From an uncultured Flavobacteriales bacterium (lineage in GTDB: Bacteria; Bacteroidota; Bacteroidia; Flavobacteriales_D; Sanyastnellaceae): DNA of 64,000 nt. A program made the translations under genes and the position numbers. Below are positions 1 through 64,000 of the stretch, piece after piece (position 1 is the stretch's first letter; each line of letters begins with the position of its first letter). The notes under the pieces were generated by a model, which saw only the letters and a program-made list of their open reading frames with translations, had not been told where the DNA came from and made no database searches. The stretch spans positions 1 to 64,000 of the forward strand of contig CALJFZ010000033.1 in NCBI GenBank assembly GCA_938074325.1, read 5' to 3'.

Positions 1-1
1 T

Positions 2-1240
2 AAGTGGGATTTGCATGCAGAATGTATTGGGGTCGTGACCGAGGGCAATCAGATTCGTTTCTACAAGGAAAAAGCCCTGGTCGCTGAGGTCCCGGCAGAC
101 ACGTTGGTGCTGGGCGGTGGTGCCCCTGTGTATGATCGAGAGTTTCGTGAACCGGCTTGGTACGCTGAGGCCCAGGCCTGGGATCCGGCGACCGTCCCCG
201 TCCCGACAATCGAAGAAGCCAAGGACATCGCAGAGCAAATGATCCAACTGCCCAATATTGCCTCGAAAAAATGGGTCTGGGAGCAGTACGACAGCATGGT
301 AGGCACCATCAATCGCAGCACCAATCGACCTTCCGACGCCGGGGTGGTCAGCGTTCGCGGCACGAAAAAAGCATTGGCATTGACCGTGGACTGCAATGCG
401 CGCTACGTGGAAATGGATCCAGAAATCGGCACAGCAATTGCCGTGGCGGAAGCGGCACGGAACATCAGTTGCTCAGGCGGCGTGCCCAGCGCCATTACCA
501 ATTGCTTGAACTTCGGGAATCCGTACAACCCTGAGGTGTACTGGCAATTCGTGAAGGCCATCGAAGGCATGGGACGCTCTTGCCGACACTTCAATACGCC
601 GGTCACGGGCGGAAACGTCAGCTTCTACAACCAATCGGCGCAGCCCGATGGTACGGCTGTTGCCGTCTTCCCAACGCCAACCATTGGCATGATCGGTGTG
701 ATTGAAGACCGTGAGCACCACATGTCATTGGATTTCAAAGAGAAAGGGGAGTTGATCTTCTTGCTGGGAGAGGTAACCAATTGCATCAACGCCTCCGAGT
801 ACCTCAGCAGCATCGCCGGTGTGGACCGTTCGCCTGCACCTCATTTCAACTTGGATGCCGAAGGCAAAGTCCAAGGGTGCGTCCGCAAGGCCATCGAACG
901 CGGCTGCATCCATGCGGCACACGACGTGGCCGATGGTGGATTGTTCGTGAGCCTGCTTGAGATGGCCATGCCGAATGGGCTTGGCTTCGATGTAGTGACC
1001 GATGATGACATCCGATTGGATGCATTCCTCTTCGGTGAAGGCCAAGGGCGAATCGTGGTCAGCTGCGATGAAAACCAGCAAGATCGTTTGTTGGATATCA
1101 TTGAGGAGTTTGACGTGCCAATCGTCTTGTTGGGTCACGTCACCAAGGGCAAGATTGTGGTGGATAACACGCATTTCGGTTTCTGCGAAGAGTGGCGAAA
1201 TACCTTCGATAATGCCTTGGAAGAGGAGTTGATGGGCTAA
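2..1240 (+). CDS. purL: Phosphoribosylformylglycinamidine synthase PurL, C-terminal part (5' end outside window)
   Basis: This is the glutamine-dependent FGAM synthase of purine biosynthesis, which converts FGAR to FGAM using ATP. The frame is open to the first base of the window, so the gene begins upstream. The visible 412 or so residues cover the second half of the short (about 740 aa) PurL type. Recognisable segments are the KWDLHAECIG strand near the start, the TNCLNFGNP motif and GGNVSFYNQ of the second AIRS-like ATP domain, and HDVADGG in its C-terminal AIRS subdomain. It ends in TAA. The next gene starts about 60 bases later with its own possible promoter, so operon membership is unclear. 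Family assignment is secure. Confidence 0.95.
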   Translation, partial: KWDLHAECIGVVTEGNQIRFYKEKALVAEVPADTLVLGGGAPVYDREFREPAWYAEAQAWDPATVPVPTIEEAKDIAEQMIQLPNIASKKWVWEQYDSMVGTINRSTNRPSDAGVVSVRGTKKALALTVDCNARYVEMDPEIGTAIAVAEAARNISCSGGVPSAITNCLNFGNPYNPEVYWQFVKAIEGMGRSCRHFNTPVTGGNVSFYNQSAQPDGTAVAVFPTPTIGMIGVIEDREHHMSLDFKEKGELIFLLGEVTNCINASEYLSSIAGVDRSPAPHFNLDAEGKVQGCVRKAIERGCIHAAHDVADGGLFVSLLEMAMPNGLGFDVVTDDDIRLDAFLFGEGQGRIVVSCDENQQDRLLDIIEEFDVPIVLLGHVTKGKIVVDNTHFGFCEEWRNTFDNALEEELMG

Positions 1241-1241
1241 C

Positions 1242-1273
1242 TTGGGGCGTGATGTGCACGCAGCATACCTTTT
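1242..1273 (+). promoter_or_regulatory. Possible Bacteroidota-type promoter for the PASTA gene
   Basis: A TTG at 1242-1244 lies 21 bases upstream of TACCTTTT at 1266-1273, which matches seven of eight positions of the Bacteroidota -7 element TAnnTTTG. The ATG of the PASTA gene follows at 1299. The match is by eye and one base short of consensus. Confidence 0.35.
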
Positions 1274-1298
1274 CCCGTCAAACCACGTTCTGTCCCCA

Positions 1299-2099
1299 AT
1301 GAAGCAGTGGTTTCGATTCATCTTCAGCCGGGCCTTCGTTCGCACCGTTTTGCGCTTGGGCATTGCTTGGCTGGTATTGGTTGGCGGACTTTGGATCTAC
1401 CTCAAAGTATATACGCAGCCAGGATCCACGCGTGTGATGCCCAGTTTGGAAGGCGTAACGTTCCAGGAGGCCTCTGAAGAATTGGCTTCATTGGGATTGA
1501 TTCCGGTGCATTTGGACAGCATTTACAACCGCAACGGCCGGCCCTACCAGGTCATTGATCAAGTCCCGCCCGCAACGTCAAAAATCAAAGCGGGCAGGAA
1601 GGTGTACTTGACCACCTACCGCAGTTCGCCGCCTTTTGAAAAGCTGGGCGTAGAGGAGGGGCAAGACCCTGGCATTGCCCGCATCATTTTGGAAAACAAG
1701 GGATTTGAAGTTGAAGAGGTGCTCGAGCCCAACGTAGCGTTGGTGGGCCGAGTGATCCGAATGGAGGATGACCGCGGCCAGACCCTCAATGCCGAAACGC
1801 GCAGACCAAAAGGGACGAAGGTGATCTTGGTGGCCGGTACGACGACGCGTGAGTTGGTCGGTGTGCCGAATTTGCGTGGCCTCACGCTGAAGGAGGCCCG
1901 TGCAGCGTTGCTCGAAGCAAAATTGAGTGTGGGGTTGGTCGAGTTTGCTGAATCGGTGGAAGACGCGAGCGATTCGGCCCGCGCCAAGGTGCTCGAACAG
2001 CACCTCGCGCCGACGTCGGAACAGGCCGTCCCGGCCGGCACAGAAATGGATTTATACCTCGGCCTGCGATGGGACCGAGGCCGTACAGAATTGGATTAA
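1299..2099 (+). CDS. PASTA domain membrane protein
   Basis: A 266-residue protein with a short basic cytoplasmic tail, one transmembrane helix at about residues 17-37 and three PASTA repeats outside (roughly 42-106, 110-178 and 186-257). Each repeat carries the typical VPxLxGxTxxEA start, for example VPNLRGLTLKEA in the third. PASTA repeats bind uncrosslinked peptidoglycan or beta-lactams in PknB kinases and PBPs, but no kinase or transpeptidase domain is present here. A role in cell-wall sensing is therefore inference. I chose the ATG at 1299, just before the basic segment and helix, over an upstream in-frame start at 1242 that would add 19 untypical residues. It is followed by the T9SS cargo gene after 3 bases. 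Confidence 0.85.
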   Translation: MKQWFRFIFSRAFVRTVLRLGIAWLVLVGGLWIYLKVYTQPGSTRVMPSLEGVTFQEASEELASLGLIPVHLDSIYNRNGRPYQVIDQVPPATSKIKAGRKVYLTTYRSSPPFEKLGVEEGQDPGIARIILENKGFEVEEVLEPNVALVGRVIRMEDDRGQTLNAETRRPKGTKVILVAGTTTRELVGVPNLRGLTLKEARAALLEAKLSVGLVEFAESVEDASDSARAKVLEQHLAPTSEQAVPAGTEMDLYLGLRWDRGRTELD

Positions 2100-2102
2100 G
2101 GC

Positions 2103-4061
2103 ATGGGTAAGATGAACGAATTGAATGGGACGAACCGGTGGGCCAATTGGGGGCTCATCGTTTGCGTGGCTTGGTGCATCGCACTTCCCATGAACCAAAC
2201 GGCGGCACAAACGCCTGTTGCTTCGGAGCAGGAACGCGATTTAGTGGTGGTGCCAATGGATGCACCTAACCCCGCGCGTCGAGCAGAAGGGGCGTCCCGA
2301 GGCGGAGCGCTTTCCTTGCCGTTTTTTGATGATTTCTCCACGCCGTCCATGCCAGGAGTTGGCTTTGAAGGGTTCGAAGCTTACCAACGCTGGGAGGAAG
2401 GATCTGCGCGCATCACGACGACTTATTCATTGAATGCCCCAACCATCGGTTGCGCCACATTGGACGGACTGGACCGAACCGGCTACCCATACAATTTCGT
2501 GGAAGTCAACACGCCGGATTGGGCCGACACCCTCACATCGCTGCCCATCGCACTCAACGGCTATTTCCCTCAATCCAACATCCATCTGATGTTTTATGTC
2601 CAAGGCGGAGGCAGAGGCAACGCGCCCGAACCCGGCCAGGACGAATTGGTACTGGAGTTCAAATCCCAAGACGACGTAACGGGCGAGGTCATTTGGACCG
2701 AGGTATGGTCCACCGACAGTGTGTCCACGGATGCATTCGAGCGGGTTTTTGTGCCCGTCGATCAGTTCCAATGGTTGGACAATGCCTTTCAATTCCGCTT
2801 CCGCAACTGGGGGGCTTTGGCCGGCAATGTAGACTTATGGCATTTGGATTACATCCTCCTGGACGACCAAATCGATCCGCTCACTTTTGAAGTGCAAAGC
2901 GAAGTGGCCATTGTTGAGCCTGTCAACACTTTTTTGCGTCAGTACACACGCATGCCATGGAACCACTTCACCCCCAATCCTGCCTTTTACATGCGGGACA
3001 GCTTGGTGATGGAACAACGGAATTTGAGCCCATCTCAGGCGGACAACATCGAAAGCGGGTTTTCCATTGCATTCAACGGCGGGGAAGCGACCTATCCAAG
3101 TCCTTTCCAAAACACCAACGTCCTGCCCGAGGCTCCGTTCACTACGCCCATCTACCTGGGCAACAATCCCCAAGGCGAGGACTTCGTTTTCGATACGGGC
3201 GTAAGCGATACAACCGCTACGTTTGATGTCGCGGTCTGGCAAAGCTCAATTGGGCTTTTGCACACGGAAAAAGTCGGAGTTCCGGACAACGACAGCATCA
3301 CGTTTCAGCAGGTGTTCGATATCGACTTTGCCTACGACGACGGCACTGCGGAAAAGGCGTATGCCTTAACAGCTGCGGGAGGCAAACTGGCGATGCGGTA
3401 TGCACTTGAGGTTCCGGATACGTTGTTGGGGCTCGCCATTCATTTTACGCCGTATTACAACAACGCTGACGACGAGACGTTTTTGCTGCGTGCATGGGCA
3501 GACAGCTCGGGCTTGCCCGGTGAGGAGTTGGGAGAGAATTACCAATTCCACACCCCGGAATACTTCACCGATGGCTTCGACATCTTCGCCTACTATCCTT
3601 ACGATGATCCCATCGCGGTGGAAGGCACCATCCACGTCGGCTTGGTGCAAGGCAGTGAGGTGATGTTGAACTTTGGATTGGATAAAAACACCAACGCCAA
3701 TGCGGGCCAGCTCCACTATCAGTTGGGCTTGGGCGGCGCTTGGCTCAACTCAGATATCCAAGGAACGGTGATGATCCGTCCCGTTTTGCGGGCAGGAATG
3801 GCCGACAGTTGGGTGGCTGTAAATGAAGGGCAGGAACCGGGTGCTTTCCAGGTTTTCCCGAATCCCGTAACGCAAGGTGAATTGAACATTCAGGTGGTTT
3901 CTGCAGCGAATTGGACCTTGTACGATGCTACAGGACGGGTGGCGCAGCAAGGCGCTTGGACGCAGCCAGGCTTGCATACCATTAACTTGACCTCCGCACC
4001 ACGAGGGACGTACATCCTTGCGGATGAAATGGGCCGCCGTGCGCGCATCTTAGTTCAGTGA
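2103..4061 (+). CDS. Secreted protein with T9SS type A sorting domain
   Basis: A 652-residue secreted protein. An N-terminal hydrophobic signal peptide ends near residue 36 (TAAQ). The C-terminal 70 or so residues form a type A T9SS sorting domain beginning FQVFPNPV, with LYDATGR and a RGTYIL strand, so it is exported through the outer membrane by the T9SS encoded at 8-14 kb. The body has no motif I can name. It is rich in aromatic and acidic residues and contains FDDFST and DDGTAEKAY-like segments seen in Bacteroidota surface proteins of unknown function. A second ATG nine bases downstream (2112) is an equally good start. Its stop overlaps the ATG of the next gene by one base. Confidence 0.85.
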   Translation: MGKMNELNGTNRWANWGLIVCVAWCIALPMNQTAAQTPVASEQERDLVVVPMDAPNPARRAEGASRGGALSLPFFDDFSTPSMPGVGFEGFEAYQRWEEGSARITTTYSLNAPTIGCATLDGLDRTGYPYNFVEVNTPDWADTLTSLPIALNGYFPQSNIHLMFYVQGGGRGNAPEPGQDELVLEFKSQDDVTGEVIWTEVWSTDSVSTDAFERVFVPVDQFQWLDNAFQFRFRNWGALAGNVDLWHLDYILLDDQIDPLTFEVQSEVAIVEPVNTFLRQYTRMPWNHFTPNPAFYMRDSLVMEQRNLSPSQADNIESGFSIAFNGGEATYPSPFQNTNVLPEAPFTTPIYLGNNPQGEDFVFDTGVSDTTATFDVAVWQSSIGLLHTEKVGVPDNDSITFQQVFDIDFAYDDGTAEKAYALTAAGGKLAMRYALEVPDTLLGLAIHFTPYYNNADDETFLLRAWADSSGLPGEELGENYQFHTPEYFTDGFDIFAYYPYDDPIAVEGTIHVGLVQGSEVMLNFGLDKNTNANAGQLHYQLGLGGAWLNSDIQGTVMIRPVLRAGMADSWVAVNEGQEPGAFQVFPNPVTQGELNIQVVSAANWTLYDATGRVAQQGAWTQPGLHTINLTSAPRGTYILADEMGRRARILVQ

Positions 4062-5170
4062 TGAGCAGCGAAGAATGGGACTTGCCGCAGGGTGCCGAGG
4101 GCGCCGGGGGCGCTGAAGAGGTCGACGGCACGGAAGAACTTTTCGAGCACCACAGGCTCGTGGCGGATGCAGGGCAACAGCCCTTGCGCGTCGACAAGTT
4201 TGTGACCAATCTGATTTCGAAGATGTCCCGTTCACGGTTGCAGGCTTCTGCCAAAGCGGGCTATGTGCGCGTGAATGGGGTCGAGGTCAAGCCCAATTTC
4301 AAAGTCAAGTCCGGAGATGTGGTAACCATTGAATACCCAAATCCGGTTCGCACGTTTGAACTGGTTCCGGAGGCGATGGCCTTGGACATCTTGTTTGAAG
4401 ACGATCACGTCTTGGTATTGAACAAACCTGCGGGACTGGTCGTGCATCCGGGTAACGGCAACTACACAGGAACTTTGGTGCATGGGGTGGCGCACCACTT
4501 GCTTAAACAGAAATTGGAACTTCCACCGGACACTTCATCCCCGGATTTTGCGAGTGAAGAGACGGCCATACCGCGTCCGGGCTTGGTGCATCGATTGGAC
4601 AAGGACACGACAGGTGTCATGGTCTTGGGTAAAACGGAAGAGGCCATGACGGCCTTGAGCATGCAGTTTTTTGAGCGCACGGTTGAGCGCCGATACCTGG
4701 CACTGGTGTGGGGCGACGTGGAATCCGATGGGACAATTGAAGGACACATTGGAAGGAACCGCCGCAACCGGAAGATTCAAGCTGTATTCCCGGACGGGGA
4801 GGAGGGTAAACATGCCGTGACGCACTTCACAGTGCTCGAGCGTCTGGGTCCGGTTACGCTGGTGGAGTGCAAATTGGAGACGGGGCGTACGCACCAAATT
4901 CGCGTTCACATGGAACACATAGGTCATCCGTTGTTCGGCGACGTATCCTACGGGGGAAACCGCGCAGTAAAAGGGGTGCGTGGTGGAAAGTACCAGGCGT
5001 TTTTGAACAACTGTTTCGAACTGCTGCCGCGTCAGGCCTTGCACGCCCGTAGCCTGGGATTCACCCACCCTGAGACGGGTGAATGGCATGAATTCGATAC
5101 GCCGCTGCCTAGCGACATTCAGGAAGTAATCGAAAAGTGGAAAGCCTACCTCGGTGGGCTGTCTGCGTAA
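4061..5170 (+). CDS. rluD: RluA-family 23S rRNA pseudouridine synthase (RluD-like)
   Basis: A 369-residue enzyme that isomerises uridine to pseudouridine in structured RNA, most likely 23S rRNA helix 69 if it is a true RluD. An S4 RNA-binding domain lies at about residues 45-100 (LRVDKFVTNLI, GYVRVNGVEV). The catalytic domain follows, with the HRLDKDTTG motif supplying the catalytic aspartate and GRTHQIRVH downstream. The N-terminal 40 residues are acidic and Gly/Glu-rich, longer than in the E. coli enzyme. The ATG overlaps the previous TGA (TGATG), and a GTG sits one codon upstream. Specificity between RluD and other RluA members cannot be settled from sequence alone. Confidence 0.9.
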   Translation: MSSEEWDLPQGAEGAGGAEEVDGTEELFEHHRLVADAGQQPLRVDKFVTNLISKMSRSRLQASAKAGYVRVNGVEVKPNFKVKSGDVVTIEYPNPVRTFELVPEAMALDILFEDDHVLVLNKPAGLVVHPGNGNYTGTLVHGVAHHLLKQKLELPPDTSSPDFASEETAIPRPGLVHRLDKDTTGVMVLGKTEEAMTALSMQFFERTVERRYLALVWGDVESDGTIEGHIGRNRRNRKIQAVFPDGEEGKHAVTHFTVLERLGPVTLVECKLETGRTHQIRVHMEHIGHPLFGDVSYGGNRAVKGVRGGKYQAFLNNCFELLPRQALHARSLGFTHPETGEWHEFDTPLPSDIQEVIEKWKAYLGGLSA

Positions 5171-6112
5171 TCAGCGTCGGCGCGAAATGTGGTCGAGCGC
5201 GCGTTCAAACGACGAGCGTGTGTCGATGGTACGTGCCAGTGTGACTTGCACTGTACCATAACTGTCGTTGGTCTCCGGATTGCCCCTGTAGGTGCCTCCA
5301 TCGCTGTATTGGTGATTCACCACGGTCCCTGAAGACGGGTCTCCTATGGCGGCGATCACAGCATCATTTGATTGGGAGCTAATCGCTTCTGCCAATGGTG
5401 AGAGGAAGTCCGGATTGCCGTACATGCCTGATATGTCGTCGAGGTAATCCGTGAAGGTTGAACGCCAAGAACCCTCGAAGCCCAATACCCAGCCGTAACC
5501 CAACCCGAATTCAATGCCCAATCCCATCGGAATCGCCGCGATCAAGGAAGCGTATTCTTCGACTTGGTTTTCGGTGCGAAGTGGCCGCAAATCATACCAA
5601 CGGTCTTCCCACTCGTTGTTCGGGTCGTGGGTGATCTGTGCCTGGGGGTTGTGCAGCACACCGTAAGCTCCAGTGAATACGTAACCTTTGACAAATAACT
5701 TACCTGGCTTCGCAAAGTTGCGGTTGGTGCTTCGGTCTGCTATGTTGAAGACTGTAAAATCCGTACGGAAGCCGAATTCCACCATGCGGTTGCGGAAATT
5801 GAGGTTTCGCGCTTGACGGGCAGGGTCCTCAGCATTCTTATCGGATTGACGTATGTGAACGTAGTTGACTTCTCCTGAAATGCGCACGCGGTCGTTTGCT
5901 GCATAGCGCAGAAAACCCCCGAAGGTGGGTGAAGTCGTGATGATATCCGCATCCAACAGGGATGCACGCGGATCGAACTTTCCACCAATTTCTCCTAGGT
6001 AATTTGAGCCACCCAATACGAAACCAGCAGACAAAGGGGTATGTTGAGCGGCGGCGGTACCGGCGAACAACACCATCAAAACGACAGGGATTAATTGCTT
6101 CACAAACTGCAT
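5171..6112 (-). CDS. DUF6089-like outer-membrane beta-barrel protein
   Basis: A 313-residue protein with a Sec signal peptide ending at TAAAQ near residue 21. An amphipathic beta-rich body follows, typical of small Bacteroidota outer-membrane barrels (GGSNYLGEIGG near the N terminus). I assign it to the DUF6089 group from this start and its overall pattern; function is unknown. The start at the second in-frame ATG places the signal peptide at the N terminus, while the upstream ATG would add nine residues. Its stop codon directly abuts the stop of the rluD-like gene, so the two genes converge without a spacer and no hairpin is visible there. Confidence 0.75.
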   Translation of the reverse strand: MQFVKQLIPVVLMVLFAGTAAAQHTPLSAGFVLGGSNYLGEIGGKFDPRASLLDADIITTSPTFGGFLRYAANDRVRISGEVNYVHIRQSDKNAEDPARQARNLNFRNRMVEFGFRTDFTVFNIADRSTNRNFAKPGKLFVKGYVFTGAYGVLHNPQAQITHDPNNEWEDRWYDLRPLRTENQVEEYASLIAAIPMGLGIEFGLGYGWVLGFEGSWRSTFTDYLDDISGMYGNPDFLSPLAEAISSQSNDAVIAAIGDPSSGTVVNHQYSDGGTYRGNPETNDSYGTVQVTLARTIDTRSSFERALDHISRRR

Positions 6113-6215
6113 ACGACGAAAATCTAACACAGGTTGCAAACCCGGAAGCGATAAAAGACAGTGAACAGTCTACTTTTAAACAGAGGTTTTCAACAATTTC
6201 GAACGCTTCCGCCCT

Positions 6216-8168
6216 TCAGTTGTTGATAGATTCAAGGCGTTCGCTCGCTTCTGTCCACTTCTCAAAAGCGTCGTTCAGTTCTTGTTGGACGGCCTCGTAT
6301 TGGTAGGCCATTTCTGTCAATTTCTGGCGATCGTTCGGATCCATTGAAGCCATGGTCGCGTCCATCTCCTTGAGTTGCTGCTCTTTTTCTTGAACGCGAG
6401 ATTCGTATTTCTTGACTTGGTTCTTCAGCTTTCGCTCATCGCGTTCGCGTTGTTTCCGTTCCTGATAGGACTCCTTGTGTTGTGAAGGAGTCTCCTTGGG
6501 TTTGGAGGCGGTGTTTTTAGCGACGGTTTCCCCTTTCTTGGACTCGTATGCTCGGATGCTTGTGGCGTGCTTTTCATGCAAGAACTGCTTGATGTCGCCA
6601 ATGTATTGCTTCAGTCCTTTCGGTGTAACCTCGTAGACCAACTCGGTGAGGCCAGAAAGGAAATCGCGGTCGTGCGATACGACGATGAGCGTGCCGTCAA
6701 AATCTTTCAGTGCGCCCTTCAAAACTTCTTTTGCCTTGATATCGAGGTGGTTTGTGGGTTCGTCGAGGATGAGCAGATTGTAGGGGTGGAGGAGGAGCTT
6801 ACACAAGGCGAGTCGGGCTTTCTCACCGCCGGAAAGCACCTTGACTTTTTTGTCGACGTCTTCTCCAGAGAAGAGGAAGGATCCGAGGATGGCACGAAGC
6901 CGTTTGCGGATTTCTCCAACCGCAACTTCATCGAGGGTTTCGAATACGGTCAGGTTGCCGTTGAGCTCTTCCGCTTGGTTTTGGGCGTAGTAACCGATAT
7001 CTACGTTGTGGCCGATGGTCAATTCACCGCCGCTGTTCTCCAACCCCATGAAGATGCGCGTGAGGGTCGTCTTGCCGGCTCCGTTTTTTCCTACCAAGGC
7101 AACCTTCTGCTGTCGTGGGAGAATGAAGTCCAATTCCTTGAACACGTGGAGATCACCGAAGGACTTGCTCAGTTCCTTGGCTTCGATGCTCACCTTGCCC
7201 GAGCGCGGAGCAGGGGGGAAGCGAAACCGTATTTCTGCCTTGTCGGCTTGGTCCACTTCAATCCGTTCCAGTTTATCCAGTTTTTTAATCAAGGATTGAG
7301 CGAAAGCGGCCTTATTCTTCTTAGCCCGAAACTTATTGATTAGCACCTCGGTGTCTTCGATGTACTTCTGCTGGTTTTTGTAGGCTTGTTCTTGGCGTGT
7401 GCGCTCGTCCTCTCGCCAGAATTGGTATTTGGTGTAACTGGCTTTGTGGTCGAATAATTTGATGGGTGTGACCTCAATGGTACGGGTGGTCAGGTTGTCC
7501 AAAAACGCGCGGTCGTGGCTGATCAGCAAGATGGCGCTCGAGCTCTGCAGCAGAAATTGCTCGAGCCATTCGATGCTCTCGAGGTCCAAGTGGTTTGTGG
7601 GCTCGTCGAGCAGCAACAAATCCGGACTGCGAAGCAGAAGCTTGGCCAATTCCACGCGCATCTTCCACCCCCCTGAGAACTCGCTCATGGTGCGCTCCAT
7701 GTCACTGGCTAAAAAGCCGAGCCCTTGCAGGATTCGTTGGACTTGTTCTTCCTGTGACGCACCGCCTAGCAAGTCAATTCGTTCGTTGGCCGCGGTCAGT
7801 TCTTCAATGATGCGGCTGTATTCGAGGCTCTCGTAGTCTGTTCGGCTGGTCAACTCTTGACTCAGTGCTTCTACCCGCTCTTCCAGTTGCTGCGTTTCCG
7901 CAAAAGCACTCATCGCTTCTTCCAGGATGGTCGCAGACTCGTTGTGCTCCATTTCCTGTGGGAGGTATCCGACTTGCGCCTCCTTCGGGAGGCCCACTGA
8001 TCCTTCGGAGGGCGTTTGCACACCCGCAATGATTTTTAGCAAAGTGGACTTCCCGGCACCATTGCGTCCTACCAGTCCTACCCGTTCACGCTGACCGATG
8101 AATAAGTCGATGTGCTCGAACAGCGTTCGCTGCCCGAAATGCACGGAAATATTCGAAAGGCTCAACAT
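6216..8168 (-). CDS. ABC-F family ATP-binding protein
   Basis: A 650-residue soluble protein with two ABC ATPase domains and no membrane segment. Walker A motifs are GRNGAGKST near residue 35 and GKNGAGKTT in the second half. Signature motifs are SGGWKMR and SGGEKAR, and two LLLDEPTNHLD / LILDEPTNHLD Walker B regions are present. A basic linker (FRAKKNKAAFAQS) joins the domains. The C terminus is a charged coiled coil of about 100 residues, as in Uup/YheS-like members. ABC-F proteins act on ribosomes, as translation factors or in antibiotic protection. Nothing here points to resistance, so a housekeeping role is more likely. The start is set at the ATG leading directly into the ABC domain, 16 codons inside a longer frame. 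Confidence 0.92.
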   Translation of the reverse strand: MLSLSNISVHFGQRTLFEHIDLFIGQRERVGLVGRNGAGKSTLLKIIAGVQTPSEGSVGLPKEAQVGYLPQEMEHNESATILEEAMSAFAETQQLEERVEALSQELTSRTDYESLEYSRIIEELTAANERIDLLGGASQEEQVQRILQGLGFLASDMERTMSEFSGGWKMRVELAKLLLRSPDLLLLDEPTNHLDLESIEWLEQFLLQSSSAILLISHDRAFLDNLTTRTIEVTPIKLFDHKASYTKYQFWREDERTRQEQAYKNQQKYIEDTEVLINKFRAKKNKAAFAQSLIKKLDKLERIEVDQADKAEIRFRFPPAPRSGKVSIEAKELSKSFGDLHVFKELDFILPRQQKVALVGKNGAGKTTLTRIFMGLENSGGELTIGHNVDIGYYAQNQAEELNGNLTVFETLDEVAVGEIRKRLRAILGSFLFSGEDVDKKVKVLSGGEKARLALCKLLLHPYNLLILDEPTNHLDIKAKEVLKGALKDFDGTLIVVSHDRDFLSGLTELVYEVTPKGLKQYIGDIKQFLHEKHATSIRAYESKKGETVAKNTASKPKETPSQHKESYQERKQRERDERKLKNQVKKYESRVQEKEQQLKEMDATMASMDPNDRQKLTEMAYQYEAVQQELNDAFEKWTEASERLESINN

Positions 8169-8199
8169 GGGGCGGCAAAGGTCGGTTACAACGGAGCAT

Positions 8200-8227
8200 A
8201 AAAAAAGCCGGTCCAACAGAACCGGCC
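8200..8227 (-). terminator. Rho-independent terminator after gldN
   Basis: A GCCGGT/ACCGGC stem (8207-8212 with 8221-8226) and an 8-base loop, followed on the minus strand by a run of seven T (8206-8200). It sits 22 bases after the gldN stop and closes the porP-gldKLMN transcription unit, just before the ABC-F start at 8168. Confidence 0.85.
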
Positions 8228-8248
8228 TTTCTTATGCTTTCGGATTTC

Positions 8249-9109
8249 TCAATAGTGCCAGAGGTCGTGCTCAAGAAGGAAGAGCTCCTCCTTGATCCGC
8301 TCAGATTCCGCAAGGGCATCGAGTCCACGGGCGTACGCTGAGATTGGACGATCATAAACATTCGATTCCTTGATGATGAAGCTGCTGAAGAACCGCTTCT
8401 GGAACAAGTCTTCGTACGTCCGTCGTTGGGCGTCGTTCATGGGATTGAACGCATCCGCATTTGCCAATACGTAACGGCACTCGGGGTAGTACAACCAGAA
8501 CAACGTCTTGAATCCTTTTGAGATTCCGTCTTCATCGATTTCTTCGATGCGGGGCGCAATGCCGATGATGCGTACGTAACGTTCTCCGCGCTGGCGATCC
8601 CAAATCCAATCTTCCTTGATGAGGTAACGCGTGATTTTGGAAGATTCCAAAGTCACAGTCCCGATGCTGTCAGGAAGGCGTTCGTTGGTAGTCAAGTCGT
8701 ACTTCTCGAAACGCACGGTTGGATTGAGCAAGCTGTCCACCTGATTAGGCGAAAGGGGATAACGAAACTCGTCATCGTCACCAGCGGGTCCAGTGCCGTA
8801 AGCAACCAGTGATCCTTCTACCAGAAGCGCCGTACGCAACACGTCGAACAAGTTCTTTCGGTCCGCGATGGGCTTGATAGGATAGTAGTAGGGGTGGTTG
8901 ATTTTCTCCCGCAAGTCCATCTCCTGCCAGATGCGCTGTGTGTACATCACATCTGCCTCACGCAGGTGTGGGTAAGGGACAACGCGCTTGGTAATGTTGG
9001 ACTCTTTGACGTAAGCACCATCCAAGACGTTGGAGACTTGGGCGGATGCTGGCAACGCCATCGCGAGGCTCACCAAACAGAATACAAGGGGTGTTATGAA
9101 CTTACTCAT
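8249..9109 (-). CDS. gldN: Gliding motility / T9SS protein GldN (PorN)
   Basis: A 286-residue periplasmic component of the type IX secretion system. In characterised Bacteroidota, GldN/PorN forms a large ring with the lipoprotein GldK/PorK under the outer membrane. A signal peptide ends at PASAQ near residue 24. The body contains the family's tryptophan- and tyrosine-rich pattern (RIWQEMDLREKINHP, YYPIKPI, FWLYYPECRYV). It is the last gene of the porP-gldK-gldL-gldM-gldN block, 13 bases after gldM and followed by a terminator. The order matches the conserved operon, and length is normal. Confidence 0.93.
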   Translation of the reverse strand: MSKFITPLVFCLVSLAMALPASAQVSNVLDGAYVKESNITKRVVPYPHLREADVMYTQRIWQEMDLREKINHPYYYPIKPIADRKNLFDVLRTALLVEGSLVAYGTGPAGDDDEFRYPLSPNQVDSLLNPTVRFEKYDLTTNERLPDSIGTVTLESSKITRYLIKEDWIWDRQRGERYVRIIGIAPRIEEIDEDGISKGFKTLFWLYYPECRYVLANADAFNPMNDAQRRTYEDLFQKRFFSSFIIKESNVYDRPISAYARGLDALAESERIKEELFLLEHDLWHY

Positions 9110-9122
9110 GGGGTTGAGATTG

Positions 9123-10838
9123 TTAGTTGACTTTGAGCTTCATAGCAGCTACCTGACGTTCAGTGCCGTCGGGCATGCCCACAATGATGTCTTCGAAGTA
9201 GACAACGTTTCCGCGCGATACACGCTGGAAGAGCTGTTTCATGTCGCCGGTCAAGCGGTTGCTGTTGGATTTTTTCTCCACCAACGTGCCATCACGGCTT
9301 ACCGATACGCTGAAGCTTTTCACGACAACGCGTACGTCGAAATCGAAGTTGACCATCTGTGCACCGATACCGTCTGCACCTACCAAGGCTTGCTTCGCAA
9401 TGGATCGGTCGGAAGGCGTCTTACCGACGAAGAAAGGCACTGGATCCGGAATACGCTTTACACGGAATTCGCGGGGGGGCAGTGTTTTCTTTGAGCCGTC
9501 TGGAAGTTCAGCCGAAACGGTAATGTTGGCTTCACGATCGGTACCAGGCGTGACGGTGAATGTCCCGTCTGCTTCCTTTTTGATTTTGTGGTTGCCCGTG
9601 ATGCGGACATCAATCTTGTCTGCTGGTACACCAGGAACTGATACTTCTACTGGGTTTGGCAACCCGCGGTAGAATACGTTCATTTTGGTGGGGGACACCA
9701 CAAGAGCCGGCTCTGCAACCGTAAACTTGGGCGTGTAGTAAGGGAAATCCTGGATGTTTCCGTCCGGTCCTTGGAACCGAATCAATCCTTTGTAATTGGA
9801 CTCGCCTAGCGACATGCCACGGGTAGAAATTCGCAATTTCCCGAGCCCGTCATCGCCAATGGGCAAGGCATCAATGCCGTCGTATTCCAACAGAGATGAG
9901 TCCCGCTCATTCCACTTCTTATTGTCGACGTAGATGTCTGGAGGATTGGTGCCATCGAAGGCGGCAAGCAAAACACTTGCTCGGAACGAATCACCGCGCA
10001 AGATGTAGTTGCTCTCAGGGACAACCAATGGCATCAGGTTGGTAAACTTGTAGGACTTCGCATCAACCGACCCCAACAACCACGAGAGGATGTCCTCTTG
10101 GATGTCCTGAATGTCCAAGGTCATCTTGGTCATCAAAGGCATCACCGCTGCCAGTGGTACGTGATAGAAGTTGGCGTGTTCCCAGCTAACCTCCTCGTCT
10201 TCTTGGATTTCGGTAGGCAAGGCGAACGTCTCGTCGATCTGGTCCTTCAAGTACTGAGGAAGATCGCGGCGAGTGCCTTGGATGTCCACGACGCTCGTGC
10301 TCTTTAATTGATCGCGGAAAGCTTCAATTTTTTGGCGCAACTCACTAGCCGTCCAGGGACCTTCAGCGGGTTCCTTCGGTTCCGCCATGCCCACGAACGT
10401 GGTCAAGTTTTGGTACTCGTCCTTCACGGGAATCAAGGCCAAATTCAATACCGTGTCCATGCCGTTCTCGTCCTTCCCAAGGAAGTTGGACACGTTCAAC
10501 TCGCCGGCATCATCGTAGTCACTTGAAGAGGCAGCCATGATGCGTGCCTTCATTTCTGTGATGTAGGAAATTAGCTGGTCAGAGGTGGCATTGATTTGCT
10601 GAGCCTTATCGTAGAAAGGCTTCACCTTCTCCTGATTCTGGAGGTATTTTGTTTCCAGTTCGGTGCTGGTTTCGTTCACTTTGGCGTTCAACGTACCCTG
10701 CGTAGTGCGCAGGCTGTTTTCCACCTTAACGAAACCATTGAGGACCTCTTTGGAAATGTTCAGTGCGAGAAGTGCAGTCAGGACGAGGTACATCATCCCG
10801 ATCATCTTCTGCCTGGGTGTTTCTTTAGCTCCTGCCAT
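9123..10838 (-). CDS. gldM: Gliding motility / T9SS motor protein GldM (PorM)
   Basis: A 571-residue protein with one N-terminal transmembrane helix (about residues 13-32) and a long periplasmic part of stacked beta domains. With GldL it forms the proton-driven motor that powers T9SS export and gliding. The start MAGAKETPRQKM places arginine at residue 9, the position reported as important in the F. johnsoniae motor. The C-terminal domain includes the IPDPVPFVG-like segment typical of the family (here RIPDPVPFFVG). It starts 34 bases after gldL. All expected features are present and length is slightly above the roughly 515 aa of F. johnsoniae. Confidence 0.95.
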   Translation of the reverse strand: MAGAKETPRQKMIGMMYLVLTALLALNISKEVLNGFVKVENSLRTTQGTLNAKVNETSTELETKYLQNQEKVKPFYDKAQQINATSDQLISYITEMKARIMAASSSDYDDAGELNVSNFLGKDENGMDTVLNLALIPVKDEYQNLTTFVGMAEPKEPAEGPWTASELRQKIEAFRDQLKSTSVVDIQGTRRDLPQYLKDQIDETFALPTEIQEDEEVSWEHANFYHVPLAAVMPLMTKMTLDIQDIQEDILSWLLGSVDAKSYKFTNLMPLVVPESNYILRGDSFRASVLLAAFDGTNPPDIYVDNKKWNERDSSLLEYDGIDALPIGDDGLGKLRISTRGMSLGESNYKGLIRFQGPDGNIQDFPYYTPKFTVAEPALVVSPTKMNVFYRGLPNPVEVSVPGVPADKIDVRITGNHKIKKEADGTFTVTPGTDREANITVSAELPDGSKKTLPPREFRVKRIPDPVPFFVGKTPSDRSIAKQALVGADGIGAQMVNFDFDVRVVVKSFSVSVSRDGTLVEKKSNSNRLTGDMKQLFQRVSRGNVVYFEDIIVGMPDGTERQVAAMKLKVN

Positions 10839-10872
10839 GATTTATCGGTTTATTCAGATAAAACAGGCGGGC

Positions 10873-11619
10873 TTATTTGCCCATTGCATTCAGCATGTTG
10901 GCGTAAACTGTGTTCAATGAAGACAAGTTCTTGGCCAAATCAGCGATATTCTCCTTGTATGCCTTGGTGTCTTCTACGGAGTCACTCAGGTTCTGAACGA
11001 GCTCACCCATGCTGCTGTACAACTGGCTGTTAGTCTCCAATTGCTTCAGCTGTCCCGCGTACATTTCATTCAGTGAGCCGAGGTTGCTGCTCATTTGCTG
11101 CATGGCTGCTCCAACGGTTTCGCCCATCTCGCTCGCGTCCTTCAATCCGTTGAGGGACTCGCTCACCTGGGTGTATGTTCCCGACAATGATTTCACGTGG
11201 TTGGTAGCTTCCTCCAAAGAATCAGAGTAATTCTGCGCCGCAGCTCCTACGTCTGCTGCCTTGCCCATTTTCGAGGCCTGTTCTCCGAGGTGGCGCATGC
11301 CTTCACCCAAGTTGTTGATGAGTTCCTCGTCGATATTCGCTTTGGCCAACATGTCGTCAAGTTGACGAGTAGGGGGCTTAGGACCATCTGCGGGTGTAGC
11401 CAATTCAGGGTAAACCAAAGACCAGTCTGGATCCTCGTGTGGGGGTTCGAATGCTGAGAAGAAGAAGATGATTGCTTCAGTCGACAAACCGATCACCAAC
11501 ATCTCCGACGCACCGGGGTAGTGGTTGATCTTGAACATCGCCCCGACGATTACGACGGCTGCACCGATACCGTACATTTTTGCCATCAAGTTTTTCCAGC
11601 CTTTACTTCCTGGTTTCAT
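10873..11619 (-). CDS. gldL: Gliding motility / T9SS motor protein GldL (PorL)
   Basis: A 248-residue inner-membrane motor subunit with two transmembrane helices within the first 55 residues and a long cytoplasmic coiled-coil tail. Lys30 in MFKINHYPG and Glu48 in STEAIIFF sit where the intramembrane lysine and glutamate of the F. johnsoniae GldL proton path lie, so the motor looks functional. The tail (about 95-245) is alpha-helical with repeated LGEM-, SLNxMYA- and MGELVQNL-type heptads. It pairs with gldM, which starts 34 bases downstream. Confidence 0.95.
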   Translation of the reverse strand: MKPGSKGWKNLMAKMYGIGAAVVIVGAMFKINHYPGASEMLVIGLSTEAIIFFFSAFEPPHEDPDWSLVYPELATPADGPKPPTRQLDDMLAKANIDEELINNLGEGMRHLGEQASKMGKAADVGAAAQNYSDSLEEATNHVKSLSGTYTQVSESLNGLKDASEMGETVGAAMQQMSSNLGSLNEMYAGQLKQLETNSQLYSSMGELVQNLSDSVEDTKAYKENIADLAKNLSSLNTVYANMLNAMGK

Positions 11620-11685
11620 TTTTTACTTGCTTTTGGTTTCAATTATTTATCTCGCATGTTCCGGCGCTGAGTCACCGGGGTTTCA

Positions 11686-13050
11686 TTAATTCCACTCTTC
11701 AGGGTCGCCGCTCTTTCCTCGTCCCATGTAAGACATCACGCTTCGGAATCCGATGTACGCCTTGCTTGTGTCGCGGTATTCAAAAGAACGTGTGCCGGTC
11801 TGGCAGTAGTATCCAATGTCCTTCCAAGATCCACCGCGGAGGACCTTTCGGTGCAAAGCAGGCGGGTCCGTGACTTTGGCGTGGTAAGAGTACTCCGGGC
11901 TCAGTTCGTGAGAGAATTCGTAGACCGTTTCATCGTAAGCTGTGCTCGTCCACTCAGCCACGTTTCCGGCCATGTTGTACAAGCCATAGTCGTTTGGACT
12001 GTAGCTCGAGATATCGACGGTGTAAGCGCCGCCGTCCTCCACGTAATCGCCGCGCATTGGCTTGAAGTTGGCCAACGGACAGCCTTGTGCGTTCCGCATA
12101 TAAGGTCCACCCCACGGGAACGGACTCAACTCGAGGCCACCGCGTGCTGCAAATTCCCATTCTGCCTCGGTGGGCAATCGGAAACGCTGAACGTCGCTTT
12201 GTCCATTGCTGTTGCGCCAGTTGTTCATCAACTGAGTTCTCCATGCATTGAAAGCTTTCGCTTGGCTCCAGGTCACGCCTACAACAGGGTAGTTATCGTA
12301 TGCGGGGTGCCAGAAGTAGTCCGCGAGTGGTTCGTTGAAGCCATAGGTGAAGTCTCGCACCCACACCAAGGTGTCGGGGTAGATGTTGATGGTCTCTTCA
12401 ACAACAAACTGCGAACGATCGCTGTGCCCTCGAATGGAGTGCAGTTGATTCAAGCTGTTGGTCTCACCAAATTCTGAATCTCGGCTGCCCTTGCTAGCTG
12501 CAGCGTCGAAGTTGAGCCACCAGTAGCGGTAATTCAATTTGCGTGTGTCATACTGACGTTGGTTGTAGTACTGATCTGAGCCTTGCAAGAAGTACTCATC
12601 GTACAACAGATCGAAGATGTCTTCATCCTCCCAGTTGATGGGAGTTTCCCAATTCAGCAAATACCCCTTATCGATGAATCGGTCCAATTCAATTCCGTCT
12701 TCGGTCTCAGCGAAGAAGTAATCTTCGTTATCGTCCTCAGCAAGTGTATTGCGGTAAAGGGAGTCTTTAACCCATTCACAGAACTGACGGTATTCGTTGT
12801 TCGAGATTTCGTGCACGTCGATGTAGAAGGACGGGATGGTCACCGTCTTTGAACGGGTGTTCATCGCGAAAGGCACATCTTGGTCACTTGGCCCCATGGT
12901 GTAGGAGCCGAGGTGGATGTAGTTCATGCCGTAAGGATTCACTTGAATCCATTGTTCACGGGGATAAACTCCCACCAATTCGCCTTGGGGACCGGCGGTG
13001 CAGCTGAACAAAGCAGCTGCCGTAATGAGGATGAGAAGGATATTTTTCAT
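11686..13050 (-). CDS. gldK: Gliding motility / T9SS lipoprotein GldK (PorK)
   Basis: A 454-residue outer-membrane lipoprotein. The signal peptide ends in a lipobox with Cys17 (LFSC). The rest is a formylglycine-generating-enzyme-like (FGE/SUMF1) fold, shown by YIDVHEISNNEYRQF, RLPTEAEWEFAARGG, NMAGNVAEW and VLRGGSW. As in other GldK proteins this fold is thought to be structural rather than enzymatic, forming the periplasmic ring with GldN. It is separated from porP by 69 bases and from gldL by 66 bases. The assignment is secure from fold plus context. Confidence 0.94.
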   Translation of the reverse strand: MKNILLILITAAALFSCTAGPQGELVGVYPREQWIQVNPYGMNYIHLGSYTMGPSDQDVPFAMNTRSKTVTIPSFYIDVHEISNNEYRQFCEWVKDSLYRNTLAEDDNEDYFFAETEDGIELDRFIDKGYLLNWETPINWEDEDIFDLLYDEYFLQGSDQYYNQRQYDTRKLNYRYWWLNFDAAASKGSRDSEFGETNSLNQLHSIRGHSDRSQFVVEETINIYPDTLVWVRDFTYGFNEPLADYFWHPAYDNYPVVGVTWSQAKAFNAWRTQLMNNWRNSNGQSDVQRFRLPTEAEWEFAARGGLELSPFPWGGPYMRNAQGCPLANFKPMRGDYVEDGGAYTVDISSYSPNDYGLYNMAGNVAEWTSTAYDETVYEFSHELSPEYSYHAKVTDPPALHRKVLRGGSWKDIGYYCQTGTRSFEYRDTSKAYIGFRSVMSYMGRGKSGDPEEWN

Positions 13051-13119
13051 GTTGCTTGCAGGCTAATCCTAAAAAGGATGTACGAGTACTAACTCCAAAT
13101 TGTTGCTGTTTCGTATCCC

Positions 13120-14079
13120 TTAGAGGAATCGAGGGTTGGCGTAACGGTTCGTCACCGGGATGGTTTCGAACTTGAAGCAGTAGCTCAAGAATACCTCATG
13201 AGAACCTGAGGAGTAGTTACTAAGTTCAGAAGTGGTCGCGTCGTAGCTGTATCCCAGACGGAAGATTTGTTGGGAGGTGCTGGTGCGGTCGCTGGATTCC
13301 GTAGCGTATTCGAAACCAACGGTGGGAGCCACTGCGTCACCTGGACGCCAGCTGACACCGCCCCAGACCATTTGGTTCCAGAGAACGTTTACGTTCACGT
13401 CTGCGATGGTCGCAGCCAGATCTGTTTTTGCCAAAACATTGGTACGGAGCAGCAGGTAGTCACCGTCCAATGGATGTGTGTAACCGCCCATGGCGTAGAT
13501 GTGACGGCGTGGCTGAATACTCAAGTCAGTGAGCTCTTGCTCCAGCAAGTGTGTTGCAGAGATACCAGCGTAAAAAGAACCGGGCTTTCGAATGAAGACA
13601 CCAAAGTCCAAATCGATGGTGCTCGAAGAGCTCGTGTTGTTTGGAATGGCTTGGTCCTGGGTGTAATCGTCAATTGCAATCCACTCGTTACCGAGCTTCT
13701 TTTGGAACATGGTCGCGGACAAACCAGCACTCACAATGGCGCCGTTGGACAAGGGCTCCAAATGGTAAGCGTATCCGAGGCGCGCCATCATATTCTCCTC
13801 TTGACCGAGCGCATCTTGATACACAGAGAGCAAAACGCCTCCTTTCAACGCGTCCACAAACGTGTGAGCCGTCAGCATTGAGGTGTTTGGATCTCGGTCC
13901 AATCCTTCCCATTGGTTGCGGTAGGTTCCGGAGACACAGGTCAACTCACTGTTGCCGGCCACCGCCGGGTTGAAAGAGGCAGGTTCCATGTACCACTGCG
14001 TGAACTGAGGATCTTGCTGGGCTGTCAGGGAGCCCAATGCCAAAGTACAAGCGCTCGCGAGGAGGAGAAATCGAGTCAT
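13120..14079 (-). CDS. porP: PorP/SprF-family T9SS outer-membrane protein
   Basis: A 319-residue beta-barrel protein with a signal peptide ending near LTAQQ (residue 21), then the family hallmark DPQFTQWYMEPASFNPAVAG and SGTYRNQW. PorP/SprF proteins are needed for secretion or anchoring of gliding adhesins and interact with other T9SS envelope parts. Placed first in the porP-gldKLMN block, as in many Bacteroidota, it is probably the main T9SS copy rather than one of the many cargo-linked paralogues. The upstream gap holds a perfect inverted repeat (14141-14170). Confidence 0.92.
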   Translation of the reverse strand: MTRFLLLASACTLALGSLTAQQDPQFTQWYMEPASFNPAVAGNSELTCVSGTYRNQWEGLDRDPNTSMLTAHTFVDALKGGVLLSVYQDALGQEENMMARLGYAYHLEPLSNGAIVSAGLSATMFQKKLGNEWIAIDDYTQDQAIPNNTSSSSTIDLDFGVFIRKPGSFYAGISATHLLEQELTDLSIQPRRHIYAMGGYTHPLDGDYLLLRTNVLAKTDLAATIADVNVNVLWNQMVWGGVSWRPGDAVAPTVGFEYATESSDRTSTSQQIFRLGYSYDATTSELSNYSSGSHEVFLSYCFKFETIPVTNRYANPRFL

Positions 14080-14140
14080 GTTAACTAGTTGGTTTACAGC
14101 AGGTTTCTTCTCGAGGAAGATTCCCCAAGAACGCTAATAT

Positions 14141-14170
14141 AGAGAAATTCTAAAACTTGTGAATTTCTCT
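14141..14170. repeat. Perfect 10-bp inverted repeat upstream of porP
   Basis: AGAGAAATTC (14141-14150) and GAATTTCTCT (14161-14170) are exact reverse complements around a 10-base spacer. It lies between the formimidoylglutamase stop and the porP start, 62 bases before the latter. No T-run follows on the minus strand, so a simple terminator is less likely than an operator or a 5' UTR hairpin controlling the T9SS operon. Confidence 0.6.
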
Positions 14171-14199
14171 GTGGAAAATGTGGGCTTGGGGCGTTGGAA

Positions 14200-15360
14200 T
14201 CAGTTGAGCTTTTGGAGGGTTTTCCACCACCGTTCCGGCATTTTCCCAGCGCTTGCTTCGAGGTAATCGTCGTAAGAACACCCCACGATGTGGTGACCTG
14301 ATTTTTGTCCGGGAAAAGGCACTTCCATCCACCAGCGATCGCTTTTGCCAGATTTGTAAAAAACGACGGCTTGTTCGACATCCGTGAGGTCCACTACATA
14401 TTTCGCATACTCTTCGAGTGCGCACTTGGGGTAGTCAGACTTTTGGGCGAAAATGCCATCCAAGGCGTGCCAAGCAATTTGGCCGATGAGTTGGGCGCCA
14501 AGGTTGCGGTTGTCGAGGTCAGGATTGTGCTCAAAAATTCCAATGGCCTTGACCTGATCGCTCATTCCGGCATAGCGGGCCAATTGACACATCGTGCGGG
14601 CATCGATGCCATTGGGGCCTGCGTCGGCATGTGCCATGTGGTCGCATCCTCGGATGACAGAGGTGTCGATGGAAATCAAGTCCGCGTCGCGCAAAATGGG
14701 CTCCATCAAGGCGGGGTTATGATTCACCTCGCCCAGCCGAATGGATTCGAATTGCATTTTGTCCAATAATTCCAGGGTGTCTGGATCGGTTAGGTAGCCT
14801 TGATGCCCCAGGTTGGTGTAATTGAACAAGTAATTTGGCTCGTGCAGAATGATGTCGTTCATGAAGTTGCGCGAGGTGCCCTGGTCGGGATCAGCTCCGA
14901 AATCCAACCGTGCGTCGAGTGTAACGAGTTGGACTGGCTTGCCAAAAGGCTGAAGTGCTCGGTAAAGTGAGGAGGTCAAGTCTTGTCCTCCACCCAGTAC
15001 GACAGGAATGATGCCCTGCTGGGTCAATTCGGCTACAACGGACTGAACTGCAGCAGCGGTGTCTTCTTCTGTGACCCCGGGCCGTAAATCCCCCAGATCA
15101 ATGGTGGTCTGCCAATGCGCGTGAGGCGTGAGCCGGTAGAGCACCTCCCGAATGCGCTGGGGCCCTTCGCTGCACCCCTCATTGTCCCCGCTTTTTCGCC
15201 CGTCCATTACACCGAACAGCGCGACACGTGCACCTTCCAGTTCAGGTCGGTGATCGAATTGATGCACGTCAATGCGTTCTGCTATGCGTTGCGATCCCTC
15301 TGCATTGCTGTAATGCGGGGTCGTGACGGATTCAAACAGGTCGTAGATGCCATCCAACAT
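14200..15360 (-). CDS. Formimidoylglutamase / arginase-family hydrolase
   Basis: A 386-residue member of the arginase/agmatinase/formimidoylglutamase superfamily, binuclear manganese hydrolases of guanidino or formimino groups. Metal-site motifs are visible: GGGQD for the first histidine-type position (here with Gln-Asp), DARLDFG around residue 150, and SIDTSVIRGCDHM. The first motif is altered from GGDHS to GGGQDL, as often seen in the Bacteroidota formimidoylglutamase-annotated group. No other histidine-utilisation gene is nearby, so the substrate is uncertain. I chose the ATG at 15360; a TTG three codons upstream is possible. A separate unit from porP is suggested by the 120-base gap. Confidence 0.8.
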   Translation of the reverse strand: MLDGIYDLFESVTTPHYSNAEGSQRIAERIDVHQFDHRPELEGARVALFGVMDGRKSGDNEGCSEGPQRIREVLYRLTPHAHWQTTIDLGDLRPGVTEEDTAAAVQSVVAELTQQGIIPVVLGGGQDLTSSLYRALQPFGKPVQLVTLDARLDFGADPDQGTSRNFMNDIILHEPNYLFNYTNLGHQGYLTDPDTLELLDKMQFESIRLGEVNHNPALMEPILRDADLISIDTSVIRGCDHMAHADAGPNGIDARTMCQLARYAGMSDQVKAIGIFEHNPDLDNRNLGAQLIGQIAWHALDGIFAQKSDYPKCALEEYAKYVVDLTDVEQAVVFYKSGKSDRWWMEVPFPGQKSGHHIVGCSYDDYLEASAGKMPERWWKTLQKLN

Positions 15361-15441
15361 GGAAGGCAATTTCGTTCCTTACCTCAGCCAGTTGAGTTGC
15401 CCCCTCGAAAGGTTGCTGACACTGCGCCGGTGATATTGTGC

Positions 15442-17757
15442 TTAGCTCTTGCGGCGACCGCGTTTTGGACGTTTGGCGGCCTCCTCAATCAATTCTTGTG
15501 CGCGCTCCCATGTGATGCCACTCGGGTCTTCCGTCTTCGGGATGGTGACGTTTTTCTTGCCCGCCTTGATGTAAGGGCCGTAACGTCCTTCAAGGATTCG
15601 GACAGTTTCGTCTTCGTCAAACACCTTGATCAATGCTTTCGCGTCGGCGGCTTTTTTGGCCATGATCAGTTCCACAGCGCGTTCCAGTGTGACCGTATAT
15701 GGGTCATCACCGTCCGCAGCTTTCAGCGATACGAACGTGCCGTCGTACCGGACATACGGGCCGAAACGACCGATTGCAGCCGTAACTACCTTGCCATCGT
15801 GCTCTCCCAATCGCCGGGGCAGTTTGAACAGGTCCAGTGCTTCTTCGAGTGTGATGGTTTCGAGGCTCTGGGTTTTGAGAAGCGACGCAAATTCTTTCTT
15901 CTCGTCGTCGGGATCGCCGATTTGCGCCAATGGACCGTATCGTCCAATGCGAACCAAAATGGTTTTTCCGCTTTCGGGGTGTTGACCGAGAATGCGCTCT
16001 CCTGATGCGCGTTCCGCGTTTTCTTGGGTGTTGTCGACGTCTTTCTTGAAGCCTTGGTAGAAATCCTTCAGCATGGTGCGCCAGTCCATCTGGCCCTGGG
16101 CAATGACATCGAATTTTTCTTCAACCTCAGCGGTGAAGTTGAAATCCATGATGTTATCAAAGTGCTGAAGCAGGAAGTCGTTGACGACCATGCCGATGTC
16201 CGTCGGAAACAGCTTCGCACGTTCTACACCGGTATTCTCTGTTTCTGTTTTGGCCGAGACCGAGCTTCCTTCCAGGGTAAGCACTCGGAAATCTCTTGGG
16301 ACACCGTCACGGTCCCCTTTCTCGACGTATCCGCGCTTTTGTACCGTAGAGATGGTTGGGGCATACGTGGAAGGACGGCCAATGCCGAGTTCTTCCAATC
16401 GCTTGACCAAGCTGGCCTCGGTGTAGCGCGGGGCATGCTTGGAAAAACGCTCGGTAGCGACAATGTTGGAGCAGGGAAGGGATTGCCCTTCCTTCATTGC
16501 AGGCAACCGACCTTCTTGCTCTTTTTCATCGCCTTCGTCGTCCTTGCCTTCGAGGTAAACTTTCAAGAACCCATCGAATGTGATGACCTGGCCTTTGGCT
16601 GCGAAACGCTCTTGGCGGGAGGATATGGCAATGGTCGCCGTGGTGTTCTCCAATTCGGCATCAGCCATTTGCGAAGCGACGGTACGCTTCCAAATCAAAT
16701 CGTATAGGCGTTCTTGGTCGCGCTCTCCTGTCATGGACTTGCGTCCCAAATCAGACGGTCGGATGGCTTCGTGTGCTTCCTGTGCACCTTTAGCCTTCTT
16801 GCCTTTGAATTGTTTGGGGTTGGAGTAATTCGCGCCGTATTCATCGCTGATGACCGCAGTGGCTTGTTTGAGTGCATCGTCACTCAAATTCGTACTGTCG
16901 GTACGCATGTAGGTGATCAAACCGCTTTCGTACAGACCTTGAGCAACACGCATCGTCCGGGAGACGGAAAATCCGAGTTTCCGAGATGCTTCTTGTTGCA
17001 ATGTCGATGTCGTAAACGGAGCGGCAGGCTTTCGCTTGGTAGGTTTTGTCACGAGCGACTCAACGGTGTACTCCGCGCCTACGCAGTCCTTCAAAAATCC
17101 TTCCGCATCTGCTTCAGATTGGAAACGCTCTTTCAACGGAGCCTTCACCACGATTCCGTCCGCACTGAATTCACCGACTACCCTGAAATCAGCCTTTGGA
17201 TCGAAGGCAGCAATCTCTCGCTCTCGCTCAACGATGATGCGAACGGCAACGCTCTGCACACGCCCTGCACTCAAGCCTGGCTTCACCTTCTTCCAAAGAA
17301 CGGGACTCAAGTCAAAACCCACCAATCGGTCGAGAATTCGGCGCGCTTGTTGGGCGTTTACCAGGTTCACGTCAACCGTTCGCGGGTTTTCAATCGACTT
17401 GAGGATGGCGTTTTTGGTAATCTCCGAAAACACAATGCGCTTGGTCGATTCGGGCTTGAGTTTGAGGGTCTCGTACAAGTGCCACGAAATGGCTTCTCCC
17501 TCTCGGTCCTCATCCGTCGCGAGCCACACCACTTCTGCTTTGGAGGCGGCTTGCTTGAGCTCTTTGACAAGTTGTTTTTTGTCGTCTGCCACGACGTATT
17601 TGGGTTCAAACCCTTTGTCAACATCGACGCTTTCACTCCCTTTGGGCAGATCGCGAATGTGGCCGTAGCTACTCTTCACGACGAAGTCTTTCCCCAGATA
17701 ACCTTCAATGGTTTTTGCTTTTGCTGGGGACTCGACGATGACTAAGTTTTTCGACAT
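15442..17757 (-). CDS. topA: DNA topoisomerase I
   Basis: A 771-residue type IA topoisomerase that relaxes negative supercoils. The N-terminal Toprim domain begins NLVIVESPAKAKTIEGYLG and has ATDEDREGEAI. The active-site tyrosine lies in GLITYMRTDST near residue 300. The C-terminal third holds three short repeats of the type GRYGPLAQIG / GRFGPYVRYD / GRYGPYIKAG, the cysteine-free C-terminal repeats seen in many Bacteroidota enzymes instead of zinc ribbons. It ends in a basic tail. The start is the ATG leading directly into Toprim; 28 further codons are open upstream but look like leader. It is divergent from the glycosyltransferase gene. Confidence 0.95.
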   Translation of the reverse strand: MSKNLVIVESPAKAKTIEGYLGKDFVVKSSYGHIRDLPKGSESVDVDKGFEPKYVVADDKKQLVKELKQAASKAEVVWLATDEDREGEAISWHLYETLKLKPESTKRIVFSEITKNAILKSIENPRTVDVNLVNAQQARRILDRLVGFDLSPVLWKKVKPGLSAGRVQSVAVRIIVEREREIAAFDPKADFRVVGEFSADGIVVKAPLKERFQSEADAEGFLKDCVGAEYTVESLVTKPTKRKPAAPFTTSTLQQEASRKLGFSVSRTMRVAQGLYESGLITYMRTDSTNLSDDALKQATAVISDEYGANYSNPKQFKGKKAKGAQEAHEAIRPSDLGRKSMTGERDQERLYDLIWKRTVASQMADAELENTTATIAISSRQERFAAKGQVITFDGFLKVYLEGKDDEGDEKEQEGRLPAMKEGQSLPCSNIVATERFSKHAPRYTEASLVKRLEELGIGRPSTYAPTISTVQKRGYVEKGDRDGVPRDFRVLTLEGSSVSAKTETENTGVERAKLFPTDIGMVVNDFLLQHFDNIMDFNFTAEVEEKFDVIAQGQMDWRTMLKDFYQGFKKDVDNTQENAERASGERILGQHPESGKTILVRIGRYGPLAQIGDPDDEKKEFASLLKTQSLETITLEEALDLFKLPRRLGEHDGKVVTAAIGRFGPYVRYDGTFVSLKAADGDDPYTVTLERAVELIMAKKAADAKALIKVFDEDETVRILEGRYGPYIKAGKKNVTIPKTEDPSGITWERAQELIEEAAKRPKRGRRKS

Positions 17758-17850
17758 GTGCTTGATTGAAATCGAACGCAAAGAAAGGGACGGATTTTCA
17801 ATTCGAGCAAATTGCTTTCGCGTCGCAGCCTTTAATTTCACGCCCTGAAG

Positions 17851-19470
17851 ATGAAAACAAACGCACAGAATTTCCAGCCACGCCGCGTAACACCTTCGGC
17901 TAAATTGCTGTTTTGGTGCGGGGTCATTTTACTGGTTTTTTTCGTGTATGATCTTCCCGGTGTTGCTTTCAAAGGCCCCTACGGCATGCACCAATGGCGC
18001 CAATGCGACGCCTATTCTATGACGCTTAATTATGCAGTAGAGTCGCCCGGGCTGATGCGTCCGCGCATGCATTTCCAACACGGCGTTGGCGGAGGAGAGG
18101 CAGCAGGGGAATTCCCGCTGACGTATTACTTGAATGCTCAGCTGTGGCGAGTGACTGGCGTGCAGCCTTGGACCTTGCGCTGGACGCATTTCGCGTTCCT
18201 GTTGTTCGGGTTTTGGTGCCTGTTTCGTTTGACGTCGCAATGGCTATCGGAGCGTGCGTCATTGGCTGTGGTTGCGCTTACGGCCTCGTCGGGCTTGATG
18301 GCATTCTATGGGCCGAACTACTTGGTCAATGCCGCCGGACTTGGATTGGTGTTTTCTGGATGGTGGTACTCCTACCAATGGTCAGCCAGCAACACGCAGA
18401 AGACCAGGAGTCTTTTGAACATGGTGCTCTCTTTTGCATTGGCCTTGTTATTCCGTCCAACGCTCATTCTTGGATTGATCCCATTGGGATGGGTGCTGTT
18501 GGCTTCGTCTGAATGGAAGCGTTGGCTCGCTGCATTGGCTGTCCCTGTGCTGATTGGACTCGGCTGGGTGGCGTGGGCCAAAGCCCTGAACGCCGCAAAC
18601 GACAGCGTGTATTTCTTGACAACGATTCGGCCGTTTTGGGCGTCGCCCGCTCTGGGTGAGGTGTGGAGGGCATTCCGGGAGGATGTGCTTCCCCAGTGGT
18701 ACCACCCGTATGTGATTGGCCTAGGTGGGCTCGTGGTGGTGGTCACGCTGTTCGCAACGCGCCGGATGAAGAATAGGTCGGATGCTTTGCTCGGTTGGAG
18801 TTTCACGGGATTGTTTTTGGCCACGCTTGTATACATCGCATTGTGGTTTGATAACCTCAACGTGCACGATTACTACCTCATCGAACTTCAGATTGTGGTG
18901 CCTGTGCTGGCGGTATGGTTGGGGCAACGATGGCGGCACGCACGGCAAACCCTCCCAGCAGCCGTTGCGGGAGGGGTAGTCTTGGTGCTGGTCTTTCAAT
19001 GCATCGATGCCGGCTTGCGCACACGGATGAAGCATCGGCCCATTGGCGGGTGGTTGTATGAACAGGTTATCCCTTCCCGGGAACGGGACATTTGGGCTTG
19101 GTTTCATTGGGACCAGGAGCAGCGCTTTGGGAATGCACCAGCGTGGACGTCGGCCCTGAGGAATCTGGGCATAGCGCGAGACGACGTGGTTATATCCGTT
19201 CCGGATCCCAGTCCAAATATCTCGCTGAGCTTGATGGACCAAAAGGGGTTCACCGATTTGTACGATGATGCGTTTCAAGGCGACGATCGAATCGCATATT
19301 ACGTGGGTCGTGGAGCGGCTTTTTTGGTTTGCAATGACCCGAAATGGTACGAAGCGCACAAAGGGAGCCTTTGGTTGACCAATCAAATGACACAACTCGG
19401 AAACTTCAGGGTGTTCGATTTGTTGAATTCTGGCGGACATTTGCCCTCGCAAAACGCGGACACTAAATAG
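17851..19470 (+). CDS. GT39/ArnT-like polytopic membrane glycosyltransferase
   Basis: A 539-residue protein with about ten to twelve hydrophobic helices, starting with one at residues 20-40. The first extracytoplasmic loop carries GPYGMHQWRQCDAYSM, a pattern of Bacteroidota relatives of the lipid-phosphate-sugar dependent glycosyltransferases (GT39/ArnT/PMT fold). A soluble C-terminal domain of about 120 residues follows. Such enzymes transfer a sugar from a polyprenyl carrier to lipid or protein outside the inner membrane. Donor and acceptor cannot be told. The 93-base gap to topA is divergent. The downstream small membrane protein follows after 18 bases and is probably co-transcribed. Confidence 0.7.
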   Translation: MKTNAQNFQPRRVTPSAKLLFWCGVILLVFFVYDLPGVAFKGPYGMHQWRQCDAYSMTLNYAVESPGLMRPRMHFQHGVGGGEAAGEFPLTYYLNAQLWRVTGVQPWTLRWTHFAFLLFGFWCLFRLTSQWLSERASLAVVALTASSGLMAFYGPNYLVNAAGLGLVFSGWWYSYQWSASNTQKTRSLLNMVLSFALALLFRPTLILGLIPLGWVLLASSEWKRWLAALAVPVLIGLGWVAWAKALNAANDSVYFLTTIRPFWASPALGEVWRAFREDVLPQWYHPYVIGLGGLVVVVTLFATRRMKNRSDALLGWSFTGLFLATLVYIALWFDNLNVHDYYLIELQIVVPVLAVWLGQRWRHARQTLPAAVAGGVVLVLVFQCIDAGLRTRMKHRPIGGWLYEQVIPSRERDIWAWFHWDQEQRFGNAPAWTSALRNLGIARDDVVISVPDPSPNISLSLMDQKGFTDLYDDAFQGDDRIAYYVGRGAAFLVCNDPKWYEAHKGSLWLTNQMTQLGNFRVFDLLNSGGHLPSQNADTK

Positions 19471-19488
19471 CAGCGCCAAGCGTCAACC

Positions 19489-19686
19489 ATGGGTTTGAAA
19501 TCGATTTTTTCGAAAGAGAAGGGGAGGGAATACCGGGAGGTGTTCAAGCAGCACGGCTTCAAGGGGTTGGTCAAACGCTATGGATGGAAGTTGGTCGTTG
19601 CGGTTTTCATGTACTACCTGATCCGCGACTCCATCCTCTACATTTTGATTCCCTACTTGATTGCGAAGGGGCTCTTTAGCTCTTGA
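19489..19686 (+). CDS. Small single-pass membrane protein
   Basis: A 65-residue basic protein with one transmembrane region near the C terminus (about residues 35-62). The N-terminal half is amphipathic and rich in Lys, Arg and Gly. I do not recognise a named family, although proteins of this size and pattern are common in Bacteroidota. It follows the glycosyltransferase by 18 bases on the same strand and precedes the palindrome of the miaB promoter. Coding character and context support it as real. Confidence 0.65.
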   Translation: MGLKSIFSKEKGREYREVFKQHGFKGLVKRYGWKLVVAVFMYYLIRDSILYILIPYLIAKGLFSS

Positions 19687-19702
19687 GGCGTATCCGTGTT
19701 AA

Positions 19703-19721
19703 GAACTGACAAACTGTCAGT
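19703..19721. promoter_or_regulatory. Palindrome (CTGAC-N5-GTCAG type) upstream of miaB operon
   Basis: AACTGACA (19703-19710) and TGTCAGTT (19714-19721) are perfect reverse complements around three bases. The core reads CTGAC, five bases, GTCAG. It lies 18 bases upstream of the -7 element at 19739, covering the expected -33 region, so it is placed like an operator. A T-run of only four bases follows, which makes a terminator for the small upstream gene possible but weaker. The same core occurs upstream of groES. Confidence 0.65.
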
Positions 19722-19738
19722 TTTCTGCATGCATTCCG

Positions 19739-19746
19739 TACCTTTG
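19739..19746 (+). promoter_or_regulatory. -7 promoter element for the miaB operon
   Basis: TACCTTTG is an exact match to the Bacteroidota -7 consensus TAnnTTTG, 20 bases before the miaB ATG. The -33 region overlaps the palindrome at 19703-19721 and lacks a clear TTTG. Confidence 0.6.
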
Positions 19747-19766
19747 CACTCAACCTTTTTGATTTC

Positions 19767-21230
19767 ATGTCCAACGAAACATCGCTCCCACAAGACGCAG
19801 CCAAGGAGCTCTTGCACGAGAGTTTGCAAGGGTCGCCGACGGTGATTTCAAGCACGCCGTCCAACGGACGCAAGCTGTACCTCGAGAGTTACGGTTGCCA
19901 AATGAATTTCAGTGATTCGGAGATTGTCGCGAGCATTTTGAACGAGGCGGGCTTTTCAACTACCCGACAGGAGGAAGAGGCGGATTTAATCCTTTTGAAT
20001 ACGTGCGCGATTCGTGAAAATGCGGAACAACGTGTTCGGGCGCGATTGCGCCAATTCAAGAAGGCCAAGAAACACCGGCCGGAATTGGTCGTCGGTGTCC
20101 TCGGGTGCATGGCGGAACGCCTCAAAGAATCACTGCTCGAACAAGAAAAGCTGGTTGATCTGGTGGTGGGGCCGGACGCCTACCGCGACATCCCCAATTT
20201 GGTGGACCAAGTGCACGGAGGACAAAAAGCCGTCAATGTCTTGTTAAGTCGAGAGGAGACATATGCAGAGATTTCACCTGTGCGATTGGATTCGAATGGG
20301 GTGACGGCATTCATCAGCATCATGCGCGGTTGCGACAATATGTGCAGTTTCTGCGTCGTGCCATTTACCCGTGGTCGAGAACGCAGCCGCGATCCCGAAA
20401 GCATTGTTCAGGAAGCACGGGAATTGTTTGAGGCGGGCTACCGTGAAGTGACGTTGTTGGGCCAGAATGTAGATAGCTACAAATGGAACATCGACAACAA
20501 AGGAAACGTCAAGGACGAAACCCAGCCCGTGGTCCGATTCGCTGAATTGATGGAGCGGGTGGCGGCGGTTCATCCGGATTTGCGCATCCGTTTTTCAACC
20601 AGTCACCCCAAGGACATGACCGACGACGTGCTTCATGCGATGGCGCGCCACGAGAACATTTGCAAGTACATCCACCTTCCGGTACAGTCCGGAAACAGCG
20701 CAAACCTGAAGCGCATGAACCGGGGGTATACCCGCGAGTGGTATTTGGAGCGCATTGATGCGATCCGCCGCATCATGCCGGACTGCGCCATTTCAACGGA
20801 CATCATCGCCGGTTTTTGCGGAGAGACGGAGGAGGAGCACGAGGAAACCCTGAGTTTGATGCGAAGTGTTCAATACGAAATGGCCTACATGTTCCAATAC
20901 AGCGAGCGGCCGCGAACACTCGCTCAACGGAAATACGAAAACGACGTTCCCGACGAGGTGAAGAGCCGGCGGTTGCAGGAGATCATCGCCCTGCAAAAGG
21001 TGCACGGCGCAGAACGCACCAAGGCCCTGGTGGGACAGACGTACCGGGTACTCATTGAAGGCACCTCCAAAAAGAGCGATTCGGATTACTTCGGGCGCAC
21101 GACGTACAACAGCGTGGTGGTATTCCCGAAGGGGAATGCACAACCGGGAACCTACGTAAACGTGCACGTGCACGACTGCACAGCGGTCACGCTTCTCGGT
21201 AATATCACGGACGAACCGGCGGTTGCCTGA
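19767..21230 (+). CDS. miaB: tRNA-2-methylthio-N6-dimethylallyladenosine synthase MiaB
   Basis: A 487-residue radical-SAM methylthiotransferase that adds the methylthio group to i6A37 in tRNAs reading UNN codons. The N-terminal UPF0004 domain has the three cluster-binding cysteines in [20 protein letters not shown] and GCMAER. The radical-SAM cluster motif is CDNMCSFC within [21 protein letters not shown]-terminal TRAM domain begins around residue 425. A 35-residue leader precedes the first domain. It heads a run of genes (AAA+ regulator, lptE, repeat-like protein, secG) that I recall as a recurring neighbourhood in Bacteroidota. It ends a few bases before the next start. Confidence 0.95.
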
Positions 21231-21234
21231 TTCA

Positions 21235-22527
21235 ATGACCATGGATGCGCTTTCGATCAAACGACGCTTTGGAGTCATCGGTACGAGCCCGGCATTGGAC
21301 CGCGCCGTCACGGTAGCATCCCAGGTCGCACCGACGGATTTGTCGGTCCTGGTGTTGGGTGAAAGTGGTGTGGGTAAAGAGGTGATGCCGCGCGTGGTGC
21401 ACCATTTTTCCCGGCGCAAGCACGGCCCTTTCATCGCGGTCAACTGCGGAGCCATTCCCGAGGGGACCATCGACAGCGAGCTGTTCGGCCACGAGAAAGG
21501 TGCTTTTACAGGCGCGACGGAGTCGCGGAAGGGTTATTTCGAAGAAGCCAATGGCGGGACGATTTTCCTGGATGAGGTCGCAGAATTGCCCTTAACCACG
21601 CAAGTGCGATTGCTGCGTGTGCTCGAAACAGGTGAATTCATTCGCGTGGGGTCCTCCAAAGTTCAAAAGACCGATGTGCGTGTTGTGGCAGCGACCAATG
21701 TCGATTTTGCCGACGCCATCCAACGCGGTCAATTCCGAGAAGATCTGTACTACCGGTTGAGCCAAGTGCCCATTGATGTGCCGCCGTTGCGCGCTCGCTC
21801 AGGGGACATCCACCTGCTTTTCCGCAAGTTCACCACCGATTTTTCCGAGCAGTACCAAATGCCGCCGCTTTCGCTCACGGAAGACGCGGTTGAGGTGTTG
21901 GAGAACTACCCCTGGCCAGGAAATATCCGCCAATTGAAAAACACGACGGAGCAGATGTCCATCCTGGAAACAGAGCGAAGAATTGATGCAGATACCCTGC
22001 TGAGTTATTTGCCTGAATCCCACCGCAGCCGCCTGCCCATGCGAGGCGATCAGGATTCAGCGTCCCAAATGAACGAGCGTGAAATTCTGTACAAGGTCTT
22101 GTTTGACATGCGCCAGGAGATGCAGGATTTGAAAAAGCTGGTGTACGATTTGATGAAAGAGGGTGCAGGTCCGGTGAATGCTGAACTGGCCCAGCGGTTG
22201 TTCAATCAGCCCCCTCCATCGCTGAAGGGTTTGCCTGCCGGGCGCGGTGATGAAACACCGGCTGAATCCGACGATTTTGAAGCGGCTTGGTCTCCCGGCC
22301 AATGGCAAAGAACCGCTGCAGTGGAAGAACATGCCCCGCAGTTGGCACATGACGAAGTGGAGGAGGCGCTTGAGGTGGAGGAGGTCCTGTCGCTGCAAGA
22401 CTCGGAAAAAGAACTGATCCGCCGTGCACTGGCCAAGCACCGCAATCGCCGCAAATACGCCGCATTGGAATTGGGGATTTCAGAGCGAACCCTGTACCGC
22501 AAAATCAAAGAATACGGATTGAAGTGA
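21235..22527 (+). CDS. Sigma54-interaction AAA+ transcriptional regulator with Fis-type HTH
   Basis: A 430-residue enhancer-binding-protein-like regulator. The AAA+ domain begins almost at the N terminus: Walker A GESGVGKE near residue 44, an intact GAFTGA loop that contacts sigma54, Walker B GGTIFLDE, and REDLYYRL. There is no receiver, GAF or PAS domain before it. Between the AAA+ and DNA-binding parts lies an acidic, variable linker of about 130 residues. The C-terminal Fis-type helix-turn-helix ends in ISERTLYRKIKEYGL. The lack of a sensor domain suggests constitutive activity or control through protein partners. The start could also be the ATG two codons later. lptE begins within its stop codon. 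Confidence 0.88.
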   Translation: MTMDALSIKRRFGVIGTSPALDRAVTVASQVAPTDLSVLVLGESGVGKEVMPRVVHHFSRRKHGPFIAVNCGAIPEGTIDSELFGHEKGAFTGATESRKGYFEEANGGTIFLDEVAELPLTTQVRLLRVLETGEFIRVGSSKVQKTDVRVVAATNVDFADAIQRGQFREDLYYRLSQVPIDVPPLRARSGDIHLLFRKFTTDFSEQYQMPPLSLTEDAVEVLENYPWPGNIRQLKNTTEQMSILETERRIDADTLLSYLPESHRSRLPMRGDQDSASQMNEREILYKVLFDMRQEMQDLKKLVYDLMKEGAGPVNAELAQRLFNQPPPSLKGLPAGRGDETPAESDDFEAAWSPGQWQRTAAVEEHAPQLAHDEVEEALEVEEVLSLQDSEKELIRRALAKHRNRRKYAALELGISERTLYRKIKEYGLK

Positions 22528-23033
22528 AGTATTCTCGAATTCTCTGCTCCCTGCCTGTCTTTGCTTTGATTCTGCTGCTTGCGGGTTGCGGAGTGTACTC
22601 CCCTTACGGAGCGCAAACTTCGGGGGCAAAAACCTACTCGGTCGATGCATTTGAAATGGTAACCCCGCTCGCATCTGCGGCCAGTTCGCTGGCATTGACG
22701 GAGGCACTTCGGGACCGCATCCAGCGGCAGTCGACGTTGCGGCTTGTGGACGTGGAGGGGGAGCTCCAATTCAGTGGCGAGATCGTTACCTGGGAGATCA
22801 GCCCAGTCAATGTGCAAGGGGATGAAACAGCGGCCTCGAATCGACTGACCATTGGCATCGCCATTCACTACACGAATTCAAAAGACGACGAGTTGAGTTT
22901 TGATCGAACGTTCACTCGCTTTGCAGATTACAGCAGCGAGTTTGATCTGTTGCAAGTGGAGGATGCGCTAGTCGAAGACATTGGCTCCCAACTTTCGCAA
23001 GATGTGTTCAATGCGTCTTTGGGAAATTGGTGA
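22524..23033 (+). CDS. lptE: LPS assembly lipoprotein LptE-like
   Basis: A 169-residue lipoprotein with signal peptide and lipobox LAGC at Cys22, followed by GVYSPYG, the usual start of Bacteroidota LptE-like proteins. LptE plugs the LptD barrel and helps insert lipopolysaccharide into the outer leaflet. The rest has the short mixed alpha/beta fold expected of the family. The start codon is GTG and overlaps the stop of the AAA+ regulator by four bases (GTGA), implying translational coupling. Sequence divergence within the family keeps confidence below certainty, but size, lipobox and operon position agree. Confidence 0.82.
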   Translation: MKYSRILCSLPVFALILLLAGCGVYSPYGAQTSGAKTYSVDAFEMVTPLASAASSLALTEALRDRIQRQSTLRLVDVEGELQFSGEIVTWEISPVNVQGDETAASNRLTIGIAIHYTNSKDDELSFDRTFTRFADYSSEFDLLQVEDALVEDIGSQLSQDVFNASLGNW

Positions 23034-23054
23034 TATTTGACCAACCCTCATCTC

Positions 23055-23924
23055 ATGCACCTTCAACGTCTACAGGAACTCATTCAGCATCCGGAGCGCG
23101 TAACAGCGTCCGACCGGGACGGATTGAAGGCGTGGAGTGAAAAGTATCCTTACGCTGGGGCCATCTCCATGTTGCTAGCGCGGGCCAGTGCAGTGAGTGG
23201 GCACATGGAACAAGAGGTCGATTTGTTGAAGGCCGCAACCCACGGCACCTTCAGGCAACCGCTATACGATTTGTTGTTGATGGCGCAGTTGAAGGCTGAG
23301 GCTGCCGAAGTGGAAGAGTTGATTGAATCCCTGCCGGAAACGGTTGCGGAGGAGTACCTGGATGCGGACGATGACGCCACGCAGCCTCACCTGGATCCGG
23401 ATGTGCCGCTGGAGCGGGATGCGCTCATCGAGGCCATCGGTCGAACCATTGAGCAGGAGGTGGCGCCGGATGTGCAAACTTCGAGTGGGGAGATCTTGGC
23501 GGATTTGAATGCAATCAAAGGAGCTGTTTCATCCCCGTTTGCAGCGTGGTTGACCGAACGCGCCATGACGGTTGGCTTCGGCGAGGCGGGCCAGCATGGG
23601 GCAGATCTCCGCCGTCAACCTGCGCCTGCTCCGGATGACGCCAGCGCATTGATTGATCGGTTTATCGAGCGTCAGCCGCGAATTGGAAAGTTGCGTGAAA
23701 TCGATTCCTCTGTGGAAGATTGGGCCAAAGAGAGCATCATGGAGGACCCCACGCTCGTGACTGAAACCATGGCGCGGATTTATGCTAAACAGGGCCAAAT
23801 CGGGAAGGCGCGGAAAGCTTATCGCCACTTGGCGTTGAAATTTCCAGCAAAAAGCACTTATTTTGCAGCCCAATTAAAAAAACTAGCTCAACAGCCGAAA
23901 GGTAAGTCCGGAGCAAACGAATAA
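23055..23924 (+). CDS. Helical hypothetical protein of the miaB-secG operon
   Basis: A 289-residue soluble protein with no signal peptide. An N-terminal helical segment (about 1-90) has a TPR-like look (SEKYPYAGAISMLLARAS, then LKAATHG). An acidic low-complexity middle follows, and a C-terminal helical segment (about 225-285) ends with ETMARIYAKQGQIGKARKAYRHLALKFPAK, a clear TPR-type repeat. I do not recognise a function. I recall such a gene recurring between lptE and secG in Bacteroidota, so a role in envelope biogenesis or secretion is possible but is inference. I use the ATG at 23055; an in-frame TTG at 23037 exists. Confidence 0.7.
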   Translation: MHLQRLQELIQHPERVTASDRDGLKAWSEKYPYAGAISMLLARASAVSGHMEQEVDLLKAATHGTFRQPLYDLLLMAQLKAEAAEVEELIESLPETVAEEYLDADDDATQPHLDPDVPLERDALIEAIGRTIEQEVAPDVQTSSGEILADLNAIKGAVSSPFAAWLTERAMTVGFGEAGQHGADLRRQPAPAPDDASALIDRFIERQPRIGKLREIDSSVEDWAKESIMEDPTLVTETMARIYAKQGQIGKARKAYRHLALKFPAKSTYFAAQLKKLAQQPKGKSGANE

Positions 23925-23933
23925 ACGGAACCC

Positions 23934-24230
23934 ATGGGATACTTTTTGATGGTGGTAATTTTGATCGTCTGCGTGCTATTAGGCGCAGTTATTTTGGTTC
24001 AAAATCCCAAAGGAGGTGGCTTGGCAACAGGCTTCCAAGGCGCCGGCCAGATGGGTGGCGTACAGAAAACGACTGACTTCTTGGTGAAGGCCACGTGGTA
24101 CTTGACCGGAGCCCTCTTCGTGTTGTGCATTGTGGCAGGTGTATTCTTCGGAAACGCCCAACAAGAGACAGGCATCGAAGGCCGCGGCATCGCACCCACA
24201 AATGCCGTTGAAACGCCAATCGCCGAATAA
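23934..24230 (+). CDS. secG: Preprotein translocase subunit SecG
   Basis: A 98-residue inner-membrane subunit of the SecYEG translocon that assists SecA-driven export. It has two transmembrane helices (about 3-20 and 55-75) separated by the conserved glycine-rich loop QNPKGGGLATGFQGAGQMGG. The C-terminal tail is short and acidic. It follows the repeat-like protein by nine bases and is the last gene before a strong terminator, so the miaB unit ends here. Confidence 0.93.
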   Translation: MGYFLMVVILIVCVLLGAVILVQNPKGGGLATGFQGAGQMGGVQKTTDFLVKATWYLTGALFVLCIVAGVFFGNAQQETGIEGRGIAPTNAVETPIAE

Positions 24231-24260
24231 GCGAACGAGGTCCAGAACGATTTTAAACAG

Positions 24261-24294
24261 GCGTGTCACCTCTGCAAGGTGGCACGCTTTTTTT
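24261..24294 (+). terminator. Rho-independent terminator after secG
   Basis: An 11-base stem (24261-24271 with 24277-24287, one G-T pair) with a 5-base loop and a T-run at 24288-24294. It is 30 bases after the secG stop and separates the miaB-secG unit from groES-groEL. Confidence 0.9.
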
Positions 24295-24335
24295 GTGCCA
24301 AAACCTGACATCTTTGCTTGCCCATGGTCCAAAGT

Positions 24336-24350
24336 CTGACGCGGTGTCAG
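24336..24350. promoter_or_regulatory. CTGAC-N5-GTCAG palindrome upstream of groES
   Basis: CTGAC (24336-24340) and GTCAG (24346-24350) form the same core palindrome, with the same 5-base spacing, as the site upstream of miaB. It lies 78 bases before the groES ATG and downstream of a -7-like CATCTTTG (24309-24316), so it may be in the 5' UTR of that promoter. The HrcA-type CIRCE element is absent from this region. Confidence 0.6.
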
Positions 24351-24427
24351 GCCAATGCTTAAGCCGTGGGCTTGGCATGGAAATCGCAAGGACAGAGGCA
24401 AAACCAAATACCCAAAATAAAAGACAC

Positions 24428-24703
24428 ATGTCAGTAAACATTCAACCCCTCGCAGATCGGGTTCTCGTTGAGCCCGCAGCTGCAGAAGAAAAGACAGCCA
24501 GCGGAATCATCATTCCCGATACCGCTAAGGAGAAGCCACAGCGTGGAACCGTTGTGGCCGTAGGTCCTGGCAAGCCGGATGAGCCAACGACCGTGAAAGT
24601 GGGTGATGTCGTGTTGTACGGTAAGTACGCAGGCACTGAGCTCCAAGTCGAAGGTGTGGATTACATGATGATGCGTGAAAGCGATATCCTCGCAATTGTT
24701 TAA
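24428..24703 (+). CDS. groES: Co-chaperonin GroES
   Basis: A 91-residue subunit of the heptameric lid of the GroEL chaperonin. The conserved start [13 protein letters not shown], the mobile-loop region [11 protein letters not shown] and the C-terminal ESDILAIV are all present. The frame is open upstream to 24263, but the ATG at 24428 gives the canonical N terminus. groEL follows after 21 bases. The 197-base region before it holds the secG terminator and the palindrome described separately. Confidence 0.97.
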
Positions 24704-24721
24704 CCAAAGAGAAACTTCTGA

Positions 24722-26359
<1,638 letters not shown>

Positions 26360-26380
26360 TTGCTTACTATTCAAACAGAG

Positions 26381-26409
26381 AAAGCCACTCCTGCGGGGGT
26401 GGCTTTTTT
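26381..26409 (+). terminator. Rho-independent terminator after groEL
   Basis: Arms AAAGCCAC (26381-26388) and GTGGCTTT (26399-26406) pair perfectly around a 10-base loop, with T-run 26404-26409. It isolates groESL from the following gldA-like gene. Confidence 0.88.
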
Positions 26410-26446
26410 GTATCCCGACCCCTGAATCATTGTAACTTCGTTGCGC

Positions 26447-27154
26447 ATGTCAGTTTCCATCCAAAACGTCAAGCGGTTTTTCGGAGAGCAGGCCGCACTC
26501 GATGGTGTAAGCCTCGAAGTGCGCAGTCCCCAAGTGCTCGGGCTCCTGGGGCCGAATGGCGCCGGCAAGTCGACGTTGATGCGCTTGATAACGGGGTACT
26601 TGCCTCCAAGCGAGGGCAGCGTATCGGTATGCGGCACGGATGTGCAAATTCAGCCCTTGGAAATCAAGAAGCACATTGGGTATTTGCCCGAGCATAATCC
26701 CATTCACTTGGATATGTACGTGCGGGAGTACCTCGAGTACATCGCGCGGCTGTATCAATTGACGGAGCAAAAGGAGCAGGTGGAGCGGGTCATTGAACGC
26801 GTGGGGTTGACTCCTGAGGCGCACAAGCTCATTGGTCAACTTTCCAAGGGGTACCGGCAGCGCGTGGGATTGGCACAAGCGTTGATCCACGACCCAGAAG
26901 TGCTCATTTTGGATGAGCCAACCTCGGGGTTGGACCCCATTCAATTGGTGGACATCCGGAACCTGATCAAAGAGGTGGGGAAGACGCGAACGGTCATCTT
27001 GTCCACGCACATCATGCAAGAAGTGGAGGCCATGTGCGAACGGGTTGTTTTGATCCACAAAGGGCGTTTGGTGGCCGACGACACCGTCGCCAACCTTTCA
27101 GCAAAGCCTGGTGGGCTTGAAGCGGTATTTCAATCCTTGGGCGCCACCGCTTGA
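26447..27154 (+). CDS. gldA: GldA-like ABC transporter ATP-binding protein, short form
   Basis: A 235-residue ABC ATPase closest in pattern to GldA, the ATPase of the GldAFG gliding-associated transporter. The stretch TGYLPPSEGSVSVCGTDV and the IGYLPEHNPIHLDMYVREYLEYIA segment are highly characteristic. Walker A is GPNGAGKST, the signature is LSKGYRQR and Walker B is LILDEPTSG. GldA proteins are usually about 300 residues; here the C-terminal 60 or so residues after the H-loop region are missing. The natural stop overlaps the rsgA ATG by one base, so truncation is not an obvious assembly error. gldF and gldG are not adjacent. The start is the ATG two codons inside a TTG-initiated frame. Confidence 0.8.
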   Translation: MSVSIQNVKRFFGEQAALDGVSLEVRSPQVLGLLGPNGAGKSTLMRLITGYLPPSEGSVSVCGTDVQIQPLEIKKHIGYLPEHNPIHLDMYVREYLEYIARLYQLTEQKEQVERVIERVGLTPEAHKLIGQLSKGYRQRVGLAQALIHDPEVLILDEPTSGLDPIQLVDIRNLIKEVGKTRTVILSTHIMQEVEAMCERVVLIHKGRLVADDTVANLSAKPGGLEAVFQSLGATA

Positions 27155-28110
27155 TGGAGGAGCTGCAAGCGAACGGAATTGTCCTGCGTTCCACGGGGTC
27201 GTGGTACGAGGTGCGAACCGAGGATTCGGAAAAGGTATACGCTTGCCGCGCAGGTGGGCGCCTGCGGTTGAAAGGCGACCGTTCGACCAACCCTTTTGCA
27301 GTAGGTGACCAGGTTGTAATTGAATTCCACGGCGAAGAGGAACCGCCTCTGATCATCGAGCGGAAGAAACGGCACAACGCCATCATACGCCGATCCGTCA
27401 ATCTCTCCAAGCATACCCACGTGGTGGCAGCGAACCTCGACCGGGCCTTCCTCGTTGTGACGGTCGCAGCCCCTGAAACGAGCACAGGATTCATCGATCG
27501 ATTCTTGGTTACTGCTGAAGCGTACGGCGTGCCAACCACCCTGGTCTTCAATAAATGCGACCTGTGTTTGACCGATGATGCGGCATTCGACCGGCTGGAA
27601 TACCTCACGGAGGTTTATGAGCAAGCAGGTTACGACTGCATAAGGACTTCTGCTGCCACAGGCGACGGAATGGATGCGCTGCAGACAGCACTGGCCAACG
27701 CCGGTGTGAACTTGCTTTCCGGACACAGTGGAGTGGGGAAAAGCACCCTCATCAACCGCCTGCTACCTGGATTGGAACTCAAAACTGGAGACGTTTCAGC
27801 TTCGCACCAAAAGGGCAAGCACACGACGACGTTTGCTGAGATGTTTCCCTTGCCAGAAGGGGGGTACTTGATCGATACCCCGGGCATCAAGGGGTTTGGC
27901 TTGGTCGAGCTGGAGCGGGACCAACTGCACCATTATTTTCCAGAGCTCTTTGCGCGTTTGCCGGAATGCAAGTTCCACAATTGTTTGCACCGGAGCGAGC
28001 CGCGTTGTGCAGTGCGAGCAGCAGTGGAGGAGGGTAGCATACCCGAGGAGCGGTATGTCAATTACCTCGATCTCTACGAAAATTTCGAAACCGACGAGAC
28101 GTATCGGTGA
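27154..28110 (+). CDS. rsgA: Ribosome small-subunit-dependent GTPase RsgA
   Basis: A 318-residue circularly permuted GTPase that acts in late 30S subunit maturation. An N-terminal OB domain (about 1-80) is followed by the permuted G domain, with FNKCDL (G4) before GHSGVGKST (G1) and DTPGI (G3). A C-terminal zinc-binding segment carries CKFHNCLHRSEPRC. The ATG overlaps the gldA stop (TGATG), indicating coupled translation. The stop codon directly abuts the stop of cysQ on the other strand. Confidence 0.95.
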   Translation: MEELQANGIVLRSTGSWYEVRTEDSEKVYACRAGGRLRLKGDRSTNPFAVGDQVVIEFHGEEEPPLIIERKKRHNAIIRRSVNLSKHTHVVAANLDRAFLVVTVAAPETSTGFIDRFLVTAEAYGVPTTLVFNKCDLCLTDDAAFDRLEYLTEVYEQAGYDCIRTSAATGDGMDALQTALANAGVNLLSGHSGVGKSTLINRLLPGLELKTGDVSASHQKGKHTTTFAEMFPLPEGGYLIDTPGIKGFGLVELERDQLHHYFPELFARLPECKFHNCLHRSEPRCAVRAAVEEGSIPEERYVNYLDLYENFETDETYR

Positions 28111-28896
28111 TCACAACCGGGAGGCGTACAAATTGCCTGCGCGCAGCCGCATTGTATTGTACTGCAATGGCTCGTTGGTTGTACGGTCCCGTACGATGAT
28201 GCCCATGCTGCGCAAGATGCCATCCCCTGCAGCACAATCCCATTCCATGTATGAGGCACTGCGCGCGTGAACATCCGCTTCGCCAGTGGCCAGGAGGCAA
28301 AATTTCAATGCGCCGCTCACCGCCTCCATGCGGAACTCGCGTGGATTAAATCCTGCTGGTAGCAAGGCTTCCAGTTCCAGGGCTTCATTCCAGCTCGTCA
28401 CCAAACGGTAGGGAGGTTGAGGAGGCTTCGAAACAATGGGGCTTCGTTGGTTCAGGTCGTTTAATGGAGCAACGAACGGAGGGGCTGAACTCGCGCCTGC
28501 ATAAACTCGGTTGGCAAGCGGGTCGGCGACGACGCCGAGCAAAGGACCGGATGCATCGCACAGGGCGATGTTTACGGCAAACCCTTCTCGATTGTCGAGG
28601 TAGGATTGGGTCCCGTCGAGCGGGTCGACCAACCAAAACAAGGGCCAGCTTGCGCGTTCGGCAAAGGCCGGTAATTCGCCTTCTTCGCTGATGATGGGGA
28701 TGCCGTATTCATCCAGCACTGCACGAATGGTGTGGTGGCTTTCGATGTCGACAGCAGAGACCAAACTTCCGTCGCGTTTGGCGCGAATGACCAAGCTTTC
28801 ATTTTGGTCATTAAGATGATGAAGCAGCACTTCAGATGCCGCTGCCGCTGCCGCCAACGCGCCGTCCAACAACTCATTCAGTCTCTTGACGTCCAT
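28111..28896 (-). CDS. cysQ: 3'(2'),5'-bisphosphate nucleotidase CysQ-like
   Basis: A 261-residue inositol-monophosphatase-superfamily enzyme. CysQ removes the 3' phosphate of PAP/PAPS in sulfur assimilation. The metal-binding motifs are present: SEEGE near residue 70 and DPLDGTQSYL near residue 92. The second aspartate motif near the C terminus reads YMEWDCAAGDGILRSMG. CysQ is favoured over an inositol phosphatase by the SEEGE and DPLDGT pattern and by length. It is divergent from the thiamin-linked TonB receptor, sharing a 180-base intergenic region with its riboswitch. Confidence 0.85.
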   Translation of the reverse strand: MDVKRLNELLDGALAAAAAASEVLLHHLNDQNESLVIRAKRDGSLVSAVDIESHHTIRAVLDEYGIPIISEEGELPAFAERASWPLFWLVDPLDGTQSYLDNREGFAVNIALCDASGPLLGVVADPLANRVYAGASSAPPFVAPLNDLNQRSPIVSKPPQPPYRLVTSWNEALELEALLPAGFNPREFRMEAVSGALKFCLLATGEADVHARSASYMEWDCAAGDGILRSMGIIVRDRTTNEPLQYNTMRLRAGNLYASRL

Positions 28897-28919
28897 GCCA
28901 ACAAGATACAGGTTTGTTG

Positions 28920-28927
28920 TACATTTG
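28920..28927 (+). promoter_or_regulatory. -7 promoter element before the TPP riboswitch
   Basis: TACATTTG matches TAnnTTTG exactly and ends five bases before the riboswitch P1 stem, so transcription would start almost at the aptamer. A clear -33 TTTG at the right distance is not visible. Confidence 0.55.
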
Positions 28928-28932
28928 CTGAG

Positions 28933-29007
28933 TCGCAGGGGTGCCTCGTTTCGAGCGCTGAGATTATACCCTCACAACCTGACCGGGTAATCCCGGTAGG
29001 GGAGCGA
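28933..29007 (+). ncRNA. TPP (THI-box) riboswitch
   Basis: A complete thiamin-pyrophosphate aptamer by eye. P1 is TCGC (28933-28936) with GCGA (29004-29007). Conserved core segments follow in order: GGGGTGCC (28938-28945), CTGAGAT (28958-28964), ATACCC (28966-28971), ACCTGA (28977-28982), the CCGGGTAATCCCGG hairpin (28983-28996) and GTAGGGG. It lies in the leader of a TonB-dependent receptor gene, so binding of TPP should repress that gene. No T-rich terminator follows, which suggests control of translation or an unrecognised platform. Confidence 0.93.
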
Positions 29008-29077
29008 ACCACGGCTGAAATGGCCGGGTTTGGGGCTTGGCCCTCTTGCGTCGTATTACTGTAAAACACATGCTACG

Positions 29078-31342
29078 ATGACAAGTCGATTCACAATCAC
29101 CTTGCTTTCATTTTTCCTCGTCGCTTTGACGGGATTTGCCCAACCCAATGCTGGGTCCACAGCTAGCGAGGACTCGCTCATGCAGTCCGTCCAACTGCTA
29201 CCAGCAACCGTTGCGGCGATCCAAGCACCTGAGCGGGCACCGTTTCCAACACAAACCGTTGAAGCCGTGGAATTGGCCAAAAGGGATGCGTCCATGGACA
29301 TGCCTTTCTTGCTCCGTTTCACGCCCTCTCTTGTGGTGACTTCAGATGCGGGAGCGGGCATTGGCTATACCTCCATGCGCATTCGCGGTTCGGACCAAAC
29401 CCACATTAACGTAACCATCAATGGGGTGGCTTTGAACGACGCCGAATCGCATCAGGTGTACTGGGTGGATTTGCCGGATTTGGCGAGCAGCGTCGACAAC
29501 TTGACCATCCAACGCGGAGTGGGCAGTTCGTCCAATGGCGCAGGTGCCTTCGGTGCCACCGTGGCGGTACAGACCATGGAATTCAACGAGCAGCCGGGAG
29601 GACGCTTGGTGCTCTCTGGAGGTTCATTTGGCACGTTGCGCAGCATGGCCCAGTGGAGCACCGGTCGCATGGGCTCGGGCTTCTACATGGAAGGCCGTGC
29701 ATCGCGCATTTTGTCGGATGGGTACATGGACCGTTCGGCCAGCGACCTGACCAGCATGCAGTTGGGCTTGGGGTACCGTTGGGACTCCGGTCAAATCGCT
29801 TACTCCGCGATGCTGGGGCATGAGCGCACCGAGCAGGCGTGGTATGGTGTTCCGCGCATTGGATTGGATGCGCCGGCGGATTCGATTTGGGCGTGGGCTG
29901 CCAATTCTTACGAGTACGGGTACGGTGCCGATTCAGCGCGCATCGAAGACTTGATCGCACGTGGCCGCCAGCACAACTACTACAACTACGAAGACCAAGT
30001 GGATGACTACCGCCAGGATCACCACCAAGTCCACGTGAGTCAGCAAGCCGGAGCATGGGACTTTGGGGCAACATTGCACTACACGGCAGGCGCTGGATAC
30101 TATGAGCAGTACCGATCAGACGACGACATTGCGCTTTACGGCGGAACGCCCGTCATCACAGCGGGTGATACCATCACCACGGCAGACGTCATCCGACGTC
30201 GGTGGTTGGACAACGACTATTTCGGTGGCATCGTGCAAGGTGCACGCAGCTTTGACCGGGGCGGAGTTCAGTTCGGACTCGGGGCCTTTGATTATGAGGG
30301 AGCCCACTTTGGCAATCCCATTTGGATGGCAGCAGGAGGCGACGCACTCTCTCCACAGCACCGTTACTACGATAACACAGGTTCTAAAACCGATCGCTAT
30401 GGATTTGTCAGTGGTGACCTGCAGTCCCAGGACGGGGCGATGAACCTGCGCGGTGAATTGCAGGTGCGGCAAGTAGGGTACCAAGTAGCGGGTACGGATA
30501 ACGATTTGCGCACGCTCATGGTAGACACGGCGATGGCGTTTGTAAATCCCAAACTGGGCGTCGATTACTTGGTGAGCTCAAGCAGCCGGGTTTTCGCATC
30601 AATCGCGAAAGGGAGCCGCGAACCCGTGCGAAACGATTTCATCGATCGCCTCACGGACGCTTATCCAAAGGCCGAGCAGCTGTTGGATATCGAGCTCGGT
30701 TGGGAGATTTCAACGCCAGAGTGGAGCATGCAGGCAGTCGCCTACAACATGCAATACGAAAATCAATTGGTCCTCACCGGGGCACTCAATGACGTGGGAT
30801 CGCCGGTTCGTCAAAACGTAGCGAGCAGTTTCCGCAGGGGGTTGGAATGGACCAATGTTTGGCGGCCATTTAACGGCTTCCAGTGGTACAGCACGGTCAC
30901 GGCCTCCCAGAACCGCATCACGGACTTTGGCTTTGACTTGGGCATGGAGCCGGCAGACATCAGCTTCTCTCCCAACTTCACCGCATCCAGTGTGGTGACG
31001 TGGGAGGCGTTGAACCGATTGAATGAAGAAGGCATTGGCTCGACTTGTTTGGTGGAGTGGTCTGCTCGCCACGTGGGCAAGCAATACCTAGACAATACCT
31101 CCAGCGATGTGCGCTCCTTGGATGCATACAACGTACACGACGCTCGCGTGCGTTGGATGTGGAGCCGTCCGAATGGATCATACGTGGCGCTGACAGGCTA
31201 CCTGCGCAACTTCCTGGACGCGCAATACAGCGCGAACGGATGGGCCTACTTTTATGAGTGGGGAGGCGAAGAGATTTCGGAAGTCTACGTATACCCGCAA
31301 GCTGGACGTCACGGATTGGTGGCACTGGAATTTTCCTTCTGA
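29078..31342 (+). CDS. TonB-dependent outer-membrane receptor, probable thiamin importer
   Basis: A 754-residue TonB-dependent receptor: signal peptide to about residue 22, then the plug domain with RIRGSDQTHINVTINGV and PLND-type sequences, and a C-terminal beta-barrel ending in an aromatic residue (LVALEFSF). Receptors of this type pull scarce ligands across the outer membrane with energy from TonB-ExbBD. The TPP riboswitch directly upstream makes thiamin, its phosphate or a precursor the likely ligand, in line with known thiamin-regulated receptors of Bacteroidota. No inner-membrane PnuT-like permease or thiamin kinase is adjacent. I start at the ATG at 29078 because it begins the signal peptide. 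Confidence 0.88.
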   Translation: MTSRFTITLLSFFLVALTGFAQPNAGSTASEDSLMQSVQLLPATVAAIQAPERAPFPTQTVEAVELAKRDASMDMPFLLRFTPSLVVTSDAGAGIGYTSMRIRGSDQTHINVTINGVALNDAESHQVYWVDLPDLASSVDNLTIQRGVGSSSNGAGAFGATVAVQTMEFNEQPGGRLVLSGGSFGTLRSMAQWSTGRMGSGFYMEGRASRILSDGYMDRSASDLTSMQLGLGYRWDSGQIAYSAMLGHERTEQAWYGVPRIGLDAPADSIWAWAANSYEYGYGADSARIEDLIARGRQHNYYNYEDQVDDYRQDHHQVHVSQQAGAWDFGATLHYTAGAGYYEQYRSDDDIALYGGTPVITAGDTITTADVIRRRWLDNDYFGGIVQGARSFDRGGVQFGLGAFDYEGAHFGNPIWMAAGGDALSPQHRYYDNTGSKTDRYGFVSGDLQSQDGAMNLRGELQVRQVGYQVAGTDNDLRTLMVDTAMAFVNPKLGVDYLVSSSSRVFASIAKGSREPVRNDFIDRLTDAYPKAEQLLDIELGWEISTPEWSMQAVAYNMQYENQLVLTGALNDVGSPVRQNVASSFRRGLEWTNVWRPFNGFQWYSTVTASQNRITDFGFDLGMEPADISFSPNFTASSVVTWEALNRLNEEGIGSTCLVEWSARHVGKQYLDNTSSDVRSLDAYNVHDARVRWMWSRPNGSYVALTGYLRNFLDAQYSANGWAYFYEWGGEEISEVYVYPQAGRHGLVALEFSF

Positions 31343-31350
31343 GGAGGCGT

Positions 31351-32103
31351 TCAGAGGGCTGCCTGTTTGAAGGATTCTGGTCGGGGCAGCCAATCCAATT
31401 GGAACGGACGGCTTTCGATGGCTTGTCCAATTACGACTACATCGGCCCCTGCGTGCCAAGCCGCTTCGATGCCTGCAGCATCGTTGATTCCGCCTCCGGC
31501 AATGATGGGGCAGCTGACGGCCTTGCGCACGGCGTGGATGGTGGATGGCGAAATGCTCTGATTTGCACCGCTTCCCGCATCAAGGAATATGGCCTGCAAC
31601 CCAAGCATTTCCCCGGCTACGGCTGTGGCTACAGCGATATCAGGCTTGTTCGATGGGATGGGCAGGCAATGGCTCATGTAAGCAGCCGTGGTCAGCGGTC
31701 CATCTCCAATGAGCATGTAGCCGGTAGGTACGATGTCCATTCCCATGTTGCGAATGCGCATGCCGCTTTCGACGTGGCGTCCAATGAGCAAATCGGGATT
31801 GCGCCCGGAAATCAGGGAGAGAAAAAGAACGGCATCTGCTCCGGGGGCTACTTGTTCGGGGCTCCCCGGGAAAAGCGTGACCCGTCCCGTGTAATGCTTG
31901 CTGAGCGACTGCAAGACTTCTTTGACGTGCCGTGAGGTCAGCAAGCTTCCTCCGACGAATACATCCGTGACAGGCGACTGCTGCAAGCCATCGAGGAAAC
32001 GGGTCCAGTCCCGTCCCGTGGGCAGGTCGTCCGGATCGAGCAAAGCAGCGAGGCGCTTTCGTCCACAGCGGCGGTCTTCCTCCAAGTCTGCAATCCAACT
32101 CAT
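31351..32103 (-). CDS. Geranylgeranylglyceryl/heptaprenylglyceryl phosphate synthase family protein
   Basis: A 250-residue TIM-barrel enzyme of the GGGP synthase/PcrB family, which joins a polyprenyl diphosphate to sn-glycerol 1-phosphate. Motifs seen: LLDPDD near residue 22, VGGSLL, FPGSPEQVAPGADAVLF, GYMLIGDG, and IIAGGGIND and GADVVVIGQA in the phosphate-binding C-terminal half. Bacteroidota commonly encode such a homologue; its lipid product there is poorly established. The ATG overlaps the stop of the upstream hydrolase (ATGA), so the two are one transcription unit. It converges with the TonB receptor after eight bases. Confidence 0.88.
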   Translation of the reverse strand: MSWIADLEEDRRCGRKRLAALLDPDDLPTGRDWTRFLDGLQQSPVTDVFVGGSLLTSRHVKEVLQSLSKHYTGRVTLFPGSPEQVAPGADAVLFLSLISGRNPDLLIGRHVESGMRIRNMGMDIVPTGYMLIGDGPLTTAAYMSHCLPIPSNKPDIAVATAVAGEMLGLQAIFLDAGSGANQSISPSTIHAVRKAVSCPIIAGGGINDAAGIEAAWHAGADVVVIGQAIESRPFQLDWLPRPESFKQAAL

Positions 32104-32981
32104 GAACCGAAGATACACCGAACCACGGTTTCCATGGTTTCCGTTTTTAGCATGTTGTGTCCGGAGCGAACCGTTTGGAAGGAGATATGAGGGGAACGCT
32201 GGGTCATGCGTCGGAGCCTGGAAGCATTCCGTGTAGGAATGATCTTATCATATTCTCCAAAGACAAATGAAGTCCGAGGAATGCGTTCCAAAGCGGCTGC
32301 GATAGCGCGGTGACTGGGCCAGCATCCTCGGTGCGTTCTCCAACCGCGCCAAACCATCATGCGCATGGCGTGGGAAGAAGAATGGAAGTAAACGAAGCCG
32401 TGCAGGTGCTTCGAAATCAATCCCCACTTGAGCAAGGCATCCGACCATTTCCAAACCCGCTTTTCGTTGCGGTCCATCCAAAACCAAGCCCATCGCCCCA
32501 GTTGCGTGTGCACGGTGATGGCATAAAATGGAGATTGTTTCAGCCCATCAGGCGCAAGAAAAACAGCGTGTTGCCAGCTTTTAGGTCGGTCCGCTGCCAA
32601 TGCAAGTCCTATTCTGCCTCCGATGCTGTATCCCAGCAGCGTACGGTCTTTGGCATTCTGCACTTCGCGTCGGATGATGAGGTCCAAAATCCGGTTGAAA
32701 ACACCGGGCTCAATGATGCGATCGTCTTCGCCACTCCCGGGAATTGGAGTGCTTCCTCCATGGTGCGGGAGATGAATGGAAACCATGACGTGGGGGAACG
32801 GCCATGCGAGATGAGCAGAATGCAAATCCTCCAACGGCCTGGCAAAACCATGAAAAGCCACAACGACCGGCACATCCTTTTTGGGTAGGTTTTCAGACGT
32901 CCACACGGCGTATTCAATCCGCCAACCTTCGGATTCAATTATGCTGCGTTTCCCTTGCTCTTCTGGTGTTGCAAACTCCAT
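32100..32981 (-). CDS. Alpha/beta hydrolase
   Basis: A 293-residue alpha/beta-hydrolase-fold protein. Seen are the HGFARP oxyanion region near residue 45, the nucleophile elbow GYSIGG near residue 118, a FGEYDKIIP strand typical of the catalytic acid region, and a late histidine in SGHNML. There is no signal peptide. Substrate is unknown. It is the first gene of a two-gene unit with the GGGP-synthase-like enzyme, which might suggest lipid metabolism, but this is inference from position only. Confidence 0.8.
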   Translation of the reverse strand: MEFATPEEQGKRSIIESEGWRIEYAVWTSENLPKKDVPVVVAFHGFARPLEDLHSAHLAWPFPHVMVSIHLPHHGGSTPIPGSGEDDRIIEPGVFNRILDLIIRREVQNAKDRTLLGYSIGGRIGLALAADRPKSWQHAVFLAPDGLKQSPFYAITVHTQLGRWAWFWMDRNEKRVWKWSDALLKWGLISKHLHGFVYFHSSSHAMRMMVWRGWRTHRGCWPSHRAIAAALERIPRTSFVFGEYDKIIPTRNASRLRRMTQRSPHISFQTVRSGHNMLKTETMETVVRCIFGS

Positions 32982-33034
32982 GGACCAAAGGTCGGTTGCA
33001 ATGTGGATAGCCCGTTGAAATTGTGAATGACTTT

Positions 33035-33067
33035 TTTGCTGAAGGAAGAAAGGTGCGTGTAATTTTG
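33035..33067 (+). promoter_or_regulatory. Promoter for carB
   Basis: TTTG at 33035-33038 and TAATTTTG at 33060-33067 match both elements of the Bacteroidota consensus with a 21-base gap. The carB ATG at 33140 is preceded by a run of ten A that probably aids initiation. The 158-base gap between the hydrolase and carB holds nothing else I can identify. Confidence 0.65.
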
Positions 33068-33139
33068 TCCCCGGAAATTACCCGCTAGGTCTTTAAAGTT
33101 TACCACCCGTTCACCAAGTGAGAGCGGGGTAAAAAAAAA

Positions 33140-35959
33140 ATGCCCAAAGACAAAAGTATCAAGTCGGTCCTCCTCATTGGCAGCGGACCGATCGTCATTG
33201 GACAAGCTTGCGAATTCGATTACTCAGGATCCCAAGCGCTCCGTTCTCTTCGAGAAGAAGGAATCGAAACCACCCTCATCAACTCCAATCCCGCTACCAT
33301 CATGACCGACCCGGTGATGGCGGATCATATTTACTTGGAGCCACTTGAGCCCGCTTCCATCGAGAAGATCCTTGAAAAGCACCCCAACATCGACTCGGTG
33401 TTGCCGACCATGGGCGGTCAGACCGCCTTGAACTTGTGCATTCAATGCGATGAAATGGGCATTTGGAAAGAGCACAATGTGCGCATGATCGGGGTGGACA
33501 TTGATGCCATTGAGATCACCGAAAACCGCGAACGCTTTCGCGACTTGATGGAATCCATGGGCATTCCCATGGCGCCGCAAGCGACGGCCAAAAGTTTCCT
33601 CGAAGGCAAGGAGGCTGCTCAGCAATTCGGCTTCCCGTTGTGCATTCGCGCGAGTTACACTTTGGGAGGAGCCGGTGCGAGTATCATTTACGACCCCGCT
33701 GATTTCGACGAGGCATTGACCCGCGGGTTGCACTTGAGTCCCATCCACGAAGTCATGATCGACAAGGCGGTCATGGGCTGGAAGGAATACGAATTGGAGT
33801 TGTTGCGTGATAGCAACGACAACGTGACCATCATCTGTTCGATCGAGAATTTTGACCCGATGGGCATCCACACGGGGGACAGCATTACGGTCGCTCCTGC
33901 CATGACCCTTAGTGACACCACGTTCCAGCGCATGCGGGACATGGCAATTCGCATGATGCGCGAAATCGGGGATTTTGCAGGCGGTTGCAACGTACAGTTC
34001 GCCGTGTCGAATGATGAGAAGGAAGACATCATCGCCATTGAGATCAATCCGCGTGTGAGCCGTTCTTCGGCGTTGGCATCCAAGGCCACCGGTTACCCGA
34101 TTGCCAAAATCGCTGCGAAGCTCGCCATCGGTTACCACCTTGATGAATTGCCCAACCCGATCACAGGCACCACAAGTGCCATGTTCGAGCCAACACTCGA
34201 TTATGTGGTGGTGAAGGTTCCGCGTTGGAACTTCGATAAATTCAAGGGGGCCAACCGCGAGTTGGGTCTGCAGATGAAAGCAGTGGGTGAGGTCATGGCC
34301 ATCGGCCGCTCCTTCCAAGAAGCCCTGCAAAAGGCTGCTCAGTCGCTCGAAGTGGGCCGAAACGGCTTGGGATGCGACGGCCGCGAACTCCGCGACCAAG
34401 ACGCCATATTCCACAGCCTCCGCCATGCAAGCTGGAACCGATTGTTCCACTTGTATGATGCCATGAAGTTGGGCATCCCAATTCGGAAGATCCACGACAT
34501 CACCAAAATCGATCCGTGGTTCTTGCGCCAAATTGAGGAGTTGGTTCACCTCGAGGAAGAGATTGGCAAGTACACCTTGGACACCATTCCTGAGGTTGTC
34601 TTGCGGGAGGCAAAACAAAAAGGCTACGCCGATCGCCAAATCGCTCACATGCTCGATTGCCTCGAATCGGAAGTACATGCTCACCGGGTAGGTTTGGGCA
34701 TCATCCGCACCTATAAGTTGGTTGACACGTGTGCTGCAGAGTTCCCCGCGAAAACCCCGTATTACTACTCGACTTTCGAAGTTGAGAACGAGAGCATCGT
34801 CACGGACAAGAAGAAAATCGTCGTGCTCGGGAGCGGTCCAAACCGCATCGGGCAAGGGATTGAGTTTGATTACTGCTGTGTGCATGGCGTCATGGCTGCG
34901 AAGGAATGCGGCTATGAGACGATCATGATCAACTGCAACCCCGAAACGGTTTCCACCGATTCCGATACGGCAGACAAGCTCTACTTCGAGCCGGTGTTCT
35001 GGGAGCACATTTACGACATCATCCTGCATGAGAAGCCGGAAGGGGTCATCGTTCAGCTCGGGGGTCAAACGGCGCTGAAGTTGGCAGAAAAGCTCGAACG
35101 CTACGGCATCAAAATCATCGGTACAAGCTACCGCGCATTGGATTTGGCAGAGGACCGCGGTTCATTTTCATCGCTTCTGCGCGACGAGGGCGTACCGTAC
35201 CCGGATTTCGGTGTGGTCGAAACAGCGGACGAGGCCAACGAGCTCAGCAAGAAATTGGGCTTCCCGTTGCTCGTCCGGCCAAGCTATGTATTGGGTGGTC
35301 AGCGCATGAAAATCGTCATCAACGAAGACGAACTCGAGCGGCACGTCATCGACATTTTCCGGGACATGCCGGAAAACAAGGTCCTCTTGGATCACTACTT
35401 GGACGGCGCCATCGAGTGCGAGGCGGATGCCATTTGCGACGGGGACGAGGTGCGCATCATCGGCATCATGCAGCACATTGAACCGGCGGGCATTCACAGT
35501 GGCGACAGTTACGCAGTACTGCCTCCTTACAACCTGGGTGACTTGATCATCAGTCAAATCGAGGAATACACCAAGCGCATTGCGTTGGCCCTTGAGACGG
35601 TGGGCTTGATCAACATCCAATTTGCCGTCAAGGACGATCGGGTCTACATCATCGAGGCGAATCCACGTGCCTCCCGTACTGTGCCGTTCATTGCGAAGGC
35701 ATACGGTGAGCCTTACGTGAACCACGCGACCAAGGTGATGATGGGCGAGGCCAAATTGAAGGACCTCCCGCACAACCCCAAGCTGGATGGTTATGCTGTG
35801 AAGATTCCCGTGTTCTCGTACGAGAAATTCCCAGAGGTCAACAAGGAGCTTGGGCCAGAGATGAAATCAACCGGGGAAGGCATTCGGTTCATTCCGAATC
35901 TGCGCGACCCCTTCTTCCGCAAGGTCTACAGCGAACGCAACTTGTACTTGAGCAAGTAA
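33140..35959 (+). CDS. carB: Carbamoyl-phosphate synthase large subunit, lacking the allosteric domain
   Basis: A 939-residue ligase that makes carbamoyl phosphate from bicarbonate, ATP and ammonia delivered by CarA, for arginine and pyrimidine synthesis. It has two homologous ATP-grasp halves, each starting with a pre-ATP-grasp motif (LLIGSGPIVIGQACEFDYSG and VVLGSGPNRIGQGIEFDYCC), with the oligomerisation region between them. The protein stops soon after the second carboxylate-binding half. The roughly 130-residue MGS-like domain that binds UMP and ornithine in the 1,073-residue E. coli enzyme is absent, a form I recall from other Bacteroidota. carA is not in the window. Confidence 0.95.
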   Translation: MPKDKSIKSVLLIGSGPIVIGQACEFDYSGSQALRSLREEGIETTLINSNPATIMTDPVMADHIYLEPLEPASIEKILEKHPNIDSVLPTMGGQTALNLCIQCDEMGIWKEHNVRMIGVDIDAIEITENRERFRDLMESMGIPMAPQATAKSFLEGKEAAQQFGFPLCIRASYTLGGAGASIIYDPADFDEALTRGLHLSPIHEVMIDKAVMGWKEYELELLRDSNDNVTIICSIENFDPMGIHTGDSITVAPAMTLSDTTFQRMRDMAIRMMREIGDFAGGCNVQFAVSNDEKEDIIAIEINPRVSRSSALASKATGYPIAKIAAKLAIGYHLDELPNPITGTTSAMFEPTLDYVVVKVPRWNFDKFKGANRELGLQMKAVGEVMAIGRSFQEALQKAAQSLEVGRNGLGCDGRELRDQDAIFHSLRHASWNRLFHLYDAMKLGIPIRKIHDITKIDPWFLRQIEELVHLEEEIGKYTLDTIPEVVLREAKQKGYADRQIAHMLDCLESEVHAHRVGLGIIRTYKLVDTCAAEFPAKTPYYYSTFEVENESIVTDKKKIVVLGSGPNRIGQGIEFDYCCVHGVMAAKECGYETIMINCNPETVSTDSDTADKLYFEPVFWEHIYDIILHEKPEGVIVQLGGQTALKLAEKLERYGIKIIGTSYRALDLAEDRGSFSSLLRDEGVPYPDFGVVETADEANELSKKLGFPLLVRPSYVLGGQRMKIVINEDELERHVIDIFRDMPENKVLLDHYLDGAIECEADAICDGDEVRIIGIMQHIEPAGIHSGDSYAVLPPYNLGDLIISQIEEYTKRIALALETVGLINIQFAVKDDRVYIIEANPRASRTVPFIAKAYGEPYVNHATKVMMGEAKLKDLPHNPKLDGYAVKIPVFSYEKFPEVNKELGPEMKSTGEGIRFIPNLRDPFFRKVYSERNLYLSK

Positions 35960-35960
35960 C

Positions 35961-36179
35961 GTGGGACTCCTTCGCCTCATCGCCACGGCCGCGTTGGTCT
36001 GGTTTGTGTTTCGGTGGTTGGACCGCATGTTCGGCGCCAGTGCTCACCGCCGCAGACGACCACAGGATCGCCGTGGGCGCTCAAGAACGACCTCTGCAGG
36101 GCGTTCCGGCAAGGGGACGACGCCCAAGGATGACGGCTTAGGAGACTACGTAGATTTCGAGGAAATAGACGACAAATAA
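35961..36179 (+). CDS. DUF4834-like small membrane protein
   Basis: A 72-residue protein with one N-terminal transmembrane helix (about 3-20), a strongly basic middle (HRRRRPQDRRGRSRT) and an acidic C terminus ending in GDYVDFEEIDDK. The helix-basic-YVDYEE pattern is that of DUF4834 proteins of Bacteroidota, whose function is unknown. It starts with GTG one base after the carB stop, and yfhO follows about 100 bases later. Confidence 0.75.
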   Translation: MGLLRLIATAALVWFVFRWLDRMFGASAHRRRRPQDRRGRSRTTSAGRSGKGTTPKDDGLGDYVDFEEIDDK

Positions 36180-36277
36180 GGCGTCGACCTGTCCACAAAG
36201 CCGTGGGTAAGGTTGGTGCATCGGCGTGAGGAGCATTGCCGGTCCCCGCGTAACTTGGAGGCAAATCTGATCTGCGC

Positions 36278-38818
36278 ATGGAACAATTGAAATCCCACTT
36301 CCAACGGCACGCAATGCACTACATCGCGGTCGTCGTGTTCTACGCTTTGGCGGCGATTCTGCTCTCGAAATCCTTCGATGGATATGTCGTGCGGCAAGGG
36401 GACATTCAAAACTGGTTGGGCATGAGCAAGGAAGTTCAGGATGCGACGGTTTTGTTTGATGAGAAGCCCGCGTGGACCAATTCCATGTTCGGTGGAATGC
36501 CAGCGACCCACATCAAGGAGCAACACCCGGTGTTCGATGTGGCGGGGCATGTGAAACGTGCTTTCAACGCCTTGACCGGGTACAGTGGAATTACGGTATT
36601 CGTTTTGGCCATGCTGGGAGGGTACATCCTCGCATTGGCGTTGGGCGCTTCCCCGTGGGTAGCGCTTTTGTGCGGTGTGGGAATGGGACTCAGCACATTT
36701 GAAGTGCTCTATTATTCCGCGGGCCACAATTCCAAGGTCAACGCGGTAGCTTACATGCCATTCATTGTAGCCGGAGTAGTATGGGCCTACAGAGGCCGGC
36801 TGTTTTTGGGCAGTGCACTTGCGGCTTTAGCCACTGCCTTGCACGTGAGCTCGGGTCACCCCCAGATGACCTACTACCTCTTGTTTTTGTTGGTGGCAAT
36901 TGGCTTGGCAGAAACCTGGCGCATGGGCATCTCTGAGAAGAATTGGTCCAAGGCTTTGCGGGTCAATGGACTGATACTAGCGGCGGGTATTTTGGGTGTG
37001 CTTCCGCGGTATGCGCATTTGGCGGAAACCCAGGAATACGCCGAGTACACCATCCGCGGGGAACGGTTGTTGACCGACGGAGCTGAATCGGCCGAGGCCG
37101 GTCTCGACCGGGAATACATCTTGGAATACAGCATGGCTGCCGGTGAATGGTGGTCCATCATGTGCCCGGACATCAAAGGAGGCAACAACCCCTTGTACTG
37201 GGGTGAGCAAAAGTTTTCAGGCGGCGCCTTTTATTTCGGTGCCATCTTGGTGGCGCTGTTCTTCATGTTTTTGGTGGCCGGACGCGACAGGATGCGTTGG
37301 CCGTTGTTAGCGGTCACTGCTTTGGCCATTTTGCTGAGTCGGCGCGAAGTGGGCGGATTGATGGATTTTTTCCTGGAACACGTTCCTGCCTTCAACAAAT
37401 TTCGCGATACCAAAATGATGCTGGTCCTGGTTTTGTTGACGGTATCCATGGGGGCAGCCCTGGGACTCAAGGAATTGATCGCATCGTCAACTGCACCGGA
37501 CAATAAGCGACGCTGGTGGTGGATGGGAAGCGCCCTGGGTTTGGTGGCACTTTTTACAGGTTTCTACACCCTGCCTGAGGTCTTTTTCGATTTCCAATCC
37601 AACATCCGACAGGATGTGGCGGTCGAGCAATTGGGCTATGCGGAGGCGCTCAGTCGACGCTTGGAGGTCTTCCGGGCGGACGTGGTGCGCACGTTGGGTT
37701 TGCTCGTGGTGTTGGCAGGTGTGGTGGGCGCGTTGCTCTGGGGGAAACTCAAGCCTGTTCCCGCGCTCGCAGTGCTCCTCGTGGTGACGACCTTTGATTT
37801 GTGGAACGTTGACCAGCGGTACTTCAACCAAGAAAAGGTCAACGGGGTCTACCGGAACTGGGTGAAAAAAGTGGATCACGCTTTTCCATTCACGCCCGAG
37901 CCTCAGATGATGAAGTTGTTGGCGCAAGACTTTCCAGCCTCGCCTGAAAATGTGGAACGGGCGGAAAAACTGTATGCTTCTTACCTCGACCGGTTTGAGG
38001 ACATCCGCTTGACCCGTGCGGAGAAGGAACGCTTGCAGGCGGTGAGCCAATTTGGTGCCATGCGTTTTGCCTCTCCGTATCGAATTCTGCGGTGGGAAAA
38101 TCCGTTCAACGATTCATCGGCTTCGTACTTCTTCCAAAGCATTGGAGGTTATCACGCTGCGAAACTTCGTCGGTACCAGGACTTCATGGACCGGGTCCTT
38201 TTCCCGGAGCGTCAAAAGCTCATCGCAGGCCTACAATCGGGTGCTACCCAAGCAGCATTTGACGGCTTGGTGGGGCACAAAATGCTGAACACTCGGTACA
38301 TCCTTTTTGGACAGATGGCCGATCCCGTGGCCGTTCCGGGAGTTCCGGGCTATGCTTGGGTGGCCGACAGCTGGAATTGGGCAGAATCCGCTGATGACGA
38401 AATGGCGCAGACCGCTGCTTTGACGGCTCCGACGCAGGCGGTGGTTCACACAGAATTCAAAGGCCAATTGGACGGTGCTTCACCGGCGGCCTCAGGCTCC
38501 ATTGAACTGGTCAATTACAGCCCAGGTTACCTGGAATACCAGGCCAATCTCGATGAAGCGGGTTTGGGCATCTTCTCGGAAATCTGGTACCCGGAAGGAT
38601 GGATTGCTTACATCGATGGCGAACGCGTGGAAACTTTTAGAGCGAATTACGTGTTGAGGGCGATGAAGGTCCCTGCTGGAACGCATACGATTACGTGGGA
38701 GTTCATTCATGAACGATCCTCGGTGCTGGATGTGTTGTTCAATGTGTTGCTGCTGCTGTTTGTGGTTGGAACTGGCTGGTGGGGATTCAGAAAATCAGAA
38801 GCAGTTGAAACAACCTAA
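36278..38818 (+). CDS. yfhO: YfhO family membrane protein
   Basis: An 846-residue polytopic membrane protein: about twelve hydrophobic helices in the first 520 residues, then a soluble beta-rich extracytoplasmic domain and a final helix near residue 815. The FGGMPATHIKEQHP loop after the first helix and EVLYYSAGHNSKVNA are typical YfhO segments. In Gram-positives YfhO has been tied to glycosylation of lipoteichoic acid. In Bacteroidota it is a conserved putative glycosyltransferase-like protein of unknown substrate. The DUF4834 gene upstream may be a partner, which is inference from position. Confidence 0.88.
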   Translation: MEQLKSHFQRHAMHYIAVVVFYALAAILLSKSFDGYVVRQGDIQNWLGMSKEVQDATVLFDEKPAWTNSMFGGMPATHIKEQHPVFDVAGHVKRAFNALTGYSGITVFVLAMLGGYILALALGASPWVALLCGVGMGLSTFEVLYYSAGHNSKVNAVAYMPFIVAGVVWAYRGRLFLGSALAALATALHVSSGHPQMTYYLLFLLVAIGLAETWRMGISEKNWSKALRVNGLILAAGILGVLPRYAHLAETQEYAEYTIRGERLLTDGAESAEAGLDREYILEYSMAAGEWWSIMCPDIKGGNNPLYWGEQKFSGGAFYFGAILVALFFMFLVAGRDRMRWPLLAVTALAILLSRREVGGLMDFFLEHVPAFNKFRDTKMMLVLVLLTVSMGAALGLKELIASSTAPDNKRRWWWMGSALGLVALFTGFYTLPEVFFDFQSNIRQDVAVEQLGYAEALSRRLEVFRADVVRTLGLLVVLAGVVGALLWGKLKPVPALAVLLVVTTFDLWNVDQRYFNQEKVNGVYRNWVKKVDHAFPFTPEPQMMKLLAQDFPASPENVERAEKLYASYLDRFEDIRLTRAEKERLQAVSQFGAMRFASPYRILRWENPFNDSSASYFFQSIGGYHAAKLRRYQDFMDRVLFPERQKLIAGLQSGATQAAFDGLVGHKMLNTRYILFGQMADPVAVPGVPGYAWVADSWNWAESADDEMAQTAALTAPTQAVVHTEFKGQLDGASPAASGSIELVNYSPGYLEYQANLDEAGLGIFSEIWYPEGWIAYIDGERVETFRANYVLRAMKVPAGTHTITWEFIHERSSVLDVLFNVLLLLFVVGTGWWGFRKSEAVETT

Positions 38819-40058
38819 ACCGTCCGGACATCAGGTCACCGCATTATCCGATGGTGTTGATGCGCATTGGAGTTGGGGTGAGCCTGCAATCGAATCGATT
38901 GATTGGGATGCGTGGGACGCTTTGCTACACAGCTCAGGATCGGCTTCGGTGTTTCTCGAGAGCCGCATGGTTCAGGCGCTGCTTGCCGCGCCCGATCGGT
39001 ATATCGCCGCTCTGCAATGGTTTGAAGCAGACAGGCTGGTGGGGTTGGCTTGCGTAGAGGATACGTGCGCGGAGAGCATCAACCTCGACGGCCATTTGCA
39101 GTCTGAGCGTCCATGGTTTGGCTGGGTCAGCCGCCGGCTTCATGGCAAGGATGGCCGATTTCAATTCGGCGTACGGGTCGTAGGCACGGTTTTGGGAAGT
39201 GGCGAACACGGGCAATGTTGGTCGAAGGAGATTGCCGAGACGCGGGCGCATGCGCTGCTTTCGCAAGCCGTATTTCAGCCACTTAAGGTTAACGGTCAAC
39301 AGGTGCCCCGTGTGGTCATGGTAAAAGACCACCCGCTTCTGGACCAAGCGCCACGGAGGGTCCTTCATCCCGGATGGATTCCCCTTGAATTTGACCCAGA
39401 AATGATCTTTCACGTAAATCCAGATTGGAAGGATTTCGATGACTACATGGCGGATTTGAAGACCAAGTCCCGCACAAAGATCAAGCGAATCCTGACGTTG
39501 TCAGAAGGTTTTGTGTTGAGGGAGTGGACCTTGGATGATTTGCAGGAACGTGCGGAAGAGTTGATTGCGTTGTATCGCCGCGTGTATGAGCGCTCGGGAT
39601 TCCGTCTGGGCTCGCTTCACGCTGCTGAATTGGTGACTTCCAAGGAGCGCTGGGGAGAAGATTTTGTCGTGACCGGTTATGAATTGGACGGGGAACTTCG
39701 CGGATTTCAGTGCGCTTATGTCGGTCGGGAGGAAACTGAAGCATTCTTTGTGGGTTTCGACCCCGAATTGCTCAAATCCCACGCCATCTACCAGCGCATG
39801 CTCGTGGAATTCATTTGCCTAGGGGTTAGACGCAAGAGCACACGGGTCAACATGGGGCGCACCGCGTTGGAGATCAAGTCCTCAGTTGGGGCATTGCCGC
39901 GGCGATTACAATGTGAAGTGCGCTTCAGGAATCCCTTGTTCCACGCGGTGGTCAGCAGGTATGCACGCGGTTATACCCCCGTTGCTGCCAAGTTGCGACA
40001 GCCCTGGAAGGCCGATGCAAAAGCGTTGTCAGCCCACTCAGAAGTCCATTCCTTCTGA
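38805..40058 (+). CDS. GNAT-fold (FemAB-like) acyltransferase, hypothetical
   Basis: A 417-residue soluble protein. The C-terminal half (about 240-385) resembles the GNAT/FemAB fold: KTKSRTKIKRILTL, an EELIALYRRVYERSGF helix, GELRGFQCAYV and a final VNMGRTALEIKSSVGA segment like peptidoglycan-bridge or long-chain N-acyltransferases. Substrate unknown. The gene overlaps the end of yfhO; no ATG lies between the yfhO stop and the conserved region, so I take the TTG at 38805, which overlaps yfhO by 14 bases. Its 3' end overlaps the convergent TonB-receptor gene by 21 bases. Confidence 0.65.
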   Translation: MKQPKPSGHQVTALSDGVDAHWSWGEPAIESIDWDAWDALLHSSGSASVFLESRMVQALLAAPDRYIAALQWFEADRLVGLACVEDTCAESINLDGHLQSERPWFGWVSRRLHGKDGRFQFGVRVVGTVLGSGEHGQCWSKEIAETRAHALLSQAVFQPLKVNGQQVPRVVMVKDHPLLDQAPRRVLHPGWIPLEFDPEMIFHVNPDWKDFDDYMADLKTKSRTKIKRILTLSEGFVLREWTLDDLQERAEELIALYRRVYERSGFRLGSLHAAELVTSKERWGEDFVVTGYELDGELRGFQCAYVGREETEAFFVGFDPELLKSHAIYQRMLVEFICLGVRRKSTRVNMGRTALEIKSSVGALPRRLQCEVRFRNPLFHAVVSRYARGYTPVAAKLRQPWKADAKALSAHSEVHSF

Positions 40059-42554
40059 ACCTCCGCCTTCGTAGCGGTCGCGTCCGTCTCCTGAGCGGCG
40101 GCGTTCTTCCAACTTACCGATTTTCCATGTAGCCGTCAGGTAGAGGTTGCGCGACTCTCGCTTGAACCGGTTTTCCTGGTACAAATTGGCAAAGTCTGAG
40201 AGGTAGGACCACTCGCGTGTGTCGAATACGTCGCTCAAACGCAAGGCCAATGTGAGGTTTCCGTCGAGCAAGGTGTGCTGGATGTTCGCATCCATGAAGG
40301 CATAGCCGTTGAACCGTCCTTGTGGTGTTACAGCCGGTCCACGGTACATGCCGTTGACTTGCCATTTCCATTGGCGGTCTGCCCCCCAAGATTGGTTGGC
40401 AAAGAAGTTGAGGTTGTAGGACCAACCTGTGGCGTCGTTTGCAAATTCAACGTCTCCGACGTCGTTTTGGAGGTGGTACACCGATGCGGTTAGTCTGGCT
40501 TGTCCACGGCTCGGAAGCGGAGCCATTACGATGACCTCTAACCCTTCGTTTTGGCGTTGGCCTTGATTGATCCAACTGGAGGTTCGAATACCTGTGGCGT
40601 CGATGCTCGAGTACCGTTGGATGATGTCATTCGTGATTTTCCAGAACAGGGAGGTGGTCAATGAAGCCCGCCCGCGCGACCATTGGTGACCGATCTCCAT
40701 GCTGTTCGTGTATTCTGGTCGAAGTTCTGGATTTCCCGTTCGGATGTTCCGGCTGTCGCTGTCGTCCACAAAAGGAGAAACTGAGCGACCACGGGGCCGA
40801 TTGACCCTGCGGCTGTAACTCGCAATCCAACTCACTTCGTCGTTCCGTTGCTTGGAGAAATTGAAAGACGGATAAAGGGAGAAGTAGTCGTTTGTGAAGC
40901 GCTGATCTCCTTCCCAATTGGCTTCTGTAAAGACTTGCTCCGCCCGCAATCCCGCCTGTACACCGTAGACGCCAAACTTGCGTCCAAGGGTGGAATAAAC
41001 CGCATGCACGTCTTCTCGGTAATTGAAGTCGAAGGATGCAGCGACCAGATTGACGGGGACCAGGACCCCCGCCGTCCAGACGGCCGTGTCGGACGTGAGG
41101 AATTCGAATTGGTCCTCCTTTTGGGAGAGGTTGGACTTCCATCCCCATTCCCATTTGCCGTCGTTGGCCAAGGGCATTTCAAAATCGAGTTGAGCGACTG
41201 TCCGTGTGTTATTGTTCACCTGGATGTTGGTGTCCAAGGCGAACGCATCCGTGTTCAAGCTGCGGTCTTCAATGAACTCATCCGAGCGGGAGGATGAATT
41301 GGAATGGCGGATTTGGGCGAACAGGAAGTGCCGCGGGTTTGAGTTGAACTCCTTGCGGTAACTCCCGTCCAAATCCCAGCCTTGCCCCCCAGAGGTCTCC
41401 TCAGACATGCGGTCGGTGAGGTACGTTGTTCCCGTGGACCACGCCTCGTTGTTGCCGAGCAGGGTGAAGTTATCCCGTACGTTCTGGTTGACGTTGACAT
41501 TCCAAGCGAATACCTCCGATTTCGAGGGGTACCATTCCATGCCGATGCGGCCGTTGAGGCTCGAACGCAGTTGGCTTCCGTCCCGAACTTGATCGGTGAC
41601 GGAAGAACTGTCCGCTCCTGTGAGCTCCCGGTGGGTTTCACCGAGCCGGAACAAGTCTCGCTGGTTCCAGCTCGCGCTGCTGAAGACAGAGAATTTCTCG
41701 TTTTTGTAGTTCAGGGAAATCGAAGCGTTGTGGTTGCCTCCAGTTCCCGGGGTCGCTTGGGCTTGTCCGTGAAAGCCTTGCAGCTTGTTCTTTTTGAGCA
41801 CGATGTTCAGGATGCCCGCCATGCCATCGGGATCGTATTTGGCAGAGGGGTTGGTAATGACTTCCACGCGGTCAATGGAACTCGCCGGAATTTGTTCGAG
41901 GAAGGCATTTTGCGCCGCGCCGGTCAGTCCGGAGGGCCGGCCATCGATTAAAATTTGAACTTGCGAAGACCCTCGGAGGCTCACGTTTCCATCGATGTCC
42001 ACGGCTACAGAGGGCACGTTCACAAGCAGTTCACTCGCCGTACCGCCTGCAGCTGACAGGTCGTTGCCCACCTTGAACACCCTTCGGTCGATCAACATTT
42101 CAAGTGAGCTCGCTTCCTCAACCACCACGGCCTCCTCTAATTCGTTGATGCGGATTTGCAGGGCGATGGTGCCAGCATCGTAAGCCGTTGTGGTACGCGG
42201 CGAAAGGGCAATGGGGTCTGAATTGTACGAAGCGTAGCCCATGAAATTGACTTGCAAGATGTAGCGTCCAAAAGGCAACTCACTGAGGCTGAACGCACCT
42301 GATTCATCGGCCAGTTGACCGGCGACTATTGAGCTGTCTCGCACGCTTATTAGGGCGACGGAGGCGAAAGAAATTCCATCCGTCGTTTCGCTGTCCACTA
42401 CGCGACCTGTCACGCTGCAGATGGCCGGTCGTTCTCCACCAGGACCACCAGGACCGCCGGGTCGCTGGGCGAAGACCTCGGGCCCAATGAATGAAAAGCT
42501 GAGCAACAAACACGCGATGCTCAATGAGCGCAGGAGGGTAGAGGATAGCTGCAT
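40038..42554 (-). CDS. TonB-dependent receptor-like outer-membrane protein with carboxypeptidase-like domain
   Basis: An 838-residue outer-membrane protein. A signal peptide ends at FAQ (about residue 30), followed by a Gly/Pro-rich stretch, a carboxypeptidase regulatory-like beta domain (about 45-130: VTGRVVDSETTDGISFASV), a plug domain (NVPSVAVDIDGNVSLRGSS; VEVITNPSAKYDPDG) and a large barrel of the outer_membrane_beta-barrel (PF14905-like) type. No SusD partner is adjacent, so it is not a classical SusCD pair; the ligand is unknown. A longer frame opens 15 codons upstream, but the ATG at 42554 gives a better signal peptide. Confidence 0.85.
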   Translation of the reverse strand: MQLSSTLLRSLSIACLLLSFSFIGPEVFAQRPGGPGGPGGERPAICSVTGRVVDSETTDGISFASVALISVRDSSIVAGQLADESGAFSLSELPFGRYILQVNFMGYASYNSDPIALSPRTTTAYDAGTIALQIRINELEEAVVVEEASSLEMLIDRRVFKVGNDLSAAGGTASELLVNVPSVAVDIDGNVSLRGSSQVQILIDGRPSGLTGAAQNAFLEQIPASSIDRVEVITNPSAKYDPDGMAGILNIVLKKNKLQGFHGQAQATPGTGGNHNASISLNYKNEKFSVFSSASWNQRDLFRLGETHRELTGADSSSVTDQVRDGSQLRSSLNGRIGMEWYPSKSEVFAWNVNVNQNVRDNFTLLGNNEAWSTGTTYLTDRMSEETSGGQGWDLDGSYRKEFNSNPRHFLFAQIRHSNSSSRSDEFIEDRSLNTDAFALDTNIQVNNNTRTVAQLDFEMPLANDGKWEWGWKSNLSQKEDQFEFLTSDTAVWTAGVLVPVNLVAASFDFNYREDVHAVYSTLGRKFGVYGVQAGLRAEQVFTEANWEGDQRFTNDYFSLYPSFNFSKQRNDEVSWIASYSRRVNRPRGRSVSPFVDDSDSRNIRTGNPELRPEYTNSMEIGHQWSRGRASLTTSLFWKITNDIIQRYSSIDATGIRTSSWINQGQRQNEGLEVIVMAPLPSRGQARLTASVYHLQNDVGDVEFANDATGWSYNLNFFANQSWGADRQWKWQVNGMYRGPAVTPQGRFNGYAFMDANIQHTLLDGNLTLALRLSDVFDTREWSYLSDFANLYQENRFKRESRNLYLTATWKIGKLEERRRSGDGRDRYEGGGSEGMDF

Positions 42555-42624
42555 ACGTTGGTATAAGACGTCCGACAGGGGCATTTGTTTAATGCGCACC
42601 GATGGACGGCAAATATCCGTGAAT

Positions 42625-43545
42625 TCAGACCTCCGGCCAATGGTTCTTTACCACCACCCCTCGGTTGATCTCTTTGTATGTACCGCCCTCATTTTCGACT
42701 TGCACCACCATCCAAGCATTGGACTTTCGTTTGCCTTGCGGTAACAATGGGTTCGAGTGGAGTGGATGTACATCTGTTGGATCGTGGCGAACGCGGAGCC
42801 AGTGCGCTGGATCCAATAGGACCCACTGGCCCGCTGATGACCAAATTTGTTCCCAATCGCCTTCGTGGCACCACCAGCCTACATGGCAGTTGGGAGAGGC
42901 GTTTTTGGGCAAAACAGGCCGGGCAATGCGGCTGTAATGCTCGAAGAACCAGCCTTTCATCCAGGCGCGGCGCTCGGTGATGTGCAAGCCTTGCTCCTCG
43001 AATATTTGCGCCACCGCCGCATCTTCGGAGAGGCGAAGTTGTTGTTGGAATTTAGCCAGTTTCAAATCAAGCCGGTCCACAGGGTCGATTCCTCGCCACG
43101 TTTCCCATTGGCTTGAACCGGCCGAACTGAGGTAGAATTTGACCGCAAGCTCCAGGTGCACGCATGCCACCTCGTTGCGGATGATCAAATCGATTTCTCC
43201 CGCCGTTCGCTTGCCCAATTGGATGACATGGTTGGCAGCGAGAACGGTCCAATCGGAATGGAAGGCGAGCCATGCCTGAATGTTTCGTTCGAACCGATGG
43301 CCGAGCCGGAGCGAGGCGGTATCCACGCGCTCACCTGCCATGTCGAAGCCCGTGCGGTCGGCGGTCTCCAGCCAGGTAGTGAACTCCATGCGCGCGGATT
43401 CGTCTTCCCTTTGTCCCCAATGGTCAGGCAGGTCGGCCATAAGCGAGGGGCTTCCTACGCACCAAGCGATTTCTTGCCAATACCTCCCTGGACAAGCGTT
43501 TAAAAGGTCTTCAAGATGCGGAGGCCATTGGCTCAGTTTTCCCAT
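42625..43545 (-). CDS. DUF1853 family protein
   Basis: A 306-residue protein with no signal peptide, assigned to DUF1853 from LGHRFERNIQAWL, LGKRTAGEIDLIIR and HLELAVKFYL near the middle. The GEIDLI...HLELAVKFYL pattern has the D...ExK arrangement of PD-(D/E)xK nuclease-like folds. Nuclease activity is not shown for the family, so this is inference from motif. It is tryptophan-rich. It lies upstream of the TonB-type receptor on the same strand with a 70-base gap. Confidence 0.75.
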   Translation of the reverse strand: MGKLSQWPPHLEDLLNACPGRYWQEIAWCVGSPSLMADLPDHWGQREDESARMEFTTWLETADRTGFDMAGERVDTASLRLGHRFERNIQAWLAFHSDWTVLAANHVIQLGKRTAGEIDLIIRNEVACVHLELAVKFYLSSAGSSQWETWRGIDPVDRLDLKLAKFQQQLRLSEDAAVAQIFEEQGLHITERRAWMKGWFFEHYSRIARPVLPKNASPNCHVGWWCHEGDWEQIWSSAGQWVLLDPAHWLRVRHDPTDVHPLHSNPLLPQGKRKSNAWMVVQVENEGGTYKEINRGVVVKNHWPEV

Positions 43546-43585
43546 GGTTGAAGGACTATCTTCGCGGTCAAGTTAATCGAATTCC

Positions 43586-43828
43586 ATGCGAACCCTTGCA
43601 CACGTGCCGCACCCGCTGATGCGAATCACTATCAATCATTGGAACGATAAGTACCAACTGCGGTATGAACTCGATCGGTACGAGCAGGCCTTCAAGTTTG
43701 AATCCGACACGTTTACTCTAGAGGCCGTACAGGCCATTGCCCAACGCATCTCGGACGACGTGCTCAAAGGTTTTGTGACCATGCGCTCGCTAGTGCAAGC
43801 GGAACTCAACGAAAACCCTCCACAATGA
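43586..43828 (+). CDS. Small conserved hypothetical protein
   Basis: An 80-residue cytoplasmic protein beginning MRTLAHVPHP. I recall similarly sized Bacteroidota proteins with a related start (an HP-x-x-x-I-T-I strand, then a YEQ-F-K motif, present here as DRYEQAFKF), but no name or function. Its stop overlaps the ATG of the OmpH-like gene (ATGA), and that gene in turn overlaps a DUF4924 gene. The three form one operon starting 40 bases from the divergent DUF1853 gene. Confidence 0.75.
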   Translation: MRTLAHVPHPLMRITINHWNDKYQLRYELDRYEQAFKFESDTFTLEAVQAIAQRISDDVLKGFVTMRSLVQAELNENPPQ

Positions 43829-44442
43829 ATAAGCAGTTGATTTTGATTTTGATGGCTTGCCTGACCCTCTGGTTGGCAGCATTGACGTACATCCAATTTG
43901 GAAACACCGGGCCATCAGTCTCTCCGGCCCTTCAGTCCGGACAATCGGCCACCGTTGCCTACGTGCACGGCGACTCTATCCAGACGGGGTACGAGTTCAT
44001 CGCAGCGCGGGAACGCGCTTTGTTTGCGGCGGTTCAACAAGCGCAGATGGCAGTCGAACGTTTGGCCACACCGTTGCAAGAAGAAGCGCAAGAGCTCATT
44101 GCTTATGCGAACGGCGCCGGGGTGACCGAAGACGAGGTCCAAATCGCCCAGTCACGTTTGTATGAAATCGAGGCACAGCTCGCGCAGATCCAAAACGAGT
44201 CGCAGAATCGGTTGGTCCAACTCGAGAATCAGCTGCAAGCCGAAGTGGCGCAACAGCTTAGTTCGGAAGTGGCCGAGTTTGCCGCAGAAAATGGATTGGA
44301 AGTGGTGCTCAATTGGGGGCTGTCAGGAGAAGGTGTTTTGTATGGTGCTCCGGCGTTTGACGTAACCGAGGCGCTGTTGGCCTTTATGAATGATCGCTAC
44401 GAGGAGCCGGCACCAGAAACGGAAGGGACCACGGAAGAATGA
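43825..44442 (+). CDS. OmpH/Skp-like periplasmic chaperone
   Basis: A 205-residue protein with an N-terminal signal anchor (about 3-25), then the Skp/OmpH pattern: YVHGDSIQTGYEF at the start of the mature part, a long coiled coil (about 65-140) rich in Gln and Glu, and a closing beta segment with GLEVVLNWG and a VTEALLAFMN helix. Skp-like proteins hold unfolded outer-membrane proteins in the periplasm. The C terminus is acidic. The start overlaps the previous stop by four bases. Confidence 0.82.
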   Translation: MNKQLILILMACLTLWLAALTYIQFGNTGPSVSPALQSGQSATVAYVHGDSIQTGYEFIAARERALFAAVQQAQMAVERLATPLQEEAQELIAYANGAGVTEDEVQIAQSRLYEIEAQLAQIQNESQNRLVQLENQLQAEVAQQLSSEVAEFAAENGLEVVLNWGLSGEGVLYGAPAFDVTEALLAFMNDRYEEPAPETEGTTEE

Positions 44443-44954
44443 GCACGGCGTCGACCAAGAAAATCGAACACATTGTCGAGTATGTGCTTTACGTGTGGCA
44501 GATGGAGGATTTGGTCCGTGCGGCCCAATTTTCTGAGGAAGCCATAGACAGCTTGTTCCAAGGACAGGGAGGAGAGGATTGCGAGTGGCTGCTGGCTTTG
44601 AGCAAGCAAATGAAACGAGAAAACCTGGAGGAGAAAGGGCACATTTCGGACGTCATCGAGGTGCAGACCGAACTGGCTTTGTTGCACGATCTATTGACCG
44701 GGCCCATGGAGGACGAGATTTACATCAGCTCGTTCCAAACAGCCGAGCCCATTCTTCGCGAACTCGAGCAGAACAAAATGGGAGAGGGGCTGCGTCACCC
44801 CACAGAAACCATGTTAACCGCGCTGTACGGTTGGTTGGTATTGAAAATGCGGAAAGAGGAAGTGTCCTTAGAAACCCAATCTGCATTGCAGCCCATCCGT
44901 GAGATGGCCAATGCGTTGGCAAGGGGCCACGTGAAAGTGTACCAAGGAAAATAA
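44439..44954 (+). CDS. DUF4924 family protein
   Basis: A 171-residue, all-helical cytoplasmic protein. The start (KIEHIVEYVLYVWQMEDLVRA) and the later HPTETMLTALYGWLVLKMR motif fit DUF4924, a Bacteroidota-specific family of unknown function. It is the last gene of the three-gene operon with the OmpH-like chaperone (ATGA overlap). It converges with the next gene two bases after its stop. Confidence 0.8.
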   Translation: MSTASTKKIEHIVEYVLYVWQMEDLVRAAQFSEEAIDSLFQGQGGEDCEWLLALSKQMKRENLEEKGHISDVIEVQTELALLHDLLTGPMEDEIYISSFQTAEPILRELEQNKMGEGLRHPTETMLTALYGWLVLKMRKEEVSLETQSALQPIREMANALARGHVKVYQGK

Positions 44955-44956
44955 GT

Positions 44957-45376
44957 TCAACGGTTCTGGAGTCGGCGCACGTGGCGCATCCGGCTGATTG
45001 AGATGCGCAGTACATGGGACTCATTTCGCAACCGGTCAATGATCGCGGTTGAGAGTTCGTGCTGAGGCAGTGCGATGGAGCCTTCTGGCCACCCGTTCAG
45101 GTCGCCTCCTACGATCATGCACTTGAAGAAGTCGTGCACGTTGGATGCCTCTTTGGCAAGTGCTTGAACGCCGGCATTGGATTGCATCTCTTCGTCGACG
45201 ATGAGCCAAGCAGATTGGTGCTTGCCGTTTTCGTGCAAAAATTCGGACACGTTCAATTCAGTCGGGGAGAGCACACGGGCCTCGGCAAAATCACGGATGC
45301 GTGCTGCAAAGCTTTCGCTTTCGGCTCCATTGGAGAAGGCAATCCAGATGATGGGGGTTGAGTTAAACGGTGTCAT
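44957..45376 (-). CDS. Hypothetical protein beside the ThiF cluster
   Basis: A 139-residue soluble protein I do not recognise. It has alternating hydrophobic strands (PIIWIAFSN, SAWLIVDEEM, FFKCMIVGG) and amphipathic helices that give a receiver-like alpha/beta impression, but the receiver aspartate and lysine are not convincing. The frame is open further upstream, but the ATG at 45376 gives a sensible N terminus. The stop lies two bases from the convergent DUF4924 gene, as is common for real genes in this genome. It is divergent from the ThiF gene and might share control with it. Confidence 0.55.
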   Translation of the reverse strand: MTPFNSTPIIWIAFSNGAESESFAARIRDFAEARVLSPTELNVSEFLHENGKHQSAWLIVDEEMQSNAGVQALAKEASNVHDFFKCMIVGGDLNGWPEGSIALPQHELSTAIIDRLRNESHVLRISISRMRHVRRLQNR

Positions 45377-45517
45377 GTAGGCGCTTTTCGCGTTGAGACT
45401 GCATTTACGGGCTCCTTGCTGAAAAGGTTGCAGATTCCCACATGGGCCGTGTTCAAAACATCTTCCATGCCCGTTTCCACTCCTGTGTTCATCATCGAAC
45501 TTCACAGGTTGAAGCAA

Positions 45518-46597
45518 ATGGCATCCACTATTACATCCTACGAGACGCACCCGGTCGTTTTTCGACTGGAAGACCGTGCTGTGCGGCTGGCATGCCAAGC
45601 ATTGATGGAGGAGACCTCGGATGGGGCAACCATTGTGGATACGGTGGAGGAGCAATTGGTTGAGTGGTTGGTTACCCGTACCCCTGCCTTGCGCGCCCAG
45701 CCCGATGTGTTGGCCGATGAAATCAAGTCAGCAATCGGAGAGCAAGGATGGGATGGTTTCGGTTCGTGGGCTTGGTTCCCTTGGCGGCAGACCTGGGTGC
45801 GTTTGCTGCCGGAAGCGGCATTTGTATCCGTACGAACCAACCGCAACCGGAATAAGATTACGGAGGAAGAACAGGCCCTGCTCAAACAAAAGACCGTGGC
45901 AATCGCAGGGCTTTCAGTAGGGAGTTCACTGGCGATGACACTCGCCATGGAACGGACCTGTGGTCGATTGAAGTTGGCGGATTTTGATGTATTGGAATTG
46001 TCCAATTTGAACCGCATCCAGACCGGTGTGCACCATTTGGGTGTCCCCAAAGCAGTCGCCATTGCGCGGGCAATCACCGAAGTGGACCCTTATTTCGAGG
46101 TGGAATTGTACCGGGACGGGTTCACCACGGCCAATGCAGAAGACTTCATGGACGGCGTGGATTTGGTTTGCGATGCATGCGATCAGGTCCAAGCCAAAGC
46201 CAATCTCCGGTGGCACGCGCGGGCGAAGAACATTCCATTGATCATGGAAACATCGGACCGCGGCATGATTGATATTGAGCGGTACGACTTCCCCGAAACG
46301 CCCTACCTGCACGGCCGAATCTCCGATGCCCTGTTGCAGGAAATGCGGGAAGCATCCGGATGGAAGCCTGAATATTTTGATGCATTCATTGATGTGAGCC
46401 AAGCGTCTCCACGTGGAGTAGCCAGCTTACAAGAGGTAGGGAAGTCCTTGGTGGGTTGGCCGCAGCTCTACACCGATGTTGCAGGTGGAGGTGCGCACGC
46501 TGCACAAGTGATTCGAACAATTTTTCTCGGTGAGCCCGTTCAGGACGCTCGCCACTATCTGGAATGGAATGAGCAGCTCCTTGAATCCGTCAATTGA
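45518..46597 (+). CDS. ThiF/E1-like adenylyltransferase (Rv1355c type)
   Basis: A 359-residue protein with an N-terminal alpha/beta region (about 1-115, ending PWRQTWVRLLPEAAF) and a ThiF/MoeB/E1-like adenylation domain (about 115-300). The nucleotide loop GLSVGS is at 131-136. It is followed by LADFDVLELSNLNR at 153-166, with the conserved Asp pair and Arg, and by DACDQVQAK. There are no CxxC zinc pairs. The sequence pattern is that of the Rv1355c (annotated moeY) family. That family's second, nitroreductase-like half is missing here. E1-like enzymes adenylate a carboxyl end of a small protein or peptide; the substrate is unknown. The start may also be the ATG at 45467. It is first in a four-gene overlapping cluster. 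Confidence 0.82.
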   Translation: MASTITSYETHPVVFRLEDRAVRLACQALMEETSDGATIVDTVEEQLVEWLVTRTPALRAQPDVLADEIKSAIGEQGWDGFGSWAWFPWRQTWVRLLPEAAFVSVRTNRNRNKITEEEQALLKQKTVAIAGLSVGSSLAMTLAMERTCGRLKLADFDVLELSNLNRIQTGVHHLGVPKAVAIARAITEVDPYFEVELYRDGFTTANAEDFMDGVDLVCDACDQVQAKANLRWHARAKNIPLIMETSDRGMIDIERYDFPETPYLHGRISDALLQEMREASGWKPEYFDAFIDVSQASPRGVASLQEVGKSLVGWPQLYTDVAGGGAHAAQVIRTIFLGEPVQDARHYLEWNEQLLESVN

Positions 46598-47330
46598 TCG
46601 GGCCCGACAGGCAGAACGCATTGCGCTGGCTGAAGTGCACGTGTTCCGTGCGGACCAGCACGCGGACATCTGCCATGAATTGGTGGACGGCCACCAGGCG
46701 GTGCTCCAGGCGTACGGCATCAAGAAGTTGACGACGTTCAACCGGGACTGGATCGGAAATCCCAACGTAATCGTTATTGCGGCGATCGGAAAAGGATCAG
46801 GCGTGGACGGACGCACCCGCCGGGTGCTTGGTGGCGCGCGCATGCACGGTGCCCAAGCCGTCAATGAGTTGCCTTTGATGAAGGCCATCGGTGACCAAGA
46901 TCCTCAACTGGAGGAACACATGGCTACGTACGTGGAAGAGGGGGCTTACGAATTAGGTGGCATGTGGAATAGCATTGAAATGGCTGGCATGGGAGTCGAA
47001 GCGACGTTCATGATCCAAGCGGCCATGGCGACCCTCACCATGGTCGGTGGCAGGCACCTCTTTGCCCTCACTTCACCGGTTACGCGGCGCATGCAAAAGC
47101 CGCTCGCTTTTTTCACCGAGGAAGGCATCGGAGATGGAGGGTATTTCACTTATCCCACGCCGAAGTTGCGTGCAACCATCGCACGCTACACATTCCCTGA
47201 ACATTTGACCGATGTGTTGCCCGAGGTCCGAGCACTGCTCGAAGGCATTTGGCAAGATCCCGAAGGCATGGTGCACCACGTGCACGGCCCCAAGGGGGAG
47301 TTGGCCTTGAATTTTAGACTGGAAGTCTGA
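46569..47330 (+). CDS. GNAT-fold acyltransferase-like protein (autoinducer-synthase-like layout)
   Basis: A 253-residue soluble protein. The secondary-structure order and a few motifs resemble GNAT/N-acyl-amino-acid synthase/LuxI-type folds. These are an early EVHVFRADQHADICHEL strand-helix, VIVIAAIG...RRVLGGARMH as paired strands, GAYELGGMWNSIEMAGMGV as a core strand, and LFALTSPVTRRMQKPLAF as the late helix-strand. I recall uncharacterised Bacteroidota proteins with the same ELxGxWNS motif. No fold search was possible. It overlaps the ThiF gene by 29 bases, and its stop overlaps the sensor kinase ATG by one base, so the genes are translationally linked. A small-molecule product is inference. 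Confidence 0.6.
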   Translation: MSSSLNPSIDRARQAERIALAEVHVFRADQHADICHELVDGHQAVLQAYGIKKLTTFNRDWIGNPNVIVIAAIGKGSGVDGRTRRVLGGARMHGAQAVNELPLMKAIGDQDPQLEEHMATYVEEGAYELGGMWNSIEMAGMGVEATFMIQAAMATLTMVGGRHLFALTSPVTRRMQKPLAFFTEEGIGDGGYFTYPTPKLRATIARYTFPEHLTDVLPEVRALLEGIWQDPEGMVHHVHGPKGELALNFRLEV

Positions 47331-49468
47331 TGCAGGTTGCCGGACGAAAACATCGGCACCGGCTGTGGTGGATTGCGGTTTTCTTGGCCGCGGCATCTGC
47401 GCTTTCGGCTCAATCTATGATTGGGAAGCGTTTGGAGGTTTTGACCGATACGCTCACGGCGGATCTCATGGGCCTTCCGGCGGTCGTTGCGAGTACGGCT
47501 TGGGAGCCAGCTGAGCAAGTTGTTCCAAGTTTGGGATTGACCGATGAGGTCAGTTGGGTGCGCTTGCGGATTGATCCCCGGAGCGAAAATGGGCAGTTGA
47601 TCGAAATCCAAAACGCCGGCATCGATGAGCTCACGGGCTACATGGTTTGTGACGGAAAGGTGATCGCAACCTATGAGCGAGGTGCTTTGCAAACAGGGCC
47701 GTTTGATGCGACGTTCGGAACCTACCCGACCTTCCCGGTCCCGCTGGTTGAATGCGACGAATTGCATGCGGTTTTCCGGCTGAAATCTTCCAAACCGTTG
47801 TTGTTGCCCGTGCGAATTGCGGGGCCTCGTCAGGTGCTCAACGACGCGCATCAGCGCGACATCCTGTTTGCCGCTTACTTCGGCGTCATCTTGGTCATGC
47901 TCCTCTACAACCTGTTTCTGTTCTTCAGTGTAGGGGACCGGAGCTATCTGGAGTATTCCTTGTTCATTTTCATGATCGGTGGAACGCAGTTTGTCTTGAA
48001 CGGTTACGCGCCGTATTTCAATGTCAACGATTGGCCGTGGTTGAATGAGCGCATTACCCATTTGTTTGGTGTGCTCAGTGGACTCACGACCATCGTTTTC
48101 GCCCAGAACTTCCTGCGCTTGAGCCGGTACGTTCCTTGGTTACACAAGCTGTTGAATGGGTATTTTTTGGTGTATCTAGTCGCCTTGGTATTGACCTTGG
48201 CGGGCCAATTGACGTGGGCGTACAACGTCATCAATTTCTGCGCTGCTGCTATATTCTTCTTTATTCCTGGAGCGGTCATTACGATGCGCAAAGGGTACAG
48301 TCCGGCCAAGTACTTTTTGCTAGCCTTCTCGATTTTCATCGTTGCGGTGATCGTTTTTGTGATGAAGGATGCCGGAGTGATACCCTATAACCAATGGACG
48401 TTTTTCGCCTTGCCGCTCGGCAGTGCGATTGAGATGGTGCTGTTGAGTTTGGCATTGGCCAGCCGCATCAACCAATTGAAAAAGGAAAGCGCGCATGCCC
48501 GTGAGGAACAGTTGCGGATTTCCCAATTGAATGAACGGATTGTGCGCGAACAAAACACCAAGCTGGAAGAACGTGTTCGGGACCGCACGGCGGATTTGGA
48601 ACAAGTCAATGCGAGCATGCGTTCGACCTTGGATGAGCTTCAATCCGCCCAGCAGCAACTGGTCCAGTCTGAGAAGTTGGCCTCCATCGGTCAATTGACG
48701 GCGGGCATTGCCCATGAGCTGAATAACCCCATCAATTTTGTCGCTTCCAGTGCGCAATCGTTGCGGCGGGACTTCGAGGACCTCAACGAGATCATCGGCA
48801 TGGTAAAGGCCATGGACGCCTCGGACGATGCACTGGAAAATCAAGTTACCGCTATAAAGGAGAAGCTATCCCAGCTCGACATTGATTTCACGCAGCAAGA
48901 AATTGACGAGCTCCTCAATGGCATTGAAGACGGAACCAACCGTACCTCGGAAATCGTCAAAGGACTCCGAATCTTCAGCCGCATGGACGGAGATAATTTC
49001 ATTCAGGCCCAGTTGAACGAGCTCATTGAATCGACCCTGATTGTCCTGCGCAGCACCATCAAGGACCGCGCGGTGGTGGACCTTCAATTGGGGGATGATG
49101 TGCCCCCTGTGATGTGTCAGCCGGGTCGATTGAATCAGGTTTTCATGAACACCATCACCAACGCAGTTCAAGCCATGGACGGGCTGGACCGCGAAGTGGA
49201 GGAGAATTGCGTTTCCATCCGGACCGCTCGGGTCGAAAGCATCGGGCAGGATTGGGCCGAAGTGCGCATCAAGGACACAGGTGCGGGCATGTCCGATGCT
49301 GTAAAATCTCAAATTTTTGACCCGTTCTTCACCACCAAGCCCGTGGGTGAAGGCACCGGGCTCGGGTTGAGCATTGTGATGGGGATTCTAAGCGATCACA
49401 ATGCCGAAGTGGAGGTGGAATCAGAAGAAGGCACGGGCACTGAATTCATTATCCGATTTCCATTATGA
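47330..49468 (+). CDS. 7TM-DISM sensor histidine kinase
   Basis: A 712-residue membrane kinase. It has a signal peptide (to about 28), a 7TMR-DISMED2-type periplasmic beta domain (about 40-165), seven transmembrane helices (about 180-385), a coiled coil (about 385-440), then a histidine kinase core: H-box GIAHELNNPINFV near residue 460, N-box NTITNAVQAM, G1 DTGAGM and G2 GEGTGLGLS. The extracellular DISMED2 fold is carbohydrate-binding-like and is thought to bind small ligands. All catalytic boxes are intact. Its ATG overlaps the stop of the GNAT-like gene, and the response regulator starts inside its stop codon. Confidence 0.93.
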   Translation: MQVAGRKHRHRLWWIAVFLAAASALSAQSMIGKRLEVLTDTLTADLMGLPAVVASTAWEPAEQVVPSLGLTDEVSWVRLRIDPRSENGQLIEIQNAGIDELTGYMVCDGKVIATYERGALQTGPFDATFGTYPTFPVPLVECDELHAVFRLKSSKPLLLPVRIAGPRQVLNDAHQRDILFAAYFGVILVMLLYNLFLFFSVGDRSYLEYSLFIFMIGGTQFVLNGYAPYFNVNDWPWLNERITHLFGVLSGLTTIVFAQNFLRLSRYVPWLHKLLNGYFLVYLVALVLTLAGQLTWAYNVINFCAAAIFFFIPGAVITMRKGYSPAKYFLLAFSIFIVAVIVFVMKDAGVIPYNQWTFFALPLGSAIEMVLLSLALASRINQLKKESAHAREEQLRISQLNERIVREQNTKLEERVRDRTADLEQVNASMRSTLDELQSAQQQLVQSEKLASIGQLTAGIAHELNNPINFVASSAQSLRRDFEDLNEIIGMVKAMDASDDALENQVTAIKEKLSQLDIDFTQQEIDELLNGIEDGTNRTSEIVKGLRIFSRMDGDNFIQAQLNELIESTLIVLRSTIKDRAVVDLQLGDDVPPVMCQPGRLNQVFMNTITNAVQAMDGLDREVEENCVSIRTARVESIGQDWAEVRIKDTGAGMSDAVKSQIFDPFFTTKPVGEGTGLGLSIVMGILSDHNAEVEVESEEGTGTEFIIRFPL

Positions 49469-50001
49469 TCAACGTACTCTACCTCGATGACGAGGCCCAC
49501 AATTTGACGGCCTTTCGAGCAGCTTTCCGCCGCGATTTCCAGGTGCACGTCACCACGGAACCCACCGATGCGGTACGCATTTTGCGCGAGCATCCGATTG
49601 AAGTGATCATTTCGGATCAGAAGATGCCCAAGCTCAGTGGGGTGGAGTTTTTCGAGTTGATCGCGCCTGATTATCCGGATCCGGTGCGCATGCTGTTGAC
49701 CGGTCATGCCGACATCGACGCTGTCATCGACGCCATCAACAAAGGGCAGATTTACAAGTACATCGCGAAGCCGTGGAACGAGTCCGAGTTGCGCGATTTG
49801 GTCAAGGAGGCATCCGCTCTGTATCACGACCGACAGGCCATCGTTTTGCGCGGAGAGGATTTGCAGCAGCGAATGAGCAAGGCGGAGCAGGAGGCTGTGA
49901 AGATTCAAGCACTGACCTCAAGCCAAACAGCCCTTACGGCCGATGAGACCGCCCGGGTGTTTGAATTAGCCAACGCCATCCAACGCTTGCTGCAGGCGTA
50001 G
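49465..50001 (+). CDS. Response regulator receiver protein without output domain
   Basis: A 178-residue protein with a receiver domain at about 1-120: acidic pair Asp8-Asp9, phospho-acceptor Asp51 in ISDQKMP, threonine in LLTGH, and lysine in AKPWNE. This is the RpfG-like receiver type. The C terminus is only a coiled coil of about 60 residues; there is no DNA-binding, HD-GYP or GGDEF domain. It probably relays the signal to another protein or feeds back on a partner. The ATGA overlap with the kinase makes it the cognate partner. It converges with the M42 peptidase gene with a three-base gap. Confidence 0.92.
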   Translation: MINVLYLDDEAHNLTAFRAAFRRDFQVHVTTEPTDAVRILREHPIEVIISDQKMPKLSGVEFFELIAPDYPDPVRMLLTGHADIDAVIDAINKGQIYKYIAKPWNESELRDLVKEASALYHDRQAIVLRGEDLQQRMSKAEQEAVKIQALTSSQTALTADETARVFELANAIQRLLQA

Positions 50002-50004
50002 CGT

Positions 50005-51093
50005 TTATCGGATGTACTTGAAGTCCTCCCCGGGCTGAATGTTCTTCAGCGTGGCGATGATCAACTTGATGCAATTTTCGACGTCGTCGCGGTGCACCAT
50101 TTCAACGGTGGTGTGCATGTAGCGGAGCGGCAGGCTGATCAGCGCACTAGCCACCCCTTTGTTGGAGTAGGCGAATGCGTCGGTATCGGTGCCGGTGAAA
50201 CGGCTGGCCGCCATGCGCTGCAGCGGAATTTTTTCTGCGTCGGCTGTATCGATGATGCGCTGCAACAAGTTGTTCTGGACAGCGGGTCCATAGGTTACAC
50301 CGGGTCCCTTGCCCGCCGCGACATCGCCGTTGTCGATCTTGTTCATCATCGGGGTGTGCGTGCAGTGCGTTACATCAGTGACAATCGCTACATCTGGGTT
50401 GATGCGTTCGGCAATCATCTGCGCTCCGCGCAGGCCAATTTCTTCTTGAACGGAATTGGTGATGTACAGACCAAACGGAAGCTTGGTGCCTTCCTCGTGG
50501 AGGAGGCGAGCGACTTCAGCGATCATGAATCCTCCGGCGCGGTTGTCCAGCGCACGGGCAACGTACCAGTCCTTGTTTAGGACCATAAACGTGTCTTCAT
50601 AGGTCACCACGCATCCGACGTGAATGCCCATTTTTTCGACCTCTTTTTTGTCTTTGGCTCCAACGTCCAAGAAGATGTTCTTCATGGTCGGTGCTTCCTC
50701 CTTACCAGCAGTGCGGGTATGGATGGCGGGCCAGCCGAAGACGCCCTTTACAATTCCTTTTGGCGTGTGGATATCGACCCGCTTGGAAGGGGCGATTTGG
50801 TGGTCACTGCCGCCGTTTCGACGCAGGTAGATGTAGCCGTCGGCCGTGATGTAATGCACGAAGTAGCTGATTTCATCGGCATGCGCTTCGATGACGACTT
50901 TGTAGGGAGCATCGGGGTTTACCACGCCGACAACGGTGCCGTAGGTGTCGACGATGTGCTCGTCGATATACGGGCGGATGTAGTCCAACCAAAGCTGCTG
51001 TCCGCTGCTTTCAAATCCCGTTGGGCTTGGGTTATTGAGGTAGGCTTCTAAAAATTTCTCAGAAGCTTTGTTGAGGATCGATTTCTTTGCCAT
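50005..51093 (-). CDS. M42 family metallo-aminopeptidase
   Basis: A 362-residue cytosolic peptidase of the M42 (PepA/FrvX/TET) family, which forms dodecameric shells that trim peptides. Metal and catalytic residues are visible in EAHADEISY, ALDNRAGG, SVQEEIGLRGAQ, VTDVTHCTH and the late MHTTVEMVHRDD histidine. I start at MAKKSILNK (51093) rather than ten codons upstream. It stands alone on the minus strand, with the terminator of the beta-oxidation operon just upstream. Confidence 0.93.
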   Translation of the reverse strand: MAKKSILNKASEKFLEAYLNNPSPTGFESSGQQLWLDYIRPYIDEHIVDTYGTVVGVVNPDAPYKVVIEAHADEISYFVHYITADGYIYLRRNGGSDHQIAPSKRVDIHTPKGIVKGVFGWPAIHTRTAGKEEAPTMKNIFLDVGAKDKKEVEKMGIHVGCVVTYEDTFMVLNKDWYVARALDNRAGGFMIAEVARLLHEEGTKLPFGLYITNSVQEEIGLRGAQMIAERINPDVAIVTDVTHCTHTPMMNKIDNGDVAAGKGPGVTYGPAVQNNLLQRIIDTADAEKIPLQRMAASRFTGTDTDAFAYSNKGVASALISLPLRYMHTTVEMVHRDDVENCIKLIIATLKNIQPGEDFKYIR

Positions 51094-51097
51094 TCCA

Positions 51098-51141
51098 CAA
51101 AAATACCGGCCGACACAGCGCAAATTGCTGATGCCGGCCGG
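51098..51141 (-). terminator. Terminator of the beta-oxidation operon
   Basis: Outer arms CCGGCCG (51106-51112) and CGGCCGG (51135-51141), with an inner CAGC/GCTG stem (51116-51119 with 51127-51130), make a long hairpin. On the minus strand it is followed by TATTTTTG. It lies 33 bases after the acyl-CoA dehydrogenase stop. Confidence 0.8.
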
Positions 51142-51173
51142 ATTGATTTCAACAAAGATTTCACCCTTTCAGG

Positions 51174-52964
51174 TCAGAGGGTGTAAGCGTTTTTTTCAAT
51201 TACGTGCATCGCAATCAATTGCCGTGCCGCCTTGGTGTTCAGGTCTTCGGTTTTGCAGAAGCGTTTCATGCCCATGAGCATCATCTTCAACTCATCGCCT
51301 TCGGCGAATCCGAGCAGGGCTTCTTTACCAGCGCTGTGAATCCACTCGCTGGCTTCATAGGTGTAGACATTCATGATGGCCATCTGCACCTCGAGGTCGT
51401 TCGTGCCTCCTTTTTGCTGGGCCAACTTTTGCACGCGCAACACGGTGGACTCTATGGTGTATGTCCAAATGGCCATGTCGGCGATGTTCATGAGGATTTC
51501 CTGCTCCTTGGCGAGGCTCATCATCAATTTTTGGACCGCCGCACCGGCGACGAGCAGAATGGCTTTTTTGAGGTTGGCCACATAGCCCAATTGCCGTTCG
51601 AAGGGGTCGCTTGACGGTGAAGCAAAGTCCGGCACCCCAGTCAATTCATTGGCCACGGCCATCGCTGGCGTCATGAGATCCATTTCTCCCTTCATGGCCT
51701 TCTTGAGGATCATGTCGACGGTCAACATGCGGTTGATCTCATTCGTGCCTTCGAAGATTCGATTGATCCGTGCGTCTCGGTAGGCCAACTCCGCGCGCGT
51801 CTCCGCGCTGTAGCCCATGCCGCCGTGGATTTGAACGGCTTCGTCCACACAGTAGTCGAGCACCTCTGAGCCCAGCACTTTCATCATGGCGCATTCCGGA
51901 GCGAAATCGGCGATGCCTTTCAACGTTGCATCGCCGTGGTCCATGCCGCCTGCTTTCAGCGCTGCGATGGCGTCGTCGATGTTTTGCGTCGCTCGGTAAA
52001 CTGCGGACTCGCAGGTATACAGCCGGATGGCACTCTCGGCGATTTTGTATCGGATGGCGCCATACTTCGAAATGGGCCGTCCAAACTGCTCGCGTTCGTT
52101 GGCATATTGCGTGGCATAGCTGCAGGCATCTTTTGCAGCACCCAGTACCGCTCCGCCCAACTTGATTCGACCGATGTTCAAAATATTCACGGCAATCTTG
52201 AAGCCTTGCTGGCGCTCGTATAGCAAGTTTTCGACTGGAACGTGGACATCGTTGAAGAATATTTGTCGCGTCGACGATCCTTTGATGCCGAGCTTCTTTT
52301 CTTCCGGGTTTTTTGTGATGCCCTCGCTGTGTCCATCCACGATGAATGCGGTGAGTTTTTCGTCGTCATCGATCTTGGCAAACACAATCATCACATCGGC
52401 GAATCCCCCGTTGGTGATCCACATTTTCTGGCCGTTGACGATGTAATGCTTGCCGTCGTCTGAGAGCTTGGCCTTCGTCTTGCCGCTGTTGGCATCCGAT
52501 CCTGCACTGGGCTCTGTCAGGCAGTAACAACCCTTGAGTTCACCGGAAGCAAGCCCCGGGATCCACCTCTGTTTCTGTTCTTCGTTGCCGTAATACAGAA
52601 TGGGCAGCATGCCAATCCCCGTATGGGCACTGAAGCTCACACTGAAGGAGTGAGCCCCGCCGATGGCTTCCGTGATGAGCATGGTGGTTTTGAAGTCCAA
52701 CCCCATGCCGCCGTATTCTTCAGGTACGGAGCTCCCGAGCAGGCCGAGTTCCCCGGTTTCTTCCATGAGCTTCGGCGTCAATCCTTCTTCTTGGGCCTCG
52801 ATGCGATCGAGGTTGGGAATGATGCGTTGGTTGACAAAATCCAACGTCATCTCCTTCATCATGATTTGCTCCTCCGTCCATTCTTCTGGGATGAAGATGT
52901 CGGCTGCTGCAGTGGGGCGGATGAGGAATTCGCCGCCGCGGATGGCTGTGTTGTTTTCAGGCAT
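51174..52964 (-). CDS. Acyl-CoA dehydrogenase
   Basis: A 596-residue FAD enzyme that introduces the trans-2 double bond in the first step of beta-oxidation. Typical motifs are CYCLTEPSAGSDANS near residue 155 (FAD/substrate), WITNGGFAD, and the catalytic glutamate region RIFEGTNEINR near residue 415. A C-terminal extension of about 160 helical residues, as in VLCAD-like long-chain enzymes, accounts for the length above the usual 380. It is last in a unit marR, hydratase/dehydrogenase, thiolase, dehydrogenase. Electrons would pass to ETF, which is not in the window. Confidence 0.94.
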   Translation of the reverse strand: MPENNTAIRGGEFLIRPTAAADIFIPEEWTEEQIMMKEMTLDFVNQRIIPNLDRIEAQEEGLTPKLMEETGELGLLGSSVPEEYGGMGLDFKTTMLITEAIGGAHSFSVSFSAHTGIGMLPILYYGNEEQKQRWIPGLASGELKGCYCLTEPSAGSDANSGKTKAKLSDDGKHYIVNGQKMWITNGGFADVMIVFAKIDDDEKLTAFIVDGHSEGITKNPEEKKLGIKGSSTRQIFFNDVHVPVENLLYERQQGFKIAVNILNIGRIKLGGAVLGAAKDACSYATQYANEREQFGRPISKYGAIRYKIAESAIRLYTCESAVYRATQNIDDAIAALKAGGMDHGDATLKGIADFAPECAMMKVLGSEVLDYCVDEAVQIHGGMGYSAETRAELAYRDARINRIFEGTNEINRMLTVDMILKKAMKGEMDLMTPAMAVANELTGVPDFASPSSDPFERQLGYVANLKKAILLVAGAAVQKLMMSLAKEQEILMNIADMAIWTYTIESTVLRVQKLAQQKGGTNDLEVQMAIMNVYTYEASEWIHSAGKEALLGFAEGDELKMMLMGMKRFCKTEDLNTKAARQLIAMHVIEKNAYTL

Positions 52965-52975
52965 CGTTCAATTCA

Positions 52976-54157
52976 TTAAGCGTTCAACATTTCAAAGACG
53001 CCGGCGGCCCCTTGGCCTGTTCCGACGCACATGGTCACCATCCCGTAACGGGCTTGGCGAGTCTGCAATTCGTGCATGAGTTGCACGGTCAATTTTGATC
53101 CGGTGCATCCCAGCGGGTGCCCCAGTGCGATGGCGCCGCCATTGGGGTTCACCAGCGAGGGGTCCAAACCGAGTTCCTTGACCACCGCGACCGATTGGGA
53201 GGCGAAGGCCTCGTTGAGTTCGACGGCACCTAGATCTTGGGCAGTGACACCTGCTTTCTTCAGCGCTTCGGGCACCGCGTGTATAGGGCCGACGCCCATG
53301 ATGCGCGGCTCCAAACCGCTCACGTGGTAACTGGCCAGTCGCGCGATGGGTTCCACGTTCAATTCTTTGAGCATGCGCTCGGATACGACGAGTACAAAGG
53401 CAGCTCCATCGGACGTCTGCGAGCTGTTCCCAGCTGTGACGGTCCCGCCTTGGGCGAATACCGGCTTGAGGCGTGCCAGCCCTTCCGGAGAAGAATCACG
53501 CCGAACGCCTTCGTCGGTATCGACCACGTGGGTGCGTTCTTGGCGCTTTTCTTGGGCATCGAGGTAGACCTCGTTGACTGTGATGGGGGCAATGCCCGGG
53601 GCGAATTTGCCGGCGTCAATCGCGGCTGCAGCGCGCTGGTGGCTCTGCAGGGCGAAGGCGTCTTGGTCTTCACGTGAGACGCCAAAATCTTTCGCGACGG
53701 CTTCAGCCGTGAGGCCCATTCCCCAATACCAATCGGGGTTGTTTTTCGCTACCCGGGCGTTGGGGACAATGCGCCAACCGCCGAAAGGAATGGGAGACAT
53801 GGTTTCGATGCCTCCGGCCAAAATGCAATCGGCGATGCCGGCATGGATCTTGGCCGAAGCTATGGCGATGGTTTCCAATCCCGATGCGCAGTACCGATTG
53901 ACGGTCATACCGGGCACTTTTTCCGTATCCAATCCCATCAAGCTAACCATGCGGCCGATGTTCAGTCCTTGCTCTGCTTCCGGCGTGGCGTTACCGACAA
54001 TGACGTCGTCGATGCGTTCGCGATCAAGCTGCGGGAAATCTGAGAGCAGTTTGCGAATGACTTGCTCGCCCAAATCATCGGGCCGAACAAAACGAAAAGC
54101 GCCTTTGCCGGATTTGCCTACCGGCGAACGGTATCCTCCTATGATGTATGCGTTCAT
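52976..54157 (-). CDS. fadA: Acetyl-CoA acyltransferase (thiolase)
   Basis: A 393-residue thiolase that cleaves 3-ketoacyl-CoA with CoA, the last step of beta-oxidation. The nucleophilic cysteine is in NRYCASGLETI near residue 88; the C-terminal motifs are LGHPLGCTGS (His) and MCVGTGQG (second Cys). The start MNAYIIGGYRSPVG gives the canonical N terminus; a longer frame upstream overlaps the preceding gene. Five bases separate it from the hydratase/dehydrogenase gene and eleven from the acyl-CoA dehydrogenase. A degradative thiolase is favoured by context. Confidence 0.94.
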   Translation of the reverse strand: MNAYIIGGYRSPVGKSGKGAFRFVRPDDLGEQVIRKLLSDFPQLDRERIDDVIVGNATPEAEQGLNIGRMVSLMGLDTEKVPGMTVNRYCASGLETIAIASAKIHAGIADCILAGGIETMSPIPFGGWRIVPNARVAKNNPDWYWGMGLTAEAVAKDFGVSREDQDAFALQSHQRAAAAIDAGKFAPGIAPITVNEVYLDAQEKRQERTHVVDTDEGVRRDSSPEGLARLKPVFAQGGTVTAGNSSQTSDGAAFVLVVSERMLKELNVEPIARLASYHVSGLEPRIMGVGPIHAVPEALKKAGVTAQDLGAVELNEAFASQSVAVVKELGLDPSLVNPNGGAIALGHPLGCTGSKLTVQLMHELQTRQARYGMVTMCVGTGQGAAGVFEMLNA

Positions 54158-54162
54158 GGCGA

Positions 54163-56547
54163 TTAGTTTCTTAAGATTTTTCCTTTCTGAATGAGGCTCT
54201 GCATGCGTTCCAGGGACTTTCGTTGCATGCACAGAGAGACGAAGGCCTCCCGTTCCAAATCGAGCAAATACTGCTCGGAGACGGTGGTGCGTTCGCTGAG
54301 GTCTCCTCCGCACATCACATATCCCAGCTTTTCACTGATGAGTCGGTCGTGTTCGGAGATGTAGTTGCCGCTCATCATGCTGTGCGCGCCGACATATACG
54401 ATGCCAAGCCCTTCTTGGCCGGCCACGGTGATGTCCTTCCGCTGCAGCGGTTGCGTGTATCCGGCTTCCGACAGCTCGATAGCTGCGCGCTTGGCACGTG
54501 CGAGTTGGTCGCGGCGGTTGACCACGACTTCGTCAATGCCTTCCCGTAAGTAGCCGAGTTCAAATGCCTCATATGCAGACGTTGCCACTTTGGCCTGTCC
54601 AATGGTGAGGAACCGGTCGCGCAATCGGTTAATGCGCATATCGCCTTCGTGCATTTCGTCGTTCAAACGCAGCACGAATTCCTTTGTGCCACCGCCACCT
54701 GGAATGAGTCCGACGCCGAACTCCACCAGGCCTATATAGGTCTCAGCATGAGCGACGACTTTGTCGGCATGAAGGCACATTTCACAACCGCCACCTAGGG
54801 CGAGTTGGTGAGGGGCGACAATGACTGGAATACCAGAGTAGCGCAGCCGCATGACGGTGTTCTGGAACATCCGAATGGCGTGATTCAACTCGTCGTATTC
54901 CTGTTCAACGGCCATCATGAAGATCATGCCCACGTTGGCACCGGCGCTGAACTGCGCGCCTTCATTGGAGATAACTACGCCGCGCCATTGGTCTCCACTT
55001 TCGGCCAAATCGATGGCCTTGTTGAGTCCTTCGAGCACCTCGGCGCCGATGGAATTCATCTTCGTGTGGAACGCGACATTCAGAATGCCATCGCCTAAAT
55101 CCTGGATGGTTGTGCCCGAATTGGACCACACCTTGGCGGATTCCGGAAGCCAAGCCAAGGACAGTCGTCCCTCTTGACCACCCACGGCTTCGTAGCTGTT
55201 TGATTGCGGATTCCAGCATTCACGTACGCCATCGATGTTGCGGTAGAACGTGCCTTCGCCTTTTGATTCGAAGTCCTCAATCCAAGACGGCAAGCTCAGC
55301 CCGCGGTCGGCAATGGCCTTCAAGCCTGCCTCGAAACCGATGGCATCCCAACTTTCAAACGCGCCCAATTCCCAACCAAAACCTGCGCGCAACGCATCGT
55401 CGATTCGGTAGGGTTCGTCCGCGATTTCCGGAACCCGGTTCGCTACATAAGCGAAAACATCTGCGAAGATGCGCCGGTAGAAGGTGCCGGCTTCGTCCTG
55501 GCCGTTGAAGAGTAACTTGGTCCTTTGCTCGAGGTTGTCCACGGCTTTGGCCATGTCCAGGGTGGCGAACTTGGCTTTGACCTTGGGGCGGTACTCCAGC
55601 GTTTTCAAGTCCAAGGCGAGGATTTCACTTTTGCCTTGAGCGTCCTTGACTTTCTTGTAAAATCCTGCACCGCTTTTGGAGCCCAAGAGGTTGTTGTCGA
55701 CGAGGTGCTGAACAAACGCCGGGGTTTGAAACACTTCGGCACGTTCATCGTCTGGGCAGTTCTCCGCCACACCATTGGCCACATGGACCAGTGTGTCGAG
55801 GCCCACGACATCGCACGTGCGGAAGGTGGCACTCTTCGGCCGGCCCATCGCGGGTCCAGTGAGCTTATCCACGGCTTCCACCGTCAATCCCATTTCGCTC
55901 ACGGTGTGAAAGAGGGCTTGAATGGCGAAGACGCCCACGCGATTGGCAATGAAAGCCGGAGTGTCCTTGCACATTACCACTTGCTTTCCCAAAATGCGTT
56001 CACCGTATCCCTCGAGGAAAGTCAGGACTTCGGGCTTGGTTTTGGGACCGGGAATGATTTCCAATAGCGGCAGGTACCGCGGTGGGTTGAAAAAGTGGGT
56101 GCCGCAGAAATGGGCCTGAAAGTCTTCGGAGCGCCCTTCGCTCAACTGGGCCAATGGAATCCCTGAGGTGTTGCTCGTTATAAGGGTACCGGGCTTGCGG
56201 TGTGCCTCTACCCGTTCGAACAATTGTTGCTTGATGTCCAGCCGTTCTACGACGACTTCAATGATCCAATCGCATGAGCCCAATTGGGCCATATCATCGT
56301 CGAAATTTCCCGTGGCGATGCGTTTGGCAAATCGCTTCGAATAGAGCGGTGAAGGGTTGGACTTGATGGCCGCCTTTAAGTGACCGTCCGCAATGGAATT
56401 CCGTGGGCCTTCATCCGATGGTAGGTCCAAGAGCAAAACTTCGGAACCGGTCTGCGCTAAGTGGCAGGCGATGCGCGATCCCATCACGCCTGAGCCGAGA
56501 ACGGCGACGCGTTTGATGCGATGAAAAGGAATGGGGTGGGTACTCAT
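54163..56547 (-). CDS. Fused 3-hydroxyacyl-CoA dehydrogenase / enoyl-CoA hydratase
   Basis: A 794-residue bifunctional beta-oxidation enzyme. The dehydrogenase is N-terminal, with the NAD-binding motif VLGSGVMGSRIA at about residue 15 and the substrate domain to about 400. The crotonase-fold hydratase is C-terminal (about 490-700), with NEGAQFSAGANVGM and GLIPGGGGTKEF. This order is the reverse of E. coli FadB/FadJ, so those symbols are not applied. The catalytic glutamates of the hydratase lie within the C-terminal segment. Its ATG overlaps the MarR stop (ATGA), and it is followed by thiolase five bases later. Confidence 0.93.
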   Translation of the reverse strand: MSTHPIPFHRIKRVAVLGSGVMGSRIACHLAQTGSEVLLLDLPSDEGPRNSIADGHLKAAIKSNPSPLYSKRFAKRIATGNFDDDMAQLGSCDWIIEVVVERLDIKQQLFERVEAHRKPGTLITSNTSGIPLAQLSEGRSEDFQAHFCGTHFFNPPRYLPLLEIIPGPKTKPEVLTFLEGYGERILGKQVVMCKDTPAFIANRVGVFAIQALFHTVSEMGLTVEAVDKLTGPAMGRPKSATFRTCDVVGLDTLVHVANGVAENCPDDERAEVFQTPAFVQHLVDNNLLGSKSGAGFYKKVKDAQGKSEILALDLKTLEYRPKVKAKFATLDMAKAVDNLEQRTKLLFNGQDEAGTFYRRIFADVFAYVANRVPEIADEPYRIDDALRAGFGWELGAFESWDAIGFEAGLKAIADRGLSLPSWIEDFESKGEGTFYRNIDGVRECWNPQSNSYEAVGGQEGRLSLAWLPESAKVWSNSGTTIQDLGDGILNVAFHTKMNSIGAEVLEGLNKAIDLAESGDQWRGVVISNEGAQFSAGANVGMIFMMAVEQEYDELNHAIRMFQNTVMRLRYSGIPVIVAPHQLALGGGCEMCLHADKVVAHAETYIGLVEFGVGLIPGGGGTKEFVLRLNDEMHEGDMRINRLRDRFLTIGQAKVATSAYEAFELGYLREGIDEVVVNRRDQLARAKRAAIELSEAGYTQPLQRKDITVAGQEGLGIVYVGAHSMMSGNYISEHDRLISEKLGYVMCGGDLSERTTVSEQYLLDLEREAFVSLCMQRKSLERMQSLIQKGKILRN

Positions 56548-57020
56548 GAGGAGAGAATGTGTGCTTTTGAGGAATGAGGGTCCGCGGAAAGGAGGGCGCT
56601 TGGCTCGTCTAAGATTTCATTGAGTCGCCGCATCTCGGTCAGCAGTCGGTCGACCGCTTCACCACCGAGTAGGTCGCGCAAACGTTCGTTGACCGTAACG
56701 ACCAAGTCGCGGGCCTGGCGCCGCGCGTCGATGCCGGCATCCGTTAGGAAGACGCGCATCATGCGCTTGTCTTGGTCATCTGGACGCCGTTCGATCAGTC
56801 CCATGTCTTCCATGCCACGGAGTGAACGAGAAAGACTGGTCGATTCCATGCCCATTTTCGGACCGAGTTTGGTGGAAGGGGTTCCTGTGCGCTCGGTGTG
56901 CAAGAGGATGAAAACGTAAGAGAAGGGGATGCCACGTCGTTCCGCCTCACTTGCATAAAGTTTGGACAACTTCGTCCAACCCCAGCGCAAGTGAAAATCA
57001 ATGGTTTCTTGTGGCTTCAT
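56544..57020 (-). CDS. MarR family transcriptional regulator of the beta-oxidation operon
   Basis: A 158-residue winged-helix regulator. The helix-turn-helix covers about residues 45-85 (TKLGPKMGMESTSLSRSLRGMEDMGLI) and the wing contains ERRPDDQDKRMMRVFLT, as in MarR proteins. It is the first gene of the beta-oxidation unit and is coupled to it by an ATGA overlap, so it probably represses the operon and responds to an acyl-CoA or fatty acid. A perfect 14-bp palindrome 24 bases upstream of its start is the likely operator. Ligand type is inference. Confidence 0.9.
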   Translation of the reverse strand: MKPQETIDFHLRWGWTKLSKLYASEAERRGIPFSYVFILLHTERTGTPSTKLGPKMGMESTSLSRSLRGMEDMGLIERRPDDQDKRMMRVFLTDAGIDARRQARDLVVTVNERLRDLLGGEAVDRLLTEMRRLNEILDEPSALLSADPHSSKAHILSS

Positions 57021-57043
57021 GCCGACAAGTTACGCATCAAAAG

Positions 57044-57057
57044 CTATGCATGCATAG
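57044..57057. promoter_or_regulatory. Palindromic operator candidate for the MarR regulator
   Basis: CTATGCATGCATAG is a perfect 14-bp palindrome in the 63-base gap between lolD and marR, directly before the marR start. Length and symmetry fit a MarR-dimer site. No second copy was found elsewhere in intergenic DNA of the window. Confidence 0.65.
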
Positions 57058-57083
57058 TATTTTTCAATTTGTTTGGAATGGGC

Positions 57084-57752
57084 TCAAGGCAACGCGATGT
57101 TCCCGTCCATCAAATGCAACCGAGCATCTCCTCGGCTCGCCATGGCTTCGTTGTGTGTCACGACGACAAAGGTTTGTCCTTCGCGGTCGCGCAGTTCCAC
57201 AAACAGTTCAAACAAGGAGTCCGCATTTCCCGAATCGAGGTTCCCGGTGGGCTCATCTGCAAGTACTACATCGGGCTCGTTCATCAGGGCGCGTGCAGCT
57301 GCGACACGTTGCTGTTCGCCTCCACTGAGTTGGTTCGGGAGGTGGTGGAGTCGGCTGCCCATGCCAAGGTCTTTGAGTAGCCGCTCCGCCCGGCTTTTGT
57401 GCAGACTCGAATCGTTGCCTTGAATCCAAGCCGGCATCAACACGTTTTCAACGGCAGAAAACTCTGGCAGCAAACGGTGGAATTGAAATATGAACCCAAT
57501 GCGCTGGTTCCTGAATTCAGCCAACGCCTTACCTTGAAGGCCATGCACCTGGGTTCCACCGATGGCCAACGAACCGGCATCAGGGGTGTGCAGGGTGCCG
57601 AGGATTTGAAGCAGCGTGGTTTTGCCTGCGCCACTCGCCCCCGAAATTGAGGTGATTTTATGTTGTTCGATGTCCAAATCGACGCCTTTCAATACCCTCA
57701 CATCGCCAAATGACTTGACGATTCCACGGGCCTCGATCATGATTTCGTTCAT
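57084..57752 (-). CDS. lolD: Lipoprotein-releasing ABC transporter ATPase LolD
   Basis: A 222-residue ABC ATPase of the MacB/LolD type that powers release of lipoproteins from the inner membrane by LolCE. Walker A is GASGAGKTT, the Q-loop region is FIFQFHRLLPEF (characteristic of LolD), the signature is LSGGEQQR, and Walker B is VVLADEPTGNLD. The LolC/E permease is not in the window. It is divergent from sucC, and the following marR gene seems to have its own control site. Confidence 0.9.
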   Translation of the reverse strand: MNEIMIEARGIVKSFGDVRVLKGVDLDIEQHKITSISGASGAGKTTLLQILGTLHTPDAGSLAIGGTQVHGLQGKALAEFRNQRIGFIFQFHRLLPEFSAVENVLMPAWIQGNDSSLHKSRAERLLKDLGMGSRLHHLPNQLSGGEQQRVAAARALMNEPDVVLADEPTGNLDSGNADSLFELFVELRDREGQTFVVVTHNEAMASRGDARLHLMDGNIALP

Positions 57753-57789
57753 GGTTGCAAACTACGACGGAATCCGGCGTCGTGTTTGC

Positions 57790-57797
57790 TACCTTTG
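57790..57797 (+). promoter_or_regulatory. -7 promoter element for sucC
   Basis: TACCTTTG is an exact match to TAnnTTTG, 26 bases before the sucC ATG, in the 70-base gap divergent from lolD. No convincing -33 element is seen at the expected distance. Confidence 0.5.
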
Positions 57798-57822
57798 CCC
57801 CGCATTTTAAACGATTCACCTC

Positions 57823-59034
57823 ATGAACATCCACGAGTACCAAGGCAAGTCCATTCTGAAGAGCTTCGGTGTGGCCATCCAAAACGGATACGTAGCCGAC
57901 ACCCCTGAAGCAGCGCACGAGGCAGCAGTGAAATTGGCAGAAGAAACAGGTACAGGTTGGTTTGTGGTGAAGGCCCAAATCCATGCCGGCGGCCGCGGAA
58001 AGGGCACCGTGACGGAAACGGGTTCACACGGCGTCGTGTTGGCCAAAGGCCTTGATGAGGTCAAGGGTAAGGCAGAGGGCATTTTGGGCGGTCACCTCGT
58101 GACGGCTCAAACCAACGCCCAAGGCAAGCAAGTCAACAAAGTATTGATTGCAGAGGATGTCTACGGACCCGGCGACAGCGAGCCCAAGGAGATTTACATG
58201 AGCGTGTTGCTGGACCGAGCCAATGGCCAGAACATCATCATGTACTCACCCCAAGGCGGGATGGACATTGAGGCGGTTGCAGAAGAAACGCCGGAGTTGA
58301 TTTTCAAGGAAGCCATCGATCCGACGTTGGGTTTGCAAGGTTTCCAAGCGCGCCGCATCGCGTTCAATTTGGGCTTGAGCGGAAAGGCGTTCAAGGAGAT
58401 GACCAAATTCGTGAATGCCTTGTACAACGCTTACGTTGGCAGCGATGCAACGATGTTCGAAATCAACCCCGTGTTGAAGACGGCGGACGACCGTGTCATC
58501 GCAGTGGACTCGAAGGTATCTCTGGACGGAAACGCCTTGTACCGCCACCCGGACTACGCAGCGATGCGTGACACCACGGAAGAGGATCCCACGGAAGTGG
58601 AAGCGGATGAAGCAGGGCTCAATTACGTGAAGCTCGACGGTAACGTAGGCTGCATGGTCAACGGAGCTGGTTTGGCCATGGCGACCATGGACATCATCAA
58701 GTTGAGCGGTGGAGACCCTGCAAACTTCTTGGACGTAGGAGGTACTGCGGATGCTGCCCGCGTAGAGAAGGCGTTCCGCATCATCCTCAAGGATCCTGCG
58801 GTAAAGGCCATATTGGTCAACATCTTCGGAGGAATCGTTCGATGTGACCGCGTCGCTCAAGGCGTGGTGGATGCCTACCGCAACATGGGGAACATCGAGG
58901 TTCCGATCATCGTTCGTCTTCAGGGGACCAACGCCGAAGAAGCCAAGCGCTTGATCGACGAGTCGGGCTTGGAAGTGAAGTCAGTAATTCTTTTGAAGGA
59001 AGCAGCCGAAGCAGTCGCCGAGGTGCTCGCCTAA
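57823..59034 (+). CDS. sucC: Succinyl-CoA ligase (ADP-forming) subunit beta
   Basis: A 403-residue TCA-cycle enzyme subunit that makes ATP or GTP from succinyl-CoA. The ATP-grasp domain starts [17 protein letters not shown] and carries [14 protein letters not shown]. The C-terminal ligase domain has [21 protein letters not shown] and [10 protein letters not shown]. It is slightly longer than the 388-residue E. coli protein. The alpha subunit gene sucD is not adjacent; the next gene is on the other strand after two bases. Confidence 0.96.
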
Positions 59035-59036
59035 TA

Positions 59037-59699
59037 TCAATCCTCGACCTTTTCTACGGTCAGGATTCCGTCTCGAATGGGCAACAGCGTGGTGCGAACA
59101 TCACTGCGGTTTGCCCATTCGGCGCATAGGGACTCTAGGTGTTGGCTGGTCGCGTCTTTATCGGTGCGGGAGGGCAAGACTTTTCCCCACCACAGCACGT
59201 TGTCCACCAACATCCAGCCGCCTGGGCGCAATAAAGGCAAGCATTGCTCCATGTATTCCCCGGTGCGTGGTTTGTCTGCATCGATCCAAATCAAATCATA
59301 CCGGCCGCGCAATGTGGGAAGTATATCCGACGCCTCCGCATTGTGACGCTGCACTGCCGAGTAAATGCCTGCTTTCTTCCAAAACTCGTCTTGGATGGAA
59401 TTCAGTTCATCGTTGGGTTCCACCGTATCGATGAGCCCGCCATCCTGCAGTCCATGCGCGAGGCAAATCGTGGAATACCCCGTGTAGGTTCCCAATTCCA
59501 ACACCCGTTCCGGCCGGACCATGCGGCTCCAGTTTTGCAGGAATTTACCTTGAATGGGGTCGCTGAGCATTTGCGGCGTCAGCACCGATTGCCAGGTTTT
59601 GCGTCGAAGCTCCGCCAAAACACCATCCTCCGCTGTGCTGTGCGAGACGGCGTAAGCCAGTAACTCGTCGTCCATTTGATGCGTTTCAGCCACCTTCAT
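59037..59699 (-). CDS. Class I SAM-dependent O-methyltransferase (caffeoyl-CoA/COMT-like)
   Basis: A 220-residue soluble methyltransferase. SAM motif I is VLELGTYTGYSTICLA near residue 55, followed by VEPNDEL, then LIWIDADKPRTGEYME and GGWMLVDNVLWWGKV, which match the small cation-dependent O-methyltransferases (COMT/YrrM type). Substrate unknown. I use the ATG at 59699; a TTG five codons upstream is possible. It converges tightly with sucC. Confidence 0.88.
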   Translation of the reverse strand: MKVAETHQMDDELLAYAVSHSTAEDGVLAELRRKTWQSVLTPQMLSDPIQGKFLQNWSRMVRPERVLELGTYTGYSTICLAHGLQDGGLIDTVEPNDELNSIQDEFWKKAGIYSAVQRHNAEASDILPTLRGRYDLIWIDADKPRTGEYMEQCLPLLRPGGWMLVDNVLWWGKVLPSRTDKDATSQHLESLCAEWANRSDVRTTLLPIRDGILTVEKVED

Positions 59700-59746
59700 C
59701 CATTTTGCCTTCAAAGGTCAGGCACGGTGCGCCTCCCTTCCAAAAT

Positions 59747-60418
59747 TCAAAAGCAGTACAATCCAAATTCGGACAGGAAGAGAAGCAAATCGGAGGCACC
59801 GACCACGCCGTCGTCATTGAAGTCGGCCTCTTCAAGGCAGTTTTCTGTGCAGTCAAACGTGCCCAGGAAGATCAGCAAGTCGGCGGTTCCGATGATTTGG
59901 TCGGCATTCATGTCGGTAAGGCATGTGGTCAGTTCGTCGGTACTCAAAAGCCCATTGCAATCGTTGTCAAAGCCTTGGTTGGTGCCGTCTGCTCCCGGGA
60001 AAACCAAGGGATTGGTGTCGTTGCAGTCGCAGAGATTGGTCCACGTATCGTTGTCCGCGTCCTGGATGCCGGCGCACTCGTTGAAGCCGGCTTCGCAGTT
60101 GGATAAGGCGCATTCGGCACAGGCTTCCTCGGTGCCAAATGCACAAGCGAAATAGCAGTTTTGGATGACACAAACAACCTGTTCGCCAAAGCACCCGATG
60201 CAAGGAACAGTCAGTTCAAGTTGCTCAATCATGCAAGTCTCAAGGCATTCTTCGCCTTCCGACAGGCAAGCGAGGCCACAATCGGCTGAAACGGATTGAA
60301 CATACTCGGTGTTTTGGCAGATATATTCCAAATCCAAGGAGGTGCAATTCCCTTGTGCAATCCCTGCGCAGGCAATGCCCACCGCAGCAAACAACGTAAG
60401 TACAGATTTCCAAACCAT
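59747..60418 (-). CDS. Cysteine-rich secreted protein with MopE-like and dockerin-like calcium motifs
   Basis: A 223-residue secreted protein. A signal peptide ends near GIAQG (residue 21). Residues 22-125 hold many cysteines in pairs (CIGC, CVIQNC, CAECALSNC), resembling a disulfide-knotted domain I cannot name. Next comes a MopE-type putative metal-binding motif (DADNDTWTNLCDCND, NPLVFPGA, FDNDCNG). Two dockerin-like EF-hand repeats follow: DMNADQIIGTADLLIFLGTF and DFNDDGVVGASDLLLFLSEF. There is no T9SS sorting domain. The start is the ATG before the signal peptide. Role unknown; a surface or extracellular calcium-stabilised protein is likely. Confidence 0.72.
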   Translation of the reverse strand: MVWKSVLTLFAAVGIACAGIAQGNCTSLDLEYICQNTEYVQSVSADCGLACLSEGEECLETCMIEQLELTVPCIGCFGEQVVCVIQNCYFACAFGTEEACAECALSNCEAGFNECAGIQDADNDTWTNLCDCNDTNPLVFPGADGTNQGFDNDCNGLLSTDELTTCLTDMNADQIIGTADLLIFLGTFDCTENCLEEADFNDDGVVGASDLLLFLSEFGLYCF

Positions 60419-60496
60419 ACTATAAGATACGAAATGTGCGCCGCGAAAACAAAACACAAACGCGGTTCGGTATCCTTCGAGTACCTTCGCGGCGGC

Positions 60497-60859
60497 ATGG
60501 CAAGGCAAAAGAAAAGCAAGCGAATTCGCTCTGAGAACGGTGGTATGGTTTTCAGCACGGCGGTAGATTGGAGCCCAGAAACGGGGTCGAATGACGCGGC
60601 GGAATCCCTCGATCCAACCCGTACGACGCTTTACGTCAGTTTGGACCGAAAGCAACGGGCAGGCAAGCCGGTCACCATGGTTGAAGGATTGGAAGGAGAT
60701 GGGATGGCGTTGATGGTGCTGGGAAAGGAATTGAAGGCGCTGTGCGGAGCGGGTGGAGCAGTAAAAGAAGGTGTGATTCTTGTTCAGGGCGAACACCGGG
60801 ACAAGGTCATCGAGCGCCTGGAATCAAAAGGATATAAAGTCAAACGCAAGGGCGGATGA
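60497..60859 (+). CDS. eIF1/SUI1-like translation factor (YciH family)
   Basis: A 120-residue protein with a lysine-rich start (MARQKKSKRIRSENGG) and a C-terminal SUI1 domain: LYVSLDRKQRAGKPVTMVEGL, then LGKELKALCGAGGAVKEGVILVQGEH, the basic loop and core of eIF1-type factors. YciH-like bacterial homologues influence start-site fidelity in translation. I start at the ATG at 60497; more upstream codons are open but run into the divergent secreted-protein gene. Its stop overlaps the next ATG by four bases. Confidence 0.9.
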   Translation: MARQKKSKRIRSENGGMVFSTAVDWSPETGSNDAAESLDPTRTTLYVSLDRKQRAGKPVTMVEGLEGDGMALMVLGKELKALCGAGGAVKEGVILVQGEHRDKVIERLESKGYKVKRKGG

Positions 60860-62106
60860 ACGAAAAGATGAACCCACCAGAAGAGCAAGCGGAAAGCGCC
60901 TACAACGGCCTACCGCTGTACTTCGCTAAAACCTTGGCGAGCTTAGAAGATTTCCTGGAGACTGAGCTGGTAGAGCTGGGATGTGTAGGGGTCAAGCAGG
61001 CCAAACGTGGCGTGGAGTTCCACGCAGACATGGGCACCTTGTTCAAGGTTTGCATGTCCAGCCGTTTCGCTTTGACCGTTCTGCGGCCTGTGCTCACCTT
61101 TGATGCGCAGAACCCCGATGCCTTGTATGACGAGGCGAAGCGTTGGGATTGGGGTGCAATCATGTCGCCTTCGTCTTCGTTTTCCATCGATGTCACAGTG
61201 CACTCATCAGTCTTCACGCATTCGCAATTCGCGATGCTCCGTCTGAAGGACGCGGTCGTGGATCACTTCCGCGAGTTTTCGGGGTTGCGCCCTGGCATCA
61301 ACCGGGAAGATCCCGACATCCGAATCCATTTGCACATTGCTCACACCACAGTGACGATTTCCCTGGATGCTGCTGGCCGGCCTTTGAGTCGCAGGGGCTA
61401 CCGACCAGCGGGTGCCAAAGCTCCACTGAATGAAGTGTTGGCAGCAGGCTTGCTCGCTCATGCAGGATGGAAACCGGGCGTCCCGCTGTACGATGCGATG
61501 TGCGGTTCAGGAACGTTCACATTGGAAGCCGCCCTCTGGGCCGATGGATACCCCATTCAATGGCACCGACGCAAGTTTGCCTTCATGGATTGGCGAGGGT
61601 TTGATGAGGACGAGTGGTGGGCGGTTCGCGATCAGTTGAAGGCTCAGCGTGAGCCAGTTGAGACGCCTTTGTATGCGTCCGATCGCGACTTTGCAGCCAT
61701 TTCGCAAACCCGCCAAGCATTGGCTAACATGGAATTGGCCGGGCGCGCTGAGTTGGGGCGGATGGACTTTTTCAAACTCAAGCCACGCTCTGAGTCGGGG
61801 TTGCTCGTGCTCAATCCACCATACGGCGAGCGGCTGCCCTTGGAAGATGCACCGGCGTTCTACGGCAAAATTGGCGATGCGCTCAAGGCCAACTGGTCAG
61901 GATACTCGGCATGGATCATTTCTTCCGATGTGGAAGGGCTGAAGCGTGTGGGACTGAAGACCAAACGCCGCATCAAGTGTTTCAACGGCCCAATGGAATG
62001 CCGGTGGATGGGTTGGGATTTGTACGATGGGACGAAGCTTGGCGCTCCCGCTGAGGGCGCGACCGAAGATCCTGCGGCTCCGACCGAAGAAGAAAACAAG
62101 GCATAA
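60856..62106 (+). CDS. THUMP-domain RNA methyltransferase (RlmL/Trm11-like)
   Basis: A 416-residue enzyme expected to methylate guanine N2 in RNA, with 23S rRNA G2445 the best guess by similarity to the N-terminal half of E. coli RlmL. A THUMP domain (about 20-170) precedes a Rossmann methyltransferase domain with LYDAMCGSGTFTLEAAL (SAM site) and the catalytic LNPPYGERL. It lacks the second methyltransferase half of E. coli RlmL, which carries the RlmK activity. The C terminus is an acidic Ala/Pro/Glu tail. The start overlaps the SUI1 gene (ATGA), and a bidirectional terminator follows. Confidence 0.9.
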   Translation: MNEKMNPPEEQAESAYNGLPLYFAKTLASLEDFLETELVELGCVGVKQAKRGVEFHADMGTLFKVCMSSRFALTVLRPVLTFDAQNPDALYDEAKRWDWGAIMSPSSSFSIDVTVHSSVFTHSQFAMLRLKDAVVDHFREFSGLRPGINREDPDIRIHLHIAHTTVTISLDAAGRPLSRRGYRPAGAKAPLNEVLAAGLLAHAGWKPGVPLYDAMCGSGTFTLEAALWADGYPIQWHRRKFAFMDWRGFDEDEWWAVRDQLKAQREPVETPLYASDRDFAAISQTRQALANMELAGRAELGRMDFFKLKPRSESGLLVLNPPYGERLPLEDAPAFYGKIGDALKANWSGYSAWIISSDVEGLKRVGLKTKRRIKCFNGPMECRWMGWDLYDGTKLGAPAEGATEDPAAPTEEENKA

Positions 62107-62136
62107 AAAAACGGCTCCCGAATAGGAGCCGTTTCT
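62104..62136. terminator. Bidirectional rho-independent terminator
   Basis: ACGGCTCC (62111-62118) pairs with GGAGCCGT (62125-62132) around six bases. It is flanked by A-run 62104-62110, which gives a strong T-run on the minus strand, and a short TTT on the plus strand. It serves both the RlmL-like gene and the convergent T9SS cargo gene. Confidence 0.85.
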
Positions 62137-62154
62137 GTTTGTTAATGCGATGCC

Positions 62155-63066
62155 TTACTGCACCAATACGTTGGTTACCCAACGTCCTGAGTTGGACGTG
62201 AACTGAGCAGTATATGTTCCTGCTTGCAGGGCACTGATGTCCACGCTTGGCGCTGTGCCTTGCACCTGAACATTCATGACCTCGCGCCCCATGGCATCGG
62301 TGAGGGTCAAGAAGCCTGCACCCTCTGTTCCGATCCGAATGGCGTCGGTTGCAGGGTTGGGATAAACGTTTAAGGATTGCGCAGGCAGCCACTCGCTGAC
62401 GCCGTTGATGAATCCGGTCACGATGTCATCCGCGTAACGGGGCTCGATCTTGTACTCTTCGAACGTGTAGTGAATGCAACCGGTGATGGCGTAATACTCG
62501 TCCTGGATCCAACCGTCCTCTGGCAAGTACATGTAGTCATTGGTTTTGACTTCACCGCTTCCATCGTCGAAAATGGCTTCGCCGTAGTCCGCATCGGGAT
62601 TGACGCATACTGCATTGACGACCTGCACGAGGCAACCTTCGTAGGCCTCACTCGATGCCAATTCACCAGTCGTAACAACGGACGGCGCAGGAACATCGTT
62701 GCCTTGGCTCAGGGTTTCGAAATAGCTCACGTTGACCAATTCAGTCACATCGTAGAATTCCTGAACCTCACCTTCGATGATGACTTCGTCTCCGATTTCG
62801 GGTGCCTGTGTGTTGTCATAGACAAAAATGCCATTCCACGGTCCTTCGCCGTCTTGGATGAAATAGCCAATGACCCCTGAGGTGGCGGACGTCATATTGT
62901 TAGCAGTAACAATGCCCGTAGTGGTAACCGACAGGCCGACCAAAGGCGAGCTGAAGAGTTCACCCTGAATTTCAGCAATGGAATGCGTGACGGCTTGCGC
63001 CGAAGAGGTGGTTTGAAGTCCAAAAGCCAGCGCAGCTGCGAGGCCCCAAGCGTAAATGTGTTTCAT
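62155..63066 (-). CDS. T9SS cargo protein with OB-fold nuclease-associated domain
   Basis: A 303-residue secreted protein. A signal peptide ends near SSAQA (residue 24). An OB-fold domain (about 28-215) follows, of the type found in front of extracellular endonucleases: TTTGIVTANN, GYFIQDGEGPWNGIFVY, GDEVIIEGEVQEFYDVTEL. A type A T9SS sorting domain starts VYPNPATDAIRIG and ends WVTNVLVQ. There is no catalytic nuclease domain, so a binding role is more likely. It uses the T9SS encoded in this window. Confidence 0.85.
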   Translation of the reverse strand: MKHIYAWGLAAALAFGLQTTSSAQAVTHSIAEIQGELFSSPLVGLSVTTTGIVTANNMTSATSGVIGYFIQDGEGPWNGIFVYDNTQAPEIGDEVIIEGEVQEFYDVTELVNVSYFETLSQGNDVPAPSVVTTGELASSEAYEGCLVQVVNAVCVNPDADYGEAIFDDGSGEVKTNDYMYLPEDGWIQDEYYAITGCIHYTFEEYKIEPRYADDIVTGFINGVSEWLPAQSLNVYPNPATDAIRIGTEGAGFLTLTDAMGREVMNVQVQGTAPSVDISALQAGTYTAQFTSNSGRWVTNVLVQ

Positions 63067-63093
63067 GTAGAGGATATTGTGAGTGTACCTTTG
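63064..63093 (+). promoter_or_regulatory. Promoter element for the SDR gene
   Basis: TACCTTTG at 63086-63093 matches TAnnTTTG exactly, 14 bases before the ATG at 63108. TTTC near 63061-63064 is at about the right distance for a -33 element. The divergent T9SS cargo gene begins at 63066. Confidence 0.5.
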
Positions 63094-63107
63094 AGGGACA
63101 AAGAGAA

Positions 63108-63872
63108 ATGAAAAATCACGAAGTACAAAACACGGTGGGCAGGATGTTCATCACGGGGGCCACTTCCGGTTTCGGAGAAGCGGTCGCGCGTATGGCAGCT
63201 GCTGCCGGATATGCATTGGTCTTGACCGGCCGGAGGGCTGAACGCTTGGAGGCCTTGAAGTTGGAATTGGGCAATCAAGTGCACCAAACGCTGTGCTTTG
63301 ATGTGCGCGATCGAACGGGCACTGCCGAGGCCATCGCTTCCTGCGCCCGATCGTTCGTCCCTACGGTGCTCATTAACAATGCGGGTTTGGCAGTGGGAAA
63401 AGAACCCATCGACCAAGGCCACTACGAAGATTGGGACCGCATGATCGACACCAATGTGAAGGGGCTATTGAATGTGACCCGTGAGTGGACGCCTCACATG
63501 CAATCCGGCGCACGCATCATCAACATCGGTAGCGTTGCCGGTCGGCAGGCGTATCCCGGTGGCGCGGTTTACAATGCGTCGAAGTTTGCTGTGCACGGTT
63601 TGACCCAAGCCATGCGCATGGACTTGCTGCCCCGAGGCATTCAAGTGGCCCAAGTGGCCCCAGGTGCAGCTGAGACCGAATTCAGCTTGGTGCGTTTCAA
63701 AGGAAACCAATCGGGGGCCGACGCGGTTTACCAAGGCTACGAGCCCCTCTCAGCTGAAGATGTTGCCGACGCAGTTATGTACATCGCTACACGTCCTCCG
63801 CATGTGAGCATACAGGATGTATTGATCATGCCCGCTGCTCAAGCGAGCGCTTACCACCTCCACAAATCATGA
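63108..63872 (+). CDS. Short-chain dehydrogenase/reductase (YdfG-like)
   Basis: A 254-residue NAD(P)-dependent oxidoreductase. The cofactor motif TGATSGFGEAVA is near residue 17. NNAG follows, as does the catalytic serine region INIGSVAGR, and YNASK supplies the Tyr/Lys pair. The GATSGFGEA and TGRRxERL pattern, and PGAAETEFSLVRFKG, resemble YdfG/3-hydroxy-acid dehydrogenases acting on serine, threonine or malonic semialdehyde; the real substrate is unknown. An internal ATG eleven codons in is a possible alternative start. Its stop overlaps the start of the next gene (ATGA). Confidence 0.9.
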   Translation: MKNHEVQNTVGRMFITGATSGFGEAVARMAAAAGYALVLTGRRAERLEALKLELGNQVHQTLCFDVRDRTGTAEAIASCARSFVPTVLINNAGLAVGKEPIDQGHYEDWDRMIDTNVKGLLNVTREWTPHMQSGARIINIGSVAGRQAYPGGAVYNASKFAVHGLTQAMRMDLLPRGIQVAQVAPGAAETEFSLVRFKGNQSGADAVYQGYEPLSAEDVADAVMYIATRPPHVSIQDVLIMPAAQASAYHLHKS

Positions 63873-64000
63873 AGTACCGTACATTCTTTTCGGCAGCACA
63901 ACTCGCAACGGTTGCTCTCCTTTTATGCGTTACCGGTTGCAGTTTCCAATCGGAACGGGTGGACCTGATCGTTCACAACGGGGTGGTGGTGACATTGGAT
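63869..64000 (+). CDS. Lipoprotein amidohydrolase (YtcJ-like), N-terminal fragment
   Basis: Only the first 44 codons are in the window. The protein has a signal peptide with lipobox (VTGC, Cys24) and then VDLIVHNGVVVTLD, the first beta-strand pair of metal-dependent amidohydrolases of the YtcJ type. A membrane-anchored amidohydrolase is the likely product. The ATG overlaps the SDR stop, so the two genes are coupled. The metal site lies outside the window. Confidence 0.7.
   Translation, partial: MKYRTFFSAAQLATVALLLCVTGCSFQSERVDLIVHNGVVVTLD

Follow-up and report, generated by a model that had tools for sequence, protein, structure and literature searches.

A conserved Bacteroidota cassette joining an oxazolone-type enzyme pair to a 7TM-DISM histidine kinase: a candidate small-molecule signalling module

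Do some Bacteroidota make a small molecule with two clustered enzymes and sense it with a membrane kinase encoded directly behind them? This question is raised by four genes in the window, by which we mean the whole stretch of 64,000 nucleotides that was analysed. An initial annotation had described them as overlapping genes on one strand encoding an E1-like adenylyltransferase of the Rv1355c type, a GNAT-fold protein resembling N-acyl amino acid or homoserine-lactone synthases, a 7TM-DISM sensor kinase with all catalytic boxes, and a receiver without an output domain, and had proposed that the first two proteins make or modify a compound that the kinase senses. The features of the locus are collected in Table 1. 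The source genome (G000) comprises 2.15 Mb in 59 contigs and is 88% complete; it belongs to a marine member of the Bacteroidota. Relatives whose acyltransferase is 77-90% identical to that of the window are MAGs, mostly labelled Flavobacteriales.

Table 1. Genes of the cassette and the divergent gene next to it (positions in the window).
Feature	Coordinates	Strand	Description
E1/ThiF-like adenylyltransferase	45518..46597	+	359 aa; corresponds to the cyclase half of the Rv1355c/TrzS family and lacks the flavin-dependent oxidase half
Amino-acid N-acyltransferase-like protein, predicted FeeM / AHL-synthase GNAT fold	46569..47330	+	253 aa; TrzA/OxzA position
Sensor histidine kinase	47330..49468	+	712 aa; extracytoplasmic 7TMR-DISMED2, seven-TM 7TMR-DISM, HisKA + HATPase_c
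Receiver domain without output domain	49465..50001	+	178 aa; PF00072 E 1.4e-19
Candidate pseudo-receiver, divergent from E1	44957..45376	-	model and weak Foldseek matches; Pfam none

The initial description of the genes and their products held in each of its parts. The four frames (45518-50001, + strand) overlap by 29, 1 and 4 bases, as stated. The kinase carries the Pfam domains 7TMR-DISMED2, 7TMR-DISM_7TM, HisKA and HATPase_c as well as H462 and the N, G1, F and G2 boxes, and it is the only protein found in the window's genome to match PF07695 (7TMR-DISM) at E<=1e-5, so that the neighbourhood is not one among many such kinases. In the receiver, Response_reg is the sole significant domain and the phospho-acceptor set D8/D9, D51, T79 and K102 is present. 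The locus thus encodes a 7TMR-DISM two-component system, with DISMED, seven-TM, HisKA and HATPase_c regions and a co-encoded receiver. Promoter- and terminator-like sites were not found above the shuffled expectation. Three features described below go beyond the initial annotation: the oxidase half fused to E1 in some relatives, the receiver-kinase hybrids and the divergent gene.

The Rv1355c assignment of the E1 is borne out by NCBIfam NF005901 ('Rv1355c family protein'), which is matched with E 8e-108 and 361.6 bits; the second-best NCBIfam family is a ThiF (E 4e-24), and PF00899 is matched as well (E 3e-23). Because the match is confined to profile positions 7-339 of 722, it corresponds to the ThiF-like N-terminal part of a protein with two domains, and its score lies below the curated cut-off of 476 since only this half of the profile is present. 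Its PDB matches are TcdA, MoeB, UBA5 and ThiF. In an alignment of 44 relatives (44 of the 68 available rows, the window's E1 included), G131, S133, G135, D155, D157, N163, N165, R166, K178, C221, D222 and K227 are invariant, the residues of the glycine loop among them. D222 is aligned to residue 130 of MoeB (1jw9), which we take to be the ATP/Mg aspartate. In TrzS, cyclisation requires D217, a residue picked on the model of E. coli ThiF (PMC12856293); D222 is the corresponding kind of residue, the E1 having been aligned to MoeB and related to TrzS by description. The window's E1 is therefore a Rv1355c-type ThiF-like cyclase with the adenylation residues, as found in acyl-oxazolone systems.

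The GNAT-like protein alone gave no Pfam or NCBIfam match at E<=1 and no significant PDB match by sequence (best E 0.71). An AlphaFold2 model built on an alignment of 61 relatives, with three more near-identical rows left out, reached a mean pLDDT of 91.4 and a pTM of 0.87. The protein was resolved only by this alignment-based model and not by the single-sequence family searches. The top Foldseek matches of the model were the AHL synthase BjaI (5w8a, E 2.1e-7) and the N-acyl amino acid synthase FeeM (2g0b_D, E 2.6e-7, target TM 0.75), with further AHL synthases and ordinary GNATs ranking below them. Re-examination of Foldseek's list with VIA-align gave Z 16.5 for FeeM, 16.0 for LasI and up to 15.5 for ordinary GNATs; the height of this last value means that the fold alone leaves the substrate of the acyltransferase unfixed. 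FeeM (2G0B) and BjaI (5W8C) are also the nearest structures reported for TyzA (PMC10404671).

The relation to LuxI-type synthases (BjaI, LasI, RpaI) lies in the predicted fold: identity to them is 11-15%, and none of the 61 members has an autoinducer-synthase Pfam match at E<=0.1, so that the family does not have a LuxI-type sequence. Acetyltransf_1 was detected in nine of the 61 members (best E 2e-6) and PF21926 FeeM in one (E 0.017), and H42, L46, W61, G89, P102, E128 and W133 are invariant in all of them. The acyltransferase of the window also has an E1 partner, and we know of no LuxI system that does. Three proteins that adjoin Rv1355c-family genes were compared with the acyltransferase profile by hhalign. 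A 260-aa 'hypothetical protein' from a Rhodococcus plasmid matched over 184 columns (probability 92.3, E 5.7e-7), and the other two gave probabilities of 0.5 and 0.4. By this profile comparison the GNAT-like protein is homologous to the protein encoded beside the Rhodococcus gene, and the same match, together with the predicted fold, would make it the adjacent N-acyltransferase of FeeM-like fold that acyl-oxazolone systems have. At a Streptomyces locus (L104), a ThiF gene likewise overlaps a GNAT gene, but that GNAT has no detectable relation to the one in the window.

To date, the best-described counterparts are the TrzA/TrzS pairs of mycobacteria and Rhodococcus, which produce N-acyl oxazolones: TrzA acylates tryptophan on its nitrogen, and TrzS performs an ATP-driven cyclisation by its ThiF half, which precedes an O2-dependent desaturation (PMC12856293). 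The window resembles these systems (Rv1356c/Rv1355c and the homologues in M. smegmatis and Rhodococcus) in that its E1 belongs to the same NCBIfam family, its acyltransferase and the product of a gene adjoining one of the Rv1355c family appear to be homologues, and relatives of its operon carry the full-length ThiF-oxidase fusion. It differs from them in lacking the oxidase half, which was not found elsewhere in the genome either, and in the junction of the pair with a 7TM-DISM kinase and a receiver. The accessible text of PMC12856293 describes c-di-GMP turnover genes as neighbours of TrzAS and does not contain the word kinase. An acyltransferase combined with a ThiF cyclase is likewise found in OxzAB of Pseudoalteromonas rubra and TyzACB of M. 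tuberculosis, which in contrast to the window have an oxidase, fused or separate, and for which no kinase is described in the accessible portions of PMC10404671 and PMC12856293. In the N-acyl tyrosine clusters of Stieleria, Thalassotalea and Massilia, an N-acyl amino acid synthase lies near ThiF and nitroreductase genes; these clusters differ in their separate nitroreductase gene, and the available part of the source mentions no sensor kinase (PMC12479983).

The window's E1 stops after the cyclase half, and the flavin-dependent oxidase of acyl-oxazolone systems is thus missing from the window. In relatives, a complete NF005901 protein is encoded in the same operon, with scores of 644 (L043), 723 (L051) and 783 bits (L046) that all exceed the cut-off of 476 and span the whole profile of 722 positions. 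Of the 65 E1 copies examined, 20 carry the oxidase half as a fusion. When the oxidase half of L046 was used as a query against 15 genomes, a match was obtained in one; none was found in the window's genome or in 13 of the 14 others; these 13 include five further genomes of the window's genus and the genomes of families f14 and f15. In a profile search of the window's genome, the oxidase region was matched elsewhere by a single stretch of 61 residues and 21 bits, too weak to count. It is likely that the oxidase half is absent from this genome, and the incompleteness of the assembly keeps this from being certain. A recent loss in the window's lineage was considered and rejected: on the E1 tree (64 rows, 16 with oxidase) the distribution of fused and oxidase-less forms needs at least three changes (bootstrap, 2-3), which points to an older split, itself weakly supported.

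How widely, and in what company, does the pair occur? At E<=1e-55, the Rv1355c family was detected in 10 of 395 genomes across the phylum (two of them in the window's family), in 92 of 249 genomes of the window's order and in none of 14 control genomes. A total of 65 E1 neighbourhoods were compared: 57 come from 56 of the 92 genomes of the order, one of which has two copies, and eight from further genomes of the phylum survey. Twenty copies first found via the acyltransferase were counted apart together with the window, which leaves 44 copies chosen by E1 alone, of which 33, covering seven family groups, have at least 5 kb of sequence downstream. Rare adjacency in other genomes and a GNAT-like protein without an acyltransferase fold had been named in the initial annotation as observations that would speak against its proposal. 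Neither was made: the predicted fold is closest to that of synthases of N-acyl amino acids and acyl-homoserine lactones, and the acyltransferase lies beside E1 in all 33 copies, accompanied by a 7TM-DISM kinase in 32 and by a same-strand receiver in 31. The exceptions are L082, where E1 and GNAT are followed by DinB-like and methyltransferase genes with no kinase within 9 kb downstream, and L089, whose receiver is on the other strand only. Among the 21 copies counted apart, the 19 with room all have acyltransferase, kinase and receiver. The cassette is found again in different genera and families, so the association of the four genes is more than chance.

The signalling part of the cassette varies in form. 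Of the 52 copies with room, 27 have a receiver-kinase hybrid in place of the lone receiver and 26 have more than one receiver. Upstream, 57 copies have at least 3.5 kb of sequence, and in 28 of them an opposite-strand receiver lies within this distance. Across 30 loci, what recurred besides the core genes was mostly their shadow frames on the opposite strand and flanking genes of the window's family, with no other nameable conserved gene outside that family, and no exporter is conserved in the cassette. On actinobacterial plasmids, whose gene tables are incomplete and include one record without annotation, no kinase is annotated directly beside the pair, which implies that the kinase link may be specific to Bacteroidota. 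What is new here is the coupling of an oxazolone-type enzyme pair to a 7TM-DISM kinase and receiver; in the literature searched, which lies mostly outside subscription journals, no listing joins this pair to a histidine kinase.

Covariation of the components was analysed in 55 operons, thinned from 64 at 85% E1 identity. With E1, kinase core and 7TM region regressed out, the extracytoplasmic domain covaries with the acyltransferase (partial r 0.30 with ML and 0.23 with p-distances; 0 of 1000 permutations each), which we take as a hint in favour of sensing because the permutations ignore phylogeny. The same domain does not track its own kinase core (-0.10 with ML, -0.05 with p-distances). The acyltransferase also covaries with the kinase core (0.32 with ML, 0.17 with p-distances), so the covariation is not purely an effect of the ligand domain. 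The E1-sensor partial differs by method (0.203 with ML, -0.014 with p-distances). Kimura distances, for which values are undefined for the extracytoplasmic domain, gave 0.256 for the GNAT-sensor and 0.085 for the E1-sensor pair, and among the simple correlations, which are inflated by relatedness, the GNAT-sensor value was the highest (0.896).

Judged by homology, the most likely products of the enzyme pair are an N-acyl amino acid and the oxazolone derived from it. The E1 would adenylate the carboxylate of the N-acyl amino acid and so promote its cyclisation to an oxazolone (azlactone), as the ThiF half of TrzS does. Desaturation of the ring compound would follow in those lineages whose E1 is fused to the flavin oxidase. 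This step is seemingly missing from the window's lineage, where the expected product would therefore be a saturated oxazolone or the N-acyl amino acid formed by its hydrolysis. In Rhodococcus strains with TrzAS products, saturated cyclised intermediates were undetected (PMC12856293). The conserved linkage and the modest covariation suggest that the DISMED2/7TM extracytoplasmic part of the kinase may bind the product or a close derivative. Phosphate would pass from the kinase to the co-encoded receiver, as their domains suggest, and the receiver, which has no output domain, would work through contacts with other proteins or relay to partners elsewhere. The earlier idea of a signalling loop is thus supported in part and made more specific: the pair corresponds to the oxazolone route of TrzA/TrzS (OxzA/OxzB) minus the oxidase, and quorum sensing by the cassette is offered as a hypothesis.

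Could the genes be adjacent merely through conserved chromosome order among relatives? The flanking genes are indeed also conserved in the window's genus and partly in its family. Outside the family, however, the genes for DUF1853, OmpH, M42 peptidase, acyl-CoA dehydrogenase, thiolase and 3-hydroxyacyl-CoA dehydrogenase were found at none of 22 loci and that for DUF4924 at one, whereas the core genes stay (E1 at 22, GNAT at 21, HK at 19 and RR at 20; several of the absences are due to contig ends, and other kinases can also be picked up by the HK query). At four loci (L060, L061, L062 and L064) the acyltransferase lies upstream of E1, and the set is retained despite the swapped order. The family labels f1, f9 and f19 occur on both sides of the E1 tree, whose deepest split is weakly supported, so that the unit was inherited or moved together; chromosome order as the whole explanation is very improbable. 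Another possibility is that the pair modifies a protein or peptide or makes some other amide, with the E1 activating a carboxylate for conjugation and the kinase reading the modified partner. Relatives of ThiF, MoeB and E1 activate protein C-termini, and the PDB matches of the E1 are of this kind. We nevertheless consider this unlikely, as the cassette has no conserved companion gene for a peptide or a ubiquitin-like protein (30 loci, open frames of at least 90 aa), the E1 is far closer to the small-molecule cyclase family than to any protein-activating one, and the predicted fold of the acyltransferase is nearest to small-molecule N-acyltransferases.

The main rival to product sensing is regulated production in response to another cue: the kinase might sense membrane stress, carbohydrate, light or oxygen, and the relay might control the synthesis or use of an N-acyl amino acid or oxazolone serving as a membrane lipid, stress lipid or antimicrobial. 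7TMR-DISMED2 domains are regarded as carbohydrate-binding, and with no DNA-binding domain in the receiver there is nothing to connect it with expression of the operon. Oxazolones have also been discussed chiefly as stress-linked lipids, tryptazolones are mostly retained in cells, and acid and methanol degrade oxazolones (PMC12856293). On the other hand, the extracytoplasmic domain covaries with the acyltransferase and not with its own kinase core, and the same sensor type accompanies all but one of the 33 E1-chosen copies, a specificity beyond what a general stress regulator would need. We give regulated production a real chance, clearly short of even. Weighing against product sensing are the missing oxidase, which completes the oxazolones in the systems studied so far, the undetected saturated intermediates in Rhodococcus, the covariation of the acyltransferase with the kinase core, the kinase-less pair at L082, the lack of a conserved exporter and the actinobacterial neighbourhoods with no kinase annotated directly beside the pair. 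Given the strict coupling to one kinase type, product sensing is the best single explanation, and the proposal that the cassette is a self-contained Bacteroidota small-molecule signalling module, in which the kinase senses an oxazolone-type or N-acyl amino acid product of the two enzymes, appears to us evenly balanced between right and wrong. The narrower proposal, that the co-inherited 7TM-DISM histidine kinase of Bacteroidota has as its dedicated ligand a reactive azlactone, or the corresponding N-acyl amino acid, made by the TrzA/TrzS-like pair, is held more tentatively, at somewhat less than an even chance.

The physiological role of N-acyl oxazolones has been termed a major unresolved question, with signalling mentioned as possible (PMC12856293). 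The near-invariable tie of the enzyme pair to one type of sensor kinase in Bacteroidota provides a named candidate receptor for these compounds, which makes the signalling idea directly testable in non-pathogenic marine bacteria and could reveal what oxazolones are for. If product sensing is correct, this would be the first receptor assigned to the oxazolone lipid class and would assign a ligand class to 7TMR-DISM sensors. The system would then come in two chemical forms, with a desaturated compound where E1 carries the oxidase and a saturated, short-lived one where it does not.

The gene divergent from E1 has no Pfam match and is conserved within the window's genus (11 rows), and other loci often carry a true receiver gene in its place. 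Its profile is weakly related to those true divergent receivers (probability 9.5). Its model (pLDDT 89.3) has the beta-alpha order of a receiver minus alpha4, and Foldseek placed the receiver-like domain of CpaE (4dn6, E 3.6e-4) first, followed by RssB and KaiA, mixed with unrelated flavodoxin-like and Rossmann-like folds. It is plausible that the gene encodes a pseudo-receiver.

Signalling genes adjoin the enzyme pair in both Bacteroidota and Actinobacteria. On two Rhodococcus plasmids (L105 and L106), three genes are immediate neighbours: one of the Rv1355c family, one that is acyltransferase-like and lacks annotation, and one encoding a GGDEF domain. The M. tuberculosis pair likewise adjoins c-di-GMP genes (PMC12856293). 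Two Streptomyces plasmids carry ThiF genes whose products share 45-47% identity with the Bacteroidota E1 half, and no annotated oxidase gene was found beside either of them.

One locus (L082) is the sole clear exception to the coupling of the E1-GNAT pair with the kinase; DinB-like and RlmL-like genes come after the pair there. At four loci of families f3 and f9 (L086, L087, and L088 by Pfam scan, and L084 as assigned from length only), the receiver that follows the kinase includes a PAS domain. With these receivers, HisKA is replaced by a different kinase type, namely HisKA_3 in L086 and L087; the Pfam scan of L088 gave the receiver and PAS alone. In one genome (G548), E1 is present twice (L065 and L066), one copy being truncated by a contig end.

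Features at and around the cassette and at related loci
Feature	Locus	Coordinates	Strand	Remark
Second GNAT-type gene (Acetyltransf_6)	window	38709-40058	+	~5.5 kb upstream of cassette
Small gene, divergent from E1	window	44957-45376	-	conserved genus-wide
M42 peptidase, then acyl-CoA dehydrogenase, thiolase, and 3-hydroxyacyl-CoA dehydrogenase genes	window	50005-56547	-	directly after cassette
E1-GNAT pair	L082	6196-10210		no kinase within 9 kb
ThiF gene	L103 (Streptomyces plasmid)	7188-10102		overlaps ketoacyl-ACP synthase III gene
ThiF gene	L104 (Streptomyces plasmid)	7923-9721		overlaps GNAT gene from another family

The product of the small divergent gene upstream of E1 is predicted by structural modelling to adopt a receiver-like fold, and a receiver signature is not recognisable in its sequence. 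The genes downstream of the cassette possibly give it a link to acyl-CoA; this gene group is kept beside the cassette only near the lineage of the window.
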